From NCBI GenBank assembly GCA_016795505.1, contig JAEUHH010000051.1:1-64000 (forward strand): 64,000 bases of DNA, given 5' to 3'. Numbering within the stretch: the stretch's first letter is position 1; every line of letters begins with the position of its first letter. The translations under genes were made by a program, and so were the position numbers. Shown here one piece after another: positions 1 through 64,000 of this stretch. The notes beneath the pieces are model-generated. The model worked only from the letters and a program-made list of their open reading frames with translations, was not told where the DNA came from and searched no databases. Source of the DNA: Verrucomicrobiales bacterium. Lineage in GTDB: Bacteria > Verrucomicrobiota > Verrucomicrobiia > Verrucomicrobiales > DEV007.

Positions 1-813
1 CTGCGGCAGCGTCGTCACGCCTTCACTCAGCGCGCCCGCGACTACGGGTTGCCGGCCCCCAAAGGCATGCTGGTCCTCGGGGTGCCGGGCACGGGCAAGA
101 GCCTGACCGCCAAAGCCACCGCCACGGTGTTCGGCGTGCCATTGCTCAAGCTGGATGCCGGCCGCTTGTTCGGCTCGCTGGTCGGGCAGTCGGAGGCCAA
201 CCTGCGCGCCGCCACCCAGACCGCCGAAGCGATCGCGCCCTGTGTGCTGTGGATCGATGAGCTGGAAAAGGCCTTCGCGGGATCCGGTGCCGCCGGGCAA
301 GGCGGTGGCGACGGTGGCACGAGTGCCCGGGTCTTCGGAGGGCTGCTCAACTGGCTCCAGGAAAAGACCGCCCCGGTGTTCGTAGTGGCGACCGCCAATG
401 ACATCAGTCAACTCCCGGCCGAGCTGCTCCGCAAGGGGCGCTGGGACGAGTGCTGGTTCGTCGACCTGCCCGATAGCCGGGAGCGGGCCGCCATCTGGGA
501 CATCGTGATCGCGAAGTATGGCCGGGACCAGACGGCGTTCGACCCGGTGGTGCTGGCCCGCGCCAGCGAACGTCACACCGGCGCCGAGATCGAGGGGGTG
601 TTCGTGGAGGCCCTGCACCGGGCCTTTGCCGAGGAGCGGGAGCCGGCACCGCTCGATTTGGGAGAAGGCCTCACCGCATCCGTCCCGCTGGCCGTCACCA
701 TGTCCGAATCGATCGAACGTCTCCGTCAATGGGCCAAAGGTCGCGCCCGTCCCGCGGCCGCGCCGGTGGCCGCCGCATCACCCCGCGGTCCGCGCCAACT
801 GGCGCTGGATTGA
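1..813 (+). CDS. Ycf46-like AAA+ ATPase, 5' end cut by window edge
   Basis: The reading frame is open from base 1, so the start lies outside the window. The visible part begins in a Leu-Arg-Gln-Arg-Arg stretch followed by YGLPAPKG and the Walker A motif GVPGTGKS (bases about 79-102). Walker B is VLWIDELEK (about 247-273), and TANDISQLP and LLRKGRWDE follow as sensor and arginine-finger-like segments. This order and the spacing from YGLP to Walker A are typical of the Ycf46-like AAA family found in cyanobacteria and many other bacteria, whose cellular role is poorly defined. The C-terminal 30 residues are a low-complexity Ala/Pro/Arg tail. A strong terminator follows 93 bp downstream, so this gene ends its transcript and is not joined to the helicase operon. 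An FtsH- or MoxR-type relative is less likely because no zinc-protease segment follows the AAA domain. Confidence 0.65.
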
Positions 814-905
814 GAGGTCGCTCCGCCAACTCCCCAACCACCCACCACCCCCGAAACCAAGGGGCTGACCCGCCCGAATGCGTGAAGGCCAGGAGTCAGC
901 CCGAG

Positions 906-948
906 AAAACCCGCCGTGGCCGCCTTTGAGCGGCGGGTTTTCTTTTTT
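906..948 (+). terminator. Rho-independent terminator after the AAA ATPase
   Basis: An 11-bp perfect stem (906-916 with 931-941, arms AAAACCCGCCG and CGGCGGGTTTT) encloses a 14-nt loop and is followed by CTTTTTT. It sits 93 bp after the ATPase stop codon and faces the same way. The A-rich left arm means it could also work weakly in reverse. Confidence 0.85.
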
Positions 949-1230
949 AGCTGTGTGATTGGTCGGGTTTGAGGGTTTTTAAGACAGCAGCCTTCTCAGT
1001 TGGATGATTGACTGGAGGGGGATGTGCGCTGTTGCGTCGGCGTAAAGGATGTCTTGTTTGGAGTCGTGGTGGGGCACCCGCGGGTGGGAAGCCTGATTCG
1101 GAACGATCCCAATCAGGCCGATATTCCAGAGAACTGGAGGATACATATGCCTGATGATGTCGTGGGGTTGGAGGCTGAGGAGGGAGGGCGCTGGGTTAAC
1201 TGAACCCCCATTCGGCCGGCCTCTACCGGC
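949..1230. other. Non-coding stretch, no gene recognised
   Basis: About 280 bp between the terminator and the first hairpin repeat. Open frames here, including a minus-strand one over 979-1263, have no recognisable domain and no coding bias. It is probably decayed island DNA. Confidence 0.5.
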
Positions 1231-1231
1231 A

Positions 1232-1284
1232 TTTGGGCGGGGGCGTATCGAAATCCGATACACCTACCTCCTCGGGCGCCCAAA
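1232..1284 (+). repeat. Nested hairpin, copy 1 of a duplicated unit
   Basis: The outer arms are TTTGGGCG (1232-1239) and CGCCCAAA (1277-1284), perfectly complementary. Inside is a second stem, GTATCG (1245-1250) with CGATAC (1256-1261). The same nested layout recurs at 1608-1660. Between copies the first base pair of the inner stem changes from G-C to C-G, so pairing is kept although the sequence differs. Each copy is followed about 30-50 bp later by a BRO-N-like coding fragment. It could be a structured RNA, a mobile-element end or a regulatory site. Confidence 0.7.
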
Positions 1285-1310
1285 ACTGTACGGTCATCAC
1301 GTTCAACTAG

Positions 1311-1385
1311 TTACTACAGCTGGTCTCACGTTCCACCCTACCCGCCGCCCGGAAATTCCAGGAGTGGGTGGGGGATGAGGTGCTG
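1311..1385 (+). pseudogene. BRO-N (phage antirepressor) fragment, copy 1
   Basis: Twenty-five codons read LLQLVSRS then LPAARKFQEWVGDEVL, beginning just after a TAG. In BRO-N domains of phage antirepressors this stretch follows the Gly-Leu-Tyr segment and precedes the LPSIRKTG segment. No start codon or remaining domain is present, and a tandem repeat follows 55 bp downstream, so this is a relic. The identification rests on one short conserved motif that recurs in copy 2. Confidence 0.5.
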
Positions 1386-1440
1386 CTTCGGTGGTTCAGC
1401 GCCGACTTCTCTGACTACCTCCAAGGGGACTGGATATGCG

Positions 1441-1550
1441 GGGAGAGAGGGAGAGAGGGAGAGAGGGAGAGAGGGAGAGAGGGTCAGAGGGTCAGAGGGT
1501 CAGAGGGTCAGAGGGTCAGAGGGTCAGAGGGTCAGAGGGTCAGAGGGTCA
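1441..1550 (+). repeat. Octamer tandem repeat with a unit switch
   Basis: Five exact copies of GGGAGAGA (1441-1480) run straight into eight exact copies of GGGTCAGA (1481-1544) plus a partial copy (GGGTCA, 1545-1550). The two units differ at two positions and share the same 8-bp register. In the three forward frames it encodes Arg/Glu/Gly/Ser/Gln-rich peptide, which I treat as a by-product of the repeat. Confidence 0.95.
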
Positions 1551-1607
1551 GGGTGGTTGAGGTCCCGCATAGGGGCCAGATCCCCCCGTTCGGTTCTCGA
1601 TCAGATT

Positions 1608-1660
1608 TTTGGGCGGGGGGCTATCGGAATCCGATAGACCTACCCGTTTAGGCGCCCAAA
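1608..1660 (+). repeat. Nested hairpin, copy 2 of a duplicated unit
   Basis: The outer arms TTTGGGCG (1608-1615) and CGCCCAAA (1653-1660) are identical to copy 1. The inner stem is a perfect palindrome, CTATCGG (1621-1627) with CCGATAG (1631-1637) around AAT. The whole unit through the BRO-N fragment is repeated from copy 1 with moderate divergence, so the duplication is not recent. Confidence 0.7.
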
Positions 1661-1680
1661 GCTGTAATGGACTCACTTCC

Positions 1681-1770
1681 AATAAGTTGATACAGATGAT
1701 TTCGCGTTTCGCTCTGCCTGCCGCCCGAAAATTCCAGGATTGGGTGCGGGATGAGGTGCTGGCCAACCTC
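1681..1770 (+). pseudogene. BRO-N (phage antirepressor) fragment, copy 2
   Basis: The frame reads NKLIQMISRFA then LPAARKFQDWVRDEVLANL. It is closely similar to copy 1 and to the conserved core of BRO-N antirepressor domains. The frame continues to 1893 but loses resemblance and enters a 9-bp tandem repeat. The N-terminal half of the domain is absent. Finding the same fragment twice, 370 bp apart, suggests duplication of an already truncated gene. Confidence 0.5.
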
Positions 1771-1843
1771 AGTTCCGCGTTGGTAGCCACCTCTCATCTC
1801 CATCAGCAGATCTGGGGGTATTGGGCAAGGAGGTTGCCCAAGT

Positions 1844-1879
1844 TGTCCTGGGTGTCCTGGGTGTCCTGGGTGTCCTGGG
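1844..1879 (+). repeat. Four tandem copies of TGTCCTGGG
   Basis: Four exact head-to-tail 9-mers lie about 310 bp upstream of the helicase start. The repeat interrupts the frame leaving the second BRO-N fragment, where it encodes repeated Ser-Trp-Val. Confidence 0.95.
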
Positions 1880-2187
1880 GGTGGAGTGGTTGAAGACCTG
1901 CAGTTGATCGGGCATCCATGCCGAAGGGTCACGATAGGGGATTCACCCCGGTCGAAGATGGGGTGGGGGTGGGAGCAGGTGCTCCCGTGGTATCGAAAGC
2001 CGGATCACCTCACCAGCCCTCTGGGTCTCATCCCACATCCGGGATCCAGCCAAACCATTGGCGGAGGCCCCCATTTCGGCAAAGTCGTTTTGGACAACGT
2101 CTCTCTCTTTCTCCCTTGCCCTCACTGCTCCCTGCAATTAAAAACTGCGTTTGTAACTGCCAACTTTCCTTTTCACGGCCCCGAACA

Positions 2188-5100
2188 ATGGATGCTCTCT
2201 CACTCCACGCTTCGATCTTGGACGGATACAAGGACTATATCGGGAGTTTTATTGACATTCACGACGAAGATATTCGGACGGAGGTTGAGAGAGCACTCGC
2301 CACCGGGAAACTCTGGCCACAGCCCCTCATCCAGTTCAATCCCTCCTTCGAGCGGCACGGATCTGTCCAGGGCCTTGTCGATGACGGCACGTTGCACGAG
2401 GAAGTCGGTCGGGTTTTTGAGGGCTTCTCCCTCTACTCCCACCAGATCGAGGCGATTCGATTGGGTGCCGAGCCGCGCAGCTTCGTCGTGACTTCCGGCA
2501 CGGGATCCGGCAAGTCGCTCACCTACATCGGATCCATCTTCAACCACCTCTTCCGATTCGGCACCGGCAATGGAGTCCAAGCCATCCTCGTTTACCCGAT
2601 GAACGCGCTCATCAATTCCCAAGTCGAGGAATTGAAGAAGCTCGCAAGCGGCTACACCGCATCGTCGGGGCAGGAGTTCTCGATCCGGTTTGGAGCCTAC
2701 ACCGGACAGACTTCCCAAGACGCACGAAAGAGCCTGCTCGAAAGCCCTCCTGACATCCTCCTGACAAACTACATGATGCTAGAGTTGCTCCTGACACGCC
2801 ACGGCGAGGTCAAGATTCGGGATTCGATCTACGCGTCGCTCAAGTTCCTCGTGTTCGACGAGCTTCACACCTACCGCGGTCGCCAAGGTGCCGACGTGGG
2901 TATGCTCATTCGGCGGATTCGCGGGTGCTGCAAGTCCACCATCACGATGATTGGGACTTCCGCCACCATGGTGTCTGGAGGCAGCTTTGAAGATCAGCGC
3001 AAAGCCGTGGCCAAAGTCGCCGGTGAGATCTTCGGTGAACCGCTCACTCCTGATCAGGTCATCGTTGAATCATTGGCTAGGTCCCTGCCCGGATCCCAGA
3101 CGAAGCCTGATCGCAAAGCCCTCGCAGCCGCCATCCAGACTCCGTTGCCGGCCTCCGTTTCGGTCGAAGACCTCGCCACCCACCCGTCCGCCCTTTGGTT
3201 GGAAAGCAGAATTGCGCTCGATGTGGACGCTTCCCACGGAGACCGCCTAAAGCGCGGAACCCCGCAAGCGCTGTCGGAAATTGTCTCTGCCCTCGTCGAA
3301 GACAGTGAACTCGACAGGCAGCTCTGCGAGGACCACTTGAAAGGCCTTCTCCGCTGGATCAGCGACATCAACCTAAAGCTCGTCGAATCCGGCCAACGCT
3401 ACACGCTCCTTCCTTTCCGTCTTCATCAGTTCTTCGCGCAGACGGGTGCCGTCTACGCTACGTTGGATGAACGGGGAAAACGCTTCATCACCTTAGAGCC
3501 CGGGGTGCATCACTCGGACGCCTTGGGCGAGCGTTTTATTTTCCCCCACGTCTTCAGCCGGGCATCCGGCATGACCTACATCTGCGTTTTCCATCAGACG
3601 AATTCCGGCAGGCTCTTGCCGCGCGATTTCACCAATCAGGAACCACAGAGCGCGGAACTTTTCGCCGGCTACATCATTCCCGGCGGATTGGACATCTGGA
3701 ATCCCGACGAAGACTTCGAGAGCCTCCCACCGGCGTGGGTCCAGAACTACGATGCGCGGAAGGTCAAAAAGGAATACGAAGACCGGATGCCCCAGAAGGT
3801 GAGCTACGACTCGGAGGGGCGCGTTGATTTCGACTGGGGCACCTATCCCCTGAAAGGCTGGTTTATGAGATCTTCGCCGAAGGGGCTCCTCTTCGATCCC
3901 ACCGCCGGTCTCTTCTTTGACGGAAACACCAACGAACGCACCAAGCTGACGACTCTTGGCAACGAAGGACGTAGCACCTCGACCACCATCACCTCGTTTC
4001 TGGTCCTGCGTGAGATGGCGGTCCGACAGTTCGCCCTTCAGGACCAGAAGCTTCTCAGCTTCACCGACAACCGGCAGGATGCCGCCCTTCAGGCCGGGCA
4101 CTTCAATGATTTTATCCGCGTCGTCCGGATTCGGGCCGCGATTGCCCGAGCCCTCGCCGCAGCGCCGGGTCAGATGCTGAACTACAAGCAGATCGGAGAA
4201 GCGGTCTTCCGCGAGCTTCGTCTCGACTTCGCCAGCTTTGCTCGATCGGGGGATCCGAATCCATTCCCAGCCATTCGCGCTCAATATGAGGAGGCATTCA
4301 GCCGTTACCTCACCTATCAGGCGATCCATGACCTTCGTCGCGGCTGGCGGGTGATCCTGCCGAACCTCGAAAAATGTGCCCTGCTTTCGATCGACTACGA
4401 ACACCTTGAAGTAAACGCAGCCCACGAGCCGGGATGGGCGGAGGTGCCTTTCATCCGCGATCTTGATCATGGGAAGCGAAAGGACTTTCTTCGCAACGTA
4501 CTCGATTACTTCCGCCTCGAGTATGCCCTTCACAGCCAGACCTTGCTCGAGAGTTCTCCGCTGATCGAGGCGGACAAGGACTTCAAGGAGAAGCTCCGCG
4601 GCCCCTGGACCTTCGAAGGGCCCGACACCTTTCGCCCCTCATTTCTTAGGACATGCAAACTCCACCGCCGGGAGAATCGCAGCGGCTCCCTCGGTCTTGC
4701 CAGCGCATTCGGAAAGTTTGTGAAGCAATTCATCAAGGATTCCTTCGACACCGTCCTGGATCGGAAAGCCTATGATGAATTTCTCGCTGCCCTCCTCGCT
4801 GCCCTTTGCAAGGCCGATTACCTTCACACCCGCACGGCGCGATCCGAGACCAACGAGGAAGTTCCCGTCTATCAGCTCAAGCTGGACCACATCTTGTGGC
4901 GGGCCGGCGATCGGAAATCCGTTCGTCGCGATGAGGTGAAGCTCCGGAGCTACCGGGGCTATCAGGAGAAGCCAAACCACTTCTTCCAGTCGCTTTACCT
5001 CACAGACTTCTCCTCCCTGAAGAATCTCCGGGGAGCGGACCACACCGGGCAGCTCAAAAATGATCAGCGCATCGAGCGTGAGGAGGAATTCCGTGCGGAG

Positions 5101-7338
5101 TGGAAGAAACCGGATGGTTCGCCCGATGAGGCAAAAATCCGGGCCGATTCGATCAGCGCTCTCTTTTGTTCGCCGACTATGGAGCTTGGCATCGACATTT
5201 CGAGCCTCAGCATCGTGCACTTGCGCAATGCTCCGCCCAACCCGGCGAACTACGCGCAACGAAGCGGCCGGGCTGGGCGGAGCGGTCAAGCTGCGCTGGT
5301 CTTCACGTATTGTTCCACCTACTCGCCCCACGACCGCCATTACTTCCGCCATCGGGAGAAGCTCGTAGCCGGTGCGGTCGAGCCCCCGAAGTTCGATCTC
5401 GCCAATCGCGAGCTAGTCGAATCCCATCTCAATGCCTTCGTTCTCTCCGACATCGGCCTTCCTCAGTTGCATGACTCGGTCGCGGACATTCTCGAGCTCG
5501 AGAATCCGGATCTGCGGCTGCGTCCCGATGTCCGACTGCGGCTCACCCTTGATTCCCCCACGAGGGGGCGAGTCGCGCAGGCCTTCCGCCATCTCCTCGG
5601 CCCCCTCCTCCCCGGACTCGAGTCTCAGCGGTGGTTTACTCCTGACTGGCTCGACAAGCAGATTACCGTGTGCGCCGACCTGCTCGACGCCTCCCTTGAT
5701 CGCTGGCGTCTGCTCTATCGTGAGGCGCGGGCCAGCTTGACGAAGGCCTCACTCGCCATCGAGAGCGGTCTGCTCGTCTTCGGGAGCGAAGAATACCGTC
5801 AGCAGAAGCGCCTCCAGGATCAGGCCTCCCTGCAACTGAAGCTCCTGAAGAACGAAAGCGCTCGGGGTAGCGCCGAGATGACTGAATTCTACGTGTTTCG
5901 CTACCTTGCATCCGAAGGGTTCCTGCCCGGATACAATTTCACCCGGCTCCCCATCCGGGTCTTCGTCACCGAGGGCGACGGCGGCGACTACATTTCCCGA
6001 CCGAGGCTCATTGCCCTGCGGGAGTTCGGTCCCGGCAATATCATCTACCACAACGGCGCGAAGTTCCGGGTCAATCAGGTCATCCAGCCCGAGATCCCCA
6101 CTCAGTTGCGGCAGGTGCGCGTTTGCAAGTCCTCTGGATACTGGCTTTCCGATATTGAGAGCACCTTGAACTGCTGCCCGTTCACCGGTGTCGATCTCAC
6201 CGAGTCCAAGAATCGTGAGGACTTCATTGATGTGCTGCCTCTTACGGAATGTCGCGCCGTGCACCGCGACTACATCACCTGCGAGGAGGAGGAGCGCCGC
6301 CGTCTTGGTTTCGAGATCGACACTTACTTCTCCGTCCCTGATGGGGACATGAGCCGGGTCCATCATGCCGTAGTCCGCTCCGGTGGGGACGCCCTGCTCA
6401 ATCTCGCTTTCATTCCCGCCGCCCGTCTCGTCCAACTCAATCGCCGGGACCGCGGGCGAAAGGAAGAAGGATTCCCCCTCGGTCTCGAGACCGGCTTCTG
6501 GAAAAGCGACCACGGCGATACTCCGGCCAAGGAAGAGATCCGTTCCGTTCTCATTCAGACCCATACTTCCGCCGACGCCCTCTACATCGAGCCTGTCATC
6601 AGCCTCGGTCTCAAGCGGGAGGGAGTCCTTTCCCTGATGTATGCACTGAAACGGGCCATCGAAAACGAGTTCCAGATCGAATCCTCGGAGCTCGGCGCGG
6701 AACCTATGGGAGGAAACGAAGTGCCGAATCTCTTCCTCTACGAGGCCAGCGAAGGAAGCCTCGGGGTCCTCAGCGAACTGGTACACGAAAAGGACGCATT
6801 CCACAGGGTCGTCCATGAAGCCATCCGTCTTTGTCGTTTCGACGATCCCACCCAAACCGAGCGGGCCACCTACGACGACCTCCTCAGCTATTACAACCAG
6901 CCCCACCATCTCATCCTCGATCGCTTCCTCATCAAGGAAGCCCTCTACAAGATGGCGAATTGTTCCATCGAAGTCCGCACTTCAAAGACCGATCAATCCT
7001 ACGACGATCAGTTTTCCCGTCTGATGAAGGATAAGGATCCCACCTCGTCCACCGAAGAGACCTTTCTGAAGTTCCTTTTCAAGGAGGGGCGCAGGCTCCC
7101 GGACGAGGCTCAGAAGACCGTGCCCGGACTCTACATTCGGCCCGATTTCTATTACGCCCCGGACACATGGGTCTTCTGCGATGGCTCACCTCACGACGAA
7201 GAAAAAGTCCAAGAGGAGGACAAGGCGAAACGCGATGCCATTCTCCAGCGTGGGGATGAGGTCATCGTCTTCCACTACAAGGACGATCTCGCTTCCCTGG
7301 TCGCCCGCTACCCTGATATCTTTCGCAAAGTCCGCTAA
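2188..7338 (+). CDS. Large DEAD/DEAH helicase with DUF1998-type C-terminus (DruE/DrmA-B-like)
   Basis: A 1,716-aa superfamily 2 helicase. Walker A is TSGTGSGKS (residues about 103-111), motif II is FDELH (about 222-226), motif III is TSATM (about 256), and motif VI is QRSGRAGRSGQ (about 1024-1034). SFTDNRQDAALQAG (about 625) is typical of the YprA/MrfA family. After about residue 1300 there is a Cys pair (NCCPF) and a DUF1998-like segment, with FLYEASEGSLGV near 1515. The last 70 residues read PDFYY, then VFCDGSPHD, then VIVF, which resembles a Vsr/DUF559-type nuclease core. Helicases of this size with DUF1998 occur in Druantia (DruE). In DISARM the helicase (DrmA) and DUF1998 (DrmB) are separate proteins. 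I chose ATG 2188 because the upstream in-frame extension to 1918 is non-coding in character. The SNF2 helicase gene starts 5 bp downstream, so they are cotranscribed. Likely role: DNA translocation in phage or plasmid defence (inference). Confidence 0.85.
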   Translation: MDALSLHASILDGYKDYIGSFIDIHDEDIRTEVERALATGKLWPQPLIQFNPSFERHGSVQGLVDDGTLHEEVGRVFEGFSLYSHQIEAIRLGAEPRSFVVTSGTGSGKSLTYIGSIFNHLFRFGTGNGVQAILVYPMNALINSQVEELKKLASGYTASSGQEFSIRFGAYTGQTSQDARKSLLESPPDILLTNYMMLELLLTRHGEVKIRDSIYASLKFLVFDELHTYRGRQGADVGMLIRRIRGCCKSTITMIGTSATMVSGGSFEDQRKAVAKVAGEIFGEPLTPDQVIVESLARSLPGSQTKPDRKALAAAIQTPLPASVSVEDLATHPSALWLESRIALDVDASHGDRLKRGTPQALSEIVSALVEDSELDRQLCEDHLKGLLRWISDINLKLVESGQRYTLLPFRLHQFFAQTGAVYATLDERGKRFITLEPGVHHSDALGERFIFPHVFSRASGMTYICVFHQTNSGRLLPRDFTNQEPQSAELFAGYIIPGGLDIWNPDEDFESLPPAWVQNYDARKVKKEYEDRMPQKVSYDSEGRVDFDWGTYPLKGWFMRSSPKGLLFDPTAGLFFDGNTNERTKLTTLGNEGRSTSTTITSFLVLREMAVRQFALQDQKLLSFTDNRQDAALQAGHFNDFIRVVRIRAAIARALAAAPGQMLNYKQIGEAVFRELRLDFASFARSGDPNPFPAIRAQYEEAFSRYLTYQAIHDLRRGWRVILPNLEKCALLSIDYEHLEVNAAHEPGWAEVPFIRDLDHGKRKDFLRNVLDYFRLEYALHSQTLLESSPLIEADKDFKEKLRGPWTFEGPDTFRPSFLRTCKLHRRENRSGSLGLASAFGKFVKQFIKDSFDTVLDRKAYDEFLAALLAALCKADYLHTRTARSETNEEVPVYQLKLDHILWRAGDRKSVRRDEVKLRSYRGYQEKPNHFFQSLYLTDFSSLKNLRGADHTGQLKNDQRIEREEEFRAEWKKPDGSPDEAKIRADSISALFCSPTMELGIDISSLSIVHLRNAPPNPANYAQRSGRAGRSGQAALVFTYCSTYSPHDRHYFRHREKLVAGAVEPPKFDLANRELVESHLNAFVLSDIGLPQLHDSVADILELENPDLRLRPDVRLRLTLDSPTRGRVAQAFRHLLGPLLPGLESQRWFTPDWLDKQITVCADLLDASLDRWRLLYREARASLTKASLAIESGLLVFGSEEYRQQKRLQDQASLQLKLLKNESARGSAEMTEFYVFRYLASEGFLPGYNFTRLPIRVFVTEGDGGDYISRPRLIALREFGPGNIIYHNGAKFRVNQVIQPEIPTQLRQVRVCKSSGYWLSDIESTLNCCPFTGVDLTESKNREDFIDVLPLTECRAVHRDYITCEEEERRRLGFEIDTYFSVPDGDMSRVHHAVVRSGGDALLNLAFIPAARLVQLNRRDRGRKEEGFPLGLETGFWKSDHGDTPAKEEIRSVLIQTHTSADALYIEPVISLGLKREGVLSLMYALKRAIENEFQIESSELGAEPMGGNEVPNLFLYEASEGSLGVLSELVHEKDAFHRVVHEAIRLCRFDDPTQTERATYDDLLSYYNQPHHLILDRFLIKEALYKMANCSIEVRTSKTDQSYDDQFSRLMKDKDPTSSTEETFLKFLFKEGRRLPDEAQKTVPGLYIRPDFYYAPDTWVFCDGSPHDEEKVQEEDKAKRDAILQRGDEVIVFHYKDDLASLVARYPDIFRKVR

Positions 7339-7343
7339 TCCCC

Positions 7344-10205
7344 ATGTCCGCCACCGTCTCCCGCCAGCCAGGAACGCTCGTCCGTATCCGCGAACGCGAT
7401 TGGGTCGTGCAGCCTTCTGATGACCCGGAGCTTCTCCTGATCAAGCCCCTCGGCGGCTCTGACGAGGAGATCACCGGCATTTTCCTGCCTATCGCGGATG
7501 CCGCTGACCAACCCCGCGATGCAGAATTTCCCCGGCCTGGCCCCGAGGACCTCGGAGATTTCGCGCGCGCCCGCCTCCTGCACGATGCGGCGCGCCTCGC
7601 TTTCCGCAGTGGAGCCGGACCGTTCCGCGCCCTTGCCCGAATTTCGTTCCGCCCCCGCAGCTATCAGATGGTCCCGCTGGTCATGGCCCTGCGCCAGGAA
7701 ACGGTGCGCCTGCTCATCGCGGACGACGTGGGGGTCGGAAAAACCATCGAAGCATTGCTCGTCGTTCGTGAACTGCTCGACCGCCGCAAGATCCGACGCT
7801 TCGCCGTTGTTTGCCTGCCTCACCTCTGTGACCAATGGCAGCAGGAAATCCGAGACAAGATCGGCGTCGAGTCGGTCGTGATCCGTTCGAACACCCAGGC
7901 CCGCCTCGACCGGGAAATCCAGGGAGACACTTCGGTCTATCAGTTCTACCCGTTCCAGGTTCTTTCCATCGACTACATCAAGCAAGACTCCCGCCGCGCC
8001 CCATTCATCAATGAGTGTCCGGAGCTTGTGATCGTCGATGAAGTGCATACCTGCGCCCGCCCGCAAGGTGCCGCCGCGTCTCAGCAGCAACGCCATGCGC
8101 TGGTCAAGGCCATCGCCGCCAAGCCCGGCCAGCACCTCATCATGCTCTCAGCCACCCCACACAGTGGCAAACCCGAAGAATTCGGCTCCCTGCTCGGCCT
8201 GCTCGATCCCTCGTTTGAAACCCTCGACGTGGCCACCGCTCCTCAGGCTGATCGCCAGCGCCTTGCCCGCCAGTTCATCCAGCGCCGCCGCCAGGATGTG
8301 GAGAAATGGATGAACGAGGAGACCCCTTTCCCAACCCGTGACCCCGGCGAGTTCGACTACGACTTGTCGAAACCCTACATCGAGTTTTTCGACAAGGTGC
8401 TCGATTTCGCCCGCAGCCTCGTCGCCGGGGATGCCGCACCGGACCGACAGAGGCGCGTCCACTACTGGACCGCACTCGGCTTGTTGCGCGGCGTCATGTC
8501 CAGCCCGGCCGCCGGCGTGGCCATGTTCAGAGCCCGCCGCTCGAAACTCGGAGGCGATCTCGTGGATGAGGCGGCCGATGACGAAACCAGTCCCGTTCAT
8601 GACCATCCGGAAGGTCACGAATCCGATCTCGCACCGGTTGAAGTCGTGGAAGCCGCCGGATGGTCGGAATCCCAGCAACGCCGGATGCGTGAGTTTGAAA
8701 AGGAACTCGCCGCACTTACAGGACCGAGGCTCGACCACAAACTCGAAGCCGCCCGCATGATCATCGAGGACTGGCTCCAGTCCGGCTTCAATCCCGTCAT
8801 CTTCTGCCGATACATCCAGACCGCCATCTACCTGGGAGAGCAACTCAAGCCGCTCCTCACAAGAGCGTTCCCCAAGGCTTCCATCGAGGTGGTCACCTCC
8901 GAAGACCCCGACGAAATCCGCCGCGACCGCATCAACGCCATGGGCGGTAGCCCCCTGCGCGTCCTCATCGCCACCGACTGTCTCTCCGAAGGCATCAACC
9001 TTCACGAGCATTTCACCGCCGTCCTTCACTACGATCTGCCGTGGAATCCCAACCGCCTCGAACAGCGCGAGGGTCGCGTGGACCGCTTCGGACAACGCGC
9101 CAAGGTAGTGAAAGCCTTCCTTCTCTTCTCCAAGGACAGCGCCGTGGATGGCGTGGTGCTCGATGTCATCCTCCGCAAGGTGCGCCAAATCAAGCGAGCC
9201 ACCGGCATCAACGTTCCCTTCCCGGAAGACAGCAAGAGCATCATCGACACCATCACCCAGTCGCTCCTGCTCAACCCCGACCGGAAGATCAGCACGCGCC
9301 GCTCGGACCGCAATCAGATCGAGTTCAGCTTCGAGGAGTTCGACGAGGCCCGGAAACTCGAACTCGAAGTCTCCGACAAATACAAGCAGGCCGCCGACCG
9401 CGAAAGCAAGCGCCGCTCGATCTTCGCCCAGGAGGCCATCAAGGCTGCGGAGATCGAACAGGACCTCCGCGAGAACGACGAGGCCATCGGCTCGCCCAAG
9501 GCCGTCGAAACCTTTGTGACCGGTTCGCTCAAGACCCTCTTCGGCGTGCAGATCGACCGCATTCAATCCGGGTATCTCCTCTACACCGCCAATCTCCCAC
9601 CCACCGCCAAGGCGCTTCTTCCCGCGAAACCATCAGTCAACGTCTCCTTCGAGTCCCCCACGCCGGTGGATCACCTTTACCTTGGCCGCAACCATCCGCT
9701 GGTCGAACTACTCTGCCAGATGGTGCTCGCCCATAGCATCGAGCGGAACCGCTTTCGTGCCGCCCGCGCCGCCGTCCTTCGCACCGCCGCCGTTCAAAAA
9801 CCGACCACCCTGCTGATGTTCCGCTGCCGCAATGTCATCGAGGAGAAACGCAGCGCCGGCCATCAACTCGTCGCGGAGGAAATGCTTCTCTGGGGCTACC
9901 GGGGATCACCGGAGGACAAAGATTTCCTCACCCGGGAGGAGGCGCTCGAACTCCTCACCAACGCACGCCCCGTGGGCGATCTCACCCCCGAACGCTGCCA
10001 ACGCCTTATCCAGGAAGGCGTCGCGACCCTTGATCGACTCCGCCCCGCCTTCGACCAGCTCGCCGAGCAGCGCTCCCAGCGCCTCGTCGAGGCCCACGAA
10101 CGCTTCTCCTCCCTTGTCGAGAAAAAGCGCTTCGGCGTCGTTTACCCGGTGCTCCCCATGGATGTGCTCGGCCTCTACGTCCTCATGCCCGCCGGTGTAT
10201 CGTGA
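7344..10205 (+). CDS. SNF2-type DNA helicase/translocase (DrmD-like)
   Basis: A 953-aa Swi2/Snf2-class ATPase. Walker A is DDVGVGKT (residues about 128-135), motif II is VDEVH (about 230-234), motif III is LSATPHSG (about 266), and motif VI is QREGRVDRFGQ (about 573-583). The spacing between the N- and C-terminal helicase lobes is normal, so the motor looks intact. The C-terminal third is helical and charged and has no domain I recognise. Proteins of this length and motif spelling act as DrmD in class 1 DISARM and as helicases in Dpd-type systems. The ATG lies 5 bp after the large helicase stop and the next gene starts 31 bp after this one, so all three probably form one transcript. Calling it DrmD is an inference from motif resemblance and context. 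Confidence 0.85.
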   Translation: MSATVSRQPGTLVRIRERDWVVQPSDDPELLLIKPLGGSDEEITGIFLPIADAADQPRDAEFPRPGPEDLGDFARARLLHDAARLAFRSGAGPFRALARISFRPRSYQMVPLVMALRQETVRLLIADDVGVGKTIEALLVVRELLDRRKIRRFAVVCLPHLCDQWQQEIRDKIGVESVVIRSNTQARLDREIQGDTSVYQFYPFQVLSIDYIKQDSRRAPFINECPELVIVDEVHTCARPQGAAASQQQRHALVKAIAAKPGQHLIMLSATPHSGKPEEFGSLLGLLDPSFETLDVATAPQADRQRLARQFIQRRRQDVEKWMNEETPFPTRDPGEFDYDLSKPYIEFFDKVLDFARSLVAGDAAPDRQRRVHYWTALGLLRGVMSSPAAGVAMFRARRSKLGGDLVDEAADDETSPVHDHPEGHESDLAPVEVVEAAGWSESQQRRMREFEKELAALTGPRLDHKLEAARMIIEDWLQSGFNPVIFCRYIQTAIYLGEQLKPLLTRAFPKASIEVVTSEDPDEIRRDRINAMGGSPLRVLIATDCLSEGINLHEHFTAVLHYDLPWNPNRLEQREGRVDRFGQRAKVVKAFLLFSKDSAVDGVVLDVILRKVRQIKRATGINVPFPEDSKSIIDTITQSLLLNPDRKISTRRSDRNQIEFSFEEFDEARKLELEVSDKYKQAADRESKRRSIFAQEAIKAAEIEQDLRENDEAIGSPKAVETFVTGSLKTLFGVQIDRIQSGYLLYTANLPPTAKALLPAKPSVNVSFESPTPVDHLYLGRNHPLVELLCQMVLAHSIERNRFRAARAAVLRTAAVQKPTTLLMFRCRNVIEEKRSAGHQLVAEEMLLWGYRGSPEDKDFLTREEALELLTNARPVGDLTPERCQRLIQEGVATLDRLRPAFDQLAEQRSQRLVEAHERFSSLVEKKRFGVVYPVLPMDVLGLYVLMPAGVS

Positions 10206-10236
10206 GACGGACCATCCCGATTTTCTCCCCCTTCTG

Positions 10237-11955
10237 ATGCGAACACCCGACCAGATCCTCGAACTCCTTGACCTGCTCGCCGAGCAGACCGCCGATGATC
10301 TCGAGGACCAGGATCTCGATTTCAAGGAATGGAATACCCGCAGCTTCGACGATTCCGTGAAGCTGGTGATTGAGATGGAGGTCTGCATGGCAAATGGCGG
10401 TGGTGGCAGCGTGGTCTTCGGAGTCAGGGACCGGGTCTCCGGGCGGGCCAACGCCATCATTGGCGTACCGCCTGAAGTCGATGTGAACCGCCTCAAGCGC
10501 GCCGTTTACGACTGCACCGACCCGAAGATCACCCCGGTCTTCGAGCAGATCACCGTGCCCGAGGGTTCGGGCCGCCTCCTCCTCATGCAGATCCATCCCG
10601 GCATGCCGCCCTACACGGACACTTCGGGCACAGGCAAGGTTCGCATTGGCAAGGATTGCAAACCGCTCACCGGTTCCCTTCGCAAGAGACTCATGGTGGA
10701 GACTGGGGAAACCGACGCCACCGCGGCCCTTGTTCCCGGCCACTGGGAGTCGCTCGTTTCACCCGTCGCCCTGGAGAGGCTCCGCAACATCGCCGCGGCT
10801 GAGAAAGCGCCGCGGGAAATGCTGTCGCTGCCCGATTCCGACCTGCTCCGCAGTCTGGGGTGCCTCACGCAGGATCAACTGACCCGCGCCGGCCTGCTCC
10901 TTTGCGGGAAACCCGAGGCCATCCGCGCGACCTTCCCGGGATACGTCTGGACTTTTCTCCGCATGGACTCGGACACTTCATACAGCGACCGGCACGACGG
11001 CTTAGACGCGCTGCCCGTCGCGTTGGGACTGTTCGAAGACCGCATCGCGCCCGGCAACCCCATCCGCACCCTTGAGATCGGCCTCATCCATGCCGAGATC
11101 CGTGCTTATCCCGGTGTTGCCATTCGCGAGGCACTTTTGAACGCTCTCTGCCATGCCGACTTCCGTCTGCCCGGCCCCATTCTTATCAAACAGTTCCCCA
11201 ACCGGCTCGAGATATCCAATCCCGGCACCTTTGTGGGCGGGATTTCTCCGGCAAACATCCTGCACCACCCCCCGGTTCCCCGAAATCCGGCTCTCGTCGA
11301 TGCCCTCGCAAAACTTAGGCTGGTGAACCGCTCCAATCTTGGCATCGGCCGCATGTTCGAATCGTTTCTCATCGAGGGCAAAGAGCCCCCGGTGATCCAG
11401 GAGTCCGGAGAGACCATCATCGTCACCATGCTCAAGCAGGATGTGTCTGCCCCCTTCCGGGCCTTCGTCTCCGATGAGTCGAAACAGGGGCGTCACCCCG
11501 GCGTGGACGAACTCCTTGTCCTCCAATACCTCCTCCGCCACTCCGAACTGGAAACCACCCATGCCGCTGCTATGTGCCAGCGTCCCGACCCCGCCATGAG
11601 GGCCACCCTCAGCCGGATGGAACGGGATTTCGGCTGGATCGAACGCGGAGGCAGCGGACGCGGCACCTACTGGACCCTGAGCCGTTCCCTCGCTAAACGC
11701 CTCCGCCCCGAGGTGGTCGATCGTGCCCAAACCCGCATTGATATCGAGACCGCGAAGACCCGCATTATGAGTATTCTCAAGGACCGCGCGAAACACCGCG
11801 AACCCGGCCTCTCCAATGCCGAACTTCGCGCCATCACGTCGTTCAACCGCGATCAGATTAACCGCCTAATGCGCGAGTTGCGTCAGCAACACCCTGAAAT
11901 CAAGATCATAGGGGAAAGGAAGGGCGCCCGATACCAATATGAGACCGGTCTTTGA
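10237..11955 (+). CDS. AlbA_2/Schlafen-type protein with HATPase-like and winged-helix segments
   Basis: 572 aa. The N-terminus (residues about 25-150) has the AlbA_2 pattern: DFKEW, a helix, then MANGGGGSVVFGVRD. The centre (about 285-370) carries REALLNALCHADF and LEISNPGTF, the marks of the C-terminal ATPase-like domain of the COG2865 group once annotated as RecG-like regulators. The last 70 residues (LSNAELRAITSFNRDQINRLMREL) look like a winged helix-turn-helix. The family includes transcription regulators and proteins of defence islands; the AlbA_2 fold is shared with Schlafen nucleases. The ATG at 10237 lies 31 bp after the SNF2 stop. The frame is open upstream to 9832, but that part overlaps the helicase and is antisense-like filler. 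It may sense nucleic acid or control the operon (inference). Confidence 0.8.
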   Translation: MRTPDQILELLDLLAEQTADDLEDQDLDFKEWNTRSFDDSVKLVIEMEVCMANGGGGSVVFGVRDRVSGRANAIIGVPPEVDVNRLKRAVYDCTDPKITPVFEQITVPEGSGRLLLMQIHPGMPPYTDTSGTGKVRIGKDCKPLTGSLRKRLMVETGETDATAALVPGHWESLVSPVALERLRNIAAAEKAPREMLSLPDSDLLRSLGCLTQDQLTRAGLLLCGKPEAIRATFPGYVWTFLRMDSDTSYSDRHDGLDALPVALGLFEDRIAPGNPIRTLEIGLIHAEIRAYPGVAIREALLNALCHADFRLPGPILIKQFPNRLEISNPGTFVGGISPANILHHPPVPRNPALVDALAKLRLVNRSNLGIGRMFESFLIEGKEPPVIQESGETIIVTMLKQDVSAPFRAFVSDESKQGRHPGVDELLVLQYLLRHSELETTHAAAMCQRPDPAMRATLSRMERDFGWIERGGSGRGTYWTLSRSLAKRLRPEVVDRAQTRIDIETAKTRIMSILKDRAKHREPGLSNAELRAITSFNRDQINRLMRELRQQHPEIKIIGERKGARYQYETGL

Positions 11956-11957
11956 CT

Positions 11958-11987
11958 GCTCATAACCGCGCTCATAAATGCTCAGAA
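11958..11987 (+). promoter_or_regulatory. Possible operator: three GCTCA(T/G)AA sites
   Basis: GCTCATAA occurs at 11958-11965 and 11970-11977, and GCTCAGAA at 11980-11987, two bases after the AlbA_2 gene stop. The 186-bp gap before the kinase-like gene holds no other gene. The repeats could be binding sites for the winged-helix protein encoded just upstream, but chance cannot be excluded. Confidence 0.25.
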
Positions 11988-12141
11988 TATGAGGCAATTT
12001 ATCCGAACCTCATGAGGCCCCACCCAAAAAAACCATTGAAGTGGCTCCAGATGCAATTCCCCGGCAATTCGAACCTGAATTGCGGCAATGCCTGATCCAA
12101 TCCGGCCGATAACGCCTTGATCCCCGGTTGCCCCGCCCGTA

Positions 12142-12828
12142 ATGTCCCCGTATGAACCAGTCCGACCGGCTCCGGGAGTCCCGCTCCAGGCACACGTTGA
12201 AGAGCTCCGACGCCGCTGTGAAGCAGTTTCGCGCCTTCAGGGTGGTTCAACCTATTTCCACGAAGAACTCGGAATCTTCCGCGTCTACGCCGCCGAGCAA
12301 GGCCTCTTCCTCGAGGAAACACCAGCCGAACTGAATCGCCCACCCGACGAGGAGGGCAACGAGCATCAGGTCTGGTATCTGGCCGGTCAGGAGGCCGTCC
12401 TCAAGGCCACGTGGCCCGATTTTTTCGGCCTGCTCGTCATTCATCGACCCGATGAGGAGGCAAAGGCCTCGCCCATCGACTACCTCCAGCGGTGGTCGAT
12501 CCACAATGACCTGTTCGGGGACGACATCGCCTTTGTCGGCGCCCTTCAGACCGAGTCCGGGCTGCGCCTCCTCATCCGCCAGACGGCTATCGCCGGTGTG
12601 CCGGCCACCGAAGCCCAGATCGCCGAATTCTTTACCTCAACCGGGTGGAAACGCTTCATCCTCGAGGGAAACGTCGCCTACTTCGACCCCGAGCGGTGCA
12701 TCGCCGTGTCCGACACCCATCGGGGGAACCTCATTTTCATGGACGACGGGCTCCTCGCCCCGATCGACCTCCGCGTTCAGGTTCTTTCCGGAGCCCTCCT
12801 CGACACCGTCATTGGGCTGTGCCAATAA
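12142..12828 (+). CDS. Kinase-like protein of the polyvalent-protein type
   Basis: 228 aa. The pattern follows the serine/threonine/tyrosine kinase-like domain first described inside phage and plasmid polyvalent proteins. There is an early acidic HQVWYL strand (about residue 75), then YLQRWSIHNDLFGDDI (about 114), RQTAIAGVPATEAQIAEF (about 148), a catalytic-loop-like SDTHRGNLIF (about 189), and APIDLR (about 205), which corresponds to the magnesium-binding Asp region. The canonical HRD is replaced by SDTHRGN, normal for this divergent group. It stands alone instead of inside a large polyvalent protein. The gene lies 186 bp after the AlbA_2 gene on the same strand and may belong to the same system. 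Substrate and activity are unknown. Confidence 0.6.
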   Translation: MSPYEPVRPAPGVPLQAHVEELRRRCEAVSRLQGGSTYFHEELGIFRVYAAEQGLFLEETPAELNRPPDEEGNEHQVWYLAGQEAVLKATWPDFFGLLVIHRPDEEAKASPIDYLQRWSIHNDLFGDDIAFVGALQTESGLRLLIRQTAIAGVPATEAQIAEFFTSTGWKRFILEGNVAYFDPERCIAVSDTHRGNLIFMDDGLLAPIDLRVQVLSGALLDTVIGLCQ

Positions 12829-13298
12829 ATTCCTGCAATAATTCTTAGCGATAACCGGGTTGCAAGAGGAATAGAGATTGGTTTAAAGGCGTCAGCAGGT
12901 GGGAGAGGAGCGGTCCCTTTCGTCCCATCTGCCGGGCACAAAATCATCGAAACTCCAAAATGGCACTTGCTTCTCTGCCGCGCATCGTTGAGCGCGGCGG
13001 AAAAAAGGTTGACCAAACCGACGGTATAAGGTCATTCTGTCGGAAGTAAGACTATTTTCATCCGTCCTCTCCCGGGCGTCCCCGAACCTGGCTCCAAAGG
13101 CGACGAGAGAGGGGAGGACCCGAAATAGGAATTTCGCGCAACCACTGACCGACAACTTTGCAGAGATGGCGTGTCCGCCCATCATGGCAAGCCGAACCAG
13201 CGAAATTCGAAGCCCGACGCAAAACTGGAAAACAGCACGGATTTCCAATCCCCCGCTCCCATTCATCCAAACTGAATAAAACCCGCAATCGGAAACCA
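12829..13298. other. 470-bp intergenic region, no gene recognised
   Basis: Open frames on both strands lack recognisable domains. This gap separates the helicase operon from the RCC1/RHS pair and is a plausible island-internal junction and promoter region for the secreted genes. No clear terminator was found. Confidence 0.5.
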
Positions 13299-15944
13299 AT
13301 GAACATGAAGAGTCTCCTTGCGACCATCACCGCCATCATCCTTCTAACTGGAGTTGGCGTCGGTCAACAAATGCCCCAGGACAACTGGCGCTATGATGGC
13401 GTCGAATTTTCCGGGCCGGACACGACCAAAGCGCTCCGCTCGATCGCCATCGGGACGGGAGGAGTCTATGTTGGATACGGCAACCCGGCGACGGCCATCG
13501 TGCAATTCCAGGAGAATGGCACGTTCATCCGGGAGTTCGGCGCGTTTACCTACGTCCTCGGAATCGCATGCGACTCGGCTGGGAATGTGTTTGTGCTCGA
13601 CCGTGGAGATTCAAAGGTGAGGGTGTTCGACCCGGACGGGGTCTTTCTGCGCGAGTGGGGCGGACCGGGCGCGGGCGATGGCCAGTTCAGTCTCGCGTCC
13701 GCTTCCTGGACAACGATGATCGCCGTGGACTCGCAAGATCAGGTCTATGTCTGCGATCCAGGCAATGCCCGGGTGCAGGTTTTCGATGGCAACGGGAACT
13801 TCCTCCGGAAATGGGGCGATCCGGGGCCGCTCGCGGGTCAATTTGCCAGTCAGGATCCGGACGGCATCGCGATCGGTCCGAACGGCTGGGTTTACCTCAT
13901 GGTCAACGGCAGTTCGCCGAATCTCCGCATCTTCGATCGGCAGGGAAATTTTATCAGGAGTAGCGCCATCACTTATTATTCATACGTTCCCGATATCGCA
14001 ACCACCCCGGACGGCCTTTTGACATATTATGCAAATCATAGTTCGCCGTCGTCTAATTTTGTCAGATTTTTGGATGCCAAATTGAGCGTTGCTAGGTCAT
14101 ACCACATCTCGACCAGCAATACTCGCGGCCTCGCGCACAACCGACGTGGCGATTTATACGCAGTTTTGGCCACGAGTCCGAACAAGGTTCGTATCCACCA
14201 ACGGGAATACTCAAATGTTCACAACTCGCTGGTGCCGCATGCGATCCCTCAGCCCGCGGTGCTGAATGTGGCGCAGCGAGTGGGCGTGCCGTGGCTGGAC
14301 ATCGATTACAAGGTTACGGATGCGGACAGCCCGACGGTGACGACCGGGGCGCTGGCCTTCCTGGATGGCAACAACACGCTGGCGCATGTGGTGCCGATGA
14401 CCACCTTCGTGGAAGGGACCGATGCGAATATTGGGGCGAGCCAGCCGACAAACGTCGAGCGGCGCCTCACCTGGGACATGGCGGCGGACTGGTCGGTGGA
14501 TTTTGCCCAGATCCAAGTCGAGATCCTGGCGAAGGATGCCCGCAACCCGCTCGGGATCCATTGGATCACCATCCCCGCCGAGGGCAGCGCCCCCGCGATC
14601 GAAGTCAGTAGGGGGCCTGTCTCCGAGGCGGAGATGTTGAGCGTCTGGTATTGGTTTCTGGCCACCCAACAGTCCGGCATGGCGTTGGAGGCCGGCGTTA
14701 TCAGAGGCGTCGGCGGAGCCTATGCGGGGCATGTGCTGGCTAGTGGCACGACCACGGCTGGCTCGGGGCGCTTTTTCCAGTACCACCAGCTTGGCGTGCG
14801 GCCGATCACGGTATCGGAATTGTCCAGGGCCAGAGCCGGAAACTACGGGTTCACATCCCTTGACCATAACTCGGTGGTTCGGGAGCCGGTGGGCGCTTTG
14901 CAGTCAGTATTCATCTGGGGATCCAACGGTTCCGGCCAGCTCGGCGATGGCACCACCACGTCGCGCAGCTTTCCTAGTTTGGTGGCCACTGGAGTCGACC
15001 AAGTAGTCGGTGGTGGCAGTCATAGTCTTCTTCTATCCCCCGATGGCACGCTTCGGGCTTGCGGATACAACAACTTCGGCCAGCTTGGCGATAGCACCGG
15101 TACCGATCGGACCAGCCCGGTGCAGGTGGGCATGGCGAGCAACTGGCAGTCGGTCTCTGCTGGCGGTAATCACAGCCTGGGTGTGCGAAGCGACGGCACT
15201 CTCTGGGCTTGGGGGCGCAATAGCTCGGGCCAACTCGGCGATGGAACCACCACGAACCGATCCAGCCCGGTGCAGGTGGGTACGGCGAGCAACTGGCAGT
15301 CCGTGTCAGCCGGCGCCGTTTACAGCCTAGGCGTGAGAAGCGACGGCACACTGTGGGCTTGGGGAAACAACAGCATCAGCCAGCTCGGCGATGGCACCAC
15401 CACGCAGCGCAACAGCCCGGTGCAGGTGGGCACGGTGAGCAACTGGCAGTCGGTCTCGGCCGGCGGCAGTCACAGCCTGGGTGTGCGGAGCGACGGCACG
15501 CTGTGGGCTTGGGGATATAATGCCAGTGGCCAGCTCGGCGATGGCACCACCACGCAGCGCGCCAGCCCGGTGCAGGTGGGCACGGCGAGCAACTGGCAGT
15601 CGGTCGCGGCCGGCAGCAACCACAGCTTGGGTGTGCGAAGCGACGGCACTCTGTGGGCTTGGGGAACCAACGGTAACGGCCAACTCGGCGATGGCACCAC
15701 CACGCAGCGCACCAGCCCGGTGCAGGTGGGCACGACAGGCAACTGGCAGTCAGTCTCGGCCGGCGGCGAACACAGCCTGGGCGTGAGAAGCGACGGCACG
15801 CTGTGGGCTTGGGGAAACAACAGCAACAGCCAGCTCGGCGATGGCACCACCACGCAGCGATCCAGCCCGGTACAGGTGGGAAGTGATGTGCTGCGCGCTT
15901 CGGCGGGCGGCAGTCACAGCATGGCAATTATCTCGCCCCAGTGA
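13299..15944 (+). CDS. Secreted NHL- and RCC1-repeat protein
   Basis: 881 aa. ATG 13299 gives a clear signal peptide (MNMKSLLATITAIILLTGVGVGQ), which decides the start over the longer frame from 13158. Residues about 30-320 are NHL-type propeller strands (GNVFVLDRGDSKVRVFD and similar). Residues about 330-490 are a verrucomicrobial surface module with no name I know. From about 535 to the end run seven RCC1-type repeats of 50 aa built on VRSDGTLWAWG, GQLGDGTTT and SPVQVG. The protein is probably exported and may bind ligands or bridge surfaces. The next gene starts 39 bp downstream, so the two giant secreted proteins are probably cotranscribed. A bacterial PKD/Ig adhesin is an alternative description of the middle module. 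Confidence 0.85.
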   Translation: MNMKSLLATITAIILLTGVGVGQQMPQDNWRYDGVEFSGPDTTKALRSIAIGTGGVYVGYGNPATAIVQFQENGTFIREFGAFTYVLGIACDSAGNVFVLDRGDSKVRVFDPDGVFLREWGGPGAGDGQFSLASASWTTMIAVDSQDQVYVCDPGNARVQVFDGNGNFLRKWGDPGPLAGQFASQDPDGIAIGPNGWVYLMVNGSSPNLRIFDRQGNFIRSSAITYYSYVPDIATTPDGLLTYYANHSSPSSNFVRFLDAKLSVARSYHISTSNTRGLAHNRRGDLYAVLATSPNKVRIHQREYSNVHNSLVPHAIPQPAVLNVAQRVGVPWLDIDYKVTDADSPTVTTGALAFLDGNNTLAHVVPMTTFVEGTDANIGASQPTNVERRLTWDMAADWSVDFAQIQVEILAKDARNPLGIHWITIPAEGSAPAIEVSRGPVSEAEMLSVWYWFLATQQSGMALEAGVIRGVGGAYAGHVLASGTTTAGSGRFFQYHQLGVRPITVSELSRARAGNYGFTSLDHNSVVREPVGALQSVFIWGSNGSGQLGDGTTTSRSFPSLVATGVDQVVGGGSHSLLLSPDGTLRACGYNNFGQLGDSTGTDRTSPVQVGMASNWQSVSAGGNHSLGVRSDGTLWAWGRNSSGQLGDGTTTNRSSPVQVGTASNWQSVSAGAVYSLGVRSDGTLWAWGNNSISQLGDGTTTQRNSPVQVGTVSNWQSVSAGGSHSLGVRSDGTLWAWGYNASGQLGDGTTTQRASPVQVGTASNWQSVAAGSNHSLGVRSDGTLWAWGTNGNGQLGDGTTTQRTSPVQVGTTGNWQSVSAGGEHSLGVRSDGTLWAWGNNSNSQLGDGTTTQRSSPVQVGSDVLRASAGGSHSMAIISPQ
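14905..15925 (+). repeat. 150-bp tandem repeats encoding RCC1 blades
   Basis: The coding sequence repeats with an exact 150-bp period: the CTGTGGGCTTGGGG segment recurs near 15200, 15350, 15500, 15650 and 15800. The central copies are nearly identical at the DNA level, and most differences lie in the few residues after WAWG. This points to recent duplication or gene conversion. Confidence 0.9.
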
Positions 15945-15983
15945 ACCAGGCGCGGACCAGGTCAAGCAAACTAAGGTGACGCG

Positions 15984-18900
15984 ATGAGCGGGCAGAAACA
16001 GCACAGCCAAGCGAGGCCGCCCGCGGCAATCTCGGGATTGGCCGCGGTGGTGGCTCTGGCTGTCCTGTTGGCATTCGGTGCGAGCCCGGCGCGAGCGCAG
16101 AATGTCGAATTCCGCCAAATCTCTTCGCCGGCTGGGGTGATCAACCAGACGACCTTCCCTACCGCGGGTAGCCAAATCTCGACGGTGACCGCTCCGGCGA
16201 CGATCTCCGGCTACCGGTTCACTCACTGGACCCTGAATGGAATGCGGGCGGGGGATTTGGCGGGCGGGGGGGCGAACCCGATTTTCTTCACCATCGTTGA
16301 GCCGGTGGAGGCGGTCGCCAATTACGTGCTCGAATCGGCGGACAGCGACGGGGACGGGGTTCTGGACTGGCTGGAAATCTATTACTTCGGCAATCTCAAT
16401 CTGGCCGCCGATGACGATCCGGATGGTGACCGCTTTACCATTCTGGAGGAGCTGACGCTGGGATATCACCCCGGCTTGCATGACTTGCGGAGCCAGGGTG
16501 GGCTCAGTCGGCGGCGGGGACAGTTGATCGCCGTCAATGATCCAGGGCCCGGTCCTGATCCCGACCCCGATCCCGACCCCCACCCTGAATTGGCCGATCT
16601 GGATGGGGATGAGTTCCTGAGATGGCGCGAAGACCTCCGGGGGTATCTCGATACCTCCTATGACCGCCTCAACGAGGGGGGGGTTAGCCGTCGAAGGTCG
16701 GCCCCGATTTTCGCGGTGCCGATTGCGAACTTCGCGCGATTGGTCGAAGCCAGCACCCCTGGTGGAGTGGTGGATCAGGAGCGGGTGGTGCCAGCGGGCT
16801 CGACGGTGAATCTCACCACGGCGCCGCTCACGCACGATGGGTATCAGTTCACCGGATGGTTTGCCAACGAGCAGCGACTTGACTCGCCGCCACGGAACCA
16901 GCCAACGCCGATCACGGTGCACGTGGACACGCTGGCCATCGCCCGCTACCATGATGGGACGGCTGACACCGACGCCGATGGAGTGCCGGATTGGGTGGAG
17001 TGGTATTCCTTCGATTCACTCGCCAATAATCTGGATTCTGACCCGGATGGCGACGGGTTGCCTCTGCGGGTGGAATTGTTCCGGGGATATTCGACCATTG
17101 CGCCGGATGTTCTGGATCCGGGCGGAGTCAGCCGGCGGCGGTCGGCTCTCGTCGATGTCGGGCCGGCGGCGGGTTTTCCCTATTCGATGGTAAGCGCTCC
17201 GGGCGGCATGGTGAATCTGGCCGGCTTCGTCGCGCCGGGTACGGTGGTGACGAGCCCGGATCTGGGCAGCAGCACGAACGGGAACTTTCGGTTCGCTTTT
17301 TGGGAGGTGAACGGCGTCCGGCAAACGGATCCTGGCGGCTATTCTAGGGGAGGCATTTCCTTCCCGGTGAGTGCTCCGACCGTGGCGGTTGCACGCTACG
17401 CGGACACCACTCTCGACGATGATTTCGATGGCATCGCGGACTGGTATGAGCTGGCGCACTTCGGCTCGCTCAACCGATCTCCGTCCAACGATGGGGACAA
17501 CGACGGCATCACTTTGGGCGGCGAGATTTTTCGCGGCTATTCGCCACTGGTTCGCGACCATCTCGCGGCGGGCGGGATTTCGCGGCGGCGTTCGGACCTC
17601 GTGGGTGTCAACGCGGTTCCCCTGAGCGCGGCGCCTTACGTGACGGTGAACGGGACGACTGACGTGACTCCGACCGGCGCCCGGTTGAGCGCCTTTGTGA
17701 ATGGAGTGGGGTTGGAATCGACGGTCTACTTTGAGTATGGCCCCACGATGTCCTACGGTGCGCGCACGCCGACCCGGACCATTGGCGCGGGCAGCGGGCC
17801 CGTGATCGTGGCCGAAACCATCACCGGGCTCGCGCCCGCGGCGATCCATCACTTTCGGGTCGTCGCGGAGAATTCGGTCGGCCAGCGGATCACGCCAGAC
17901 TACACGTTCAGCACGTTCTGGGATGCGGTTGCAACCGAGGGTTTCGAGGACGGCGATGTGGGTGATCGCTGGCAGATCATGGGCGGCGTCTGGCAGATTG
18001 GTCCGCCGATGTCCGGTCCAGAGGGGGCTTTCGCAGGAGCGGCAAGCGCCGGGACAAATCTCGCGGGCGATTATGCGCCCGGCACCGACAGCCGGATCAT
18101 CAGCCCGCTTTTTGAGGTGCCGGCCTTGGACCAATTCCCCCACCTCCGCTTCAACCACTGGTGGAATTTCGGGTTGGGCGACCATGGTGCCGTCGAGATC
18201 CGCGAGGGCACCACAGGGGCCTGGAAAGTCGCCGCCACTTTCACCGGTCCCTTCACGACGTGGATAGAAAAGTCGCTCGATCTTTCCGCATACGCCGGGC
18301 GGCAGATTCAAGTGGCCTTCCGCATCAAGGCCGATGCCGATGCCAATGTCGGCCCCGGTTGGTTCGTGGACGAGGTGCGGCTCGTGACGGGGGAAGTCGA
18401 CAGTTGGCTGCCGAATTCCCTAGATACGTATCCGGTGGCTGATTTCTGGCGCGATTGGACGGTGACCGGCACTGTCTGGGAGGCCGGTCCGCCCACCGCA
18501 GGTCCAGCCGGCGCCTTCGACGGGGAGACCTGCGCGGCCACGGTCCTTGGCGGCAATTACCCCATCAATGCCGACAGCCGCCTCGTCAGCCCATTTTTCC
18601 AGGTGCCTGCGGCGGCGCTGAATCCGCGCTTTCGCTTCTGGCACTGGTTCGACTTTGGCGCGGGCGATAAGGGTGCGGTCGAAATCCGGCGGCACGGCGG
18701 CCAGTGGGAAGAACTGCTCGGCTTTGGCGGGAATAGTGGCGGGGGCTGGTCAACGCCGTCCTTGGATTTGCGCTCCTTTGCAGGCCAGTGGGTGCAGGTG
18801 GCGTTCCGACTGCGCAGCGATGCGTCTGTTCAGCGCGCGGGATGGTATGTCGATGCGGCCCGGATCACCACGGGTGCCGAAGTGCTGAAGAATCCTGAGA

Positions 18901-21900
18901 CCTTCGAGGGCGAAACCGGAGACTGGCGAAGCGATTTCACCGGGTTGTGGCAGATCGGGCGTCCGACCTCCGGTCCCGGCTCAGCCCATGGCGGCAGCAA
19001 CGTCGCGGCGACCAATTTGTCCGGAAACTATCCCGCCAACATTTCGGCCCGTTTGGAGAGCCCTGCATTTCTGGTCGGTGATCCGGGCGCCAACCGCCTG
19101 ATCACCCTGCGGTTCTGGCAATGGCATCAATTTGGGAACGGCGACCAGGGTTCTCTGGGAATCTCGGTGCGGGATGGGGAAGTGTGGTCCGATTGGGTGC
19201 CTGCGCTCACCGTAACGGGTTCCTCGGGTGGCTGGCAGCAGCGGGTTCTCGACCTTGGCAGCTACCGCGGCAAGACCGTGAAATTGGGCTTTCTGCTCAC
19301 CGCGGATAGTGACGGCTCGACTGGTCCGGGATGGTATTTCGATGATCTTGAAATCACCTCCGTGGTCAGGGGCGAACTCGCCGCTGGCGCGCCAGTACAG
19401 AACGACATCGCCGCAAATGGCGATTTTCAATATTACGCGCTGACTCTCGACACGGCTGGTCCGTTGATCCTGTCGCTCTCCCATACTGGAGTGGGCAACC
19501 GGATCGAGCTTTTCGCCTCCCGTACGCTGCTCCCATCGCGGGGCGCCCACGAATTTGGCGACGCGTCGGGGCCCGGCGCGAATCGCGAATTGCTGATCCC
19601 GTGGGCCTCGCCGGGCACCTGGTATATCCTCGTTTACGCCGATACCGTCGTCACGCCCGGCTCGTTCAATCTCCAGGCTGTTACTCCGGGAGTGGCGCTC
19701 ACCAGTTCCACCCCAGCCAGCCATGCGTCGAATGCGCCAGTCACGATGACGCTTAGTGGGGCGGGCTTCCGATCTGGAGCCGCTGTGGAAATGGTCTCCG
19801 ATAGCGGGACGGCAATCGCCGCCAGTTCGGTCACCCACGATTCCTTTACCAGCCTGACGGCCACGTTTGGAGCGAACAGTTTGCCGCCAGGCGTTTACGA
19901 TGTGAGGATTCGCGACATCGACGGTGGCTCGGCCGTTTTGGCAGATGCCTTCACATCCCTCGCCGCTGGGGAGCCCAGGCTGGAAACCAAACTGATCATG
20001 CCGGGAGCGATCCGCCCAGGCGCTCCCGCGACCATTTATATCGAATATGCCAACACCGGCAACGCCTCGATGCCCGCGCCCCTGCTCCAATTGCGACCTC
20101 GCGAGGGTTCCCTGAACCGCCCAATCCTGACGCTCGATCCGGCTATCACCGTCCAGACCTTCTGGTCGGGCGACAGCAATCTGCCTCCGGGAGCTTCCAC
20201 CGAGATTTTCATCCTCGGCAGTGGGGCGCAGGCGGGCATTCTTCAGCCCGGCGAGCGGCGACAGGTGCCGGTCTATTTCTCCAGCCTGCTGCAGCCCTGG
20301 GCTGCCACGTCGCTGGATATGGAAATCCGCTACTGGACGGCGGATGACGCTTCGCCCATCGATTGGGCTTCGCGCAAAATCCAGCTCCGCCCACCCACCC
20401 TGAACGCTGCGGTCTGGGACATCGTCTTCGCCAATCTCACCGGCGACCTAGGAACAACCGCCGATTATGTGAGGATGCTCAATGAAAACGCAACCTTCCT
20501 CGGACGCCTCGGCCAGCGTGTGATCGACGTGAGAGAACTTTGGAACTTCGAACTTCAGCAAGCCTACGGTTACTCGCCCTTGCCGGTGATTGGCTCCGCC
20601 ACGGATGCCGCCGTCTCCAGTCCGGGGACGCCGTTGTCGATCGGTCGCCGCTTTTCCTCCAATCTCCGCTCCCGTTGGGAGACCGGACCCTTTGGCCGTG
20701 GTTGGTACACCCCGTGGCAGACGCGCCTGCTGGTGGAACACAATGGAGCCATCGTGCGCATCGTGGGCGAAGGTGGTTCGGCCCGCGTTTTCTCCCGCGA
20801 CACGCGGAATGGGAACTACTTCTCGGGGGCTGGCGACAGTTCCAAGCTAAGCGCTGTCGGCGGCGGTTACGAGTTGCGCGAGCCTAATGGCACCGTCACG
20901 CGCTTCAACTCGTCCGGCCAGATCGCCTTGGTGGACGATGCCAACGGCAATCGCGTGACGGCCAGCTACAACGCCGGTCGGGTGGCCACCCTCGCGCACA
21001 GTTCGGGCGCTTCAATCTCAGTTTCGTATGGAAGCCATGGCTTCGTGTCCCGGATTGTGGAATCGACGGGTCGCTCGGCAGACTTCACTTATGATGGAGC
21101 CTACCTGGCCTCTGTCACCACGGATGACGGGAAGGTAACTCAGTACACCTATCACACTACAGGCGCACCCGCCCGGCTTCACGCACTGACTTCGATCACC
21201 CGAGGCGGGGTGACCAGGACGTTCTCTTGGGATGATCGGGGACGGCTTGCCGAAAGCGCCATTCCGGCAGCCGGTCAGACAATCGGCTTCGGCTACGACG
21301 AGGCGGGCGGCGTGAACATTTCCGATGTGGCAGGCACAACCTCGTTCTTCTTCGATCATCGCGGTTTGTTGGCGAAGACCGTCGATCCGCTTGGCAACAC
21401 CACCACCTCGGAATTCGACCAGGATCTCCGACTCAAGCGCCTCCTGCTGCCTTCTGGCGACAGCCGCAGCTTTACCTGGTGCAGTTGTGGCAGCCCGGCG
21501 ACGATCACCGACGAACTCGGTCACACCACCCGCTTCAGCTACGACCACCCCCTGAAGAAGATGACCGCCTTCGTCGATGCGAAAGGCAATCGCACGAGCT
21601 ACACCTACGACGCGAAGGGGAACCTGCTCGCGACGACCTACGCCAATCAGTCGGTGGAATCACTCGGCGCCTATGATGCGACGGGTCTTCCCGCGTCGCT
21701 CACCAACCGGCGAGGCCAGACTTCCACCTTCACCTACACTCCATCCGGTCAGATTGCCCGCCGGACATTGGCCGAAGGCGATGTCGCGGATTTCACCTAT
21801 GACGCCCGAGGCAACCTCATTCGCGTCACCGAGCAACCGGTGACGGGGCCAGAGAAGATCACGACCTACGACTACACCCCTGCGACTGACGGCGACCGTC

Positions 21901-24900
21901 TCCGCAAAGTCAGCTACCCCAACGGTGGTTGGGTCGAATACTTCTACGACGAGCAGGGCCGCCGCAGCCGCCTGACAGACAGCGCTGGCGGAGACACCCG
22001 CTACGAATACGATGTCGCCGGGCGCCTTTGGAAACTCCGCGACCAAGACAATGTGCAGATCGTAGAATATCTTTATGACGCGGCGGCGCGCTTGCGCCGC
22101 ATCAACAAAAGAAACGGTAATTACACAACCTATGAGTATGATGCCGCCGGGCAGATCTTGATGTTGGTCAATCACGCGCCAGGCGGGACCCCAAACTCAA
22201 GCTTCGTATATTCTTACGATTCGAATGGCCGCCGCACCAGGATGGAGACTCTTGATGGTGCATGGACATACGCCTACGATGCAACTGGGCAATTGATCCA
22301 TGCTGTTCTGAATTCCATAGATCCTCAAATTCCAAACCAGGATCTCCGCTACCAATACGATGCGCTTGGCAATAGATCTTCGACCAATTTAAATGGTGTG
22401 CCCACGGCTTATGTGTCCAATAATCTAAACCAATACTCCAGTGTCGGTGGAATCGCATATCAACACGACAAGGATGGTAACCTAGTGTCTGATGGAGAGC
22501 GAATTTACGTTTACGATTCCGAAAATCGCTTGCAGCAGTTCAGTGGGCCAGGCGGAATTATGCAATACGAGTATGATTCCTTTGGGAATCGGGTTGCATC
22601 GTTGTTGAACGGGGAGCGAACGGAATACTTGCTGGACCCTACCGGGCTGGTGAATGTCACTGCAGAGTTGGACATTGGATCAGGAGTGTCGGAGTTTACA
22701 CACGGTCTTGGCCTTGTTGCGAAAAAGGATTCTCAAGCAGGAGTCTGCTACTTCGATTTCGACGCCATTGGATCAACGGTCGGAGCCACTGTCCAAAATG
22801 GCGATCAAGTGGGTGCCGCCTCGTATTTACCTTTTGGTGAGGAGCTCTCGTCTTCCGTTGATTCTGAAATATCCAGCCGCTTCGTTGGACAATTTGGGGT
22901 GAAAACGCCATTAAATGGCCCTATTTTCATGCGAGCTAGATTCTATTCTCACAAAACGGGACGATTCCTCTCAAATGACCCGTTAGACATTTTTGGGGGG
23001 GATGTGAATTTGTATCGTTATGTGGGAAATTATCCGTTGGGGAGGGTAGACCCGCTCGGCCTATTCGGGGTAAATACAAATTTTTCAGGAGGTGTCCCAC
23101 TTCCAGGTGGTCATCTAGCTTTTGGTGGTGGGTGGTCGGTTGGTACTGGGGGTGTATGCTTAAATGCTAACATTGGATTAGGTATTGGATTGCCAAAATT
23201 TGGTTTCTCTAAAACATTGGGATCGATGCCTGTGTCGGGTTGGGATGGATTTTCGGCTACGGGGAATTACGGCGTTGTCGAAGGTTCGGTTACGTGGAAA
23301 CCCGGTGGGGATCACGGGGGCGCTCTCGGAATTTCCAATGGAGTGGGGTTAGGAGCATCGGTTACAACGGGTTGGACCATCTGCACGCCTCCTCCTCCCC
23401 TGCCCCCAGGCAGCCCTCCCAGCGGCGGTAACGGTAGCGGAGGTGCGAGCGCCAGCTCGCCATTTATCGTTTCCCGCGATCCCAACGAGAAATTGGGACC
23501 GGTGGGTATCGGTCCCCAGAACTGGATCACGGGCGATGACGCCCTGCCTTATCGCATAAATTTCGAGAATCTAGGACCGGGGTCGAAGGATGCCAATGGG
23601 GATCCCTACCCCACCTTCGCGACTGCGCCCGCGCAGAGGGTGACGGTGACCGACCAACTGCCGGCCCATCTGGATTGGAACGGATTCCGGCTCACCGAGA
23701 TTGGCTTCGGCGATCAGGTGATCGCGATTCCCGAGAACCGGACCCACCATGCCGCGAAGGTGGGCATGACTTTCAACGGCAAATCCTTCGACGTCGAAAT
23801 CGAAGCCGGGATCAACTTCAACACCGGGCTGGTCACCGTGACCTTCCAATCCCTCGATCCCACGACCGGTCTGCCGCCGGCGGCGGACATTGGCTTCCTG
23901 CCTCCCGAAGATGGCACCGGCAGGGGCATGGGGCACGTTTCTTTCCTGGTCGGGTCGAAGGCGGCAGTTCCAACTGGAACGGCTATCCGCAACATCGCCG
24001 AGATCCGCTTCGACAACAACGAGGTGATTGCGACCAACCAAGTGGATCCGCAGGATGCCTCGAAGGGAACGGACCCGGCCAAAGAGGCGCTGGTGACTGT
24101 GGACGGCGAGCCGCCCGTCAGTGCGATCACGGCGCTGCCGCCGGTGAGCGAATGGGGAGGGATCCCGGTTTCCTGGGCGGGTGACGATCTCGGCGGTTCC
24201 GGAGTTGCCGATTACGATGTGTTTGTTTCGGTGGGTGGGGGCGCGTTTGTCCCGTGGTTCGAGCGTACCCAGGAAACCAGCGCCGTCTTCCTGCCCACCA
24301 CGACGGGAATCCATGCCTTCTATGTCCGCGCCCGCGACTTCCTCGGCCAAACGCCGCCGACGGAGCCCTTTGCCCAAGCAAGTACGAAGGTAGTCCCCGA
24401 ATTGTCGCTGACCAACCTGGAGGATGGCGCGGAGGTGTTGGGGCGGCTCGGCGTCGATCTCGCACTGGCTTCATTGCCTGCCGGAGCTGAGATCGACCGG
24501 GTCGAATATTTTGCCAACGGTGTCCTGCTGGGAGAGGGGACGGGGCCCGACTTCAGGCTACGCTGGTTTCCGCTCGCGTCCGGACTCCATTTGTTGCGGT
24601 CGGTGGCCTATGACCCGTCGGGCGCCAAATCCGCCGCCGGGGAGGTGGAAATCGAAGTGTCCCATGTGGGAACTTATGCCGGCGCGGTGAAGGGAACCTA
24701 TCTGGGACTGATCCAGGAGAAGGAGCCGGAATGGCTGACCTCGGGTTCCATGTTGATGTCCAGCACTACCACGGGAGCCTTTTCCTTCAAGATTCTGATG
24801 GGAGGTAGAACCCTGTCCGGGCGAGGCGGTTTCAATCCTGATGGGGTGGCCGAGGTCTCCATCGCCCGGAAAGGCACCACCCCGCTCCGGCTCCAACTGG

Positions 24901-26306
24901 TGCATTCCTCCGTCCCGGATGTCGACCGAATCGTCGGTCGTCTGACGGATGGCAGCTTTGACGGGCCCACGATCTCGGGACAGACTTTCGCGACAGACTT
25001 CGTGGTGGATCGGCGGGTCTGGGATGCCAAGCTCAATCCTGCCACCGCTCAAGCCGGCGCCTACACCGTCATCCTGATCCATGGTTCCGATGGGCCTCCC
25101 TCGGCGGATCTCCCCCACGGACATGGTTACGGAGCGGCCTCCATCGCCACCAGTGGAAGCCTGAAATTCACCGGCCGCTTGGCGGACGGCGCGAAGGTGA
25201 GCGCGGCGTCTTACCTGTCCAAGAATGCTGAGTGGCCGCTGTATGCACCAATCTACAAGAACAACGGCTTTGTAATCGGGAAACCCAGCCTGAGGGAGGT
25301 TGTGAACATCAGCGATGGCGACGGCACTCTCCATTGGTGGAAGCGGGCAAACCCGAAATCGGTTTCCTATCCAGGTGAGATCAAGACGGAATCCCGGCTG
25401 CTGATGTCGAGATACCGCGTCCCGCCGTCAAACACCCGGCCACTTACCCTTGCCAGCCTCGGGGGCAACGTTCTGGTGTCTCTGAATGACTTGAATTTGG
25501 AGCCAGCGACGGAAAGAGTGGGCACGATGAACGCCGGAGGCGCGACCGTGATACCCCCTCAGGGAGGGGAAAGGCTTGCTCTCTCCTTCAATCTCAAGAC
25601 CGGCTCGTTGGGAGGCTCATTCATTCATCCGCAGACCGGGGCCAAGACGGCAGTGGCCGGAGTCTTCTTCCAGAAGCAGAACCTGGCCGTGGGCAGTTAT
25701 TTGGCGGGCACGGCGGGTGGCCGCATCCTCTTGGAACCACATCCGGATCGGTTGCCGGACGGTAATGATCACCTGCCAATCGGGTTGGCACCGCTGCCAG
25801 TCATGGGGATTTCATTGCCGAAAGCTGAGTCAATCGTGACGCCGGTCAATGGGGTAGTCGAAATCCGGGGCACGGCAAAAGACAAGGAAGGCATCGCCGC
25901 AGTATGGTGCCAGGTGCTGCACAACGGAGTGATGGAGGCCCCGGCTCTCGCCACGGGGACGACGGCTTGGAGTTTTCCAGTGACAATTCTTCCTGGCGAA
26001 GGTGGCCGCTATACCGTGATTGCCAAAGCGATCGACGGAGCCGGCAATGAGTCCCACCTAACGACCCGAAGCTTCATGGCTTTGCTGAGAAAGCCCCTGA
26101 ATGTGACCGTGACAGGTCCGGGGGCGGTGTCGCGTGGCTTCGTGGGAACCACGGATCGCCAGATCGGGCAACTGGTGACGATCACCGCCAAGCCCGCTAG
26201 AAGGAAGCGATTCATCGGTTGGAAGGGAAGCATCGAATCACCAGCTCGGACCATTGTATTTCTCATGACGGAGGGAATGACGTTGGAGGCCGTTTTTGAA
26301 GACTGA
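15984..26306 (+). CDS. Giant secreted RHS/YD-repeat surface protein
   Basis: 3,440 aa. ATG 15984 has an AGGTGA ribosome-binding sequence and is followed by a signal peptide ending ASPARAQ. Domain order: four InlB-like and Ca-binding-type modules, each ending GG(L/V/I)SRRR (residues about 45-540); a fibronectin-like segment (about 550-645); three MAM-like jelly rolls beginning near 650, 815 and 973; a pre-peptidase C-terminal-type domain (about 1140-1235); an IPT/TIG-like domain (to about 1330); and YD repeats (about 1546-2310). The RHS core ends in RFYSHKTGRFLSNDP and NLYRYVGN near 2315-2355. A glycine-rich tip (about 2360-2490) follows. Unusually the protein then continues for 940 residues with DPNEKLG (DUF7619-like), Ig-like and InlB-like domains. 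It is probably displayed at the cell surface. No known toxin domain was recognised. Confidence 0.9.
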   Translation: MSGQKQHSQARPPAAISGLAAVVALAVLLAFGASPARAQNVEFRQISSPAGVINQTTFPTAGSQISTVTAPATISGYRFTHWTLNGMRAGDLAGGGANPIFFTIVEPVEAVANYVLESADSDGDGVLDWLEIYYFGNLNLAADDDPDGDRFTILEELTLGYHPGLHDLRSQGGLSRRRGQLIAVNDPGPGPDPDPDPDPHPELADLDGDEFLRWREDLRGYLDTSYDRLNEGGVSRRRSAPIFAVPIANFARLVEASTPGGVVDQERVVPAGSTVNLTTAPLTHDGYQFTGWFANEQRLDSPPRNQPTPITVHVDTLAIARYHDGTADTDADGVPDWVEWYSFDSLANNLDSDPDGDGLPLRVELFRGYSTIAPDVLDPGGVSRRRSALVDVGPAAGFPYSMVSAPGGMVNLAGFVAPGTVVTSPDLGSSTNGNFRFAFWEVNGVRQTDPGGYSRGGISFPVSAPTVAVARYADTTLDDDFDGIADWYELAHFGSLNRSPSNDGDNDGITLGGEIFRGYSPLVRDHLAAGGISRRRSDLVGVNAVPLSAAPYVTVNGTTDVTPTGARLSAFVNGVGLESTVYFEYGPTMSYGARTPTRTIGAGSGPVIVAETITGLAPAAIHHFRVVAENSVGQRITPDYTFSTFWDAVATEGFEDGDVGDRWQIMGGVWQIGPPMSGPEGAFAGAASAGTNLAGDYAPGTDSRIISPLFEVPALDQFPHLRFNHWWNFGLGDHGAVEIREGTTGAWKVAATFTGPFTTWIEKSLDLSAYAGRQIQVAFRIKADADANVGPGWFVDEVRLVTGEVDSWLPNSLDTYPVADFWRDWTVTGTVWEAGPPTAGPAGAFDGETCAATVLGGNYPINADSRLVSPFFQVPAAALNPRFRFWHWFDFGAGDKGAVEIRRHGGQWEELLGFGGNSGGGWSTPSLDLRSFAGQWVQVAFRLRSDASVQRAGWYVDAARITTGAEVLKNPETFEGETGDWRSDFTGLWQIGRPTSGPGSAHGGSNVAATNLSGNYPANISARLESPAFLVGDPGANRLITLRFWQWHQFGNGDQGSLGISVRDGEVWSDWVPALTVTGSSGGWQQRVLDLGSYRGKTVKLGFLLTADSDGSTGPGWYFDDLEITSVVRGELAAGAPVQNDIAANGDFQYYALTLDTAGPLILSLSHTGVGNRIELFASRTLLPSRGAHEFGDASGPGANRELLIPWASPGTWYILVYADTVVTPGSFNLQAVTPGVALTSSTPASHASNAPVTMTLSGAGFRSGAAVEMVSDSGTAIAASSVTHDSFTSLTATFGANSLPPGVYDVRIRDIDGGSAVLADAFTSLAAGEPRLETKLIMPGAIRPGAPATIYIEYANTGNASMPAPLLQLRPREGSLNRPILTLDPAITVQTFWSGDSNLPPGASTEIFILGSGAQAGILQPGERRQVPVYFSSLLQPWAATSLDMEIRYWTADDASPIDWASRKIQLRPPTLNAAVWDIVFANLTGDLGTTADYVRMLNENATFLGRLGQRVIDVRELWNFELQQAYGYSPLPVIGSATDAAVSSPGTPLSIGRRFSSNLRSRWETGPFGRGWYTPWQTRLLVEHNGAIVRIVGEGGSARVFSRDTRNGNYFSGAGDSSKLSAVGGGYELREPNGTVTRFNSSGQIALVDDANGNRVTASYNAGRVATLAHSSGASISVSYGSHGFVSRIVESTGRSADFTYDGAYLASVTTDDGKVTQYTYHTTGAPARLHALTSITRGGVTRTFSWDDRGRLAESAIPAAGQTIGFGYDEAGGVNISDVAGTTSFFFDHRGLLAKTVDPLGNTTTSEFDQDLRLKRLLLPSGDSRSFTWCSCGSPATITDELGHTTRFSYDHPLKKMTAFVDAKGNRTSYTYDAKGNLLATTYANQSVESLGAYDATGLPASLTNRRGQTSTFTYTPSGQIARRTLAEGDVADFTYDARGNLIRVTEQPVTGPEKITTYDYTPATDGDRLRKVSYPNGGWVEYFYDEQGRRSRLTDSAGGDTRYEYDVAGRLWKLRDQDNVQIVEYLYDAAARLRRINKRNGNYTTYEYDAAGQILMLVNHAPGGTPNSSFVYSYDSNGRRTRMETLDGAWTYAYDATGQLIHAVLNSIDPQIPNQDLRYQYDALGNRSSTNLNGVPTAYVSNNLNQYSSVGGIAYQHDKDGNLVSDGERIYVYDSENRLQQFSGPGGIMQYEYDSFGNRVASLLNGERTEYLLDPTGLVNVTAELDIGSGVSEFTHGLGLVAKKDSQAGVCYFDFDAIGSTVGATVQNGDQVGAASYLPFGEELSSSVDSEISSRFVGQFGVKTPLNGPIFMRARFYSHKTGRFLSNDPLDIFGGDVNLYRYVGNYPLGRVDPLGLFGVNTNFSGGVPLPGGHLAFGGGWSVGTGGVCLNANIGLGIGLPKFGFSKTLGSMPVSGWDGFSATGNYGVVEGSVTWKPGGDHGGALGISNGVGLGASVTTGWTICTPPPPLPPGSPPSGGNGSGGASASSPFIVSRDPNEKLGPVGIGPQNWITGDDALPYRINFENLGPGSKDANGDPYPTFATAPAQRVTVTDQLPAHLDWNGFRLTEIGFGDQVIAIPENRTHHAAKVGMTFNGKSFDVEIEAGINFNTGLVTVTFQSLDPTTGLPPAADIGFLPPEDGTGRGMGHVSFLVGSKAAVPTGTAIRNIAEIRFDNNEVIATNQVDPQDASKGTDPAKEALVTVDGEPPVSAITALPPVSEWGGIPVSWAGDDLGGSGVADYDVFVSVGGGAFVPWFERTQETSAVFLPTTTGIHAFYVRARDFLGQTPPTEPFAQASTKVVPELSLTNLEDGAEVLGRLGVDLALASLPAGAEIDRVEYFANGVLLGEGTGPDFRLRWFPLASGLHLLRSVAYDPSGAKSAAGEVEIEVSHVGTYAGAVKGTYLGLIQEKEPEWLTSGSMLMSSTTTGAFSFKILMGGRTLSGRGGFNPDGVAEVSIARKGTTPLRLQLVHSSVPDVDRIVGRLTDGSFDGPTISGQTFATDFVVDRRVWDAKLNPATAQAGAYTVILIHGSDGPPSADLPHGHGYGAASIATSGSLKFTGRLADGAKVSAASYLSKNAEWPLYAPIYKNNGFVIGKPSLREVVNISDGDGTLHWWKRANPKSVSYPGEIKTESRLLMSRYRVPPSNTRPLTLASLGGNVLVSLNDLNLEPATERVGTMNAGGATVIPPQGGERLALSFNLKTGSLGGSFIHPQTGAKTAVAGVFFQKQNLAVGSYLAGTAGGRILLEPHPDRLPDGNDHLPIGLAPLPVMGISLPKAESIVTPVNGVVEIRGTAKDKEGIAAVWCQVLHNGVMEAPALATGTTAWSFPVTILPGEGGRYTVIAKAIDGAGNESHLTTRSFMALLRKPLNVTVTGPGAVSRGFVGTTDRQIGQLVTITAKPARRKRFIGWKGSIESPARTIVFLMTEGMTLEAVFED

Positions 26307-26420
26307 AATGCCCATCGACTATCTGGCAGCAATGAAGCCCTCCTGGAAAACGCCGGTGCGCCGTGGCGTAAATTTGAAATCAGCAGCAACCTGCCGACTG
26401 GAAGATTTGGTGCCGCTCTC

Positions 26421-26681
26421 ATGACGGTTCACACCAAGGCCTCGCACAAGTCCACGCGGCCCTCGCGCAGATTGGCGGCTTTCCAATGGGGGATGCCTAC
26501 GCGCTGCTGCACGGCCGTGGGCATGGACCCCGAATGGCACCTGGCCGAAGCGATCCGGCGCTTGCGGCCCGGAACCACCCGAGAGGAAATCGCCGGGCTG
26601 ACGCCGGCCAGGCTGGCACCCGTCCTGAGGGCTGAGCGGCTGGCGGGTGAGTCGGCGGTCGATCAAGCGGCCGCCGCTTGA
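26421..26681 (+). pseudogene. Possible IS66-type transposase C-terminal remnant
   Basis: A short frame whose middle reads VGMDPEWHLAEAIRRL, then TREEIAGLTPARLAP. This resembles the C-terminal tail of IS66 TnpC proteins (GIDPxxYLxxVLxRL then LTPxxW). No catalytic domain remains. It overlaps the end of the IS110 relic by 19 bp on the other strand. The 114 bp between the RHS stop and this frame hold nothing recognisable. Confidence 0.35.
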
Positions 26682-27730
26682 CCGGCTGGTGCGTCCCTTG
26701 CGCCCAAGTCACCGGACGGCGGAGCCGGGGACGGATTTTCGACGGTTACGATCAGCCCGAGCTTGTCCGCCGTGGTCTGCCCGGTGAAGAGCCGCCACAG
26801 ATCGACGGCGAGCTGTCGGGCAATGGCCACCACTGCCTTCTTCCGGGCTGCGACGTTGCGCCCCGGATCGCCCAACGCTGGCGCCCACTTCTTCATCCTG
26901 TGGTAGTTGGGCTGCCAGCGAATCATCCGCCAGACCATCTCCACAAGCATGGCCCGCACTCTGGGGTTGCCCTTCTTGCTGTCGCTGCCGCCCCGTCGCT
27001 TGCCTCCACTGCGGTGTTCCCTCGGGCAGAGACCCGGGTAGCTGGAGACTTGTCTACGGTTGGTGAACCGCGACCAGTCGCCGACCTCCCGGCGCCCTTC
27101 TCCTGAATGGCAGCGGTCATCGCCTTCTCCTCGGCCTCCATCGGCTCGATGAGGCGCGCTAGCGTGGGGGCCTACTCGCCGGCGAGCCGCCAGGTCCTGC
27201 CCGCCACCACTTGCCGGAGACGTGGATGCCGTGCGAGGCCAGGAGACTTCGTCCCATCGCCTGAAGGCGTTGGCGCTCTCGCACGATTTGGTGGCGCTGC
27301 CGGGTGAAGGCCTGGTCGCGCTCTTCGCCCTCGCTGGGCACGCGCACGATCCTGAAAGCCTTACTGTTGCCCCGGGCGAAGCTGTCGAGCCTCTGGCAGA
27401 GGGCCATCGCATCCAGCAGGTTCTTCACTCCCTTGCCACGCTCGTCCCAGTTCTGGGGTTGCACGACTAATTGGGTCATGCCCATCGCGGCGAGCTTGCG
27501 GTGGAGGTGGTAGCCGAAGGCCCCCGCATCGTAGCAGGTGAAGACCTCGCGGGCGAGGCGTTGCTGTTTGGTCACGAAGCGAAGGAGACCGTTCAGGTCA
27601 ACTGCTGGACGGGTTGCGGGGTGGCTCCGTCGAGCTGACGGGCGACATAGAGCCGCTTGGCGTGGGCGTCGATCCCGAGCTTGATCGTGGCGTGGAGTTC
27701 GGTAGGATTGGGTTCTGTGATTGCATTCAT
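26663..27730 (-). pseudogene. IS110-family transposase, frameshifted
   Basis: The start ATG (27728-27730) opens MNAITEPNPTELHATIKLG then IDAHAKRLYVARQLDG, the DEDD-type RuvC-like N-terminus, but meets a stop after about 45 codons. Homology resumes in another frame (VDLNGLLRFVTKQQRLA, then CYDAGAFGYHLHRKL, then VVQPQNWDERGKG). It shifts again near 27180 and near 27060, and ends with the Tnp_20 domain (DWSRFTNRRQVSSYPGLCP, then GNPRVRAMLVE). At least three frame breaks make it inactive. Its length, 355 codons, is near normal. The start lies 41 bp from the methyltransferase ATG on the opposite strand, which leaves little room for an intact IS110 left end with its bridge RNA, so the element end is probably lost. 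Confidence 0.85.
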
Positions 27731-27770
27731 CGGTTGTTAGGTTGGGAGGGCAACCCCGCCTGGCAACGCC

Positions 27771-30700
27771 ATGCCATCTCCCCACATGCTTCACCCCTCC
27801 ATCCGCCTCGAAGGCTCCATCCTTTCCGCCGACATCCTCGATGCCATCGAGCGGGGCGAACGGTCCTTTCAGACCGCCAAAGACTTCGGCCTCGAACCCT
27901 CCACCAAGGTCAAGGATGAGATTGCCGATGCCTGGGCCGCTGCCCGCGCCTACTGGGCTGCCTATCAGGTGAAAATCGCCCGGCTCAAGGAAGGGGCTAC
28001 CGGTACTACCGAGACCCGCAACCTCTGGCTCGTCCCGCTGCTCGGCCTGCTCGGCTATCAGCTCCACCTCACCGAGTCCGAGACCCTCCAGGGGAAAATC
28101 TACCGCATCTCCCACCGCGATCCCGCCCGCGACCAGCTCCCCGTCCACCTCATCGGCTGGCACGAATCGCTCGACCGGCGCAGCACCGTGCCCAATGCCC
28201 CGCGCATGTCGCCCCACGGGCTGGTCCAGGAATACCTCAACCTCACCGAGCACCTCTACGGCATCGTCTCCAACGGCCGCCTCATCCGCCTGCTCCGGGA
28301 TTCCTCCCGCCTCGTCAAACTCACCTTCATCGAGTTCGACCTCGAACGCATCTTCACCGAGGAACTCTTCGCCGACTTCGCCCTCTTCTACCGCCTCCTC
28401 CACGCCTCCCGCCTGCCGGTCAGCCAGGATGGGGCAGGGGAGGCCCCGATTGAAATCTACCACCAGGACTCCCTCGACTCCGGCTCCCGCATCCGCGATG
28501 GCCTCAGCACCGCCGTCCACCGCGTCATTCTCGACCTCGCCAACGGCCTGCTCAACCACCCGGCCAACGACCGCCTCCGCGAGCTGGCCGCCCGTCCCGA
28601 GTTCGCCCCGGACTTCTACGCCCACCTCCTCCGCCTCATCTACCGGCTGCTCTTCCTCATGGTCATTGAGGAACGCGGCCTCGCCCATGTCCCCGGCACC
28701 AGCCAGCGCCTCCGGGAGATCTACGACCTCGGCTACTCGCTTGCCCGCCTGCGCCGCCTCTCGGAAAAGCCCCACTTCGCCGATGCCCGCCACCACGATG
28801 CCTGGCTCGCCCTCATCGCCCTCTTCCGCCTCGTGGACGAATCCGGCCGCGGCCTCAAACTCGGCGTCGCCCCGCTCGGCGGCGATCTCTTCAACCGTGG
28901 CTCGCTCGGCGTGCTGGAGGATTGCTCCCTCGACAACGCCACCTTCCTCGGTGCCCTCCGCCAGCTCACCCTCTTCACCAATCCCGTCACCCGCCAGCTC
29001 ATGCGGGTCAACTACGGTGCCCTCAACGTCGAGGAATTCGGCTCCGTCTATCAGGGCCTGCTGGAATTCGAACCCCGCGTCACCGAGATCGACGGCAAAT
29101 GGCACTTCGCCTTCGCCCAGGGCGACACCCGATCCGCCACCGGCTCCCATTACACCGAGGACGAACTCGTCCAGCCACTGATTAAACACTCCCTCGACCA
29201 CCTCATCACCGAGAAACTCAAGCAACCCGATCCCGCCGCCGCCCTCCTCTCCCTCCGCGTCGCTGACATCGCCTGCGGCTCCGGCCACATCCTGCTCGCC
29301 GCCGCCCGCCGCATCGGCATGGCCCTCGCCATCGTGCGCACCGGCGATGACCAGCCCAGCCCTGCCGCCTACCGTGAGGCTGTCCGCGATGTCATCAAAA
29401 ACTGCATCTACGGCGTGGACCTCAATCCCCTCGCCGTGGAACTCTGCAAGGTCGCCCTCTGGCTGGAAGCCCACGTCCCAGGCGAACCGCTCGGCTTCCT
29501 CGACCACCACATCAAATGCGGCAACGCCATCGTCGGCTTCGTCACCCGCGACGATCTCGACAAAGGCATTCCGGACGAAGCCTTCAAAACCCTCCCCGGC
29601 GACGACAAGGACATCGCCGCCGAATGCCGCAAGAAAAACAAAGCCGAGCGCAGGGAACGCACCACCGGCCAGAAACAACTCCCGCTCGCCCCCGAGCTTC
29701 AGGAAAAACTCGACGTCGTCCTCGCCCGCATGACGGAGCTCTCCGCCCTGCCCGAGCACACCCCCGCCGAGATCGCCGCCAAGAAACGGCGCTACACCGC
29801 CACCCAGTCTCAGGATGCCGCGCTGCTCCGCCAGATCGCCGCCATCCCCATCGCCCAGTTCTACCAACCGAAAACCGCAGGCAACCAAGCCAACCTCATC
29901 ACCGACGCCACCTTCCGCCACTACCTCGCCGGCCGCACCCCGCAAGGCCAGGCCACCGCCTCCGCCTGGGCACTCGCCGAGCGCAAAAAAGCCTTCCACT
30001 GGTTCCTCGAATTCCCCGACATCATCGCCAACGGCGGCTTCGACTGCATTCTGGGAAATCCTCCTTATCTCGGTGGCCAGGCGCTTAGTGGCACATACGG
30101 CCATCCCTTCTGCGAATACGTCCGCTGGCAATACGCCCCCATCGGACTCAGCGACCTTGTTGTATTCTTCCTCCGCCGCATCTTCACCCTCATTCGTCCA
30201 AGCGGCTTCACCGCCTTCATCACCACCAACTCAATCAAGGACGGCGATAACCGGAGGGATGGCCTCGAACAGGTCATCGCCGCTGGTGGCACCATCAACA
30301 TGGCCGTGCGCGGCATCAAGTGGCCGGGGGTGGCCAACCTCGTCGTCTCGCTCGTTTCGATCCATCGCGGAGAATGGAAAGACAACTGTTTCCTAGATGG
30401 CAAACCGTCGAGAATGATCAGCTCCTTTTTCGAGGACTCGGAGGATGGTGGTGATCCGCTCAACCTGCAGGAAAACAGTGATCAGGTATTCCAAGGTGCA
30501 ATCTTCCTTGGCGACGGCTTTCTTCTTACTCATGCCGAGGCCTCCTCACTCATCGCCAAATCCGCCAAGAACTCCGAGGTCATTTCTTCTCTCATCAACG
30601 GGCAGGAGCAGAACAATCAGCCAGATCAATTGCCCGGACGCAGCATCATCAACTTCCGCAACTGGCCGCTAGAGAAAGCAAAACGATATGTCGAACCATT

Positions 30701-31616
30701 CGCGATTGTTGAAGAGACCGTGTTGCCAGAAAGGCTCAAGAATAACCGCGCTTGCTATCGGGATCGCTGGTGGATCTACGCCGAACCTCGTCCCAAGCTG
30801 ATTCGAAACTTGCCCCTGCATCCTCGCTGCTTTGTTACAGCGCGCGTCACTAAATACCTCAATTTTTCAGCTTCTCCAACTGACCGCGTTTTCACAAACA
30901 ACCTCTACGTTTTTACCACTGATCGCTGGGATCAATACACCGTCGTTCAATCCACCATCCACGAAGTCTGGGCACGAAAATACAGCATGTCGCTCAAGCA
31001 GGACTTGCAGTTTTCTCCCTCAAACTGCTTCGAAACCTTCGCTTTCCCCTCCGGGCAGTGGCAGCACCCCAACCCGGACCTCGCCGCCATCGGCGAGCGC
31101 TACCACGAGCACCGCCGCGACCTCATGCTCCGCCTCTGGCTCGGCCTCACCGACATCTACAATCTCTTCCACGCCCCCGACCTCGACGAACGCCTCGCCA
31201 AGCTCTTCCACAAGCGCGCCAAAACCGGCGACTGGCACCAAGCCGAAAGCGTCCCCCCCGAACACCGCGCCACCGCCGGCACCCTCACCCCCGACCAAGC
31301 CCGCGACGCCATCCTCGAACTCCGCGCCCTCCACCGCGCCCTCGATCAAGCCGTCCTCACCGCCTACGCCTGGCACCAACCCGGCCCCGACGGCCCCGCC
31401 ATCGACCTCTCCCACGACTTCCAACAAGTCGAAACCCTCCCCGAAAACGACCGCACCCGCTACACCATCACCCCGGCGGCCAGGAAAGAGCTCCTCAAAC
31501 GCCTCCTCAAACTCAACCACCAACGCGCCGCCGAAGAGCAAAGCGCCACCCCATCAGCCCCGCCGGCCAGGAAAAAAAAGGCCCAGCGCGCCAAACAAGA
31601 CGACGAACTGCTCTGA
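27771..31616 (+). CDS. Adenine-specific DNA methyltransferase, Eco57I/DrmMI-like
   Basis: 1,281 aa. Motif I is DIACGSGH (residues about 500-507), GVDLNPLAVELCK follows (about 548), and the amino-methyltransferase motif IV is NPPY (about 763). An N-terminal helical region (1-480) precedes the catalytic core and a target-recognition-like region follows (about 770-1080), the layout of type IIG and BREX/DISARM adenine methylases. The catalytic residues are present. I see no clear PD-(D/E)XK nuclease signature in the N-terminal region, so this is more likely a stand-alone or system methylase than a IIG restriction enzyme, though that needs a profile search. The recognition region has lower GC than the rest. 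The gene lies 15 kb from the helicases on the same strand, beyond the RHS block and transposase relics. It may supply self-marking for that system (inference). Confidence 0.85.
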   Translation: MPSPHMLHPSIRLEGSILSADILDAIERGERSFQTAKDFGLEPSTKVKDEIADAWAAARAYWAAYQVKIARLKEGATGTTETRNLWLVPLLGLLGYQLHLTESETLQGKIYRISHRDPARDQLPVHLIGWHESLDRRSTVPNAPRMSPHGLVQEYLNLTEHLYGIVSNGRLIRLLRDSSRLVKLTFIEFDLERIFTEELFADFALFYRLLHASRLPVSQDGAGEAPIEIYHQDSLDSGSRIRDGLSTAVHRVILDLANGLLNHPANDRLRELAARPEFAPDFYAHLLRLIYRLLFLMVIEERGLAHVPGTSQRLREIYDLGYSLARLRRLSEKPHFADARHHDAWLALIALFRLVDESGRGLKLGVAPLGGDLFNRGSLGVLEDCSLDNATFLGALRQLTLFTNPVTRQLMRVNYGALNVEEFGSVYQGLLEFEPRVTEIDGKWHFAFAQGDTRSATGSHYTEDELVQPLIKHSLDHLITEKLKQPDPAAALLSLRVADIACGSGHILLAAARRIGMALAIVRTGDDQPSPAAYREAVRDVIKNCIYGVDLNPLAVELCKVALWLEAHVPGEPLGFLDHHIKCGNAIVGFVTRDDLDKGIPDEAFKTLPGDDKDIAAECRKKNKAERRERTTGQKQLPLAPELQEKLDVVLARMTELSALPEHTPAEIAAKKRRYTATQSQDAALLRQIAAIPIAQFYQPKTAGNQANLITDATFRHYLAGRTPQGQATASAWALAERKKAFHWFLEFPDIIANGGFDCILGNPPYLGGQALSGTYGHPFCEYVRWQYAPIGLSDLVVFFLRRIFTLIRPSGFTAFITTNSIKDGDNRRDGLEQVIAAGGTINMAVRGIKWPGVANLVVSLVSIHRGEWKDNCFLDGKPSRMISSFFEDSEDGGDPLNLQENSDQVFQGAIFLGDGFLLTHAEASSLIAKSAKNSEVISSLINGQEQNNQPDQLPGRSIINFRNWPLEKAKRYVEPFAIVEETVLPERLKNNRACYRDRWWIYAEPRPKLIRNLPLHPRCFVTARVTKYLNFSASPTDRVFTNNLYVFTTDRWDQYTVVQSTIHEVWARKYSMSLKQDLQFSPSNCFETFAFPSGQWQHPNPDLAAIGERYHEHRRDLMLRLWLGLTDIYNLFHAPDLDERLAKLFHKRAKTGDWHQAESVPPEHRATAGTLTPDQARDAILELRALHRALDQAVLTAYAWHQPGPDGPAIDLSHDFQQVETLPENDRTRYTITPAARKELLKRLLKLNHQRAAEEQSATPSAPPARKKKAQRAKQDDELL

Positions 31617-31623
31617 CCCGGCC

Positions 31624-31693
31624 GATCCAACAGGGTACGATCGCTGATCAGACAGGGTTGCCTCTCCGATCCGACCCGGTTTCATCGAAAATC
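31624..31693 (+). repeat. Dispersed palindromic repeat, copy A
   Basis: This copy starts 7 bp after the methyltransferase stop and has the diagnostic CAGACAGGGTTG (31650-31661) and ATCCGACCCGGTTTCATCG. It carries an additional half-unit on its left (GATCCAACAGGGT). It is a member of the five-copy family described under copy E, and may act as a transcript-end hairpin here. Confidence 0.7.
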
Positions 31694-31955
31694 TGCGGCG
31701 CACGAGAAACTCAAAACGCCACATAAAGTCCCCGCGGGTAAGAATTGGAATCACCAGCGCGCAGCCTCCGCGGCAACCAGATAATCGCAGGGGACGAACG
31801 AGGCAAGAGCGGCTGCCGAACAGACTGTTCGGAAGATCCAGAAAAGCTTCAACCCTCAGGATAACGAGGTTGCCCAATCAGTGGATTCTGCTTCTGAGGA
31901 CGACATCACCCGGATCGTCCTTTTGAAGTTCCCTGAACCCAACTCCGGATCAGCA

Positions 31956-32270
31956 ATGTCCCGCGAAACCGACATCCAATGGAGCGACAGCACGGTGAAC
32001 CCCATCATGGGGTGCGCCGGCTGCGAGCTGTTTCCCAGTCCGGAGAGCGTCCTGGCCGCCATCGATCAGGCGGTCGGGGGAGTCCTTGCGGGAGAGGCCG
32101 GGGCACGTTGGGGAGCCGGAAAGGCAAGGAATCTCTATCGGAATCTCATCTTTCAGGCCTTCGATACGATGCCGGAACCCCGGCGAAAAGCCGGCCACAA
32201 GCTGGCCGTTTCGACGATCAGGATCAACTGGACGGAAGCGCGGGAGCGTCTCCTGACTGGCCTTCTGTGA
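31956..32270 (+). pseudogene. Phage Gp37/Gp68 (DUF5131) protein, N-terminal fragment
   Basis: ATG 31956 opens MSRETDIQWSDSTVNPIMGC then CELFPSP, the conserved N-terminus of the phage Gp37/Gp68 family (DUF5131), usually about 250-450 aa and often paired with a three-Cys-motif partner. Only 104 codons remain before a stop, and the last 16 overlap the 3' end of the integrase relic on the opposite strand. The gene was evidently cut at this junction. The frame is open upstream to 31881 without family resemblance. The 262 bp between copy A of the repeat and this ATG hold no recognisable gene. Confidence 0.65.
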
Positions 32271-33327
32271 CGTCCGGCAGCAGCTTGGCTGCCTTCTTCA
32301 TCGCTTCCAGTTCGATATGAGTGTAGACGCGGTTCATTTCGGCGGAGTCGTGACCGACAAATTCTTCGGCGATGGCGGGACTGACTCCGGCATTCTTCAG
32401 AAGGCTCGTCGTCGTGTGCCGGAGGCTGTGGAAGCTGACCTTTGCTTCCACCCCCCTTGCCTTGGGGACCTTTCGTCCTGCGGCATTCTCTTCACTTTTC
32501 TCAATCTTCCGATGTTTTTTTGCTGTCACGATGCCAGCGTCGGCCATCAACTTGTGAAACTGAACGGAGAGCGAGCCGGTTTTCCCCTGGGTCGAGACGA
32601 TATCTTCCGCTTTGGGATGGAGGAAATACTCGCCGGGTTTCTCGTCTTTCAAAATCTCAATGTGTTTCAGTAAGGGCGGTGGAATGGGAATCTTCTGATG
32701 GCGGCCGGTTTTGCTGGTTTGCAGCCGAATCTCTCCTGCTTCGAGATCAATCTGGTCCCAGGAAAGCCGGGCGATGTCCCCGAGACGTTGTCCGGTGTAG
32801 AGACCGAAGAGAATCATGCTCCTCCATTCCGCATCGGCGACCTGGAGCAGGCCCCTCAACTCGACCATCGTAAATGGACGCCGGGTTGTCCTCGCGGTGC
32901 GCTTCAAGGTTGGGACGTCTTCGGCGGGATTGTCCGCCACCATGCCTTCGCGCTTTGCCGCGGCGAAAAGCATGCGAACGAACTTCAGATTGTGATTCAC
33001 GGTGGCGGGAGCTAGGTCCTTCGTCATGCCATCGCGCCAGCGGTGGATGTCATCCTTGGTGACTTCAAAGAGGGCTGCGTCAGCCTTCGGGCCGAGATGC
33101 TTGATGAACTTCCGATACGCGATTTCGTAAAAGACGTGGGTCGCGTCGCTGACCTCAGCTTTCTTTGAGGCGAGCCAGCGCTCCCCAAAGTCCCGGACTG
33201 TCGCATCGGGGAGCTTGGCGCTGGTGACCTCCTCGTAAATCTCCCGGAAGACCCGCTGTATCTGTTGGGCGGTGCGCTTCCGTCTGGCTACATCTTCAAA
33301 CTCGTTCGCGATCTTCTGCGCCTGCTA
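32224..33327 (-). pseudogene. Tyrosine recombinase, N-terminal end missing
   Basis: The frame opens directly after a TAG with QAQKIANEFEDVARRKRTAQQ, a segment normally about 50 residues inside this integrase family, so the N-terminal domain start and start codon are gone. The catalytic part is complete: TGQRLGDIARLSW (Arg I), KTGRHQKIPIP (beta-hairpin Lys), HSLRHT (His-x-x-Arg), then VGHDSAEMNRVYTH (His and the nucleophile Tyr). The 5' boundary is the point where the CARF fragment begins. The 3' end overlaps the broken DUF5131 gene by 47 bp. An internal ATG at 33027 could still yield a shorter protein, but without the core-binding domain. Confidence 0.8.
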
Positions 33328-33611
33328 ATGGTCCGAAAATGCTTTCGTAGCTGCCGGAGAATACCTAGATAGTTGGTGGGGTCCGCCAACGGAACATCAA
33401 AAATCTCCACATCAATCGAGGCGTGACGTTCCGCAATGGCTGCTTTTGTGGCGTGTGTCTGGTCTGAAAGTCTGGGAGTCAGGAATAGGCAAACTTTGGC
33501 AAATCGCCTTTCCGAGACCACGGTCAAAATAGGGCCTGCCTGATGCTCTCCCAAGAGAGAGGTGTGCGAAAATGGGTCGTGGAAGCCGACAAATGTGAGA
33601 AGAATTTCCAT
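33288..33611 (-). pseudogene. RtcR-type CARF domain fragment
   Basis: ATG 33609-33611 opens MEILLTFVGFHDPF, then GPILTVVSERRFAKVCLFLTP, then DVPLADPTNYLGILRQLRKHF. This is the N-terminal CARF domain of RtcR-like sigma-54 regulators and related nucleotide-sensing proteins. About 92 residues match, then the frame runs into the integrase relic and ends at 33288 after unrelated Arg/Ser-rich residues. The rest of the CARF fold, including the SGTPQM-type segment, and any AAA or effector domain are absent. It lies 70 bp downstream of the intact integrase on the same strand. Identification is from memory of the family motif order. Confidence 0.7.
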
Positions 33612-33681
33612 GATTATCCCGTCTCTCAACATTCCTTTAGCCTCGTAAACAACTGTTGACGAGATTTTCTTGCGGGTTGCC

Positions 33682-35178
33682 TCAAGACCTTTGGGATATT
33701 GCCAATCCTGAGTTCGGACATAACGCGGCATCGTTGAGTCCTGGCACCTCGATTTCCAGGCGGCGTCGGCTGCCGACATAGTGCTCTCGGGCAATGCGGG
33801 GATCGTTCCGCAGAAAGTCGGCTGCCCGGTCGTAGGAATCGGTCAGCTCGTAGATGATCGAGCCGGCTTCTTTGCGAAAGACATACAGAGGATTCTCACA
33901 GACGACACCATTCTCTCTGAGCCAGCGGCAGAGCCCTTTGAAGATCAGGTTGCCCGGCTTTTCCGGCTCTTTGCCGCGGTTTCTGACTGCTGGTATCACA
34001 AACGGGGGGAGCACGCTAAAGGGCTGGAACTCACGCAGAAAGGCAAGCACGGACTCGCTCACATCAATCGACGATTCGGAAGTGCGGGCCTTCGGCGTGT
34101 CGTATGAAGTGACGGCCACATGGATGCGGCGGCGCTGAAAGTCGATCTGGTCCCAGGTGAGCCGGGAGATCTCTTTTGGTCGCAGGCCGCACGAAATGGT
34201 AAGGAGAAGGATCATGAATCGGGCCTTGTCTTCCCGTATCAGGTCCTCGGGGGACTTGAGCCTCGGAGCGTTGCCCTGATTGGAGAAATAGGCTCGTCTG
34301 GCCTCGACCTCATGCTCGTTCAATTCGCCGTTCCAGAACCGTCTCTTCGCCTTTTGAACGATGTCGGCGACATCGATTCGGGACACATAGCGCCGCGATG
34401 GTTCCCTCAACGGACGAATCTGTCGAAAGGGCAGGGGATCGGGCAGATCAAAGTCAGAGTAGAAGGCCATCATGCGTTCCGAAAAAATGCTTCGGGCACA
34501 GCGAAAGTATGAGTTCAGAGTGGTGGCGACCTTGCCGCGAGCGATTCCGTCGGTGCCTGCCCGCTTGAGCCAAGAGGTTCTGATGGCCTCGAGATCGGCT
34601 AGGGTGAATTCGTCCATCCGGAGACGGCCGGTTTTTTCCCGCCACAATCGACGTTGGCGGTTGGTGGAGCGGACACCGACCGGAGCGAGACCCAGGATGC
34701 AGGAGGCGAGATGCCTGATGGCGTTGGTATTGTTTTTGACCGTGGTCGGGCTGATGTGAACTGCGTTCGCCTCGTAGCGGGTGAGAATGTCCTCCAGGCT
34801 AGGGACTGATTTTTCGAGAGGGCGCTCGTTAAGCGCCCGCAACCGCCTCCGGAATCGTCTGGGTTTCTGAAGGCATTCGAAGTCGGGATGGGCAAAGAGG
34901 TCCGCAAAGGTGTGGCTGGGAATGGCGAGGAACGCACTGATCTGATCCGCCAGCTTCTTGGCATCCTCCAGATGGGGACCGAGATTGAGGCGATGGCGTT
35001 CCCCGTTTTTCTTGACCGCTAAGGAATACTGCTCCCCGTAGCGAACTTCCCCGCGATGCAGGAAGCGGTTCCGGTAGATGCGGTTTCCACGACGGGTTCG
35101 TGCTTCGATGGGACGGTCTTTTAACATATTTTTTTGGCCCCGTTTTGGTCCTTTTTGGTGTGTTTCAGCTTGGGTCAC
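33682..35178 (-). CDS. Tyrosine recombinase of the tRNA-Ser island
   Basis: 498 aa. The C-terminal catalytic domain shows ISCGLRPKEISRLTWDQID (Arg I), VAVTSYDTPKARTSE (Lys region), YVFRKEAGSII (the His-x-x-Arg box, with Tyr in the first position) and IAREHYVGSR with the nucleophile Tyr near residue 461. The N-terminal part (1-220) has the arm-binding and core-binding layout. The start is GTG 35178; an ATG 17 codons further in (35127) is an alternative. The 5' end lies 83 bp from the 3' half of a tRNA-Ser gene, the usual arrangement for an integrase that uses a tRNA 3' end as attachment site. It probably integrates and excises the island to its left. Confidence 0.85.
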   Translation of the reverse strand: MTQAETHQKGPKRGQKNMLKDRPIEARTRRGNRIYRNRFLHRGEVRYGEQYSLAVKKNGERHRLNLGPHLEDAKKLADQISAFLAIPSHTFADLFAHPDFECLQKPRRFRRRLRALNERPLEKSVPSLEDILTRYEANAVHISPTTVKNNTNAIRHLASCILGLAPVGVRSTNRQRRLWREKTGRLRMDEFTLADLEAIRTSWLKRAGTDGIARGKVATTLNSYFRCARSIFSERMMAFYSDFDLPDPLPFRQIRPLREPSRRYVSRIDVADIVQKAKRRFWNGELNEHEVEARRAYFSNQGNAPRLKSPEDLIREDKARFMILLLTISCGLRPKEISRLTWDQIDFQRRRIHVAVTSYDTPKARTSESSIDVSESVLAFLREFQPFSVLPPFVIPAVRNRGKEPEKPGNLIFKGLCRWLRENGVVCENPLYVFRKEAGSIIYELTDSYDRAADFLRNDPRIAREHYVGSRRRLEIEVPGLNDAALCPNSGLAISQRS

Positions 35179-35260
35179 TATTTTTCATGTTTCTGTAATT
35201 GTCTAGTGGTAAAAGGGTTGTGATACATCCTGAAACGGATTGAAACGTGGAATATGGGCA

Positions 35261-35319
35261 CTCGAAATCGAGCGTAGGCTTATCCCCTACCGTGGGTTCG
35301 AATCCCACCCCTTCCGCCA
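35261..35319 (+). tRNA. tRNA-Ser(CGA) 3' half, attachment-site remnant
   Basis: The sequence begins exactly at an anticodon loop (CTCGAAA, anticodon CGA). It continues through a serine-type variable arm (GTAGG/CCTAC), a perfect T arm (GTGGG, TTCGAAT, CCCAC), the acceptor 3' strand and an encoded CCA (35317-35319). Upstream bases do not form a D arm, anticodon 5' strand or acceptor 5' strand, so this is not a functional tRNA. A break at the anticodon loop is a classic crossover point. I read it as the right attachment site. Confidence 0.8.
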
Positions 35320-35620
35320 TTTCCTCTCCTGAAACGTTCGAAACGGGAGGGGCAACGGCCCCAGTCCGGCTCGCCTGATCGAGGATGGCAATGGCCTGCT
35401 GCGGGCCATTCTCCTGCGGGGCGACGGGCGGTCGGGGATGACGATGCGCAAGGTCGCCTCTGCCGGTAGTGTGAGTGCCCTTTTTCTCAAGAGCGCGGCC
35501 AGCATCTCCTTTGGCTCGGTAGTAATTCGGTCATCCGGCCCGGCAGTGTTCTTTGGTCTGCGGCCGGCTTGAGAAATGCCTGACGCGCTCTCTTCTGAGA
35601 ATGCTTTTGGCAGATGATCG
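35320..35620. other. 300-bp junction between island and core, no gene recognised
   Basis: A plus-strand frame from about 35330 to 35570 is open but matches nothing I know. Minus-strand frames here include the familiar GWDSNPR peptide, which is just antisense of the tRNA T arm. Confidence 0.5.
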
Positions 35621-35650
35621 AAAAAAAGCCCAGCCTGGTCGGCTGGGCTT
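35621..35650 (-). terminator. Rho-independent terminator after the pseudopilin gene
   Basis: A 10-bp perfect stem (35626-35635 with 35641-35650, AAGCCCAGCC/GGCTGGGCTT) with a 5-nt loop. On the minus strand it is followed by a run of seven T. It lies about 130 bp after the pseudopilin stop and would end the secretion cluster transcript. Confidence 0.85.
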
Positions 35651-35777
35651 CAGGTTTGGCGGGGAGACCGAGTCTTCCGCCATCATGTTGAGGGAGGTCA
35701 GAGGCGAAAACCGAAGGCAATGCCTGACGACTTGCCATGCCGTCTGTGACCGTCCCGCAGAAGCGAGCCCAAACGGA

Positions 35778-36419
35778 TCAGTTGCTGCCCCAGTTGGTGA
35801 TCCAGGTGGACTCGTCGGAGAAATCGGGGGAATTCGGGTTGGCTCCGGCGATGGACCAGAGATCGTAGGTGGGGTTCTTTTGTTTGATCTTGTCCCGCTC
35901 CTTGCGGTGTTCCTCACTGGTGCCGAAGGGGGCTGCCAGATAGCGCATGGGGGAGCCCAGGGGATCGACCACTGCATAGCCGTCGCCAAAGGGCACGGAG
36001 CGACGGGTTTCCGGCTCTTTGCGGCTGCCGCCCTGATTGCTGTTCGACCAGAAGTCGAGGCGCTCGACGTAGACGGTCTCCTCTTCGTCGACCTTGCCAT
36101 CGAGATCGAAGTCTCCGGAAAGGTTCTTGTAAAGCACCGTCGAGCCGTTGACGGCGAGATCGTCGCCGCCACCACCGCCGCCGCCGCTTCCGGCATCACG
36201 CGGGGGATTGAGCGGGTAGATGGCGTTGTCGACCTTGTAGTCCTCAAGCCCGCCTTCGATCTCGGCCATGAACTGGCGGATCTGGTCGCGCTTGATCTTT
36301 TTCATGATGCCGCCGGCGGATGCCAGGACGAGTCCGGCGAGGACGGCGATGAGGGAGATCACAACCAGCAACTCCATGAGGGTGAAGCCGGCGGAGTGGG
36401 AGCGGGTTTGGCTTTTCAT
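35778..36419 (-). CDS. Type II secretion/type IV pilus pseudopilin (GspG-like)
   Basis: 213 aa. A short basic leader is followed by AGFTLMELLVVISLIAVLAGLVLASAG, the class III prepilin signal with Phe+1 after the Gly and Glu+5, which is cut by prepilin peptidase. The helix continues to about residue 60. The globular part carries a glycine run (about residues 77-84) and a DFDLDGKVDEEE segment that could bind calcium. PMRYLAAPF and the long C-terminus differ from classical GspG, so it may be one of the extra verrucomicrobial pseudopilins. It is last in a minus-strand cluster (two gspE, gspF, then this gene) with a 73-bp gap to gspF and a terminator downstream. Confidence 0.8.
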   Translation of the reverse strand: MKSQTRSHSAGFTLMELLVVISLIAVLAGLVLASAGGIMKKIKRDQIRQFMAEIEGGLEDYKVDNAIYPLNPPRDAGSGGGGGGGDDLAVNGSTVLYKNLSGDFDLDGKVDEEETVYVERLDFWSNSNQGGSRKEPETRRSVPFGDGYAVVDPLGSPMRYLAAPFGTSEEHRKERDKIKQKNPTYDLWSIAGANPNSPDFSDESTWITNWGSN

Positions 36420-36492
36420 GGCTTGATTTTGGGGGGCTTGAGTTGGGAAATCGGTGGACGGCTTTGTCTTCGGATGGCCGAGGCGACTGGGA

Positions 36493-37758
36493 TCAGCCGC
36501 CTTCCTGAAGGCCCTGGATGATGTCGATCATGGGCAGGAAAAGGGCGATGACGATGGTGCCGACGATGAGCGCCAGGAAGACGATCATGATGGGCTCCAG
36601 CATGGAGGTGAGGGCATCGACGGCGTTGTCGACTTCGTCATCGTAGACGTCGGCTACTTTCAGGAGCATGTCGGGCAACTGGCCGGTTTCCTCGCCGACA
36701 TCGACCATGCTGATGACCATCGGCGGGAAGATCTTGCTGGCTTCGAGCGGGGCAACGACGGATTCGCCCTCGCGCACGGCTTCGTGAACCTTGTCGATGG
36801 CTTTGGCGACGATGACGTTGCCGGCGGTGTCGCGGGTGATGTTCAGGGCCTGCAGGATCGGAACACCGCTGGTGACGAGCGTGCCGAGGGTCCGGGAAAA
36901 CCGGGAGATGGCGCTCTTCAATTGGATGGGGCCGACGAGGGGGATGTAGAGCTTCCATTTGTCGACCATGGCCCGGCCGCCGCGGGAGCCGGCGAACAGC
37001 TTCCAGAAGGCGTAGAGCAGGACGACGCCGAGGAGGATCCAATACCAGCTGCTCTGGACGGCGCGGCTGGTGTCCATGACGAACTGCGTCACTTTGGGCA
37101 GCGGGCGCCCGGAGAGCATTTCCTCGAAGATCTTTTCAAACTTGGGAACGATGAAGGCCATGAGGAAGACCAGGATGGCCATGGCGATCACGATGACGAT
37201 GATCGGGTAAACCATCGCGGCGACGATGCGGTTTTTCAGCTTTTGCGCCTTTTCCTGGTATTCGGCGAGCCGCTCGAGGACGAGTTCCAGCACCCCGCCG
37301 AGTTCGCCGGCCTTGACCATGTTGACGTAGAGCTTGTCAAAGATCTTCGGGTGCTGGCCGAGGCCCTCGGAGAAAGTACTGCCGCTCTGCACGGAGTCGG
37401 CGAGGGAGTTGATGGTGCGCTGCATCACCTTGTTCCGCTCCTGGCCGCCGAGCACGGTGAGGCCGCGGAGGAGGGGCAGACCGGCGTCGACGAGGGTCGC
37501 GAGCTGGCGGGTGAAGATCATGAGCGTCTTACTCTTTACCCGGCCTCCGGTGCCGGATTTGCCACGGGCGGACTGGGCTTTTTTGGCTCGCTTTTTGGCC
37601 TGGCTGGACACGCCGCCCTTGCCCTGAGTGGCTACCTGGGTGGGGTAGAGGCCGCTCTTGCGCAGTTGGGTGATGGCATCCGCTTCGCTGGAGGCGGAGA
37701 TGCTGCCGGTAGTTTCCTCGCCTTTGGCGTCGAGTGCGATGTATTCGAAGGTCGGCAT
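36493..37758 (-). CDS. gspF: Type II secretion/type IV pilus inner-membrane platform protein (GspF/PilC family)
   Basis: 421 aa. The N-terminal MPTFEYIALDAKGEETTGSI pattern is typical. It is followed by a basic linker and two T2SSF domains (about 85-205 and 290-415), each with FTRQLATLVDAGLPLLRGL- or FSRTLGTLVTSGVPILQAL-type repeats. Three membrane segments are visible (about 183-205, 238-257 and 388-410). Length is normal. It forms the platform that couples the ATPase to pseudopilin assembly. It is 132 bp downstream of the first gspE on the same strand. Confidence 0.9.
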   Translation of the reverse strand: MPTFEYIALDAKGEETTGSISASSEADAITQLRKSGLYPTQVATQGKGGVSSQAKKRAKKAQSARGKSGTGGRVKSKTLMIFTRQLATLVDAGLPLLRGLTVLGGQERNKVMQRTINSLADSVQSGSTFSEGLGQHPKIFDKLYVNMVKAGELGGVLELVLERLAEYQEKAQKLKNRIVAAMVYPIIVIVIAMAILVFLMAFIVPKFEKIFEEMLSGRPLPKVTQFVMDTSRAVQSSWYWILLGVVLLYAFWKLFAGSRGGRAMVDKWKLYIPLVGPIQLKSAISRFSRTLGTLVTSGVPILQALNITRDTAGNVIVAKAIDKVHEAVREGESVVAPLEASKIFPPMVISMVDVGEETGQLPDMLLKVADVYDDEVDNAVDALTSMLEPIMIVFLALIVGTIVIALFLPMIDIIQGLQEGG

Positions 37759-37890
37759 GGTGGGAAGTCAGTCTGTCAGATTGAGAACTATCAAAAAATG
37801 AATGGAGCGGGGAAGTCGATCTCCTGAAAGCAGACTAGCGGAATCGCGCCAGTTTTGTCCATCCGGAAATCGTCTCCGCCGCAAGATTTT

Positions 37891-39558
37891 TCAGGTGTAT
37901 TTAAGAACTTCTTCGATGGTGGTGATGCCTTCGAAGATGTTCCGCAAGCCGTCCTCGCGGAGCGATTGCATCCCGAGCTCGATGGCCTTCTGCTTCAGGA
38001 CGACGGCGGAGGCGCGTTCGGTGACGAGTTCGCGGATCGGATCGGTGACATCGAGCAGCTCGAAAAGGCCCTGGCGGCCCCGGTAGCCGGTGTCGTTGCA
38101 CTTTTCGCAGCCGCGACCGGTGTAGAAGGAGTTGCTCCCGATGTCGGACAGTCGCAGGCCGAGCTGCTCGAGCACAGCTTCGCTGGGGCGGTAGGCGACC
38201 TTGCATTCTCCGCAGATGCGCCGCAGCAGGCGCTGGCCGAGCACCGCCTCCAGGGTCGCGGCGACGAGGAAGGGCTCGCAGCCCATGTCGATGAGACGGG
38301 TCACGGCGCCGGCGGCGTCGTTGGTATGCAGGGTGGAGAAGACGAGGTGTCCTGTGAGGGAGGCCTGAATGGCGATCTGGGCGGTCTCCAAGTCCCGCAT
38401 CTCGCCCACCAGAATGCGGTCGGGATCCTGCCGCAGGAAAGCGCGCAGGACGCGGGCAAAGGTGAGCCCGATGCCTTCGTTCACAGGCACTTGGAGGATG
38501 CCGTCCACATCGTATTCGACCGGGTCCTCGGCGGTGAGCAGCTTGCTGTCGATGGTGTTGATCTTGCGCAGGCAGGCGTAGAGCGTGGTGGTCTTGCCGG
38601 CGCCGGTGGGACCCGTGCAGATGAAAATGCCGTTGGGCTTTTCGATCGTGTCGCAGATGAATTCGTAGATCTCGGGCCGGAGGTTCAGGTTTTCGAGGTC
38701 TAGATTGACATTGGACCGGTCCAGCACGCGGAGCACGACCGACTCGCCGTGGGCGGTGGGCAGGGTGGATACCCGCATGTCGATGGCCTGATCGCCGACG
38801 CTCTTCATGATGCGGCCGTCCTGTGGCAGCCGGGTCTCGGCGATGTTCAGGTTCGACATCACCTTGATGCGGGAGATGATCGACTGCTTGAGGTGCTGAG
38901 GCGGCGGCGCCATCTCATAGAGTGCGCCATCCACGCGGTAGCGGATCTTGAAGTCGTGCTCGAACGGCTCGAAGTGAATGTCCGAAGCGCGCTCGCGGAT
39001 GGCCTGGTAGAGCACCAGGTCGACGTAGCGGATGATGGGGGCTGAGTTCGCCTCGTTTTCCAGATCGTCGCCCGTGAGAGCGGCGGCTTCGCGCTGGAGC
39101 AGGGCGAGGGCGTCGTTCATGCTCTCGGCATTCTGCCCGTAGTAGCGGTCGATCAGCTCCCGGATCTGGGCGGGTGGGGCCACGGCGGGAATGATGGTCT
39201 GGCCCAGGGAAAAGCCCAGTTCCTCCACTCGCTGGGGATCCAGAGGATCGGCCAGAGCCACCATCAGTCCTTCATCGGTGAACTGGATCGGCATGGCTTC
39301 GTGGAGGCGCGCCGTGCCTGCCGGGATGGCCGAAATGACCTGTGGCGGGGGCTGATAGCCTTCCAAATTGAGGTATTGCCCGCCAATGTCCTCGGCGATG
39401 AGGTGGTAGAGCTGATCGCGATCGAGGATTTGAAATTCTTCCAGCAATTCGACAATGTCCTTGCCGGTCTGCTCGACATTATAGATGAGATCTTCCCGCT
39501 GATCGTAGTCGATCACTTCCCGGGAGACCAGCAGGTCAGCTACGCTATCGGCATTCAT
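37891..39558 (-). CDS. GspE/PilB-type secretion ATPase (paralogue 1)
   Basis: 555 aa. An N-terminal MshEN-like domain (about 1-145) is followed by ERASDIHFEPFE (about 187), Walker A GPTGAGKTT (about 315), the Asp box LTAEDPVEYDVDG, Walker B ILVGEMRD and the His box STLHTND. A tetracysteine zinc site is present (CGEC then CEKC, about 447-483). All catalytic features are intact. It powers pseudopilus or pilus assembly from the cytoplasmic face. It follows the second ATPase gene by 61 bp on the same strand, so the pair is cotranscribed with gspF. Confidence 0.9.
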   Translation of the reverse strand: MNADSVADLLVSREVIDYDQREDLIYNVEQTGKDIVELLEEFQILDRDQLYHLIAEDIGGQYLNLEGYQPPPQVISAIPAGTARLHEAMPIQFTDEGLMVALADPLDPQRVEELGFSLGQTIIPAVAPPAQIRELIDRYYGQNAESMNDALALLQREAAALTGDDLENEANSAPIIRYVDLVLYQAIRERASDIHFEPFEHDFKIRYRVDGALYEMAPPPQHLKQSIISRIKVMSNLNIAETRLPQDGRIMKSVGDQAIDMRVSTLPTAHGESVVLRVLDRSNVNLDLENLNLRPEIYEFICDTIEKPNGIFICTGPTGAGKTTTLYACLRKINTIDSKLLTAEDPVEYDVDGILQVPVNEGIGLTFARVLRAFLRQDPDRILVGEMRDLETAQIAIQASLTGHLVFSTLHTNDAAGAVTRLIDMGCEPFLVAATLEAVLGQRLLRRICGECKVAYRPSEAVLEQLGLRLSDIGSNSFYTGRGCEKCNDTGYRGRQGLFELLDVTDPIRELVTERASAVVLKQKAIELGMQSLREDGLRNIFEGITTIEEVLKYT

Positions 39559-39619
39559 GGATCGGAAAAAGGGAGGGAGGAAAAGGGTGTGAAGGGAAGG
39601 GGGCGGAAAAAAGGGAGGA

Positions 39620-41332
39620 TCAGTTCGAGTCGGACATCGTCACGCGGATGACTTCTGAAGCGGTCGTGAGTCCGGCCAGCACTTTGCGCACGCCGTCCTC
39701 GCGCAGGGTGCGCATCCCGAGTTCGCGGGCGCGCCGGCGGAGTTTCGGGGTGGTTTCGTTCTGATTGATCAGGTGGCTGACTTCCTGGTCGATCCGGAAG
39801 ATTTCGAAAATGCCCTTGCGGCCCTTGTAGCCGGTGTTGCGGCAGGTTCGGCAGCCGGTGCCGGACTTGATGTTCGAGCCATTGAGCTGCTCGGCGGTGA
39901 GTTTCAGCGTGCGCAGGTCCTTCTCGCTCAGGGTGGCGGGAGCGCTGCAATCGGGGCAGTTGAACCGCACCAGACGCTGGGCGAGGATGGCGCGCACGGC
40001 ACTGGCGATGAGGAATCGCTTTACCCCGATGTCGGCGAGACGGGCGACAGCGGACGGAGCGTCATTGGTATGCAGGGTACTGAAAACCAAGTGACCGGTG
40101 AGCGACGCATTGATGGCGATCGAGGCCGTCTCGAGGTCTCGAATCTCACCAATCATGATGATATTCGGCGCCTGACGGAGGATGGCGCGGAGCGCGGCGG
40201 CGAAGGTCATGCCGATGTCCTCCTTGACCTGCACCTGGTTGATGCCGGACATGAGATACTCGACCGGGTCCTCGACGGTGATGATCTTGCGGTCCGGCTT
40301 ATTGATCGTGTTCAGACAGGCGTAGAGCGTGGTGGTCTTGCCCGAACCGGTGGGCCCGGTGACCAGCAGAATGCCGTCCGGGAGGCGGATCAATTGGTCG
40401 AAAGTCTCCTGGTCATCCGACATGAAGCCGAGCTGGGGCAGGCCGAGCATCAGCGACTGCTTGTCGAGGATACGCATGACGACACTCTCGCCGTGGCTGG
40501 TCGGGACCGTGGAGACGCGCAAGTCGAGATCCTTGTCCCCCATGGAGGCCTGGATGCGACCGTCCTGGGGCAGCCGCTTCTCCGCGATACTCATGGAGCC
40601 GGTCATGATCTTGATGCGGCTCACCACGGCCGACATGAGGCGCCGGGGATGGGCTGCGATCTTGTGCAGGGCGCCGTCGATCCGGTAGCGGATGCGCAAT
40701 TCGTTCTCCAGCGGCTCGATGTGGATGTCGGAGGCCCGGTTCTGGTAGGCTTCCTGGAGGATCTGGTGCACCAGGCGGATGATCGGCGCATCGCCGCCAT
40801 CTCCCTCGCCCTCGGCGCTGATGGGGCCGCCTCCGCTGCCGCCGGGCTCGGACACCGACACTTTGCCCGAGTGAAGATCGCGGATTTGTTCCGCCGTCAA
40901 CTGCCCCGAGTAAATGTCGAGCAGGGTCTGCCGGATCTGGGATTGGGTCGCGCAGACAAACTCGGCGTCGTAGCTGATGAGGTGCCGGACAGAGTCGAGG
41001 GTATCGAAGTCCAGCGGATCGCTCACGGCGATGTAAAGCTGGGAGCCATTGAAGCCCACCGGCACCACTTTGTAGCGCAGCGCGACTTCTGGATCGAGCG
41101 TCTCCGCCACGCTGGAGTCGATCTCGATCTTCGACAGATCGATGTAGTCCATGCCGGAGCTCACCGCCAGTTGCTGGGCGACGACTTCCTCCGCCAGTTT
41201 GCCCGACCTCAGCAGGGCTTCGATGATGGTCTCCTTGGGCTTCTTGTGCGGCTTGATCGCATCGATATCGGCCTGGGACAGGTTGCCGCTCTCGGTGAGC
41301 AGTTCGATGAGGAAATCTTCGTTGGCGTACAA
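39620..41332 (-). CDS. GspE/PilB-type secretion ATPase (paralogue 2)
   Basis: About 570 aa if it starts at TTG 41332 (YANEDFLIELL), where family resemblance begins. The frame is open to 41488, and the extra residues there look like antisense filler. Visible are the MshEN-like N-domain, NRASDIHIEPLE, Walker A GPTGSGKTT (about residue 329), TVEDPVEYLMSG, Walker B IIMIGEIRD, STLHTND and a tetracysteine site (CPDC then CRTC). It differs from the neighbour throughout and is an old paralogue. Two adjacent ATPases may serve separate pilus and secretion machines or a mixed hexamer (inference). Confidence 0.85.
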   Translation of the reverse strand: MYANEDFLIELLTESGNLSQADIDAIKPHKKPKETIIEALLRSGKLAEEVVAQQLAVSSGMDYIDLSKIEIDSSVAETLDPEVALRYKVVPVGFNGSQLYIAVSDPLDFDTLDSVRHLISYDAEFVCATQSQIRQTLLDIYSGQLTAEQIRDLHSGKVSVSEPGGSGGGPISAEGEGDGGDAPIIRLVHQILQEAYQNRASDIHIEPLENELRIRYRIDGALHKIAAHPRRLMSAVVSRIKIMTGSMSIAEKRLPQDGRIQASMGDKDLDLRVSTVPTSHGESVVMRILDKQSLMLGLPQLGFMSDDQETFDQLIRLPDGILLVTGPTGSGKTTTLYACLNTINKPDRKIITVEDPVEYLMSGINQVQVKEDIGMTFAAALRAILRQAPNIIMIGEIRDLETASIAINASLTGHLVFSTLHTNDAPSAVARLADIGVKRFLIASAVRAILAQRLVRFNCPDCSAPATLSEKDLRTLKLTAEQLNGSNIKSGTGCRTCRNTGYKGRKGIFEIFRIDQEVSHLINQNETTPKLRRRARELGMRTLREDGVRKVLAGLTTASEVIRVTMSDSN

Positions 41333-41530
41333 GGTGGGAATCCGGTTGAAATCGTTTTTTGGGGGGAACGGGACCGAATCCGTCACGCCGGGGCGCAGAC
41401 GAAAACGAGCCCGCCCCATCGGCCGGCCAGGGACCGGCAATGGGGGGAGAGGCGAACCATACGAAAACGCGGCGAGAATCGGAAACAAAAAATGCCGAAG
41501 AAAGCCATCTTTTTGCCTGAAATCGGGCTT

Positions 41531-41884
41531 TCAGGGCCGAAACAGGGCCTCCCACTCCGCTTCTTGGAAGCCCGTGGTGCCTCCGGCATCGGTCAGGAGA
41601 AAGGGCCGCTTCACCAGATTGCCGTTCGCGGCCAGTAGCGCGAGGGCTTCCTCATCAGTCAGGGAGGGGAGGCGGTCCTTCAAATTCAGCGCCCGATAGT
41701 CCTGCCCGGAAGTGTTGAAAAGCCGGCGTCTTTCCCCGCCGAGGTGACCGAGCATCGTCCTGAGTTCGGCCAAGGTCGGCGGATGCTCGCGGATCGGAGT
41801 CTCCGGGATGTGGAGGCCGCGGGCCCGGAGCCATTTGGCCGCCTTGCGACAGGTGTCGCAGCCGGAGTAGGTGTAGAGCTTCAT
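41531..41884 (-). CDS. ArsC/Spx-family thioredoxin-fold protein
   Basis: 117 aa. The N-terminus MKLYTYSGCDTCRKAAKWL carries a CxxC in the position used by Spx and MgsR regulators; classical glutaredoxin-coupled ArsC has one Cys. Later LFNTSGQDYRALNLKD and LVKRPFLL match the family core. Length is typical. It could be a thiol reductase or a redox-sensing RNA-polymerase-binding protein. No arsenic genes are nearby, so an arsenate reductase role is not supported by context. Confidence 0.8.
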   Translation of the reverse strand: MKLYTYSGCDTCRKAAKWLRARGLHIPETPIREHPPTLAELRTMLGHLGGERRRLFNTSGQDYRALNLKDRLPSLTDEEALALLAANGNLVKRPFLLTDAGGTTGFQEAEWEALFRP

Positions 41885-41910
41885 TGGTATGGCAGAAATG
41901 GGGGATCATG

Positions 41911-41942
41911 AAAAAGGGGCAGCCGGATTGGCTGCCCCTTTT
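41911..41942 (-). terminator. Rho-independent terminator after the MFS gene
   Basis: Arms AAAAGGGGCAGCC (41912-41924) and GGCTGCCCCTTTT (41930-41942) form a 13-bp stem with a 5-nt loop. Read on the minus strand it ends in five T. It lies between the MFS transporter and the ArsC-like gene, so these are separate transcripts. Confidence 0.85.
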
Positions 41943-41970
41943 CGTGGAAGGTTGATTCTCAGCAGTTCGA

Positions 41971-43584
41971 TCAGGCACCCATCGGTCCCTCGACTCCGCC
42001 GGCCACCTGTTCGCGGGTGATCGAGACGGTCTTGTAGCCGCCCGTGGCCTTGAAGTAGAGAAGGAGGAGCAGGTAGATGACCGCCATGGTTGCCGGGATG
42101 AAGGCATCGGCTTTGAGCGTCTTCCGGTCGCCCACGATCGAGGCTGCCACCAGTTCCTTCTGCTCCGGCGTTTTCTCCTTGGCATTCTGGGCTTCGGACA
42201 ATTTCGAGCCGTCGAGACCGGTCACCGGCTCGAGGAAGAGGAACTTGCTCTCCGACGGCGCCTTGTTCGCCTCATAGAGAGCGGCATTGGTTTCCTTCAG
42301 GTGCTCGACCGTGAAGCGGTCCTTGGCATAGCCGAGGCCAGGGCCCCCGAGAAGACCCGCCGACATCATCCCGATGCCACCCATGATGGACATCGCGATG
42401 GCACCGGTGCGCGGGAAGCGGTCGCCCACGACGGCCAGCATGGTGGGCCAGAAGAAAGTCTTGCCCAGCGCGTAAACGGACAGAGCGATCATCGCACCGA
42501 TGAAAGTGGTGACTCCGCTGACCATGTTCAGGCCGATCACGGCAAAAACCGAGCAGATCAGGAGCAGGCCGATGGGGGAGATCTTGAGCTTGCTCTCGAT
42601 GAAGTGAGCCGAGAAACGGAGCGCGAACATCAGCAGCGACGTGAAGACGAACAGGATCTTGCCCTGAGCCGGTGTCAGGATGTTTCCGGTGATGTTTTGA
42701 ATCCAGCCGTCGGTACCGAGTTCCACCGCGCCGACGAGTGCGTGGGCGATGAAAAGCACGAACAGCAGGAAGGAGCCGAACGAGAACTTCGTCATCACGC
42801 CCACCACGATCAGCAGCACACCGCCGATACCCCAGGCGACGGCATCGGGGAGTTGCAGGGCATTCTGGAAGAACAGCACCAGCAGATAGCAGGCGACAGC
42901 CGAGCCGAGAATGCCGACTTCCTGGAGCATCTCACCCACCTTTAGGCCCTTGGCGGCTGCCTCGGATTTCGGGAACGACTGGCCCATGAAGGCGACTCCG
43001 TAGAGCAGCGTCGGGATCAGGAACAGGCCCAGTTGGATCTTCCAGCTCACACCGGCTTCGCCGAGTGTCCAGCCGATCAGGCCGCCGAGCACCAGACCGG
43101 CCGGCCAGGAGGCGTGGAGGATGTTGAGGTAATGAGTCCGGTTCTTCGGGAACAGGGTGGCCACGAGCGGGTTGGCCACGGCTTCCAGAGTGCCGTTTGC
43201 CAGCGCGAAGACGAAGGTGCCCCAGTAGAGGAACTGATAGGCCGTTTCCTGCGCCTGCCCCTTGCTGGCGGCAAAGGTGATGAAGGCGGAGAGCACGTGG
43301 AAGGCAAAAGCCGCGAAGACCAGCTTGCCGTAGCCGATCTTGTCGACCACCACGCCGCCGATGATGATGCCGAAGCAGAATCCGGTGAAGCCCGCGCCAC
43401 CGATGGCGCCGAGTTGGGCACCGGTGAAGCCGAAATCAGCGGCCCAGTTGGCAAGGATACCGCCACGGACGCCAAAGCCGATCCCCGCGGCCAGAATGGC
43501 CAGGAAACCGGCCCAGAGGAGCCGCTTGGCGTTGGAAGCGATTCCCGGGTCGTGGGTGTCTGCAAGATTGTCGATAGTACTCAT
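41971..43584 (-). CDS. Major facilitator superfamily transporter (sugar/H+ symporter-like)
   Basis: 537 aa with about twelve hydrophobic segments in two bundles. The start chosen is ATG 43584 (MSTIDNLAD); a TTG two codons upstream is possible. [18 protein letters not shown] between TM2 and TM3 is the MFS signature loop. A 90-residue soluble stretch lies between the last helices (about 425-510). The layout recalls FucP/glucose-galactose-type symporters common in Verrucomicrobia, but the substrate cannot be read from sequence. It has its own terminator. Confidence 0.8.
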
Positions 43585-43644
43585 AATCAAGGTTGGTTTT
43601 CCAAAGTGGGCCCCCCTTTAAGCCAATTCACAGGCACGGAGCAA

Positions 43645-43674
43645 CGAAAAAAGCGCGCCATTTGCGTTTTTTCG
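43645..43674 (-). terminator. Possible hairpin terminator for the DUF1318 gene
   Basis: CGAAAAAAGCGC and GCGTTTTTTCG form an A/T-sided stem with one bulged base around a short loop. It lies 39 bp downstream of the DUF1318 stop on the minus strand. No separate T-run follows the stem. Confidence 0.4.
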
Positions 43675-43712
43675 AAAATGGCGGTGGTGGTCCGGTTGAC
43701 CCCGACTTCCAG

Positions 43713-44351
43713 CTATTCCGGTTTTTTCGTCTCCTCAGCCGGCGGCGCCTGCGGTGCCTTCTCAGCCTCCTGACGGGTGGGGGAGGTCGTTCCGCCTCCT
43801 GCCCCCTGCTTCTGCACCCAGCGGTATTCGCCGTCGGTTTCGTCTTCCACCTCGATCCATTCACCGGGGAAGCTCTTCCGCTGCCAGTGCCGCCATTGCA
43901 TTTCCCCGACGTCCTCGACCGGGGTGTCCTTTTCGCGGGCCTCGTGCTCGATCAGGAAGGTCCGGTCGGCATTTTCCGCATCGACCGTCTTCTTCACGTA
44001 AGCGCCGTAGTCGCCGGCCGGTTCGGAGCGGATCGAGAGCAGACCCTGGCGATTCTCGCCGACGATGCGGTTGTTTTTCAGTTCCTGAATCTCCTTCATC
44101 CGGTTGCGGCGGTTGGTCATCGCCTCCTGGTAGCTCTTCCGCGAGGCCTGCTCCACGGCGTCCGGCTTGCCGTGTTGGTAGACGTGCACCTCCATGCTCA
44201 GATCGACCTTGAGCGGCTCGGTGGTCGAGACATTCACGTCAAAAGGCGCGCACGCCGGCCAGACGACGGCGGCACAGGGCAACAGCCACGCGGCCAGCCC
44301 GGCTCTGCGGCGGCCCGTTTCCGATGATACCCTGTCTGTCCGGCGATCCAA
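43713..44351 (-). CDS. DUF1318 (YdbL-like) exported protein
   Basis: At most 212 aa. The core NRMKEIQELKNNRIVGENRQG, then SIRSEP, then YVKKTVDAENADRTFLI matches DUF1318/YdbL. The N-terminus has a hydrophobic stretch (LAAWLLPCAAVVWPACAPF) that could be a signal peptide or imperfect lipobox. The C-terminal 40 residues are Gln/Pro/Glu-rich. The start is uncertain: the longest frame starts with TTG at 44351, inside dispersed repeat copy B, and downstream options are TTG or CTG. YdbL-like proteins often sit with YdbH/YnbE envelope genes, which are absent here. Confidence 0.65.
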   Translation of the reverse strand: MDRRTDRVSSETGRRRAGLAAWLLPCAAVVWPACAPFDVNVSTTEPLKVDLSMEVHVYQHGKPDAVEQASRKSYQEAMTNRRNRMKEIQELKNNRIVGENRQGLLSIRSEPAGDYGAYVKKTVDAENADRTFLIEHEAREKDTPVEDVGEMQWRHWQRKSFPGEWIEVEDETDGEYRWVQKQGAGGGTTSPTRQEAEKAPQAPPAEETKKPE

Positions 44352-44366
44352 CCCTGTCTGATCGTG
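44318..44366 (-). repeat. Dispersed palindromic repeat, copy B
   Basis: The reverse complement carries CAGACAGGGTTGGATCG and TATCATCGGAAA, aligning along 43 bp with copy E. It overlaps the putative start of the DUF1318 gene and lies about 200 bp upstream of the DUF1549 gene, so it sits between two divergent genes. Confidence 0.75.
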
Positions 44367-44567
44367 TTTCGTGATGCCATTATGGACGGGCTGCCGGCAT
44401 GTGCAATCGCGTTCCTGCCGGAGCAGAGGCGGGAGGCGCCCGTCGCCGATGGCGCAAATGCGTTGTCGGTCTCTCTGCGAATTTCTTGTCGCTCTGGGGC
44501 AGCATGAGATAATTCACAAGAACGAACCATTTCGGTCCGCTCCTCTCGCTCTGCTCGACTCGCTGCC

Positions 44568-46739
44568 ATGAAAGCCCCTCTGTCACCCTGCTCCCTGGCT
44601 CTGGCCTGCCTGCTGCCATTTTCCGCGACGGCGGCCGCCCCGGCTCCGCCCACGCCCCCGGATTCGGCCCAAGTCGATGCCCTGCTGGAGAAGTTCTGGA
44701 AAGCCCGCGGCGTGAAGCCCAATCCTCTCGTCGACGATGCCACCTATGCGCGGCGTCTCTATCTTGATGTCGTGGGCCGCATCCCCACTGCGGCGGAGGC
44801 CCGCGAATTTTTGGCCGACACGCGTCCGGACAAGCGCGCGCGGCTGGTGGACCGGCTGCTCGATTCCGAGGGCTATGTGAGCCACCAGTTCAATTTCTGG
44901 GCCGACATCCTGCGGGTCAACACCCAGCAGGGCGGGGGAGGCTCCTATGCCGTCTCCTACATCGATTTCGTCAAGGATTCGCTGCGCCGCAATGTGCCCT
45001 ACGACCAGTTCGTCCGGGAGCTGATCTCCGGAGAAAATACGGCCGCCTCGACCGCCTATTATTACCGGGATCGTGGCATGCCGCTCGACAACATGGCCAA
45101 TACGGTGCGCATTTTCCTCGGCACGCGGCTCGAGTGTGCCCAATGCCACAACCATCCGTTCGATAAATGGACCCAGATGGATTTTTACCACATGGCGGCC
45201 TTCAGCTACGGCGTCGGCTTTCAGAATGGGTATGGCGGCCAGATGAGCGAGGTGCAGCGGGTGGTGCAGAATGATCCGCAGCTTTCCCGCGAGGAGAAAA
45301 GCGATCTGCGCCGCGCCTTTCAGGAGATCAGCCGGCCTCTCCGCAATGACCAGAAGATCGAGTTCCGCGGCGAGCGCCTGCCCGAACTGCCCCACGACTA
45401 CAAGTACGAGGATGCCAAGCCGAAGGAGAAAATCGGCCCGCGCACCCTGTTCGGCGAGGAATTGGAGATCGTCAGCGACGGCGCGAAACTGGCCACTTAT
45501 GCGAAATGGATGACCTCGCCCGAGAATCCCCGCTTCACACTCGTCATCGCCAACCGGCTCTGGAAGCAGGCGATGGGGCTGGGCCTGATCGAGCCGGTGG
45601 ATGAGATCATGGACAACACCGAGGCGACCAGCCCGGAGCTGATGGCCTACCTCAGCCGGCAGATGATCGAAAAGAAGCACGACATGAAGGCGTTTCTCCG
45701 CATGTTGTACAAGACCCGCGCCTATCAGCGCGAGGCGGTGGCGGCGGATTTCCTCGATCCCAGGGAGTTCGCCTTCACCGGCCCCCTGTTGCGCCGCATG
45801 TCTGCCGAGCAGGTGTGGGATTCGCTCGCCACCCTGATCAATCCCGATCTGGAGCAGCCCGATTGGAAGCGATCCCTCGAGGCCCAGGTGCGCAATGCCA
45901 GCTACGAATTGCTCAGCGGCGCCATCGCCTCGAAATCGCAGGATGAATTGATCGCCGACGCCCGTCGCATCGCCGACCGGCAGCGGGAGAGCCAGAAGGA
46001 ACTCGGTCGTCTCCAGAAAGAGTTGGTCGACGCCCGCCAGCGCAAGGACCAGAAGAAGGCGCAGGAGCTGAGTCGCCAGACCAACCGCCTCCAGTCCGAA
46101 CTGCGCCAGATGGTCTTCGATTCCATCTACAAGCCGGCCATCCAGAAGAAAAACCTCGAGATGGCATCACTCGAATTGCCCGGGGACCTCGGCGAGATCG
46201 AGATGAAGCCGGAGATGGTCGATGACAATGGCCGTCCCACCCAGCAACTGCGCCGCCGGATCGAGGAAGCCGAGAAGCAACTGATCGAACGTCAGATGGA
46301 CCGCCTCGGCATCGTCGACGAGCGCGAGCGGCGGAATTTGCAGGGATTCTTGCGGACCGCCTACAGCAACTGGGTGCGGGCCGCCAATCTGCCGTCGCCG
46401 GCTCCGGCGGGGCATTTCCTCCAGCAGTTCGGCCAGTCCGACCGCGAGACCATCCAGAATGCCGAGAGCGCCGCCTCGGTGCCCCAGGCGCTGACTCTGC
46501 TGAATGGGAACATCTTTGAGACCGTCGTGAATGCCGGGTCCGTGCTCTCCCGCGAGGTCAAAGCCGCCGACACGCCCGATGCGAAGATCGATGCGATTTT
46601 TCTCAGCCTCCTGGGACGACAGTCCCGTCCGGAAGAGCGCGAGGTGCTGCTGGCCGACAGCGGCACCCGCGGGGAGAAAATCTACCAGGATGCGGTCTTC
46701 GCGCTGATGAATTCCCAGGAGTTCTTGTTTGTGAAATGA
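44568..46739 (+). CDS. DUF1549/DUF1553 exported protein
   Basis: 723 aa with a signal peptide (LALACLLPFSATAAA). Residues about 35-240 match DUF1549 (RRLYLDVVGRIPTAAEAREFL, then LECAQCHNHPFDKW). Residues about 300-700 match DUF1553 (NPRFTLVIANRLWKQAMG, then RRMSAEQVWDSLATL). A coiled region lies near 455-515. The heme-binding PSCyt1 domain often found upstream in larger relatives is missing. These proteins are hallmarks of Planctomycetes and Verrucomicrobia and are nearly always followed by a DUF1501 gene, as here. The function is not established; a role in polysaccharide breakdown or surface processing is often suggested. Confidence 0.9.
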   Translation: MKAPLSPCSLALACLLPFSATAAAPAPPTPPDSAQVDALLEKFWKARGVKPNPLVDDATYARRLYLDVVGRIPTAAEAREFLADTRPDKRARLVDRLLDSEGYVSHQFNFWADILRVNTQQGGGGSYAVSYIDFVKDSLRRNVPYDQFVRELISGENTAASTAYYYRDRGMPLDNMANTVRIFLGTRLECAQCHNHPFDKWTQMDFYHMAAFSYGVGFQNGYGGQMSEVQRVVQNDPQLSREEKSDLRRAFQEISRPLRNDQKIEFRGERLPELPHDYKYEDAKPKEKIGPRTLFGEELEIVSDGAKLATYAKWMTSPENPRFTLVIANRLWKQAMGLGLIEPVDEIMDNTEATSPELMAYLSRQMIEKKHDMKAFLRMLYKTRAYQREAVAADFLDPREFAFTGPLLRRMSAEQVWDSLATLINPDLEQPDWKRSLEAQVRNASYELLSGAIASKSQDELIADARRIADRQRESQKELGRLQKELVDARQRKDQKKAQELSRQTNRLQSELRQMVFDSIYKPAIQKKNLEMASLELPGDLGEIEMKPEMVDDNGRPTQQLRRRIEEAEKQLIERQMDRLGIVDERERRNLQGFLRTAYSNWVRAANLPSPAPAGHFLQQFGQSDRETIQNAESAASVPQALTLLNGNIFETVVNAGSVLSREVKAADTPDAKIDAIFLSLLGRQSRPEEREVLLADSGTRGEKIYQDAVFALMNSQEFLFVK

Positions 46740-46740
46740 C

Positions 46741-46784
46741 GATCCAACCCTGTTCGATCTCCGATCATACCCTCTTTGTTCGAC
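46741..46784 (-). repeat. Dispersed palindromic repeat, copy C
   Basis: The reverse complement shows GAGGGTATGATCGGAGATCG followed by AACAGGGTTGGATCG. It lies immediately after the DUF1549 stop and before the DUF1501 start, so it would form a hairpin inside the two-gene transcript. Confidence 0.7.
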
Positions 46785-46808
46785 CCACACCCCACCGTCC
46801 CTACCGCC

Positions 46809-48101
46809 ATGAAAGATACGCTGCTCCAGTCCGATGAATTCACCCGCCGTCGTTTCGTCGGCGCCGCCGCCAGCACCTTCCTCGGTGTCGGCCTGACGCC
46901 GCTGCTGGGGCGTCGCGCCGAGGCCGCCGGCGAATCCGCCTCCGCCCTGCGTCAGATCGCCTCCGCCAAGCGGGTGATCTACCTCTACATGAGCGGCGGC
47001 ATGAGCCATCTCGACACCTTCGACCTCAAGCCCGGCGCGCCGACCCAGGGGCCGACCAAGGCGATCCCGACATCGGCGGACGGTCTGGAGATCAGTGAAT
47101 ACCTGCCCAAACTGGCGCGGCACATGCACCATGGGGCGATCGTCAAGTCGCTCACGTCGAAGACCGGTGCGCATGACCAGGGCAACTATCTCATGCACAC
47201 GAGCTACGAGATGCGCGGCACCATCAAGCACCCGGGCATGGGTGCCTGGATGCAGAAATTTCTCGGCCGCGACAGTCAGACGCTGCCGGCGAACGTCGTC
47301 ATCGGCGGGGCCAGCCGGCATCCCGGCGCGGGTTTCTTCGAGTCGAGCTTCGGACCGGTGATGATCGGCGATCCCCAGCGCGGCCTGCAGAACGTGAAGT
47401 CCCGGATGCAGCAGGAGGATTTCGAATACCGGCTCGGCCTGACGCAGAAGCTGGGACAGGATTTTCGCGAGCGCTATGCGAAGAAGGATGTCCGCGCCTA
47501 CACTTCGATGTACGAGGACGCGGTGAAGTTGATGGAGAGCCCCGATCTGGCCGCCTTCGACATCTCGAAGGAGCCGGAAGCGGTACGGAAAGCCTATGGC
47601 GAAGACCGGTTCGGCCAGGGCTGCCTGCTGGCCCGTCGGCTGGTGGAGAGCGGGGTGCGTTTCGTCGAGGTCACCCTGGGTGGCTGGGACACGCATCAGG
47701 GGAATTTCGTCCGGGTGCCGGAGCGCTGCGACATCCTCGACAAGGCCCTGGCTGCCCTGATCGGTGATCTGGAGGTGCGCGGCCTGCTGGGCGATACGCT
47801 CATCGTGGTGGCTTCGGAGTTCGGCCGCACGCCGATCATCAACCAGAATGTCGGCCGCGACCATTACCCGAAGGCCTTCAGTGCCCTGTTCGTCGGCGGT
47901 GGCATCAAGGGTGGCACCGTTTACGGCAAGACTGACGAGACGGCTGAGAATGTGGTGGAGAATCCCGTCGGTCCGGCGGAGATCAATGCCACGATCGGCT
48001 ACGCCCTCGGGCTCCCACTGAATCAAGTGCTCTACAGCCCCAGCAAGCGCCCCTTCACCGTGGCGCAGAATGGGAAGCCGATCGTGGAGCTGTTTGCCTG
48101 A
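46809..48101 (+). CDS. DUF1501 exported protein (sulfatase-like fold)
   Basis: 430 aa. ATG 46809 gives TRRRFVGAAASTFLGVGL, a twin-arginine signal; the frame's earlier start at 46776 lies in dispersed repeat C. MSGGMSHLDTFDLKPGAP, KTGAHDQGNYLMHT, GGWDTHQGN and VVASEFGRTP are the conserved DUF1501 segments related to alkaline phosphatase/sulfatase folds. It pairs with the preceding DUF1549/DUF1553 gene, so the two probably act together outside the cytoplasm. Length is slightly shorter than typical relatives (about 450-480). Confidence 0.9.
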   Translation: MKDTLLQSDEFTRRRFVGAAASTFLGVGLTPLLGRRAEAAGESASALRQIASAKRVIYLYMSGGMSHLDTFDLKPGAPTQGPTKAIPTSADGLEISEYLPKLARHMHHGAIVKSLTSKTGAHDQGNYLMHTSYEMRGTIKHPGMGAWMQKFLGRDSQTLPANVVIGGASRHPGAGFFESSFGPVMIGDPQRGLQNVKSRMQQEDFEYRLGLTQKLGQDFRERYAKKDVRAYTSMYEDAVKLMESPDLAAFDISKEPEAVRKAYGEDRFGQGCLLARRLVESGVRFVEVTLGGWDTHQGNFVRVPERCDILDKALAALIGDLEVRGLLGDTLIVVASEFGRTPIINQNVGRDHYPKAFSALFVGGGIKGGTVYGKTDETAENVVENPVGPAEINATIGYALGLPLNQVLYSPSKRPFTVAQNGKPIVELFA

Positions 48102-48138
48102 GCCGAGCCCATCGCGAAGGCGCGTGTTTTTTCCCGAA

Positions 48139-48176
48139 GACCCGGGTCCGGCAGTTGCCGGATGCCGGGCTTTTCC
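48139..48176 (+). terminator. Terminator after the DUF1501 gene
   Basis: A long stem made of CCCGG/CCGGG and CCGGCA/TGCCGG (48139-48168) is followed by TTTTCCTTT. It ends the two-gene transcript about 40 bp after the stop. Confidence 0.7.
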
Positions 48177-48246
48177 TTTCGGACGGGGCTGTGAGGCGCT
48201 CCGGGCCTTGCCGAACAGCAGCAATCGGGCTATTTTTACCCGCTCA

Positions 48247-48741
48247 ATGAAGAAATCCGCCGCTTCCCGCCGCAAAAGCGCCTCGAAGTCCCCGTCCAAG
48301 TCCGCGAGCAGTGCGTCCGGACGCCGCGGGACGACGGTGGCTCCCGAGCAGAGCGAGTGGGATTTCGCCGAGGTGCGGGCTGCCTCCGGCATGCCGCGCT
48401 GCGAGGAGACCGGTGTGAATGTCGATCTGCATCTCGTCGTGTACAAAGAGCCGGGCTCGAATGAGCCGATCGCGCGCATCCTCGGCGATGATTACCGCCA
48501 CCTGGTTCGCGCCAGGACCAGTCTGAGCGTGCCCATCGCGATTCTCAACGTGGCGAGTCTCCGACAGCTCGAAAAGCTGCGGAAAATCCCGCTCGGCACC
48601 CGGGCGGCGAAGGTGCTGCGCGACTGGCTGGACCGCGAGAGCAACGCGGCCTGGTCACAGCCCGGCCAGCGGAAGCAACTCCGTCAGGTCCCCCTGGATC
48701 TGCCGGAGGATACCGACCAGCCGTTGTTTCAGCTCATCTGA
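48247..48741 (+). CDS. Uncharacterised basic-tailed protein
   Basis: 164 aa from ATG 48247, which begins a Lys/Ser/Arg-rich tail (KKSAASRRKSASKSPSKSAS) of about 30 residues. The folded part follows: WDFAEVRAASGMPRCEETGV, then ARILGDDYRHLVRARTSLSV, then LRKIPLGTRAAKVLRDWL. I do not recognise a family. The longer frame from 48070 overlaps the DUF1501 gene and terminator and is rejected. The basic tail suggests nucleic acid binding, but this is inference. Confidence 0.6.
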   Translation: MKKSAASRRKSASKSPSKSASSASGRRGTTVAPEQSEWDFAEVRAASGMPRCEETGVNVDLHLVVYKEPGSNEPIARILGDDYRHLVRARTSLSVPIAILNVASLRQLEKLRKIPLGTRAAKVLRDWLDRESNAAWSQPGQRKQLRQVPLDLPEDTDQPLFQLI

Positions 48742-48847
48742 AGGTAGTCCAGCCCTGGCCAAGCGGTGCGGGGATAAGGGCAAATCGGGAGCGGCGCGGC
48801 CGGCCCGCTGGTGACAGGGTCTTGGCGACAGTGAACCGTCAATCCCC

Positions 48848-49303
48848 ATGAAAAACCTCTATCTTCTCACCGATCTCGGCCGGGTGCGTGTACTCGAGAC
48901 CCGCGTCGATTCCGCACTCGCCGGTGGCCGCCGGCATCTCGCCGATTGTCCCGACGATGCCCTCGACCGCTCGACGCCTCCCCTCGGCGAGGTCGTCACC
49001 GATCAGGCCGGCCGTTTTGCCCAAGGTGGCATGGCGGGACAGGCCGGCGGTATGTCCTACGGCGAGGAGCACGAACTCGAGCGCGAACTCTCGCGGCAGG
49101 CCATTGCGGCGATCGCGGGCCATCTCGATGCCGTGGTCGCCCGGCGGGAACGTCCCCGCTGCGTGCTGGCGGCGCCGAAATCGATCCTCAAGACGCTGGA
49201 GGCGGCGCTGTCCGGGCCGACCCGGGAGGCGATCGTCGAGTCCATCCCCGCCGATCTGACCAAAACGCCCCTGCCCGAGTTGGAGGAGCGCTTTCTGGCC
49301 TGA
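48848..49303 (+). CDS. Host-attachment-type protein (baeRF-like fold)
   Basis: 151 aa. The ending RPRCVLAAPKSILKTL, then AIVESIPADLTKTPLPELEERF is the signature of the Host_attach family, first linked to Agrobacterium attachment to plants and related in fold to release-factor-like baeRF domains. The middle holds a short Gly/Gln-rich stretch. Length is normal. It appears to be a single-gene unit upstream of queC (54-bp gap); no shared function is evident. Confidence 0.75.
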   Translation: MKNLYLLTDLGRVRVLETRVDSALAGGRRHLADCPDDALDRSTPPLGEVVTDQAGRFAQGGMAGQAGGMSYGEEHELERELSRQAIAAIAGHLDAVVARRERPRCVLAAPKSILKTLEAALSGPTREAIVESIPADLTKTPLPELEERFLA

Positions 49304-49357
49304 CCGGGAACGGAACGGGACTTGATTCGTCCGCATCCCGCCGCAAGGGTGTCGCCG

Positions 49358-50047
49358 ATGAAAGTGGTGACCCTGCTCAGCGGTGGAATGGATTCGGTAT
49401 GCGCGCTCTACGAGGCCGCGGCGCAGGGACACGATCTCGTCGCGGCGTTGAGCTTTGACTACGGGTCGAAACACAATGCGCGGGAGATACCCATGGCCCG
49501 TTGGCATGCCGACCTGCTCGGCGTGCGGCACGAGGTGATCCCTCTGGCTTTCGTCGATGCGCTGTTCCGGTCGGACTTGCTCTCCAGTGGCGGGGACATC
49601 CCGGATGGGCACTACGAAGAGGCGACGATGCGGCAGACGGTGGTGCCGTTCCGCAACGGCATCATGCTGGCCATCGCGGCTGGCTTTGCCGAAAGCATCG
49701 GCGCGGACGGACTGGTGATCGCGGCCCACGCCGGCGACCATGCGATCTATCCGGACTGTCGCGAGGGATTCATGCGGGCGATGGGTGACGCCATCCGGCA
49801 GGGGACCTACGCCGAGATCGCGCTGCTGCGTCCCTTCATCGACCTGCGCAAGGAGGAGATCGCGGTGCGCGGGGCGGCGATGGGGGTGAATTTCGCCAAG
49901 ACCTGGTCCTGCTACAAAGGCGGCGAGATCCACTGCGGCCGGTGCGGCACCTGCGTGGAGCGACGCGAGGCCTTTCTGCTGGCCGGCATCGAGGATCCGA
50001 CGGCTTACGAAGATGACGGCCCGCTGCCGCCGAAGCCGACCCTGTGA
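49358..50047 (+). CDS. queC: 7-cyano-7-deazaguanine (preQ0) synthase QueC
   Basis: 229 aa. The PP-loop is LLSGGMDS (residues 7-14), followed by FDYGSKHNARE, TVVPFRNGIMLAIA and the AHAGDHAIYPDCR segment. The zinc site (C, then HCGRCGTC, residues about 188-205) is complete. It converts 7-carboxy-7-deazaguanine to preQ0 in queuosine and related deazapurine synthesis. No queD, queE or queF is nearby and no preQ1 riboswitch was seen upstream. ATG 49358 gives the family N-terminus; the frame's extra 12 residues from 49322 are not conserved in character. Confidence 0.93.
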   Translation: MKVVTLLSGGMDSVCALYEAAAQGHDLVAALSFDYGSKHNAREIPMARWHADLLGVRHEVIPLAFVDALFRSDLLSSGGDIPDGHYEEATMRQTVVPFRNGIMLAIAAGFAESIGADGLVIAAHAGDHAIYPDCREGFMRAMGDAIRQGTYAEIALLRPFIDLRKEEIAVRGAAMGVNFAKTWSCYKGGEIHCGRCGTCVERREAFLLAGIEDPTAYEDDGPLPPKPTL

Positions 50048-50169
50048 CACGCCCCGGAGCGGGCCGGGCGGCATCCGCTCCTTGGCTTTTGCAATTCCGC
50101 CGGTCGCTCCTATCGTAGCGATCCGTTCCTGCCGGAGCGCCGGCCCCACTTTTACCCAACCGACTCGCC

Positions 50170-50784
50170 ATGCTCATCGCCTGCCTCGACCTCGAAGGTG
50201 TCCTCGTGCCTGAAATCTGGATCGGCGTGGCGGAGCGGACCGGCATCGAGTCCCTTCGGGCCACCACGCGCGACATCCCCGACTACGATGTGCTGATGCG
50301 CCAGCGGCTGCGCATCCTCGACGAGCATGGGATCAAGATCGATCAGTTCCAGGCCGTGATCGGCCAGATGGGGCCGCTGGAGGGCGCCCGCGAATTCCTC
50401 TCGTGGCTGAAGGAACGCTACCAGGTCGTGATTCTCTCGGACACGTTCTACGAGTTTGCCGCGCCCCTGATGCGGCAGCTCGGTGATCCGACGCTCTTTT
50501 GCCACAACCTTGAGATCGAGCCGGACGGCCGCATCGCCGGCTATCGCCTGCGCATGCCAGACCAGAAGCGGGCTTCCGTGCGGGCCTTTCACGACATCGC
50601 CTTCAAAATCATTGCCGCCGGTGATTCCTACAACGACACCACCATGCTCAGCGAGGCCGACCGGGGCATCCTCTACCGCCCGCCGCAGAATGTGATCGAC
50701 GAGTTTCCCCAATTTCCGGTCACTACAGACTACGAGCAGCTCCGGGCCGCGTTCTTGGAGGCGGAGGCGGCGATCCTGGGGTGA
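50170..50784 (+). CDS. thrH: Phosphoserine phosphatase/homoserine phosphotransferase ThrH
   Basis: 204 aa, HAD superfamily. Motif I is LDLEGVLVPE with the nucleophile Asp and acid Glu as in ThrH (classical SerB has DxD), motif II is ILSDTFYEF and motif III/IV is AAGDSYNDTTML. Length and motif spelling match ThrH of Pseudomonas. It can dephosphorylate phosphoserine and transfer phosphate to homoserine, linking serine and threonine synthesis. It is a monocistronic gene with 122 bp upstream of its ATG. Confidence 0.9.
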   Translation: MLIACLDLEGVLVPEIWIGVAERTGIESLRATTRDIPDYDVLMRQRLRILDEHGIKIDQFQAVIGQMGPLEGAREFLSWLKERYQVVILSDTFYEFAAPLMRQLGDPTLFCHNLEIEPDGRIAGYRLRMPDQKRASVRAFHDIAFKIIAAGDSYNDTTMLSEADRGILYRPPQNVIDEFPQFPVTTDYEQLRAAFLEAEAAILG

Positions 50785-50808
50785 ATGCAGGGGCGCGAAG
50801 CGGGCGGG

Positions 50809-51402
50809 TCAGTCGGTTCTGGATTCCCTCTTTTCGATTTCTGAACAAAGCTGGTCAAGCGTCAGTCGGACCGTGTGCAAGTTGCCCACATAGTAGTCCA
50901 ACGCTTCCTCCGCATGCGTTCTCAATGCTGATGAGCTGAAAAATTGGCTGGCGGCGAGCCTCAATATGTCATCGCGATCCTGTGAAGAGTATCGACTGAT
51001 CTTCGATACAGCGAGATCGATGGGAGTCAGGACCTTGAGCCGGATGGTCCGACGATCATTGCCGATGTCCGTCCAATCGACCGCATTCTCCCGATAGTCT
51101 GGGTGCATGAGGGCGAACGAATCATTGTAGTTGGCATCAAAGTAGAGGGACGAAGGCGATCCGTCTGACCGGACATAGTCGACCGTCAATTCCCTTGCAG
51201 GAACGAGTAATCGTGCGGAAAAGGAGGCATCCACATCGTCGGTGTAGCGGCTTCCGCAGTGAAAGTGGACCGCCATCCCGCCCGCCAGATACATTTCGAT
51301 CTGTGGCCCCTGGTAACCGCCAGCTTTCAGCCAGCTATCCAGCTTATCCAACATCACCGACAGGGCGGCGGTCAATTCAGGGTGCGGGGACGACGGATGC
51401 AT
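50809..51402 (-). CDS. MNT-fold nucleotidyltransferase (DUF6036-like)
   Basis: 197 aa from ATG 51402. MYLAGGMAVHFHCGSRYTDDVDASF carries the nucleotidyltransferase GG motif and the metal-binding DVD pair of DUF6036/AbiEii-related proteins. VLTPIDLAVSKISRYSSQDRDDI is the conserved second block. The longer frame to 51633 overlaps the upstream gene antisense-like and is rejected. It overlaps the upstream small gene by 26 bp, so the two are translationally coupled. Such pairs often behave as toxin-antitoxin or abortive-infection modules. GC is lower than in its neighbours. Confidence 0.75.
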   Translation of the reverse strand: MHPSSPHPELTAALSVMLDKLDSWLKAGGYQGPQIEMYLAGGMAVHFHCGSRYTDDVDASFSARLLVPARELTVDYVRSDGSPSSLYFDANYNDSFALMHPDYRENAVDWTDIGNDRRTIRLKVLTPIDLAVSKISRYSSQDRDDILRLAASQFFSSSALRTHAEEALDYYVGNLHTVRLTLDQLCSEIEKRESRTD

Positions 51403-51682
51403 GTTGCAATTTTCTCCTGAGCAGGTTGGAAAAGCGTGACAGATCGAAATCGGTCCGGCACACCCTTTGGCCGAGGCTGCCGATCGAACCGGGTTCCAGC
51501 GTCTCGGCGATGGCGATGAGCGAGGAGCGGTGACTATACCAATCCACTCCGGCCAGAAACAGGACCGCGCAGAGGAATTCCTCCCGGTCGGGGTGGGGCG
51601 CGGACAGCCAGGCTTCCGTCTCAAAGCAGTCACGCTGACGGGCGCAGAAATCCAGCAGGGTGGCTTCGGACTCGCGGGTCAT
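51377..51682 (-). CDS. Small partner of the nucleotidyltransferase, unknown family
   Basis: 101 aa from ATG 51682 (MTRESEATLLDFCARQRD). It is helical and rich in Leu and Ser, with EEFLCAVLFLAGVDWYSHRS and DFDLSRFSNLLRRKL. I recognise no domain. Its 3' end overlaps the nucleotidyltransferase start by 26 bp, the usual geometry of an antitoxin-toxin or regulator-enzyme pair. The frame upstream to 51856 is not coding in character. Confidence 0.6.
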   Translation of the reverse strand: MTRESEATLLDFCARQRDCFETEAWLSAPHPDREEFLCAVLFLAGVDWYSHRSSLIAIAETLEPGSIGSLGQRVCRTDFDLSRFSNLLRRKLQHASVVPAP

Positions 51683-51876
51683 TCGGCAAAAAGGGGGGGA
51701 GCAGTCGTAGGATTGCCGCCGGTGGGAAAACGGCGGCTTGGCAGGACAGTAGCCCCGAACGGGCGGATTTCCCAGCCTTCCCTGCGGTCGCGGCCACATG
51801 GGAGCCGGAAACCATTGAACTCTCGCTGATTCTGGCGTCCATTCGGGCAAGTCCATCCGTTTCCCTCACCGAAGCC

Positions 51877-53211
51877 ATGAGTTTTTCCGCCCATCTCGAC
51901 GCCCTCTTCGAACATCTCCGTTTCGCCTCCATCTCCACCGACAGCCGCCACGCCGGCGATGTGAGGAACTGTGCCGAATGGCTGGCGGCCAAAGGCCGGG
52001 CGATCGGGCTGGAGGCGGAGATCCACGAGACGCCCGGACACCCCGTGGTGATCCTCCGCAGCGTGCCGAAACCGGATCGGCCCACCGTACTCATCTACGG
52101 TCACTACGACGTGCAGCCCGTCGATCCCGTGGCCGAGTGGCGCACGCCGCCATTCGAGCCGACGCTCATCGATGGACGCATCTGGTGCCGCGGGGCGACG
52201 GATAACAAGGGCCAGCATTTTGCCCATTTCTGTGGCGTCGCCGATGCCCTCGCCGAGCATGGCGACCTGCCGGTCAATGTCATCTTCCTGCTCGAAGGGG
52301 AGGAGGAAATCGGCAGCCCGAATCTGGAGCCCTTCCTGAGGAGCCATGCCGACCGGTTGCGGGCCGACATCTGCGCCGTCTCCGATACCGGGATGCTGGG
52401 ACGCGGCATTCCCACCCTGACCTACGGCCTGCGCGGCATTGCCTGTCTGGAGTTCATCGTGCGCGGCCCCTCGCTCGACCTGCACTCCGGCGTCTATGGC
52501 GGTGCGGTGGCGAATCCGGCTCTGATCATCAGCCGCATCGTCGCCTCCCTCCACGACGAGGCAGGGCGTGTCCAGATCGATGGCTTTTACGACAAAGTCG
52601 AGCCGCTCGCCGAGTGGGAGCGGGCCATGTGGGCATCGCTGCCGGACGGCGAAGCCGCCACTCAGGCCGAGACCGGCGTGCCGGGACTCTGGGGCGAGGC
52701 TGGCTACACGTCTCTGGAGCGCCGCTGGGCCCGTCCCACCGCCGAGGTCAACGGCATCGGCGGCGGTTATCAGGGCGAAGGCTCAAAGACCGTGATTCCC
52801 CGCCAGGCCATGGCCAAGCTGAGCTTCCGCCTCGTGCCGCATCAGGACCCCGAGGAGATCCTCGCGCTCGCCACCCGGCACCTGCAAAAAGTCTGCCCGG
52901 CGAGCTGTCTCATCGAGGTGGACAAAGGCCACACCGGACCCAGCTACGTCATGGACCCGCATTCGCCCCATGGACTCGCCGCCCAGACGGCCCTGCGGCG
53001 TACCTTCAGTGATGAGCCGCGTCTCATTCGCGAGGGCGGCAGCATTCCCATCATCCAGAGCATCAAAAATGTGCTCGGCATTGACTCCCTGCTCCTCGGT
53101 CTTGCCTTGCCCGATTGCCAGATCCATGCACCGAACGAAAACTTCACCGTCGAGAACTTCGAGGCCGGCATCCGGCTCAACCGGGCTCTGCTGGAGGAGC
53201 TGGCGCGATGA
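51877..53211 (+). CDS. M20-family metallopeptidase (dipeptidase-like)
   Basis: 444 aa. Metal and catalytic motifs are IYGHYDVQPVD (His, Asp), RGATDNKGQ (bridging Asp), LLEGEEEIGS (catalytic Glu and metal Glu), VSDTGM and the C-terminal HAPNE. The dimerisation insert lies at about 195-300. The family hydrolyses dipeptides or acylated amino acids in the cytoplasm with two zinc ions. Length is normal for the M20 dipeptidase group (CNDP-like). It is transcribed divergently from the small-partner/nucleotidyltransferase operon. Confidence 0.9.
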   Translation: MSFSAHLDALFEHLRFASISTDSRHAGDVRNCAEWLAAKGRAIGLEAEIHETPGHPVVILRSVPKPDRPTVLIYGHYDVQPVDPVAEWRTPPFEPTLIDGRIWCRGATDNKGQHFAHFCGVADALAEHGDLPVNVIFLLEGEEEIGSPNLEPFLRSHADRLRADICAVSDTGMLGRGIPTLTYGLRGIACLEFIVRGPSLDLHSGVYGGAVANPALIISRIVASLHDEAGRVQIDGFYDKVEPLAEWERAMWASLPDGEAATQAETGVPGLWGEAGYTSLERRWARPTAEVNGIGGGYQGEGSKTVIPRQAMAKLSFRLVPHQDPEEILALATRHLQKVCPASCLIEVDKGHTGPSYVMDPHSPHGLAAQTALRRTFSDEPRLIREGGSIPIIQSIKNVLGIDSLLLGLALPDCQIHAPNENFTVENFEAGIRLNRALLEELAR

Positions 53212-53303
53212 CGGCGCCTTTATTTTACGATTCCTGATAATTTAGGCTTGTCCGGGAGCGGGGATTTCCTGCATAAACATGGGGCATCGAATCTGCTTTG
53301 CCC

Positions 53304-53687
53304 ATGGAGCCTGCCCCTGATCACAAACGTCACCTCGTCGGAGTCCCCGCTTTCCTGATCTTTCTGGTCTTCGGTTTGTCCGGCATCGCCACTGCGCTGT
53401 TCTCTTTCGCCTTTGGCTACACCATCGAGGACCTGATGGCCGATCGGGAGCTGCCGGGCATCACCACCCTGTTGCTGCGGATGCCGATCGGCTTGTGGAT
53501 CGCGCTGTTCTTCCTGATGGGATTTGTGGCTGCCTGGTGGTTCCAAAAAATGGAAAACCAAAACGGCGAGGTGCCGCGTCGCGCCGCCGGATTGGTGGCC
53601 ATCATCGGACTGATCGTGACGCTGTTCGTTCTCGTCGGGTTGGCCCTGCCCTTCCTGCAGGTCCTCGGCGAGATGAAAAGCCCGTGA
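53304..53687 (+). CDS. Small membrane protein, three predicted TM helices
   Basis: 127 aa from ATG 53304; TTG 53298 two codons upstream is also possible. Hydrophobic segments lie at about 14-36 (VGVPAFLIFLVFGLSG), 62-80 (GLWIALFFLMGFVAAWW) and 97-120. There is no recognisable domain. It lies 92 bp after the M20 peptidase gene on the same strand and may share its transcript. Function unknown. Confidence 0.65.
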   Translation: MEPAPDHKRHLVGVPAFLIFLVFGLSGIATALFSFAFGYTIEDLMADRELPGITTLLLRMPIGLWIALFFLMGFVAAWWFQKMENQNGEVPRRAAGLVAIIGLIVTLFVLVGLALPFLQVLGEMKSP

Positions 53688-53713
53688 TGCCGGAGTGGCT
53701 GAGCGCGGGGTGA

Positions 53714-54862
53714 TCACACCCGCCGCTGTCCGCCGACGAAGACCGCTTGGACGCCGAAATCCCGATCCAACAGGGTTAGATCGGCGAGCAGACCCTGTTT
53801 GATCTCGCCGCGGTCGTGCAGGCCCAGGCTGTGCGCCTGATTGCGGGCCGTCGTCTTGGCGAGTTGATTGAGCGGCAGGCCGGTGATGTCGGCCACGTTC
53901 TTCAACCCGTGGTGATATTGCAGGATGGAGCCGGCCAGATTACCGGCTGGGATGCGGGCGGCGCCGTCCTTCACTGTGATCGTCGTGTCGCCGAGCGGAT
54001 ACTCGCCATCGCCGAGGTGGGAGGCGGCGATGCTGTCCGTGATGATCATGAGCTGGTCGCAACTGCGGTGTTTGAAGACCAGCTCGATCATGTCGGGGCA
54101 CAGGTGGATGGTATCCGTGATGACTTCGATCAGCACCCGGTCGTCCAGCAGGCCCGCGCCGACCAGCCCGACGCTGCGGTGATGCAGGGCCGACATCTGG
54201 TTGCAGTAGTGCGTGAGATGGCCGAGCCCGGCATCGCGGGCGGCACGGAATTCCGCATAGGTGGCGGCGCTGTGGGCGGCGGAGCATTGGATGCCCATCG
54301 CTCGCATCGCGCGAATGAAATCCAGCGCGCCTTCCAGCTCGATGGCGAGGGAAATGAGGCCGACGGGGCAGATCTCGGCGAGGGCCCGGATCTCGTCGAC
54401 ATCGGGCGCGCGCATCTCGGCGGGATTCTGGGCGCCGGCCTGTTTCGGATTCAGATAGGGGCCCTCGACATGGAGGAACGGCGTCCGTGCGAATGGCTCC
54501 CCGGCTTCGCGATAGGCCGCCGTGGCCCGCGCCATTGCCTGGAGAGCTTCGTTCGACTCCGTCCACGTGGTGGGCAGGAAGGTGGTGACGCCTTCGCGGA
54601 GCTTGGCCTCGGCAAAGGTGTGGACCGCCTCCGGGGTGGCTTGGAAAAGGTCCACGCCATTGGCGCCGTGGGTGTGGATGTCGATGAAGCCGGCAAAAGC
54701 CAACACTTCGCCATCGCCATCGAACACGATGTCGGCTCCGGCGGGCACTTCTCCGGCTTCATGGATGGCGGCGATGCGGCCATCATCGCCGGCTTCGATG
54801 GAGACGGGGCGGATGGTCTCGTCGGGGGTGACGAGTTGGACGTTCGCGATGAGTGAGGGCAT
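53714..54862 (-). CDS. nagA: N-acetylglucosamine-6-phosphate deacetylase NagA
   Basis: 382 aa from ATG 54862. Amidohydrolase motifs are FIDIHTHGANGVD (metal HxH), FLHVEGPYLNP (metal Glu), SAAHSAATYAE and LTHYCNQMSAL (His ligands) and IITDSIAAS (catalytic Asp). It removes acetate from GlcNAc-6-P in amino-sugar and cell-wall recycling. Codons about 352-366 (EIKQGLLADLTLLDR) lie inside dispersed repeat copy D. The protein there still fits the NagA pattern (GxLAPGxxADLVxLDRD), so the copy has been accommodated in frame. Frame extension to 54997 is rejected. Confidence 0.92.
   Translation of the reverse strand: MPSLIANVQLVTPDETIRPVSIEAGDDGRIAAIHEAGEVPAGADIVFDGDGEVLAFAGFIDIHTHGANGVDLFQATPEAVHTFAEAKLREGVTTFLPTTWTESNEALQAMARATAAYREAGEPFARTPFLHVEGPYLNPKQAGAQNPAEMRAPDVDEIRALAEICPVGLISLAIELEGALDFIRAMRAMGIQCSAAHSAATYAEFRAARDAGLGHLTHYCNQMSALHHRSVGLVGAGLLDDRVLIEVITDTIHLCPDMIELVFKHRSCDQLMIITDSIAASHLGDGEYPLGDTTITVKDGAARIPAGNLAGSILQYHHGLKNVADITGLPLNQLAKTTARNQAHSLGLHDRGEIKQGLLADLTLLDRDFGVQAVFVGGQRRV
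53764..53806 (+). repeat. Dispersed palindromic repeat, copy D, inside nagA
   Basis: GATCCAACAGGGTTAGATCG, then AGACCCTGTTTGATC. The reverse complement aligns with copies B and C. It is the only copy found within a conserved reading frame. Confidence 0.6.
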
Positions 54863-55015
54863 CCTTATGTTTACCACGGGGGACGCGGAGGGAAAAGAAC
54901 TTCTCCTCCGCAAGAGACGTCTGCCGGTGGAGGGCTGGGAGAAGGGAAATAGAAGCAGGCCCCGACTGCCAACGGGCAGAGGGCGAGAAGCTTGCAAGGA
55001 CGGGCAATAAAGTTG

Positions 55016-55453
55016 TTACCGGTCCCAGGGGAGGTGACTGACCCGTTTGGTTCGGTTTGAGGTAAATACCTCCCGATCACCACTCTCCGATGACATGGGG
55101 TCCGCAAACCGCCATCCTGCCAAGCGGACATCCTTCGACTTGGCACCCACTGGAGCGATGTCCCGGAAATAGAGCGTCCAACTGCCCCATCCGGTGGCGT
55201 CCCACCATCTGTCGCTGTAGTGCCAGATGTAAACTGTACCTTCCGAAGTATCTTCGGAGCCCCCTATCGCCTCGGTCCAATTCGGGTCGCCCAGCGCGGC
55301 TCGAACCTCTGATGGCCTCGCGTGCTTCCGGAGATCGGACGGCAGCGGGGAGACTTCTGGCAGCCCGAGTAAGTTGTTGCGAATCGAATGGGCGCAGCTG
55401 GATAGAAACAGTACCGCGATCAATAGCAATGAGAGCGAAAAAGGCGACTTCAT
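55016..55453 (-). CDS. Putative lipoprotein
   Basis: 145 aa from ATG 55453. The signal MKSPFSLSLLLIAVLFLSSC has a clean lipobox LSSC, so the mature protein is probably lipid-anchored. The rest (RPSEVRAALGDPNWTEAIGG, then VYIWHYSDRWWDATGWG) resembles small outer-membrane assembly or SmpA-like folds only in general layout. It begins 31 bp after the secretin stop on the same strand with the same lower GC, so it may be a pilotin-like partner (inference). Confidence 0.65.
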   Translation of the reverse strand: MKSPFSLSLLLIAVLFLSSCAHSIRNNLLGLPEVSPLPSDLRKHARPSEVRAALGDPNWTEAIGGSEDTSEGTVYIWHYSDRWWDATGWGSWTLYFRDIAPVGAKSKDVRLAGWRFADPMSSESGDREVFTSNRTKRVSHLPWDR

Positions 55454-55483
55454 GGCGTGAATGGGAGTTCGGGGCAAAATGCC

Positions 55484-58102
55484 TTACTCACTGCGGTTAG
55501 TCTGCATGAACGCCTTGCGGATCAAACGGAACGGCAGGAATCCCGCCTTCTCGTCGGGAATGGCCAGATTGTCCTGCCCATTCTCGATGAGAGCCTCATT
55601 GGTCGTATTCCACTGGTGTTGGCTGGCGGGGGTTTCGATCCGCTTGATTGAAAGGCGGGGCATTTTCCCTTTACTGGCTTTGTGTTCCGTTCCCTCACCT
55701 GCTTCCTGAGTTGCACCGTCATCGGTCGACTCATTATCGTCGAAGAGGTGCATTGCCCCGTCGTTCAGGATATCATGAGCACGGATGGACGGGTCAGTGT
55801 GAAACGTGTGGGGATCGATTATGCGCGGGGTGATCAGAAACATCCGTTGCAATTTGCGATCAACCACTTCCTTGTTCTTAAAAGGCAATCCCAAAACGGG
55901 TATTCGTCCCACGACAGGCACCCGGCCCTCAAACTTTCCTTGTTCATGGCGATATCTCCCCGCCACCAAGAGACTCTGATTTTCTCCGATGATCGCCTGA
56001 GTGTTCATTTCGCTTGAGCTGACCACGGGCACGCCATCCACTTCCTCCTCGCTTGGCTTGCCATCGACGATATGAACCGCGAGGCGGATCTGGGAGTTCG
56101 CTCCGCCCGGCTTGGAATCTTCTTCCTGAATGATATGTGGCACAACTCGAATTTGCGTTCCGGAGACCACCTTGAAGAGATTGGAATCCTCCTGGCCTGG
56201 CACCTTGATGTAAAAAACCAGATCGTCGTCAAAGTAAGCCTCTGCGTTCTGGATTGTCAGGACGGAAGGCCTCGAAAGGATCTGGGCGTCACCCTTCGTT
56301 TCGAGCGCTTTTATGCTGGACAGGATACTATAGGATGCACCAGTGATAAGTGTGTTCGCGCTGAGGCCGGGGGCCTTCGTCAGGTCCGAAACCAAGCTCT
56401 TATTGTCGAAAGACTGGCCTAGGGTCTGGGATGCGCCCGAGTTGTTCCCAAATCCCCCAATGATGGAAATATTCTGGCTGTTAATTTTCCCTGCGCCTCC
56501 TCCGATCAAGCTGCTTTGCCAATCGAAAAGGGCGTCAGAGTTGATGTCAACGATGGCCACGGACACTTCCACTAATTGAATCGGCCGGTCGAGTTCCTCG
56601 ATCACTTTTTGAATCAAAAGGAGATTTCCGGGCGTTTCGACGGCGACAATGGCATTCTGAATCCGATCCGCGAACAAGGTGCGCCTTACATCCGTGAGCG
56701 CTGAATCGTAAGTGGCGTCAGGGAGGACGCTTGCCAGAATCCGACTCAGCTTTTCTCTGGTGACCGCCGCCTCTTCTTCTTGAATTTCAGTTGATCGAGG
56801 CGCTGCGGTGCCCTCCTTCTCATCCGCTTTGGCTGCATTCGTACTGAGGAGGCGAGCTTGCGGATGAGCCTTCGAGGAGGTAGAGCTGTCCTTTGGTTGC
56901 TGGGTACCGGAGCCAGTGGCTTCCGGCTTCTCATGATCCGTGGAGTTCAGCGGCTCAGGTGAATGAATCTGCCTTTGAAGATTTTCGGGAAGTTTCTCCA
57001 CGATTTGAGCAACTTCCTCCGTGGATAAAAGTTGGATTGCCTTGGGTCTTTCGGACGGGGGCAATCTTCGGTAGATGTTGGATATCCCTTCAAAAGTAAT
57101 GGAACCTGCTTTCCTGAATTCGGCTATCGCATCGGCCGATGAAATTGGGTCGAGGGTGGCCGACTCGACGATCGTCTTCCGATCATATTCCATTCTCGCT
57201 GCCGCCAAGATGCCGAGGGCATCGCTCGACGCTTGTGGCGCTGCATTGACGACTACTCCTGAGCGGCGCTCCCCCACGATGGCCGTTTCCGGGACCTGCG
57301 CTTGGGTATCGCGCTTGCTGGGCGGAGATTGGGTCGAGGAGGATACGAGGTTACCATGGATCGCGGAGAGGCCTGCCCTGTTTGGGTCCAAAGCGAAAAT
57401 GTCCTGCAACTTGCCGAGGACGCCAGGAATGGTGTAACGGTGGTCTCCAGAGCCGCGGAACTCGAAGTCCTCTGCGAAGGCGTGGTGGAGTTTGAAAGTT
57501 CTTTGCGATAAAACGGTAGGCTTCGGCTCTGGTTCGCTCTTCTTTCCTAGACTTTGAGCGACCGCTGCGCAGAGATCGACGAAACGTGGGTGACCGATGG
57601 CGATCAATTCGTTTGTTTCTGGAACGGGAAGGATCTTTTGATCTAGCTCGGTCACTGCCACCTTTCTCGTCGCGAGGAGGCTAGCCCGGAATTTCTTTTC
57701 CTCCACTGCGGAAAGGGGTATTCCATGGGCCTTTTCCGCCGTGGCCGGGTCTATGAACAGAGTTTCCCCATCGAAAAAATAGATCAGTCCGGCATTTGAT
57801 AAGACATTCTTCAAGATAAAGTCAGCCAGGGTCGAGTTGCCGTTTGCGATGGCCTCTTGCTCAGCTGCGGGTGTGGCGCTGTATCTGGCCTCTTTCGTCT
57901 GGTCAACTTTGGTGAGTGCCAATGTCGCCTTAAGATCGCTGGAGATGCGTTTCGCATAGGCTCCGAGCAATTCAGACGGTTGGGGCCTCAGTTTCTCGGC
58001 TCCAATTAGATCGGGCAGTTCGGCCGCGTAACCCTCTTGCCAGTGATATACGAGACCGACAATTGCTGCCGTCATGAGAATCCGGAGAAAGCGTTTAGTC
58101 AT
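55484..58102 (-). CDS. Outer-membrane secretin, type III (SctC)-like
   Basis: 872 aa with an N-terminal hydrophobic signal. The N-half is poorly conserved, with a Pro/Ser/Glu-rich linker (about 390-445). The C-terminal secretin domain (about 490-790) has IVAVETPGNLLLIQKVIEEL, VEVSVAIVDINSDALFDW, ILSRPSVLTIQNAEA, DDLVFYIKVPGQE, TQIRVVPHII and ENQSLLVAGRYRHE, a spelling closer to YscC/EscC than to GspD or PilQ. About 80 residues follow the pore. No other type III genes are present in the window. Its GC content is clearly lower than its neighbours'. It may serve the pseudopilus cluster 15 kb away or be a horizontally acquired orphan. Confidence 0.8.
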   Translation of the reverse strand: MTKRFLRILMTAAIVGLVYHWQEGYAAELPDLIGAEKLRPQPSELLGAYAKRISSDLKATLALTKVDQTKEARYSATPAAEQEAIANGNSTLADFILKNVLSNAGLIYFFDGETLFIDPATAEKAHGIPLSAVEEKKFRASLLATRKVAVTELDQKILPVPETNELIAIGHPRFVDLCAAVAQSLGKKSEPEPKPTVLSQRTFKLHHAFAEDFEFRGSGDHRYTIPGVLGKLQDIFALDPNRAGLSAIHGNLVSSSTQSPPSKRDTQAQVPETAIVGERRSGVVVNAAPQASSDALGILAAARMEYDRKTIVESATLDPISSADAIAEFRKAGSITFEGISNIYRRLPPSERPKAIQLLSTEEVAQIVEKLPENLQRQIHSPEPLNSTDHEKPEATGSGTQQPKDSSTSSKAHPQARLLSTNAAKADEKEGTAAPRSTEIQEEEAAVTREKLSRILASVLPDATYDSALTDVRRTLFADRIQNAIVAVETPGNLLLIQKVIEELDRPIQLVEVSVAIVDINSDALFDWQSSLIGGGAGKINSQNISIIGGFGNNSGASQTLGQSFDNKSLVSDLTKAPGLSANTLITGASYSILSSIKALETKGDAQILSRPSVLTIQNAEAYFDDDLVFYIKVPGQEDSNLFKVVSGTQIRVVPHIIQEEDSKPGGANSQIRLAVHIVDGKPSEEEVDGVPVVSSSEMNTQAIIGENQSLLVAGRYRHEQGKFEGRVPVVGRIPVLGLPFKNKEVVDRKLQRMFLITPRIIDPHTFHTDPSIRAHDILNDGAMHLFDDNESTDDGATQEAGEGTEHKASKGKMPRLSIKRIETPASQHQWNTTNEALIENGQDNLAIPDEKAGFLPFRLIRKAFMQTNRSE

Positions 58103-58307
58103 GAGAGGCGCGAGGGAAATTGGCTATAGAGACGATGCCCAGTTTGGATGGGAGGTTCTCCTTGTCAATTAATTCGCGACGCATTCTTGAGAATTCGCCG
58201 GTTAGAAGGTGGTGCAAATATGGTATTTCCTGTGGGTCTGGTAATGCGTTTATGCCTCCTTGCCTATTTCTCCGTTCCGCGGTTGCGTCGGAAACAAGCA
58301 ATCCCAA
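58095..58307 (-). CDS. Possible small leader gene upstream of the secretin
   Basis: 70 aa from TTG 58307, ending in TAA that overlaps the secretin ATG by 8 bp (ATGACTAA). The overlap and similar GC favour a coupled small gene. The non-ATG start and lack of any known domain argue against it. Confidence 0.3.
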   Translation of the reverse strand: MGLLVSDATAERRNRQGGINALPDPQEIPYLHHLLTGEFSRMRRELIDKENLPSKLGIVSIANFPRASHD

Positions 58308-58379
58308 CTCTAGTCGAAAGGTGATTCGATAGGTCAGACGCCCAACCTTTCACTCATTTCTATCCGGCGCCGCCGCGCC

Positions 58380-59213
58380 TCACCCCACCGGACGCACCAG
58401 ATAGCCGCCGGATTTCTCGTCGGGCTTCAACTGGATGTGGCCGCGCTTCTCGACTTCTTCCAGCAGGGTGTTGAAGCCGCGGAAGCCGTGATAGCTCTCG
58501 TTGAATCCGGGGCGCAGGCGCTTGATGGCCTGCTTCACCATCGATCCCCATACGAGGTCGTCCTCGCTGCGCTCGGCAAACAGCTTCTCCACCGTCTCGA
58601 CGACGAGGTCGATGGCTTCGTCCTGCTTGTTGGCGGCGGGTGCGGGCTTGCCAGTGGCCGGCGGGCTGCCGGCCTTCGGCGCGGTGCCGGTCGCGGCCGC
58701 TTTTTTGGCCGGTGCGGATGGGGCGGGGCGCTTTTTCTCGCGCACCAGGTCGTCGTAAAAAATGAACTCGTCGCAGTTCGACAGGAACAGGTCGGAGGTG
58801 GAATTCTTCACACCCACGCCGATGACGAGCTTGTTGTTCTCGCGGAGCTTTGACACCAGCGGGGAAAAGTCCGAGTCACCGCTGATGATGACGAACGCGT
58901 CGATGTGCGCCTTCGTGTAGCAGAGGTCCAGGGCATCCACCACCATGCGGATGTCGGCGGAGTTCTTGCCGGATTGCCGGACGTGGGGGATGTCGATGAG
59001 CTCGAAGTTCGCCTCGTGCATGCTGCGTTTGAAACTGGTGTAGCGGCCCCAGTCGCAGTAGGCCTTGCGGACGACGATGTTGCCCTTCACCAGCAGGCGC
59101 TCCAGCACCCGCGCGATGTCGAATTTGTCGTATTTGGCATCCTGGGCGCCGAGGGCGACATTCTCGAAGTCGCAGAAGACGGCCATGTTGCTGGTTTTGT
59201 CGATGGTAGCCAT
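58380..59213 (-). CDS. NYN-domain ribonuclease with C-terminal LOTUS/OST-HTH
   Basis: 277 aa. The PIN-like NYN domain (1-150) shows VFCDFEN, SGKNSADIRMVVDALDL and IISGDSDFSPLV, with the acidic metal-binding residues all present. A Pro/Ala/Lys linker (about 160-195) leads to a LOTUS-type winged helix (about 198-277; AIKRLRPGFNESYHGFRGFN then GGYLVRP), the same architecture as eukaryotic MARF1/limkain-related proteins. It is probably an RNA-cleaving or RNA-binding enzyme. It is 167 bp upstream of tag, which is on the same strand and transcribed first. Confidence 0.85.
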   Translation of the reverse strand: MATIDKTSNMAVFCDFENVALGAQDAKYDKFDIARVLERLLVKGNIVVRKAYCDWGRYTSFKRSMHEANFELIDIPHVRQSGKNSADIRMVVDALDLCYTKAHIDAFVIISGDSDFSPLVSKLRENNKLVIGVGVKNSTSDLFLSNCDEFIFYDDLVREKKRPAPSAPAKKAAATGTAPKAGSPPATGKPAPAANKQDEAIDLVVETVEKLFAERSEDDLVWGSMVKQAIKRLRPGFNESYHGFRGFNTLLEEVEKRGHIQLKPDEKSGGYLVRPVG

Positions 59214-59264
59214 GGGAGGAATGATGGGGTGGTTGGGGGGATAAAAAAGGAGGCGGGAGCGGGA

Positions 59265-59909
59265 TCAGCGCGGTCGCTTGAAGGCGCGGCGCTTCTTCTC
59301 CACGGCCGGCCGGGCGTGGCAGCCGTCGAGATGGTCGTTCACCAGACCCATCGCCTGCATGAAGGCATAAGCGGTGGTGGGGCCGACGAAAGACCAGCCG
59401 CGCTTCTTGAGATCCTTGCTGAGGGCCTTGGATTCCGGGCTCTGTGAGAGGGAGCGCAGGGCTTCGAGGGTGAGATGCTCCGGCCGGGAGGCGGGATCGG
59501 GTTCCCACTTCCAGAAGTAGGCCGCCAGCGAGCCGGCTTCGTCGGCGAGGTCGCAGGCACGCCGGGCGTTGTTCAGGGTGGACTCGATCTTGCCGCGATG
59601 GCGCACGATGCCGGCATCGCCGAGCAGGCGCGCCACGTCCTTGTCGCCGAACCGGGCCACCTGGCGGAAATCGAAGCCGGCAAAGGCGGCCCGGAAGTTT
59701 TCCCGCTTTCTGAGGATGGTCAGCCAACTGAGTCCGGACTGGAATCCCTCAAGGCAGAGTTTTTCAAACAGCCGGAAATCATCGGAGACCGGGTGGCCCC
59801 ATTCCGTGTCGTGATAGGCGGCGTAGTCGGCCGAACCGGCGCCCCAGAAGCAGCGGGTGCGTCCGTCGTCGCAGGGGGTGAGACCATCGGGTGGGATGTC
59901 GGCGGGCAT
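59265..59909 (-). CDS. tag: DNA-3-methyladenine glycosylase I
   Basis: 214 aa. TRCFWGAGSADYAAYHDTEWG is the N-terminal signature, with the Cys and His used as zinc ligands. FQSGLSWLTILRKRENFRAAFAGFD is the helix-hairpin-helix glycosylase core, and AFMQAMGLVNDHLDGCHAR supplies the second His/Cys pair. It removes 3-methyladenine in base-excision repair. The C-terminal tail is basic. The upstream 122 bp contain dispersed repeat copy E. Confidence 0.93.
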   Translation of the reverse strand: MPADIPPDGLTPCDDGRTRCFWGAGSADYAAYHDTEWGHPVSDDFRLFEKLCLEGFQSGLSWLTILRKRENFRAAFAGFDFRQVARFGDKDVARLLGDAGIVRHRGKIESTLNNARRACDLADEAGSLAAYFWKWEPDPASRPEHLTLEALRSLSQSPESKALSKDLKKRGWSFVGPTTAYAFMQAMGLVNDHLDGCHARPAVEKKRRAFKRPR

Positions 59910-59982
59910 GTCTTTGGTTTCGCCACGTTAGCGCGGGGCGGTGGGGAGTCGAGATGAATTGTCGCCGGTCGGGGGTGACGGA

Positions 59983-60027
59983 GAGACAGGGTTCGATCGG
60001 AGATCCGACCCGGTCTCATCGGAAATC
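59983..60027 (+). repeat. Dispersed palindromic repeat, copy E (reference copy)
   Basis: GAGACAGGGTTCGATC, GGA, then GATCCGACCCGGTCTC form a near-perfect palindrome, followed by ATCGGAAATC. Four other copies were found at 31624, 44318, 46741 and 53764, in both orientations. Here it lies between tag and the cyclase gene. Confidence 0.8.
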
Positions 60028-60031
60028 GGGC

Positions 60032-61327
60032 TCACCCGCGGGAGGGAACAAAAACCTCCAGCCCCTGGCTGCGTCCGCGGACTTCGACCCGGCCGGCGGA
60101 GGTGAAGAGGAGGGGTGTCGGCCGGCTTTCGCCGATCGCGGCGGCGGCCTCCGTGGAGTCGCTGGCCAGGATGCTGACTCCGCGGTCGCGGGTCAGGCTC
60201 TGGAGGCGGCTGGCGACGTTCACGGTGTCGCCGATGGCGGTGAATTCCCGGCGATTGGCGGCGCCGATATTCCCCACCACGGCTGTGCCGGAATGAATGC
60301 CGATGCCGATGCGCAGCGGGGGCTCGCCGCGGGAGGCCCGATCACGGTTCAGCACTTCGAGCCGGTCGACCATGGCCAGGGCGCACTCGACCGCACGCCC
60401 GGCGTGATCGGACTGGCGGACCGGGGCATTGAAGTAGGCCAGCAGGCCGTCGCCGAGGTATTTGTCGAGGGTGCCGCCGTAGCGAAAGATCTCATCCACC
60501 ATGTGGCCGTGGAAATCGTTGAGCAGCCGGACGACCTCGGTGGCGTCGAGGTTTTCGGACAGGGTGGTGAAGCCGCGGATGTCGCAGAACAGCACCGTGA
60601 TCTCGCAACTCTCTCCCGTGGCTGGCGTATCGTGGCTTTCGATGACCTCCGCGACGCCGGGGGAAAAATACCGGGCGAGTCGGTCGCGGCGGGCCTGTCG
60701 CTCGGCGGTTTCGCGGATCAGCAGGGTCTGGCGGCGGGGCAGCCAGCTCATCATCGTCGCGGTGACGGCGAGCAGCAGCGGACCCGCCACCCACGAGACC
60801 GGCGACAGGCCGGCCGCCCGATAGACCACCGCGAGGCAGGCGATGCCGACGGCTCCGGAGAGCAGCAGGTGCCGGGCACGCAGGCTGAAGGAGGACAGCA
60901 CGATGAGAAACAGCAGCAGCGCCAGGGTGAAGAGGGCGACGGTCTGGCTCCGTTCGGAATGGCTGACGGTGGTGGTCTGAATCCACGTCACCATCGGCAT
61001 GTCGATCAGCGGCACGGCGAAGCGGCCGATCTCGCGGAAAAGGCGGTTTCGTCTGCCGAAAATCAGGAGCGCGGTCGCGATGAGCCAGTAGAGGATCATG
61101 TGGCCGACGGTGAGACGCAGGTCTTCCTCCCCCAGAGCCGTGATGGCGAGGCCGTAAAACAGCAGAAATGCCGTCGCGAGGGCGAAGCGGACCTGTCCCA
61201 TGAAGGCGGCATTCTCCTGCCGGCTCCGGTCAACGGTGATGGAAAAAGGATCGTCGACCGCAGGGTCGGGCGCCGCCGGTGATGCGGAGGCTGGCGCAGG
61301 TCGGGGTGGGTTCATTGTCTTTTCCAT
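60032..61327 (-). CDS. Membrane-bound class III adenylate/guanylate cyclase
   Basis: 431 aa. Residues about 45-200 form five or six membrane helices. The cyclase domain (about 235-425) has VLFCDIRGFTTLSE and DKYLGDGLLAYFNAP (metal-binding Asp residues), GIGIHSGTAVVGNIG and FTAIGDTVNVASRLQ. Catalytic residues look intact; substrate choice between ATP and GTP cannot be settled by eye. Start ATG 61327; a second ATG four codons in (61315) is equally possible. Its signal is probably cAMP sensed elsewhere, as no receptor gene is adjacent. Confidence 0.88.
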   Translation of the reverse strand: MEKTMNPPRPAPASASPAAPDPAVDDPFSITVDRSRQENAAFMGQVRFALATAFLLFYGLAITALGEEDLRLTVGHMILYWLIATALLIFGRRNRLFREIGRFAVPLIDMPMVTWIQTTTVSHSERSQTVALFTLALLLFLIVLSSFSLRARHLLLSGAVGIACLAVVYRAAGLSPVSWVAGPLLLAVTATMMSWLPRRQTLLIRETAERQARRDRLARYFSPGVAEVIESHDTPATGESCEITVLFCDIRGFTTLSENLDATEVVRLLNDFHGHMVDEIFRYGGTLDKYLGDGLLAYFNAPVRQSDHAGRAVECALAMVDRLEVLNRDRASRGEPPLRIGIGIHSGTAVVGNIGAANRREFTAIGDTVNVASRLQSLTRDRGVSILASDSTEAAAAIGESRPTPLLFTSAGRVEVRGRSQGLEVFVPSRG

Positions 61328-62535
61328 ACACCACGCGGCGCCCGGGTGGGTGGCAAAAACGGCCAGGCATTCGCTTTTTCGATCCCGCCGCTCTCCCGCC
61401 GTCCACGGCGTCGGGTGGGTGGGGATTCACCGGCGTCCCGGCAGATGACCCGGCGGCGATGGCTCCGCGTCAGGGTAGAAGAGGCGGCCCACGCGGAAAC
61501 GAGCGGAAAGGGGTGGGGCCTGAGTGACCGGATGGCGGACCACACCCTTGGTCAGAAAGGATTGCCTGATCCTCAGCGGAGCGCCCCCCCGGGCGGCTGG
61601 CCGCGCTGCGGGGCGGTTGAAAGGGGAGGAGGCGACGGGTGAACGGGAAGAGACGGGCAGTCAGCCATTCCGGCATCGATTCGCGTCATTCGTTTCATTT
61701 CTTTCCCTTCGCGATCAAGGCCGAAGCCAATGCGGTGGCAGCGATCAGGGGCTGGTCGCCCACCATGGAGATCATCCCCGGAACACCGCGCGGCCGAGCC
61801 TCTTCACCGGGAAGACCATTCGAGCGGAGCGCGGGCACTCCTGCCCGCCTTCCCCAGCGGGAGACAGCGGACAGGAGTGTCCGCGCTCCGCTCTTCGCCT
61901 ACCGGCTACCAGATACCGGCCTCCCTTTCGAGGAAAGCGCCTCGGGAAATCAACCGTTGGGGGACGGGAAGGCCCCTAGATCGGGACCTCGCCCACCGCT
62001 GACGGGCGGAAAAGCGCGTGAGAGGCCGGGACATTCTTTGGAGGGGGCGGCGCCGCGCTGGCTTTGGCGCGGGAGGAGTCAGGGTGCGGGCCCGTCTGGA
62101 GCACCCTGGTTACCGTTGTGCACGTATGATAGACGCAGTTTAGGGTCGCTGCATTGGATCTGGAGCTTTCCCACGTGCCCAAATTTCCCGAGCATGGGGC
62201 GCTTCAGTCCCGCAAAGCGGTGAATTTCCCAAAACTGATTGACGAATGCACCGAATTTTGCGGAAAATGTCTCGAAATGAGCTTCATTCTACTCGATTTT
62301 CCCCTGCTTCCTTCCACCTTGGCACCATGGGCGGTGAGAGAACAAACGAATTGAAAAAGGGATTTCTTAGCTTCTGGCATTTAACTTTTATCAAGCAGCG
62401 CATTTCCCCAATGCACGAGTCTGAGGTCCTAGGGGGAAATCGAGTTCGGAATAACCAGGTTCCAAGTCCCTACGCAATTTTCCAACTCGTGTTCCTTCCC
62501 ATGTTTGCCCGTTTGGCATAAGCAACTGTTAAGTC
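61328..62535. other. 1.2-kb gene-poor stretch
   Basis: No frame on either strand has a recognisable domain or consistent codon bias. It contains one large inverted repeat (61822-61893). From about 62,150 the GC content drops, marking entry into a region of different origin that continues to the window end. Confidence 0.55.
61822..61893. repeat. Inverted repeat, 22-bp arms with one mismatch
   Basis: The left arm (61822-61843) begins GAGCGGAGCGCGGGCACTCC and the right arm (61872-61893) ends GTCCGCGCTCCGCTC. The arms are complementary except for one position and enclose 28 bases that contain a smaller CCCGC/GCGGG stem. It resembles REP/BIME-like units scattered in verrucomicrobial and planctomycete genomes. 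This is the only copy seen in the window. Confidence 0.8.
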
Positions 62536-63807
62536 ATGCCTTTCCCCCTTTCCAGACTCCCCCGACAGCCGCGAGACCGCTTTGAAGTCTACCGGATCTT
62601 TGACGGCCTTTCCGAAGAGGGAAAGGACGGGCTCGACCGTGGCCGCACCCGTGTACCCTTGGTGAAGACGTTTCTGCTGGAACATGTTTCGGGACGGGAT
62701 GGCAGCCGTCCGAAACCACTTCAGGAAATCTGGAGTGGGCTGCATTCGGCACCGGAGCAGATTGATGAGACGTTGTTCTCCATCTCTGGGCACGTGAAGG
62801 ATGAGGACGGAAAATTTAGCGAGGCGACGACAGGATACGTAGAGCAGTTCGATGAGCGATTCTTTGCCTATTATACCGTGGAGGACAGCCAGTCGGCGCG
62901 GCAGCGCGTGCGTAAATGGGTGACCCGCTCCCCTGATCTTGACTCCACTTGGTTCAGTAGTCCGCTCCTGAAGGGACTCTGGGACGAATATGTCAGCCAG
63001 CGGGAAGACCACCGCTATACCAAACTCGTCTTCCGCCACGAAAGTGTCTTTGACATGCCCGAGGACGCGGCATATGACGGGGAGAGTGAGGATGAACCAA
63101 CCGAGCAGGAAGACTCCGCTGACGAACACCCAGAACCGGAGCGCCGCCGCATTCGGTCGGAAATGGGTGACTGTGTCTTCCGGCTGCGGAAGTCTTTGGG
63201 AGGGCTGCGGGACAGCTACCCGCCCCTGCACGCGCTATATTCCGTTCGCATTCCGTCCACGCTCCAGCGCGGTGGCCATGATCTGAATCAGGAAGGACAA
63301 CTCACCAATCGCTCAAATAGCTTCATCGATCACCGCAATCACGCACGGTTCCTCTGGCGGCTCTACCGGGATGTCGTGGAGGACACGGAGGACTCCGCAT
63401 GGGGCTCTGCTGGGCCACAGGGCAAACCTCTCGTCGGCTGGCAAGGGGTGCCGCTGATCGTGAAATTTGGCGAACCTCTCTCCCGGCCCACCTTCGACAA
63501 CTTCGTCTCCAAGGCCTTTCGCAAAGGAAACCGTTTCAATCTTTGGGGTGAGCCGCAGCGCCTCGGCCCAACCAAAATTCACCTCTACGGGGCCGACCGG
63601 CACCTCTGGCAACCGCTGAATTTGGAAATCACTGACCAGCGGCTCGTAGCCATACTTCCACGGGGCACATGTGGAAATACGTTCCATCGACTCGTTGCGA
63701 ATCTCCAGCAGTGGGTTTGCCCGAAGATCGACGCATGGATCGGCTCCCGTACGTTCGACAGCTTCGTCATCCCGAAAAACATCAGCCCCCCGGCCCATGA
63801 AACCTGA
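62536..63807 (+). CDS. Uncharacterised 423-aa protein of a lower-GC operon
   Basis: 423 aa. No transmembrane segment or signal. An acidic low-complexity region (about residues 175-205, SEDEPTEQEDSADEHPEPE) divides an N-terminal part with VPLVKTFLLEHVSG from a C-terminal part with FIDHRNHARFLWRLYRDV, VGWQGVPLIVKFGEP and RGTCGNTFHRLVANLQQWV. I do not recognise a family. The stop overlaps the next ATG by 11 bp, so a multigene operon runs off the window. GC and codon use differ from the core genes to the left, as expected of an acquired module. Confidence 0.7.
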   Translation: MPFPLSRLPRQPRDRFEVYRIFDGLSEEGKDGLDRGRTRVPLVKTFLLEHVSGRDGSRPKPLQEIWSGLHSAPEQIDETLFSISGHVKDEDGKFSEATTGYVEQFDERFFAYYTVEDSQSARQRVRKWVTRSPDLDSTWFSSPLLKGLWDEYVSQREDHRYTKLVFRHESVFDMPEDAAYDGESEDEPTEQEDSADEHPEPERRRIRSEMGDCVFRLRKSLGGLRDSYPPLHALYSVRIPSTLQRGGHDLNQEGQLTNRSNSFIDHRNHARFLWRLYRDVVEDTEDSAWGSAGPQGKPLVGWQGVPLIVKFGEPLSRPTFDNFVSKAFRKGNRFNLWGEPQRLGPTKIHLYGADRHLWQPLNLEITDQRLVAILPRGTCGNTFHRLVANLQQWVCPKIDAWIGSRTFDSFVIPKNISPPAHET

Positions 63808-64000
63808 GGAGTGGATCAGAGATCCTGTTTTCCAACTTAATCTCTTGCTCTGGATGTCACTGGACCAACCGGACGAGGCATTTCTTGTCTATCCGCTTTT
63901 CGCACGGCATGGATTTGAATTGCGATTCATTGAGCAGCCCTTTGCGTTTCCTATCGCGACGATCGCGTCTATCGAGAACGCGGAAAAGGCAGGGCAGCCC
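63797..64000 (+). CDS. Unknown protein, cut by right window edge
   Basis: 68 codons visible from ATG 63797 (MKPEEWIRDPVFQLNLLLWM, then VYPLFARHGFELRFIEQPF). It overlaps the preceding gene by 11 bp, showing translational coupling. No family can be named from this part. Confidence 0.65.
   Translation, partial: MKPEEWIRDPVFQLNLLLWMSLDQPDEAFLVYPLFARHGFELRFIEQPFAFPIATIASIENAEKAGQP

Follow-up and report, generated by a model that had tools for sequence, protein, structure and literature searches.

ARMADA Type I, named by Bell et al. 2025, is related to both DISARM and Druantia, and its core consists of a helicase, a SNF2 protein and a methyltransferase encoded in that order (PMC12458937). Criteria for the class further include, in its helicase, BrxA-like, zinc-barrel, MarR-like and coiled-coil insertions and an active nuclease of Vsr type at the C-terminus, and the YprA tree of the authors spans 52,000 sequences. 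In the ARMADA Type II system of E. coli all four genes are needed, and protection is direct and non-abortive, with no cell killing (PMC12458937). The tested system in the ARMADA literature is of Type II; no experimental test of a Type I system was found there. DruE of Druantia, a related helicase, acts as a helicase-nuclease on ssDNA-containing intermediates (PMC13192584). Fusions of a Schlafen RNase with a minimal histidine kinase and a wHTH lie beside BREX systems in at least 1,017 taxa, and this architecture is treated as a BREX RNase effector (PMC12839542).

The window, that is, the whole stretch of 64,000 nucleotides analysed here (its first base is also the first base of the contig), very probably contains an ARMADA Type I anti-phage locus, with a Schlafen-like gene in the accessory slot, unrelated cargo before the methyltransferase and a kinase-like gene outside the system (Table 1). 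This is a known kind of system, and the new elements are the accessory gene and the split layout. The locus shares with Type I the homologous helicase, SNF2 protein and methyltransferase, the gene order, the clade and a C-terminal Vsr-like motif. However, its methyltransferase is 17.6 kb from the SNF2 gene and its accessory slot holds a Schlafen-like gene of BREX type. The Type II system of E. coli has homologous core genes, but differs in gene order, forms its own branch and includes an additional RelE-UvrD helicase, ArmD, which was not seen in the window. Druantia III (DruE/DruH) shares a related YprA helicase; however, the DruE branch is separate from that of the window helicase, and no DruH-like gene was seen beside the latter. 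The assignment places ARMADA in Verrucomicrobiota, a phylum that the main text of the defining preprint does not mention (PMC12458937).

Table 1. Genes and other features of the ARMADA Type I-like locus, in window coordinates
Feature	Position	Strand	Basis
YprA/DUF1998 helicase, ArmC role, 1,716 aa	2188..7338	+	Pfam, tree, motifs
BrxHII/RapA-like SNF2 translocase, ArmA role, 953 aa	7344..10205	+	PADLOC, homology, tree
Schlafen-like accessory protein, AlbA_2 + HATPase_c_4 + winged helix, 572 aa	10237..11955	+	Pfam, homologues, model
Kinase-PolyVal orphan gene, 228 aa, probably outside system	12142..12828	+	Pfam, homologue contexts
RCC1/NHL repeat protein, intervening, probably outside system	13296..15944	+	Pfam
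YD-repeat (RHS-like) protein, 3,440 aa, intervening, probably outside system	15984..26306	+	ORF; nature read from sequence
IS110-family transposase region, broken, immediately upstream of methyltransferase	26640..27780	-	Transposase_20; genomic copies
PglX/DrmMI-like DNA methyltransferase, ArmB role	27786..31616	+	Homology, Eco57I/MmeI domains
Two tyrosine recombinase/integrase genes, right edge of locus	32224..35178	-	Phage_integrase; second match below cutoff

The four plus-strand genes at 2188-12828, which the initial annotation had grouped as a candidate defence operon, are spaced by 5, 31 and 186 bp in the ORF list, as it described, with the SNF2 gene adjoining the helicase at the 5-bp gap. 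Pfam finds DEAD, Helicase_C and MZB (0.00015, just below cutoff) in the helicase, SNF2 and Helicase_C in the second protein, SLFN_AlbA_2 and HATPase_c_4 in the third and Kinase-PolyVal in the fourth. The annotation was right that this defence locus follows neither of the usual arrangements, DISARM or Druantia, while having features of both.

The helicase tree contains 22 rows, with reference rows labelled by gene content, those of ARMADA I by gene order, rather than drawn from the PMC12458937 set. In it, the window helicase groups (100/100) with the homologues from genomes G187 and G131, and next with Caballeronia, G292 and G197. The rows for E. coli ARMADA II and DruE fall outside this ARMADA I clade, and the window helicase is not found in the DruE clade of the 22-row tree. 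The SNF2 tree agrees and leaves BrxHII of BREX type 3 outside. Both trees thus support a position of the helicase and SNF2 protein inside the ARMADA I clade, apart from DruE and BrxHII; since several outer rows are long-branched and the labels reflect gene content, the tree supports the type but cannot define it alone. Full-length homologues of both helicases are found by tblastn on plasmids of Caballeronia, Paraburkholderia, Deinococcus, cyanobacteria, Actinomycetota and others. These pairs are mostly side by side with a DNA methyltransferase next, and the gene order is reversed in Nostoc, Thermus and Natrinema. In Deinococcus radiodurans R1, the helicase of the ARMADA I-like set is at 157200-162281 of NC_000958. 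On the Nocardioides plasmid pNOCA01 (L185 1-5081), genes annotated as DISARM drmA and drmB lie a few kb upstream of an ARMADA I-like operon.

The helicase is taken to start at the ATG at 2188, in accordance with where the G187 homologue (79% identical) starts; the mechanical ORF begins earlier, at 1918. The Walker A lysine (K109) and the DELH motif (224-227) are conserved, and PADLOC matches to the DruE profile are only partial. Near the C-terminus the motif PDFYY..VFCDGSPHD is conserved in the family, and a DUF559 match occurs in two of four family members, the window copy being without one. The C-terminus is therefore predicted from these motifs to be a Vsr/DUF559-like nuclease; the structural model of this region is poor (pLDDT 60.7) and has no PDB match. 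Because E. coli ARMADA II protects non-abortively, the Type I core may be expected to act directly as well. The methyltransferase would mark host DNA as self, and the SNF2 protein and the helicase, with its predicted Vsr-like nuclease, would recognise and process unmarked phage DNA.

The Schlafen-like protein has a quite different distribution from the core. A single scan of 84,980 species for its AlbA_2 family gave 91 relatives, 80 of which were kept. Forty-one of these are in BREX loci (27 type 1-like and 14 type 3-like), where the type 1-like examples usually lie between BrxC and PglX. The other 39 are in neither BREX type, many of them on short contigs. None of the 80 is in an ARMADA locus, and no plasmid homologue was found at 1e-40. 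The window protein has the same domain architecture as the BREX-linked Schlafens (PMC12839542), and its own homologues in BREX loci mostly adjoin PglX; in contrast, the window gene is beside an ARMADA core, and neither BrxC nor PglZ was seen next to it. Within the family, E23 and D28 are present in 59/59 sequences and D65 in 57/59. In a profile alignment these positions match E205, E210 and D248 of SLFN13, giving a three-carboxylate site in which Asp (D28) replaces a Glu of SLFN13. In SLFN13, mutating these residues weakens tRNA cleavage or abolishes it. Structure prediction gives a model (mean pLDDT 86.5) whose nearest match is 3lmm, followed by Schlafens, and Foldseek also matches MarR regulators weakly. 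The conserved triad and the modelled fold support a putative RNase activity.

AlbA_2/HATPase proteins frequently carry a regulator annotation, and the Schlafen-like protein could instead be a transcriptional regulator of the operon, with its winged helix on DNA, rather than an RNase effector. Its winged-helix C-terminus, the MarR matches and its location 31 bp downstream of SNF2, in a probable operon, are consistent with such a role. However, the carboxylate triad of the Schlafen RNases is kept, and the same architecture is taken as a BREX RNase effector (PMC12839542). We consider the regulator a plausible alternative, although somewhat improbable on balance. As an RNase, the Schlafen-like protein might serve as a backup that cuts tRNA or rRNA, and its ATPase/winged-helix part could perhaps be the trigger, sensing that infection has occurred or that the core has failed.

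The position of this gene is one that varies among relatives. In 17 Verrucomicrobiota loci inspected, window included, the helicase and SNF2 genes are always adjacent, and the methyltransferase is next wherever the contig reaches that far. The slot between SNF2 and the methyltransferase is empty in seven loci and occupied in ten, by different genes (occupants without a Pfam call are named as read from their sequence). The window AlbA_2 gene, a DUF6998 gene, a DUF1016-like gene with a four-helix protein, an AlbA_2/HATPase gene, a DUF4062/HATPase gene and a DUF262-like gene are each found in one locus. Another has DUF3800-like and AlbA_2-like genes on a contig that ends before the methyltransferase. 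In three loci (L148 9900-10472, L149 8875-9381 and L150 10798-11313) the slot contains a conserved protein of 168-190 aa, of which the L149 copy has no Pfam match. ARMADA loci on plasmids add a Phd/VapC pair and a four-helix bundle protein. The variable slot resembles the site of extra nucleases in BREX loci. It is conceivable, and we suggest it only tentatively, that ARMADA and BREX share an exchangeable pool of backup effectors beside the methyltransferase, and that a BREX-type Schlafen RNase has here entered an ARMADA operon, acting as a suicide backup when a phage disables the core.

The methyltransferase is present but displaced. A Caballeronia methyltransferase query finds one site in the genome from which the window derives, at window positions 27786-31601 (62% identical), and loss of the gene was rejected on this basis. 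The window therefore holds a complete ARMADA core. The protein has Eco57I/MmeI domains (Pfam) and a GNPPY motif, scores 711 bits against the PADLOC DrmMI model, and is about 59-62% identical to the Caballeronia ARMADA methyltransferase. A C-terminal truncation was also considered and rejected: a conserved part of 1,265 aa aligns with the G187 protein, and the longer tails of the G187 and Caballeronia proteins are unlike each other. The gene keeps the strand and order of the core, but 15.8 kb separate it from the AlbA_2 gene, a stretch holding the kinase-like gene, the RCC1 protein, the YD-repeat protein and the broken IS110 transposase. In the closest relative, G187, which belongs to the same taxonomic order, helicase, SNF2, a DUF6998 gene and methyltransferase fit within about 13 kb, and SNF2 and the methyltransferase are only about 0.6 kb apart. 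Given the separation in the window, transcription of the displaced methyltransferase may depend on a promoter of its own, and function of the system may be impaired. No long direct repeats flanking the 12-27 kb insert were recognised. The IS110 region has homologous copies elsewhere in the genome. A stretch of ~110 bp within it (26640-26750) is repeated at 96% identity near the starts of contigs C5, C20 and C23, and an inverted copy is present at C72:65543-65652, a little beyond the window; the stretch is probably an IS end.

This arrangement could also mark a decaying locus, in which cargo and the IS have split the operon and defence has been lost. The 15.8 kb of unrelated genes and the broken IS110 element fit decay, as does the compact spacing in G187. 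However, all four reading frames (helicase, SNF2, Schlafen and methyltransferase) are open, and the three core proteins match those of G187 over nearly their whole length (helicase 79%, SNF2 85%, methyltransferase 83% identical). As in restriction-modification generally, losing only the methyltransferase should be harmful as long as the restriction side works. We consider decay rather unlikely.

The kinase-like gene has two close homologues (70% and 61%), which occur in other Verrucomicrobiota contexts, and the stretches examined around them hold no ARMADA genes; no phage or plasmid homologues were found. On account of these contexts, the gene most likely lies outside the ARMADA system. The initial annotation had proposed that all four genes form a distinct subtype and had left the methyltransferase outside it. 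A real defence locus is indeed present, but its core set is already known as ARMADA Type I (PMC12458937), to which the methyltransferase belongs although it lies beyond the annotated span. The shared strand, the tight spacing and a combination of ARMADA core and AlbA_2 family absent from the 80 AlbA_2 loci speak for a new subtype; however, the trees put the helicase and SNF2 protein in ARMADA I, a methyltransferase is nearby, and neither the AlbA_2 nor the kinase gene travels with the core, which makes a new subtype very improbable. A conserved four-gene system was rejected for this lack of co-occurrence, and the outcome largely matches what the annotation had itself named as grounds for abandoning its proposal, a set already named or genes with no conserved neighbourhood.

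Automatic labels for these proteins require some caution. The SNF2 protein matches PADLOC model PDLC02853, labelled DpdE, over its full length with 560 bits, and the DrmD model with 290 bits. The SNF2 copy of the Caballeronia ARMADA locus (L024 13998-16859) scores 608 bits against PDLC02853, and because the model matches this protein equally well, the DpdE label is not diagnostic. PADLOC names such proteins DpdE, DrmMI or DruE, by which automatic annotation can be misled, and since PDLC02853 matches an ARMADA I SNF2 protein over its full length, automatic calls may mislabel ARMADA loci. A relative of Dpd or of class 1 DISARM, as the DpdE, DrmD and DrmMI scores would suggest, is hardly credible and was rejected, because the DpdE label is not diagnostic, matches to DrmD and DpdE stay below the NCBIfam cutoffs, and the helicase and its MZB/DUF1998 region lie in one 1,716-aa ORF rather than in a split DrmA/DrmB pair with the DUF1998 domain in a separate protein (DrmB).

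Several other features are present in the window and genome. An ORF for an AAA+ ATPase runs from base 49 to 813, near the contig start, and has a partial IetA-like PADLOC match; no partner gene is visible. Upstream of the helicase, two similar non-coding stretches (1240-1390 and 1615-1760) resemble, by eye, remnants of a phage gene of Bro-N type, and between them the tandem repeats GAGAGAGG and GGGTCAGA are visible, also by eye. The same genome encodes another YprA-like helicase, 2,028 aa long, on contig C55 (L157 6577-12663), beside large ORFs. Its best PADLOC match is DruE1, followed by DruE3, and the region is possibly a Druantia-like system.
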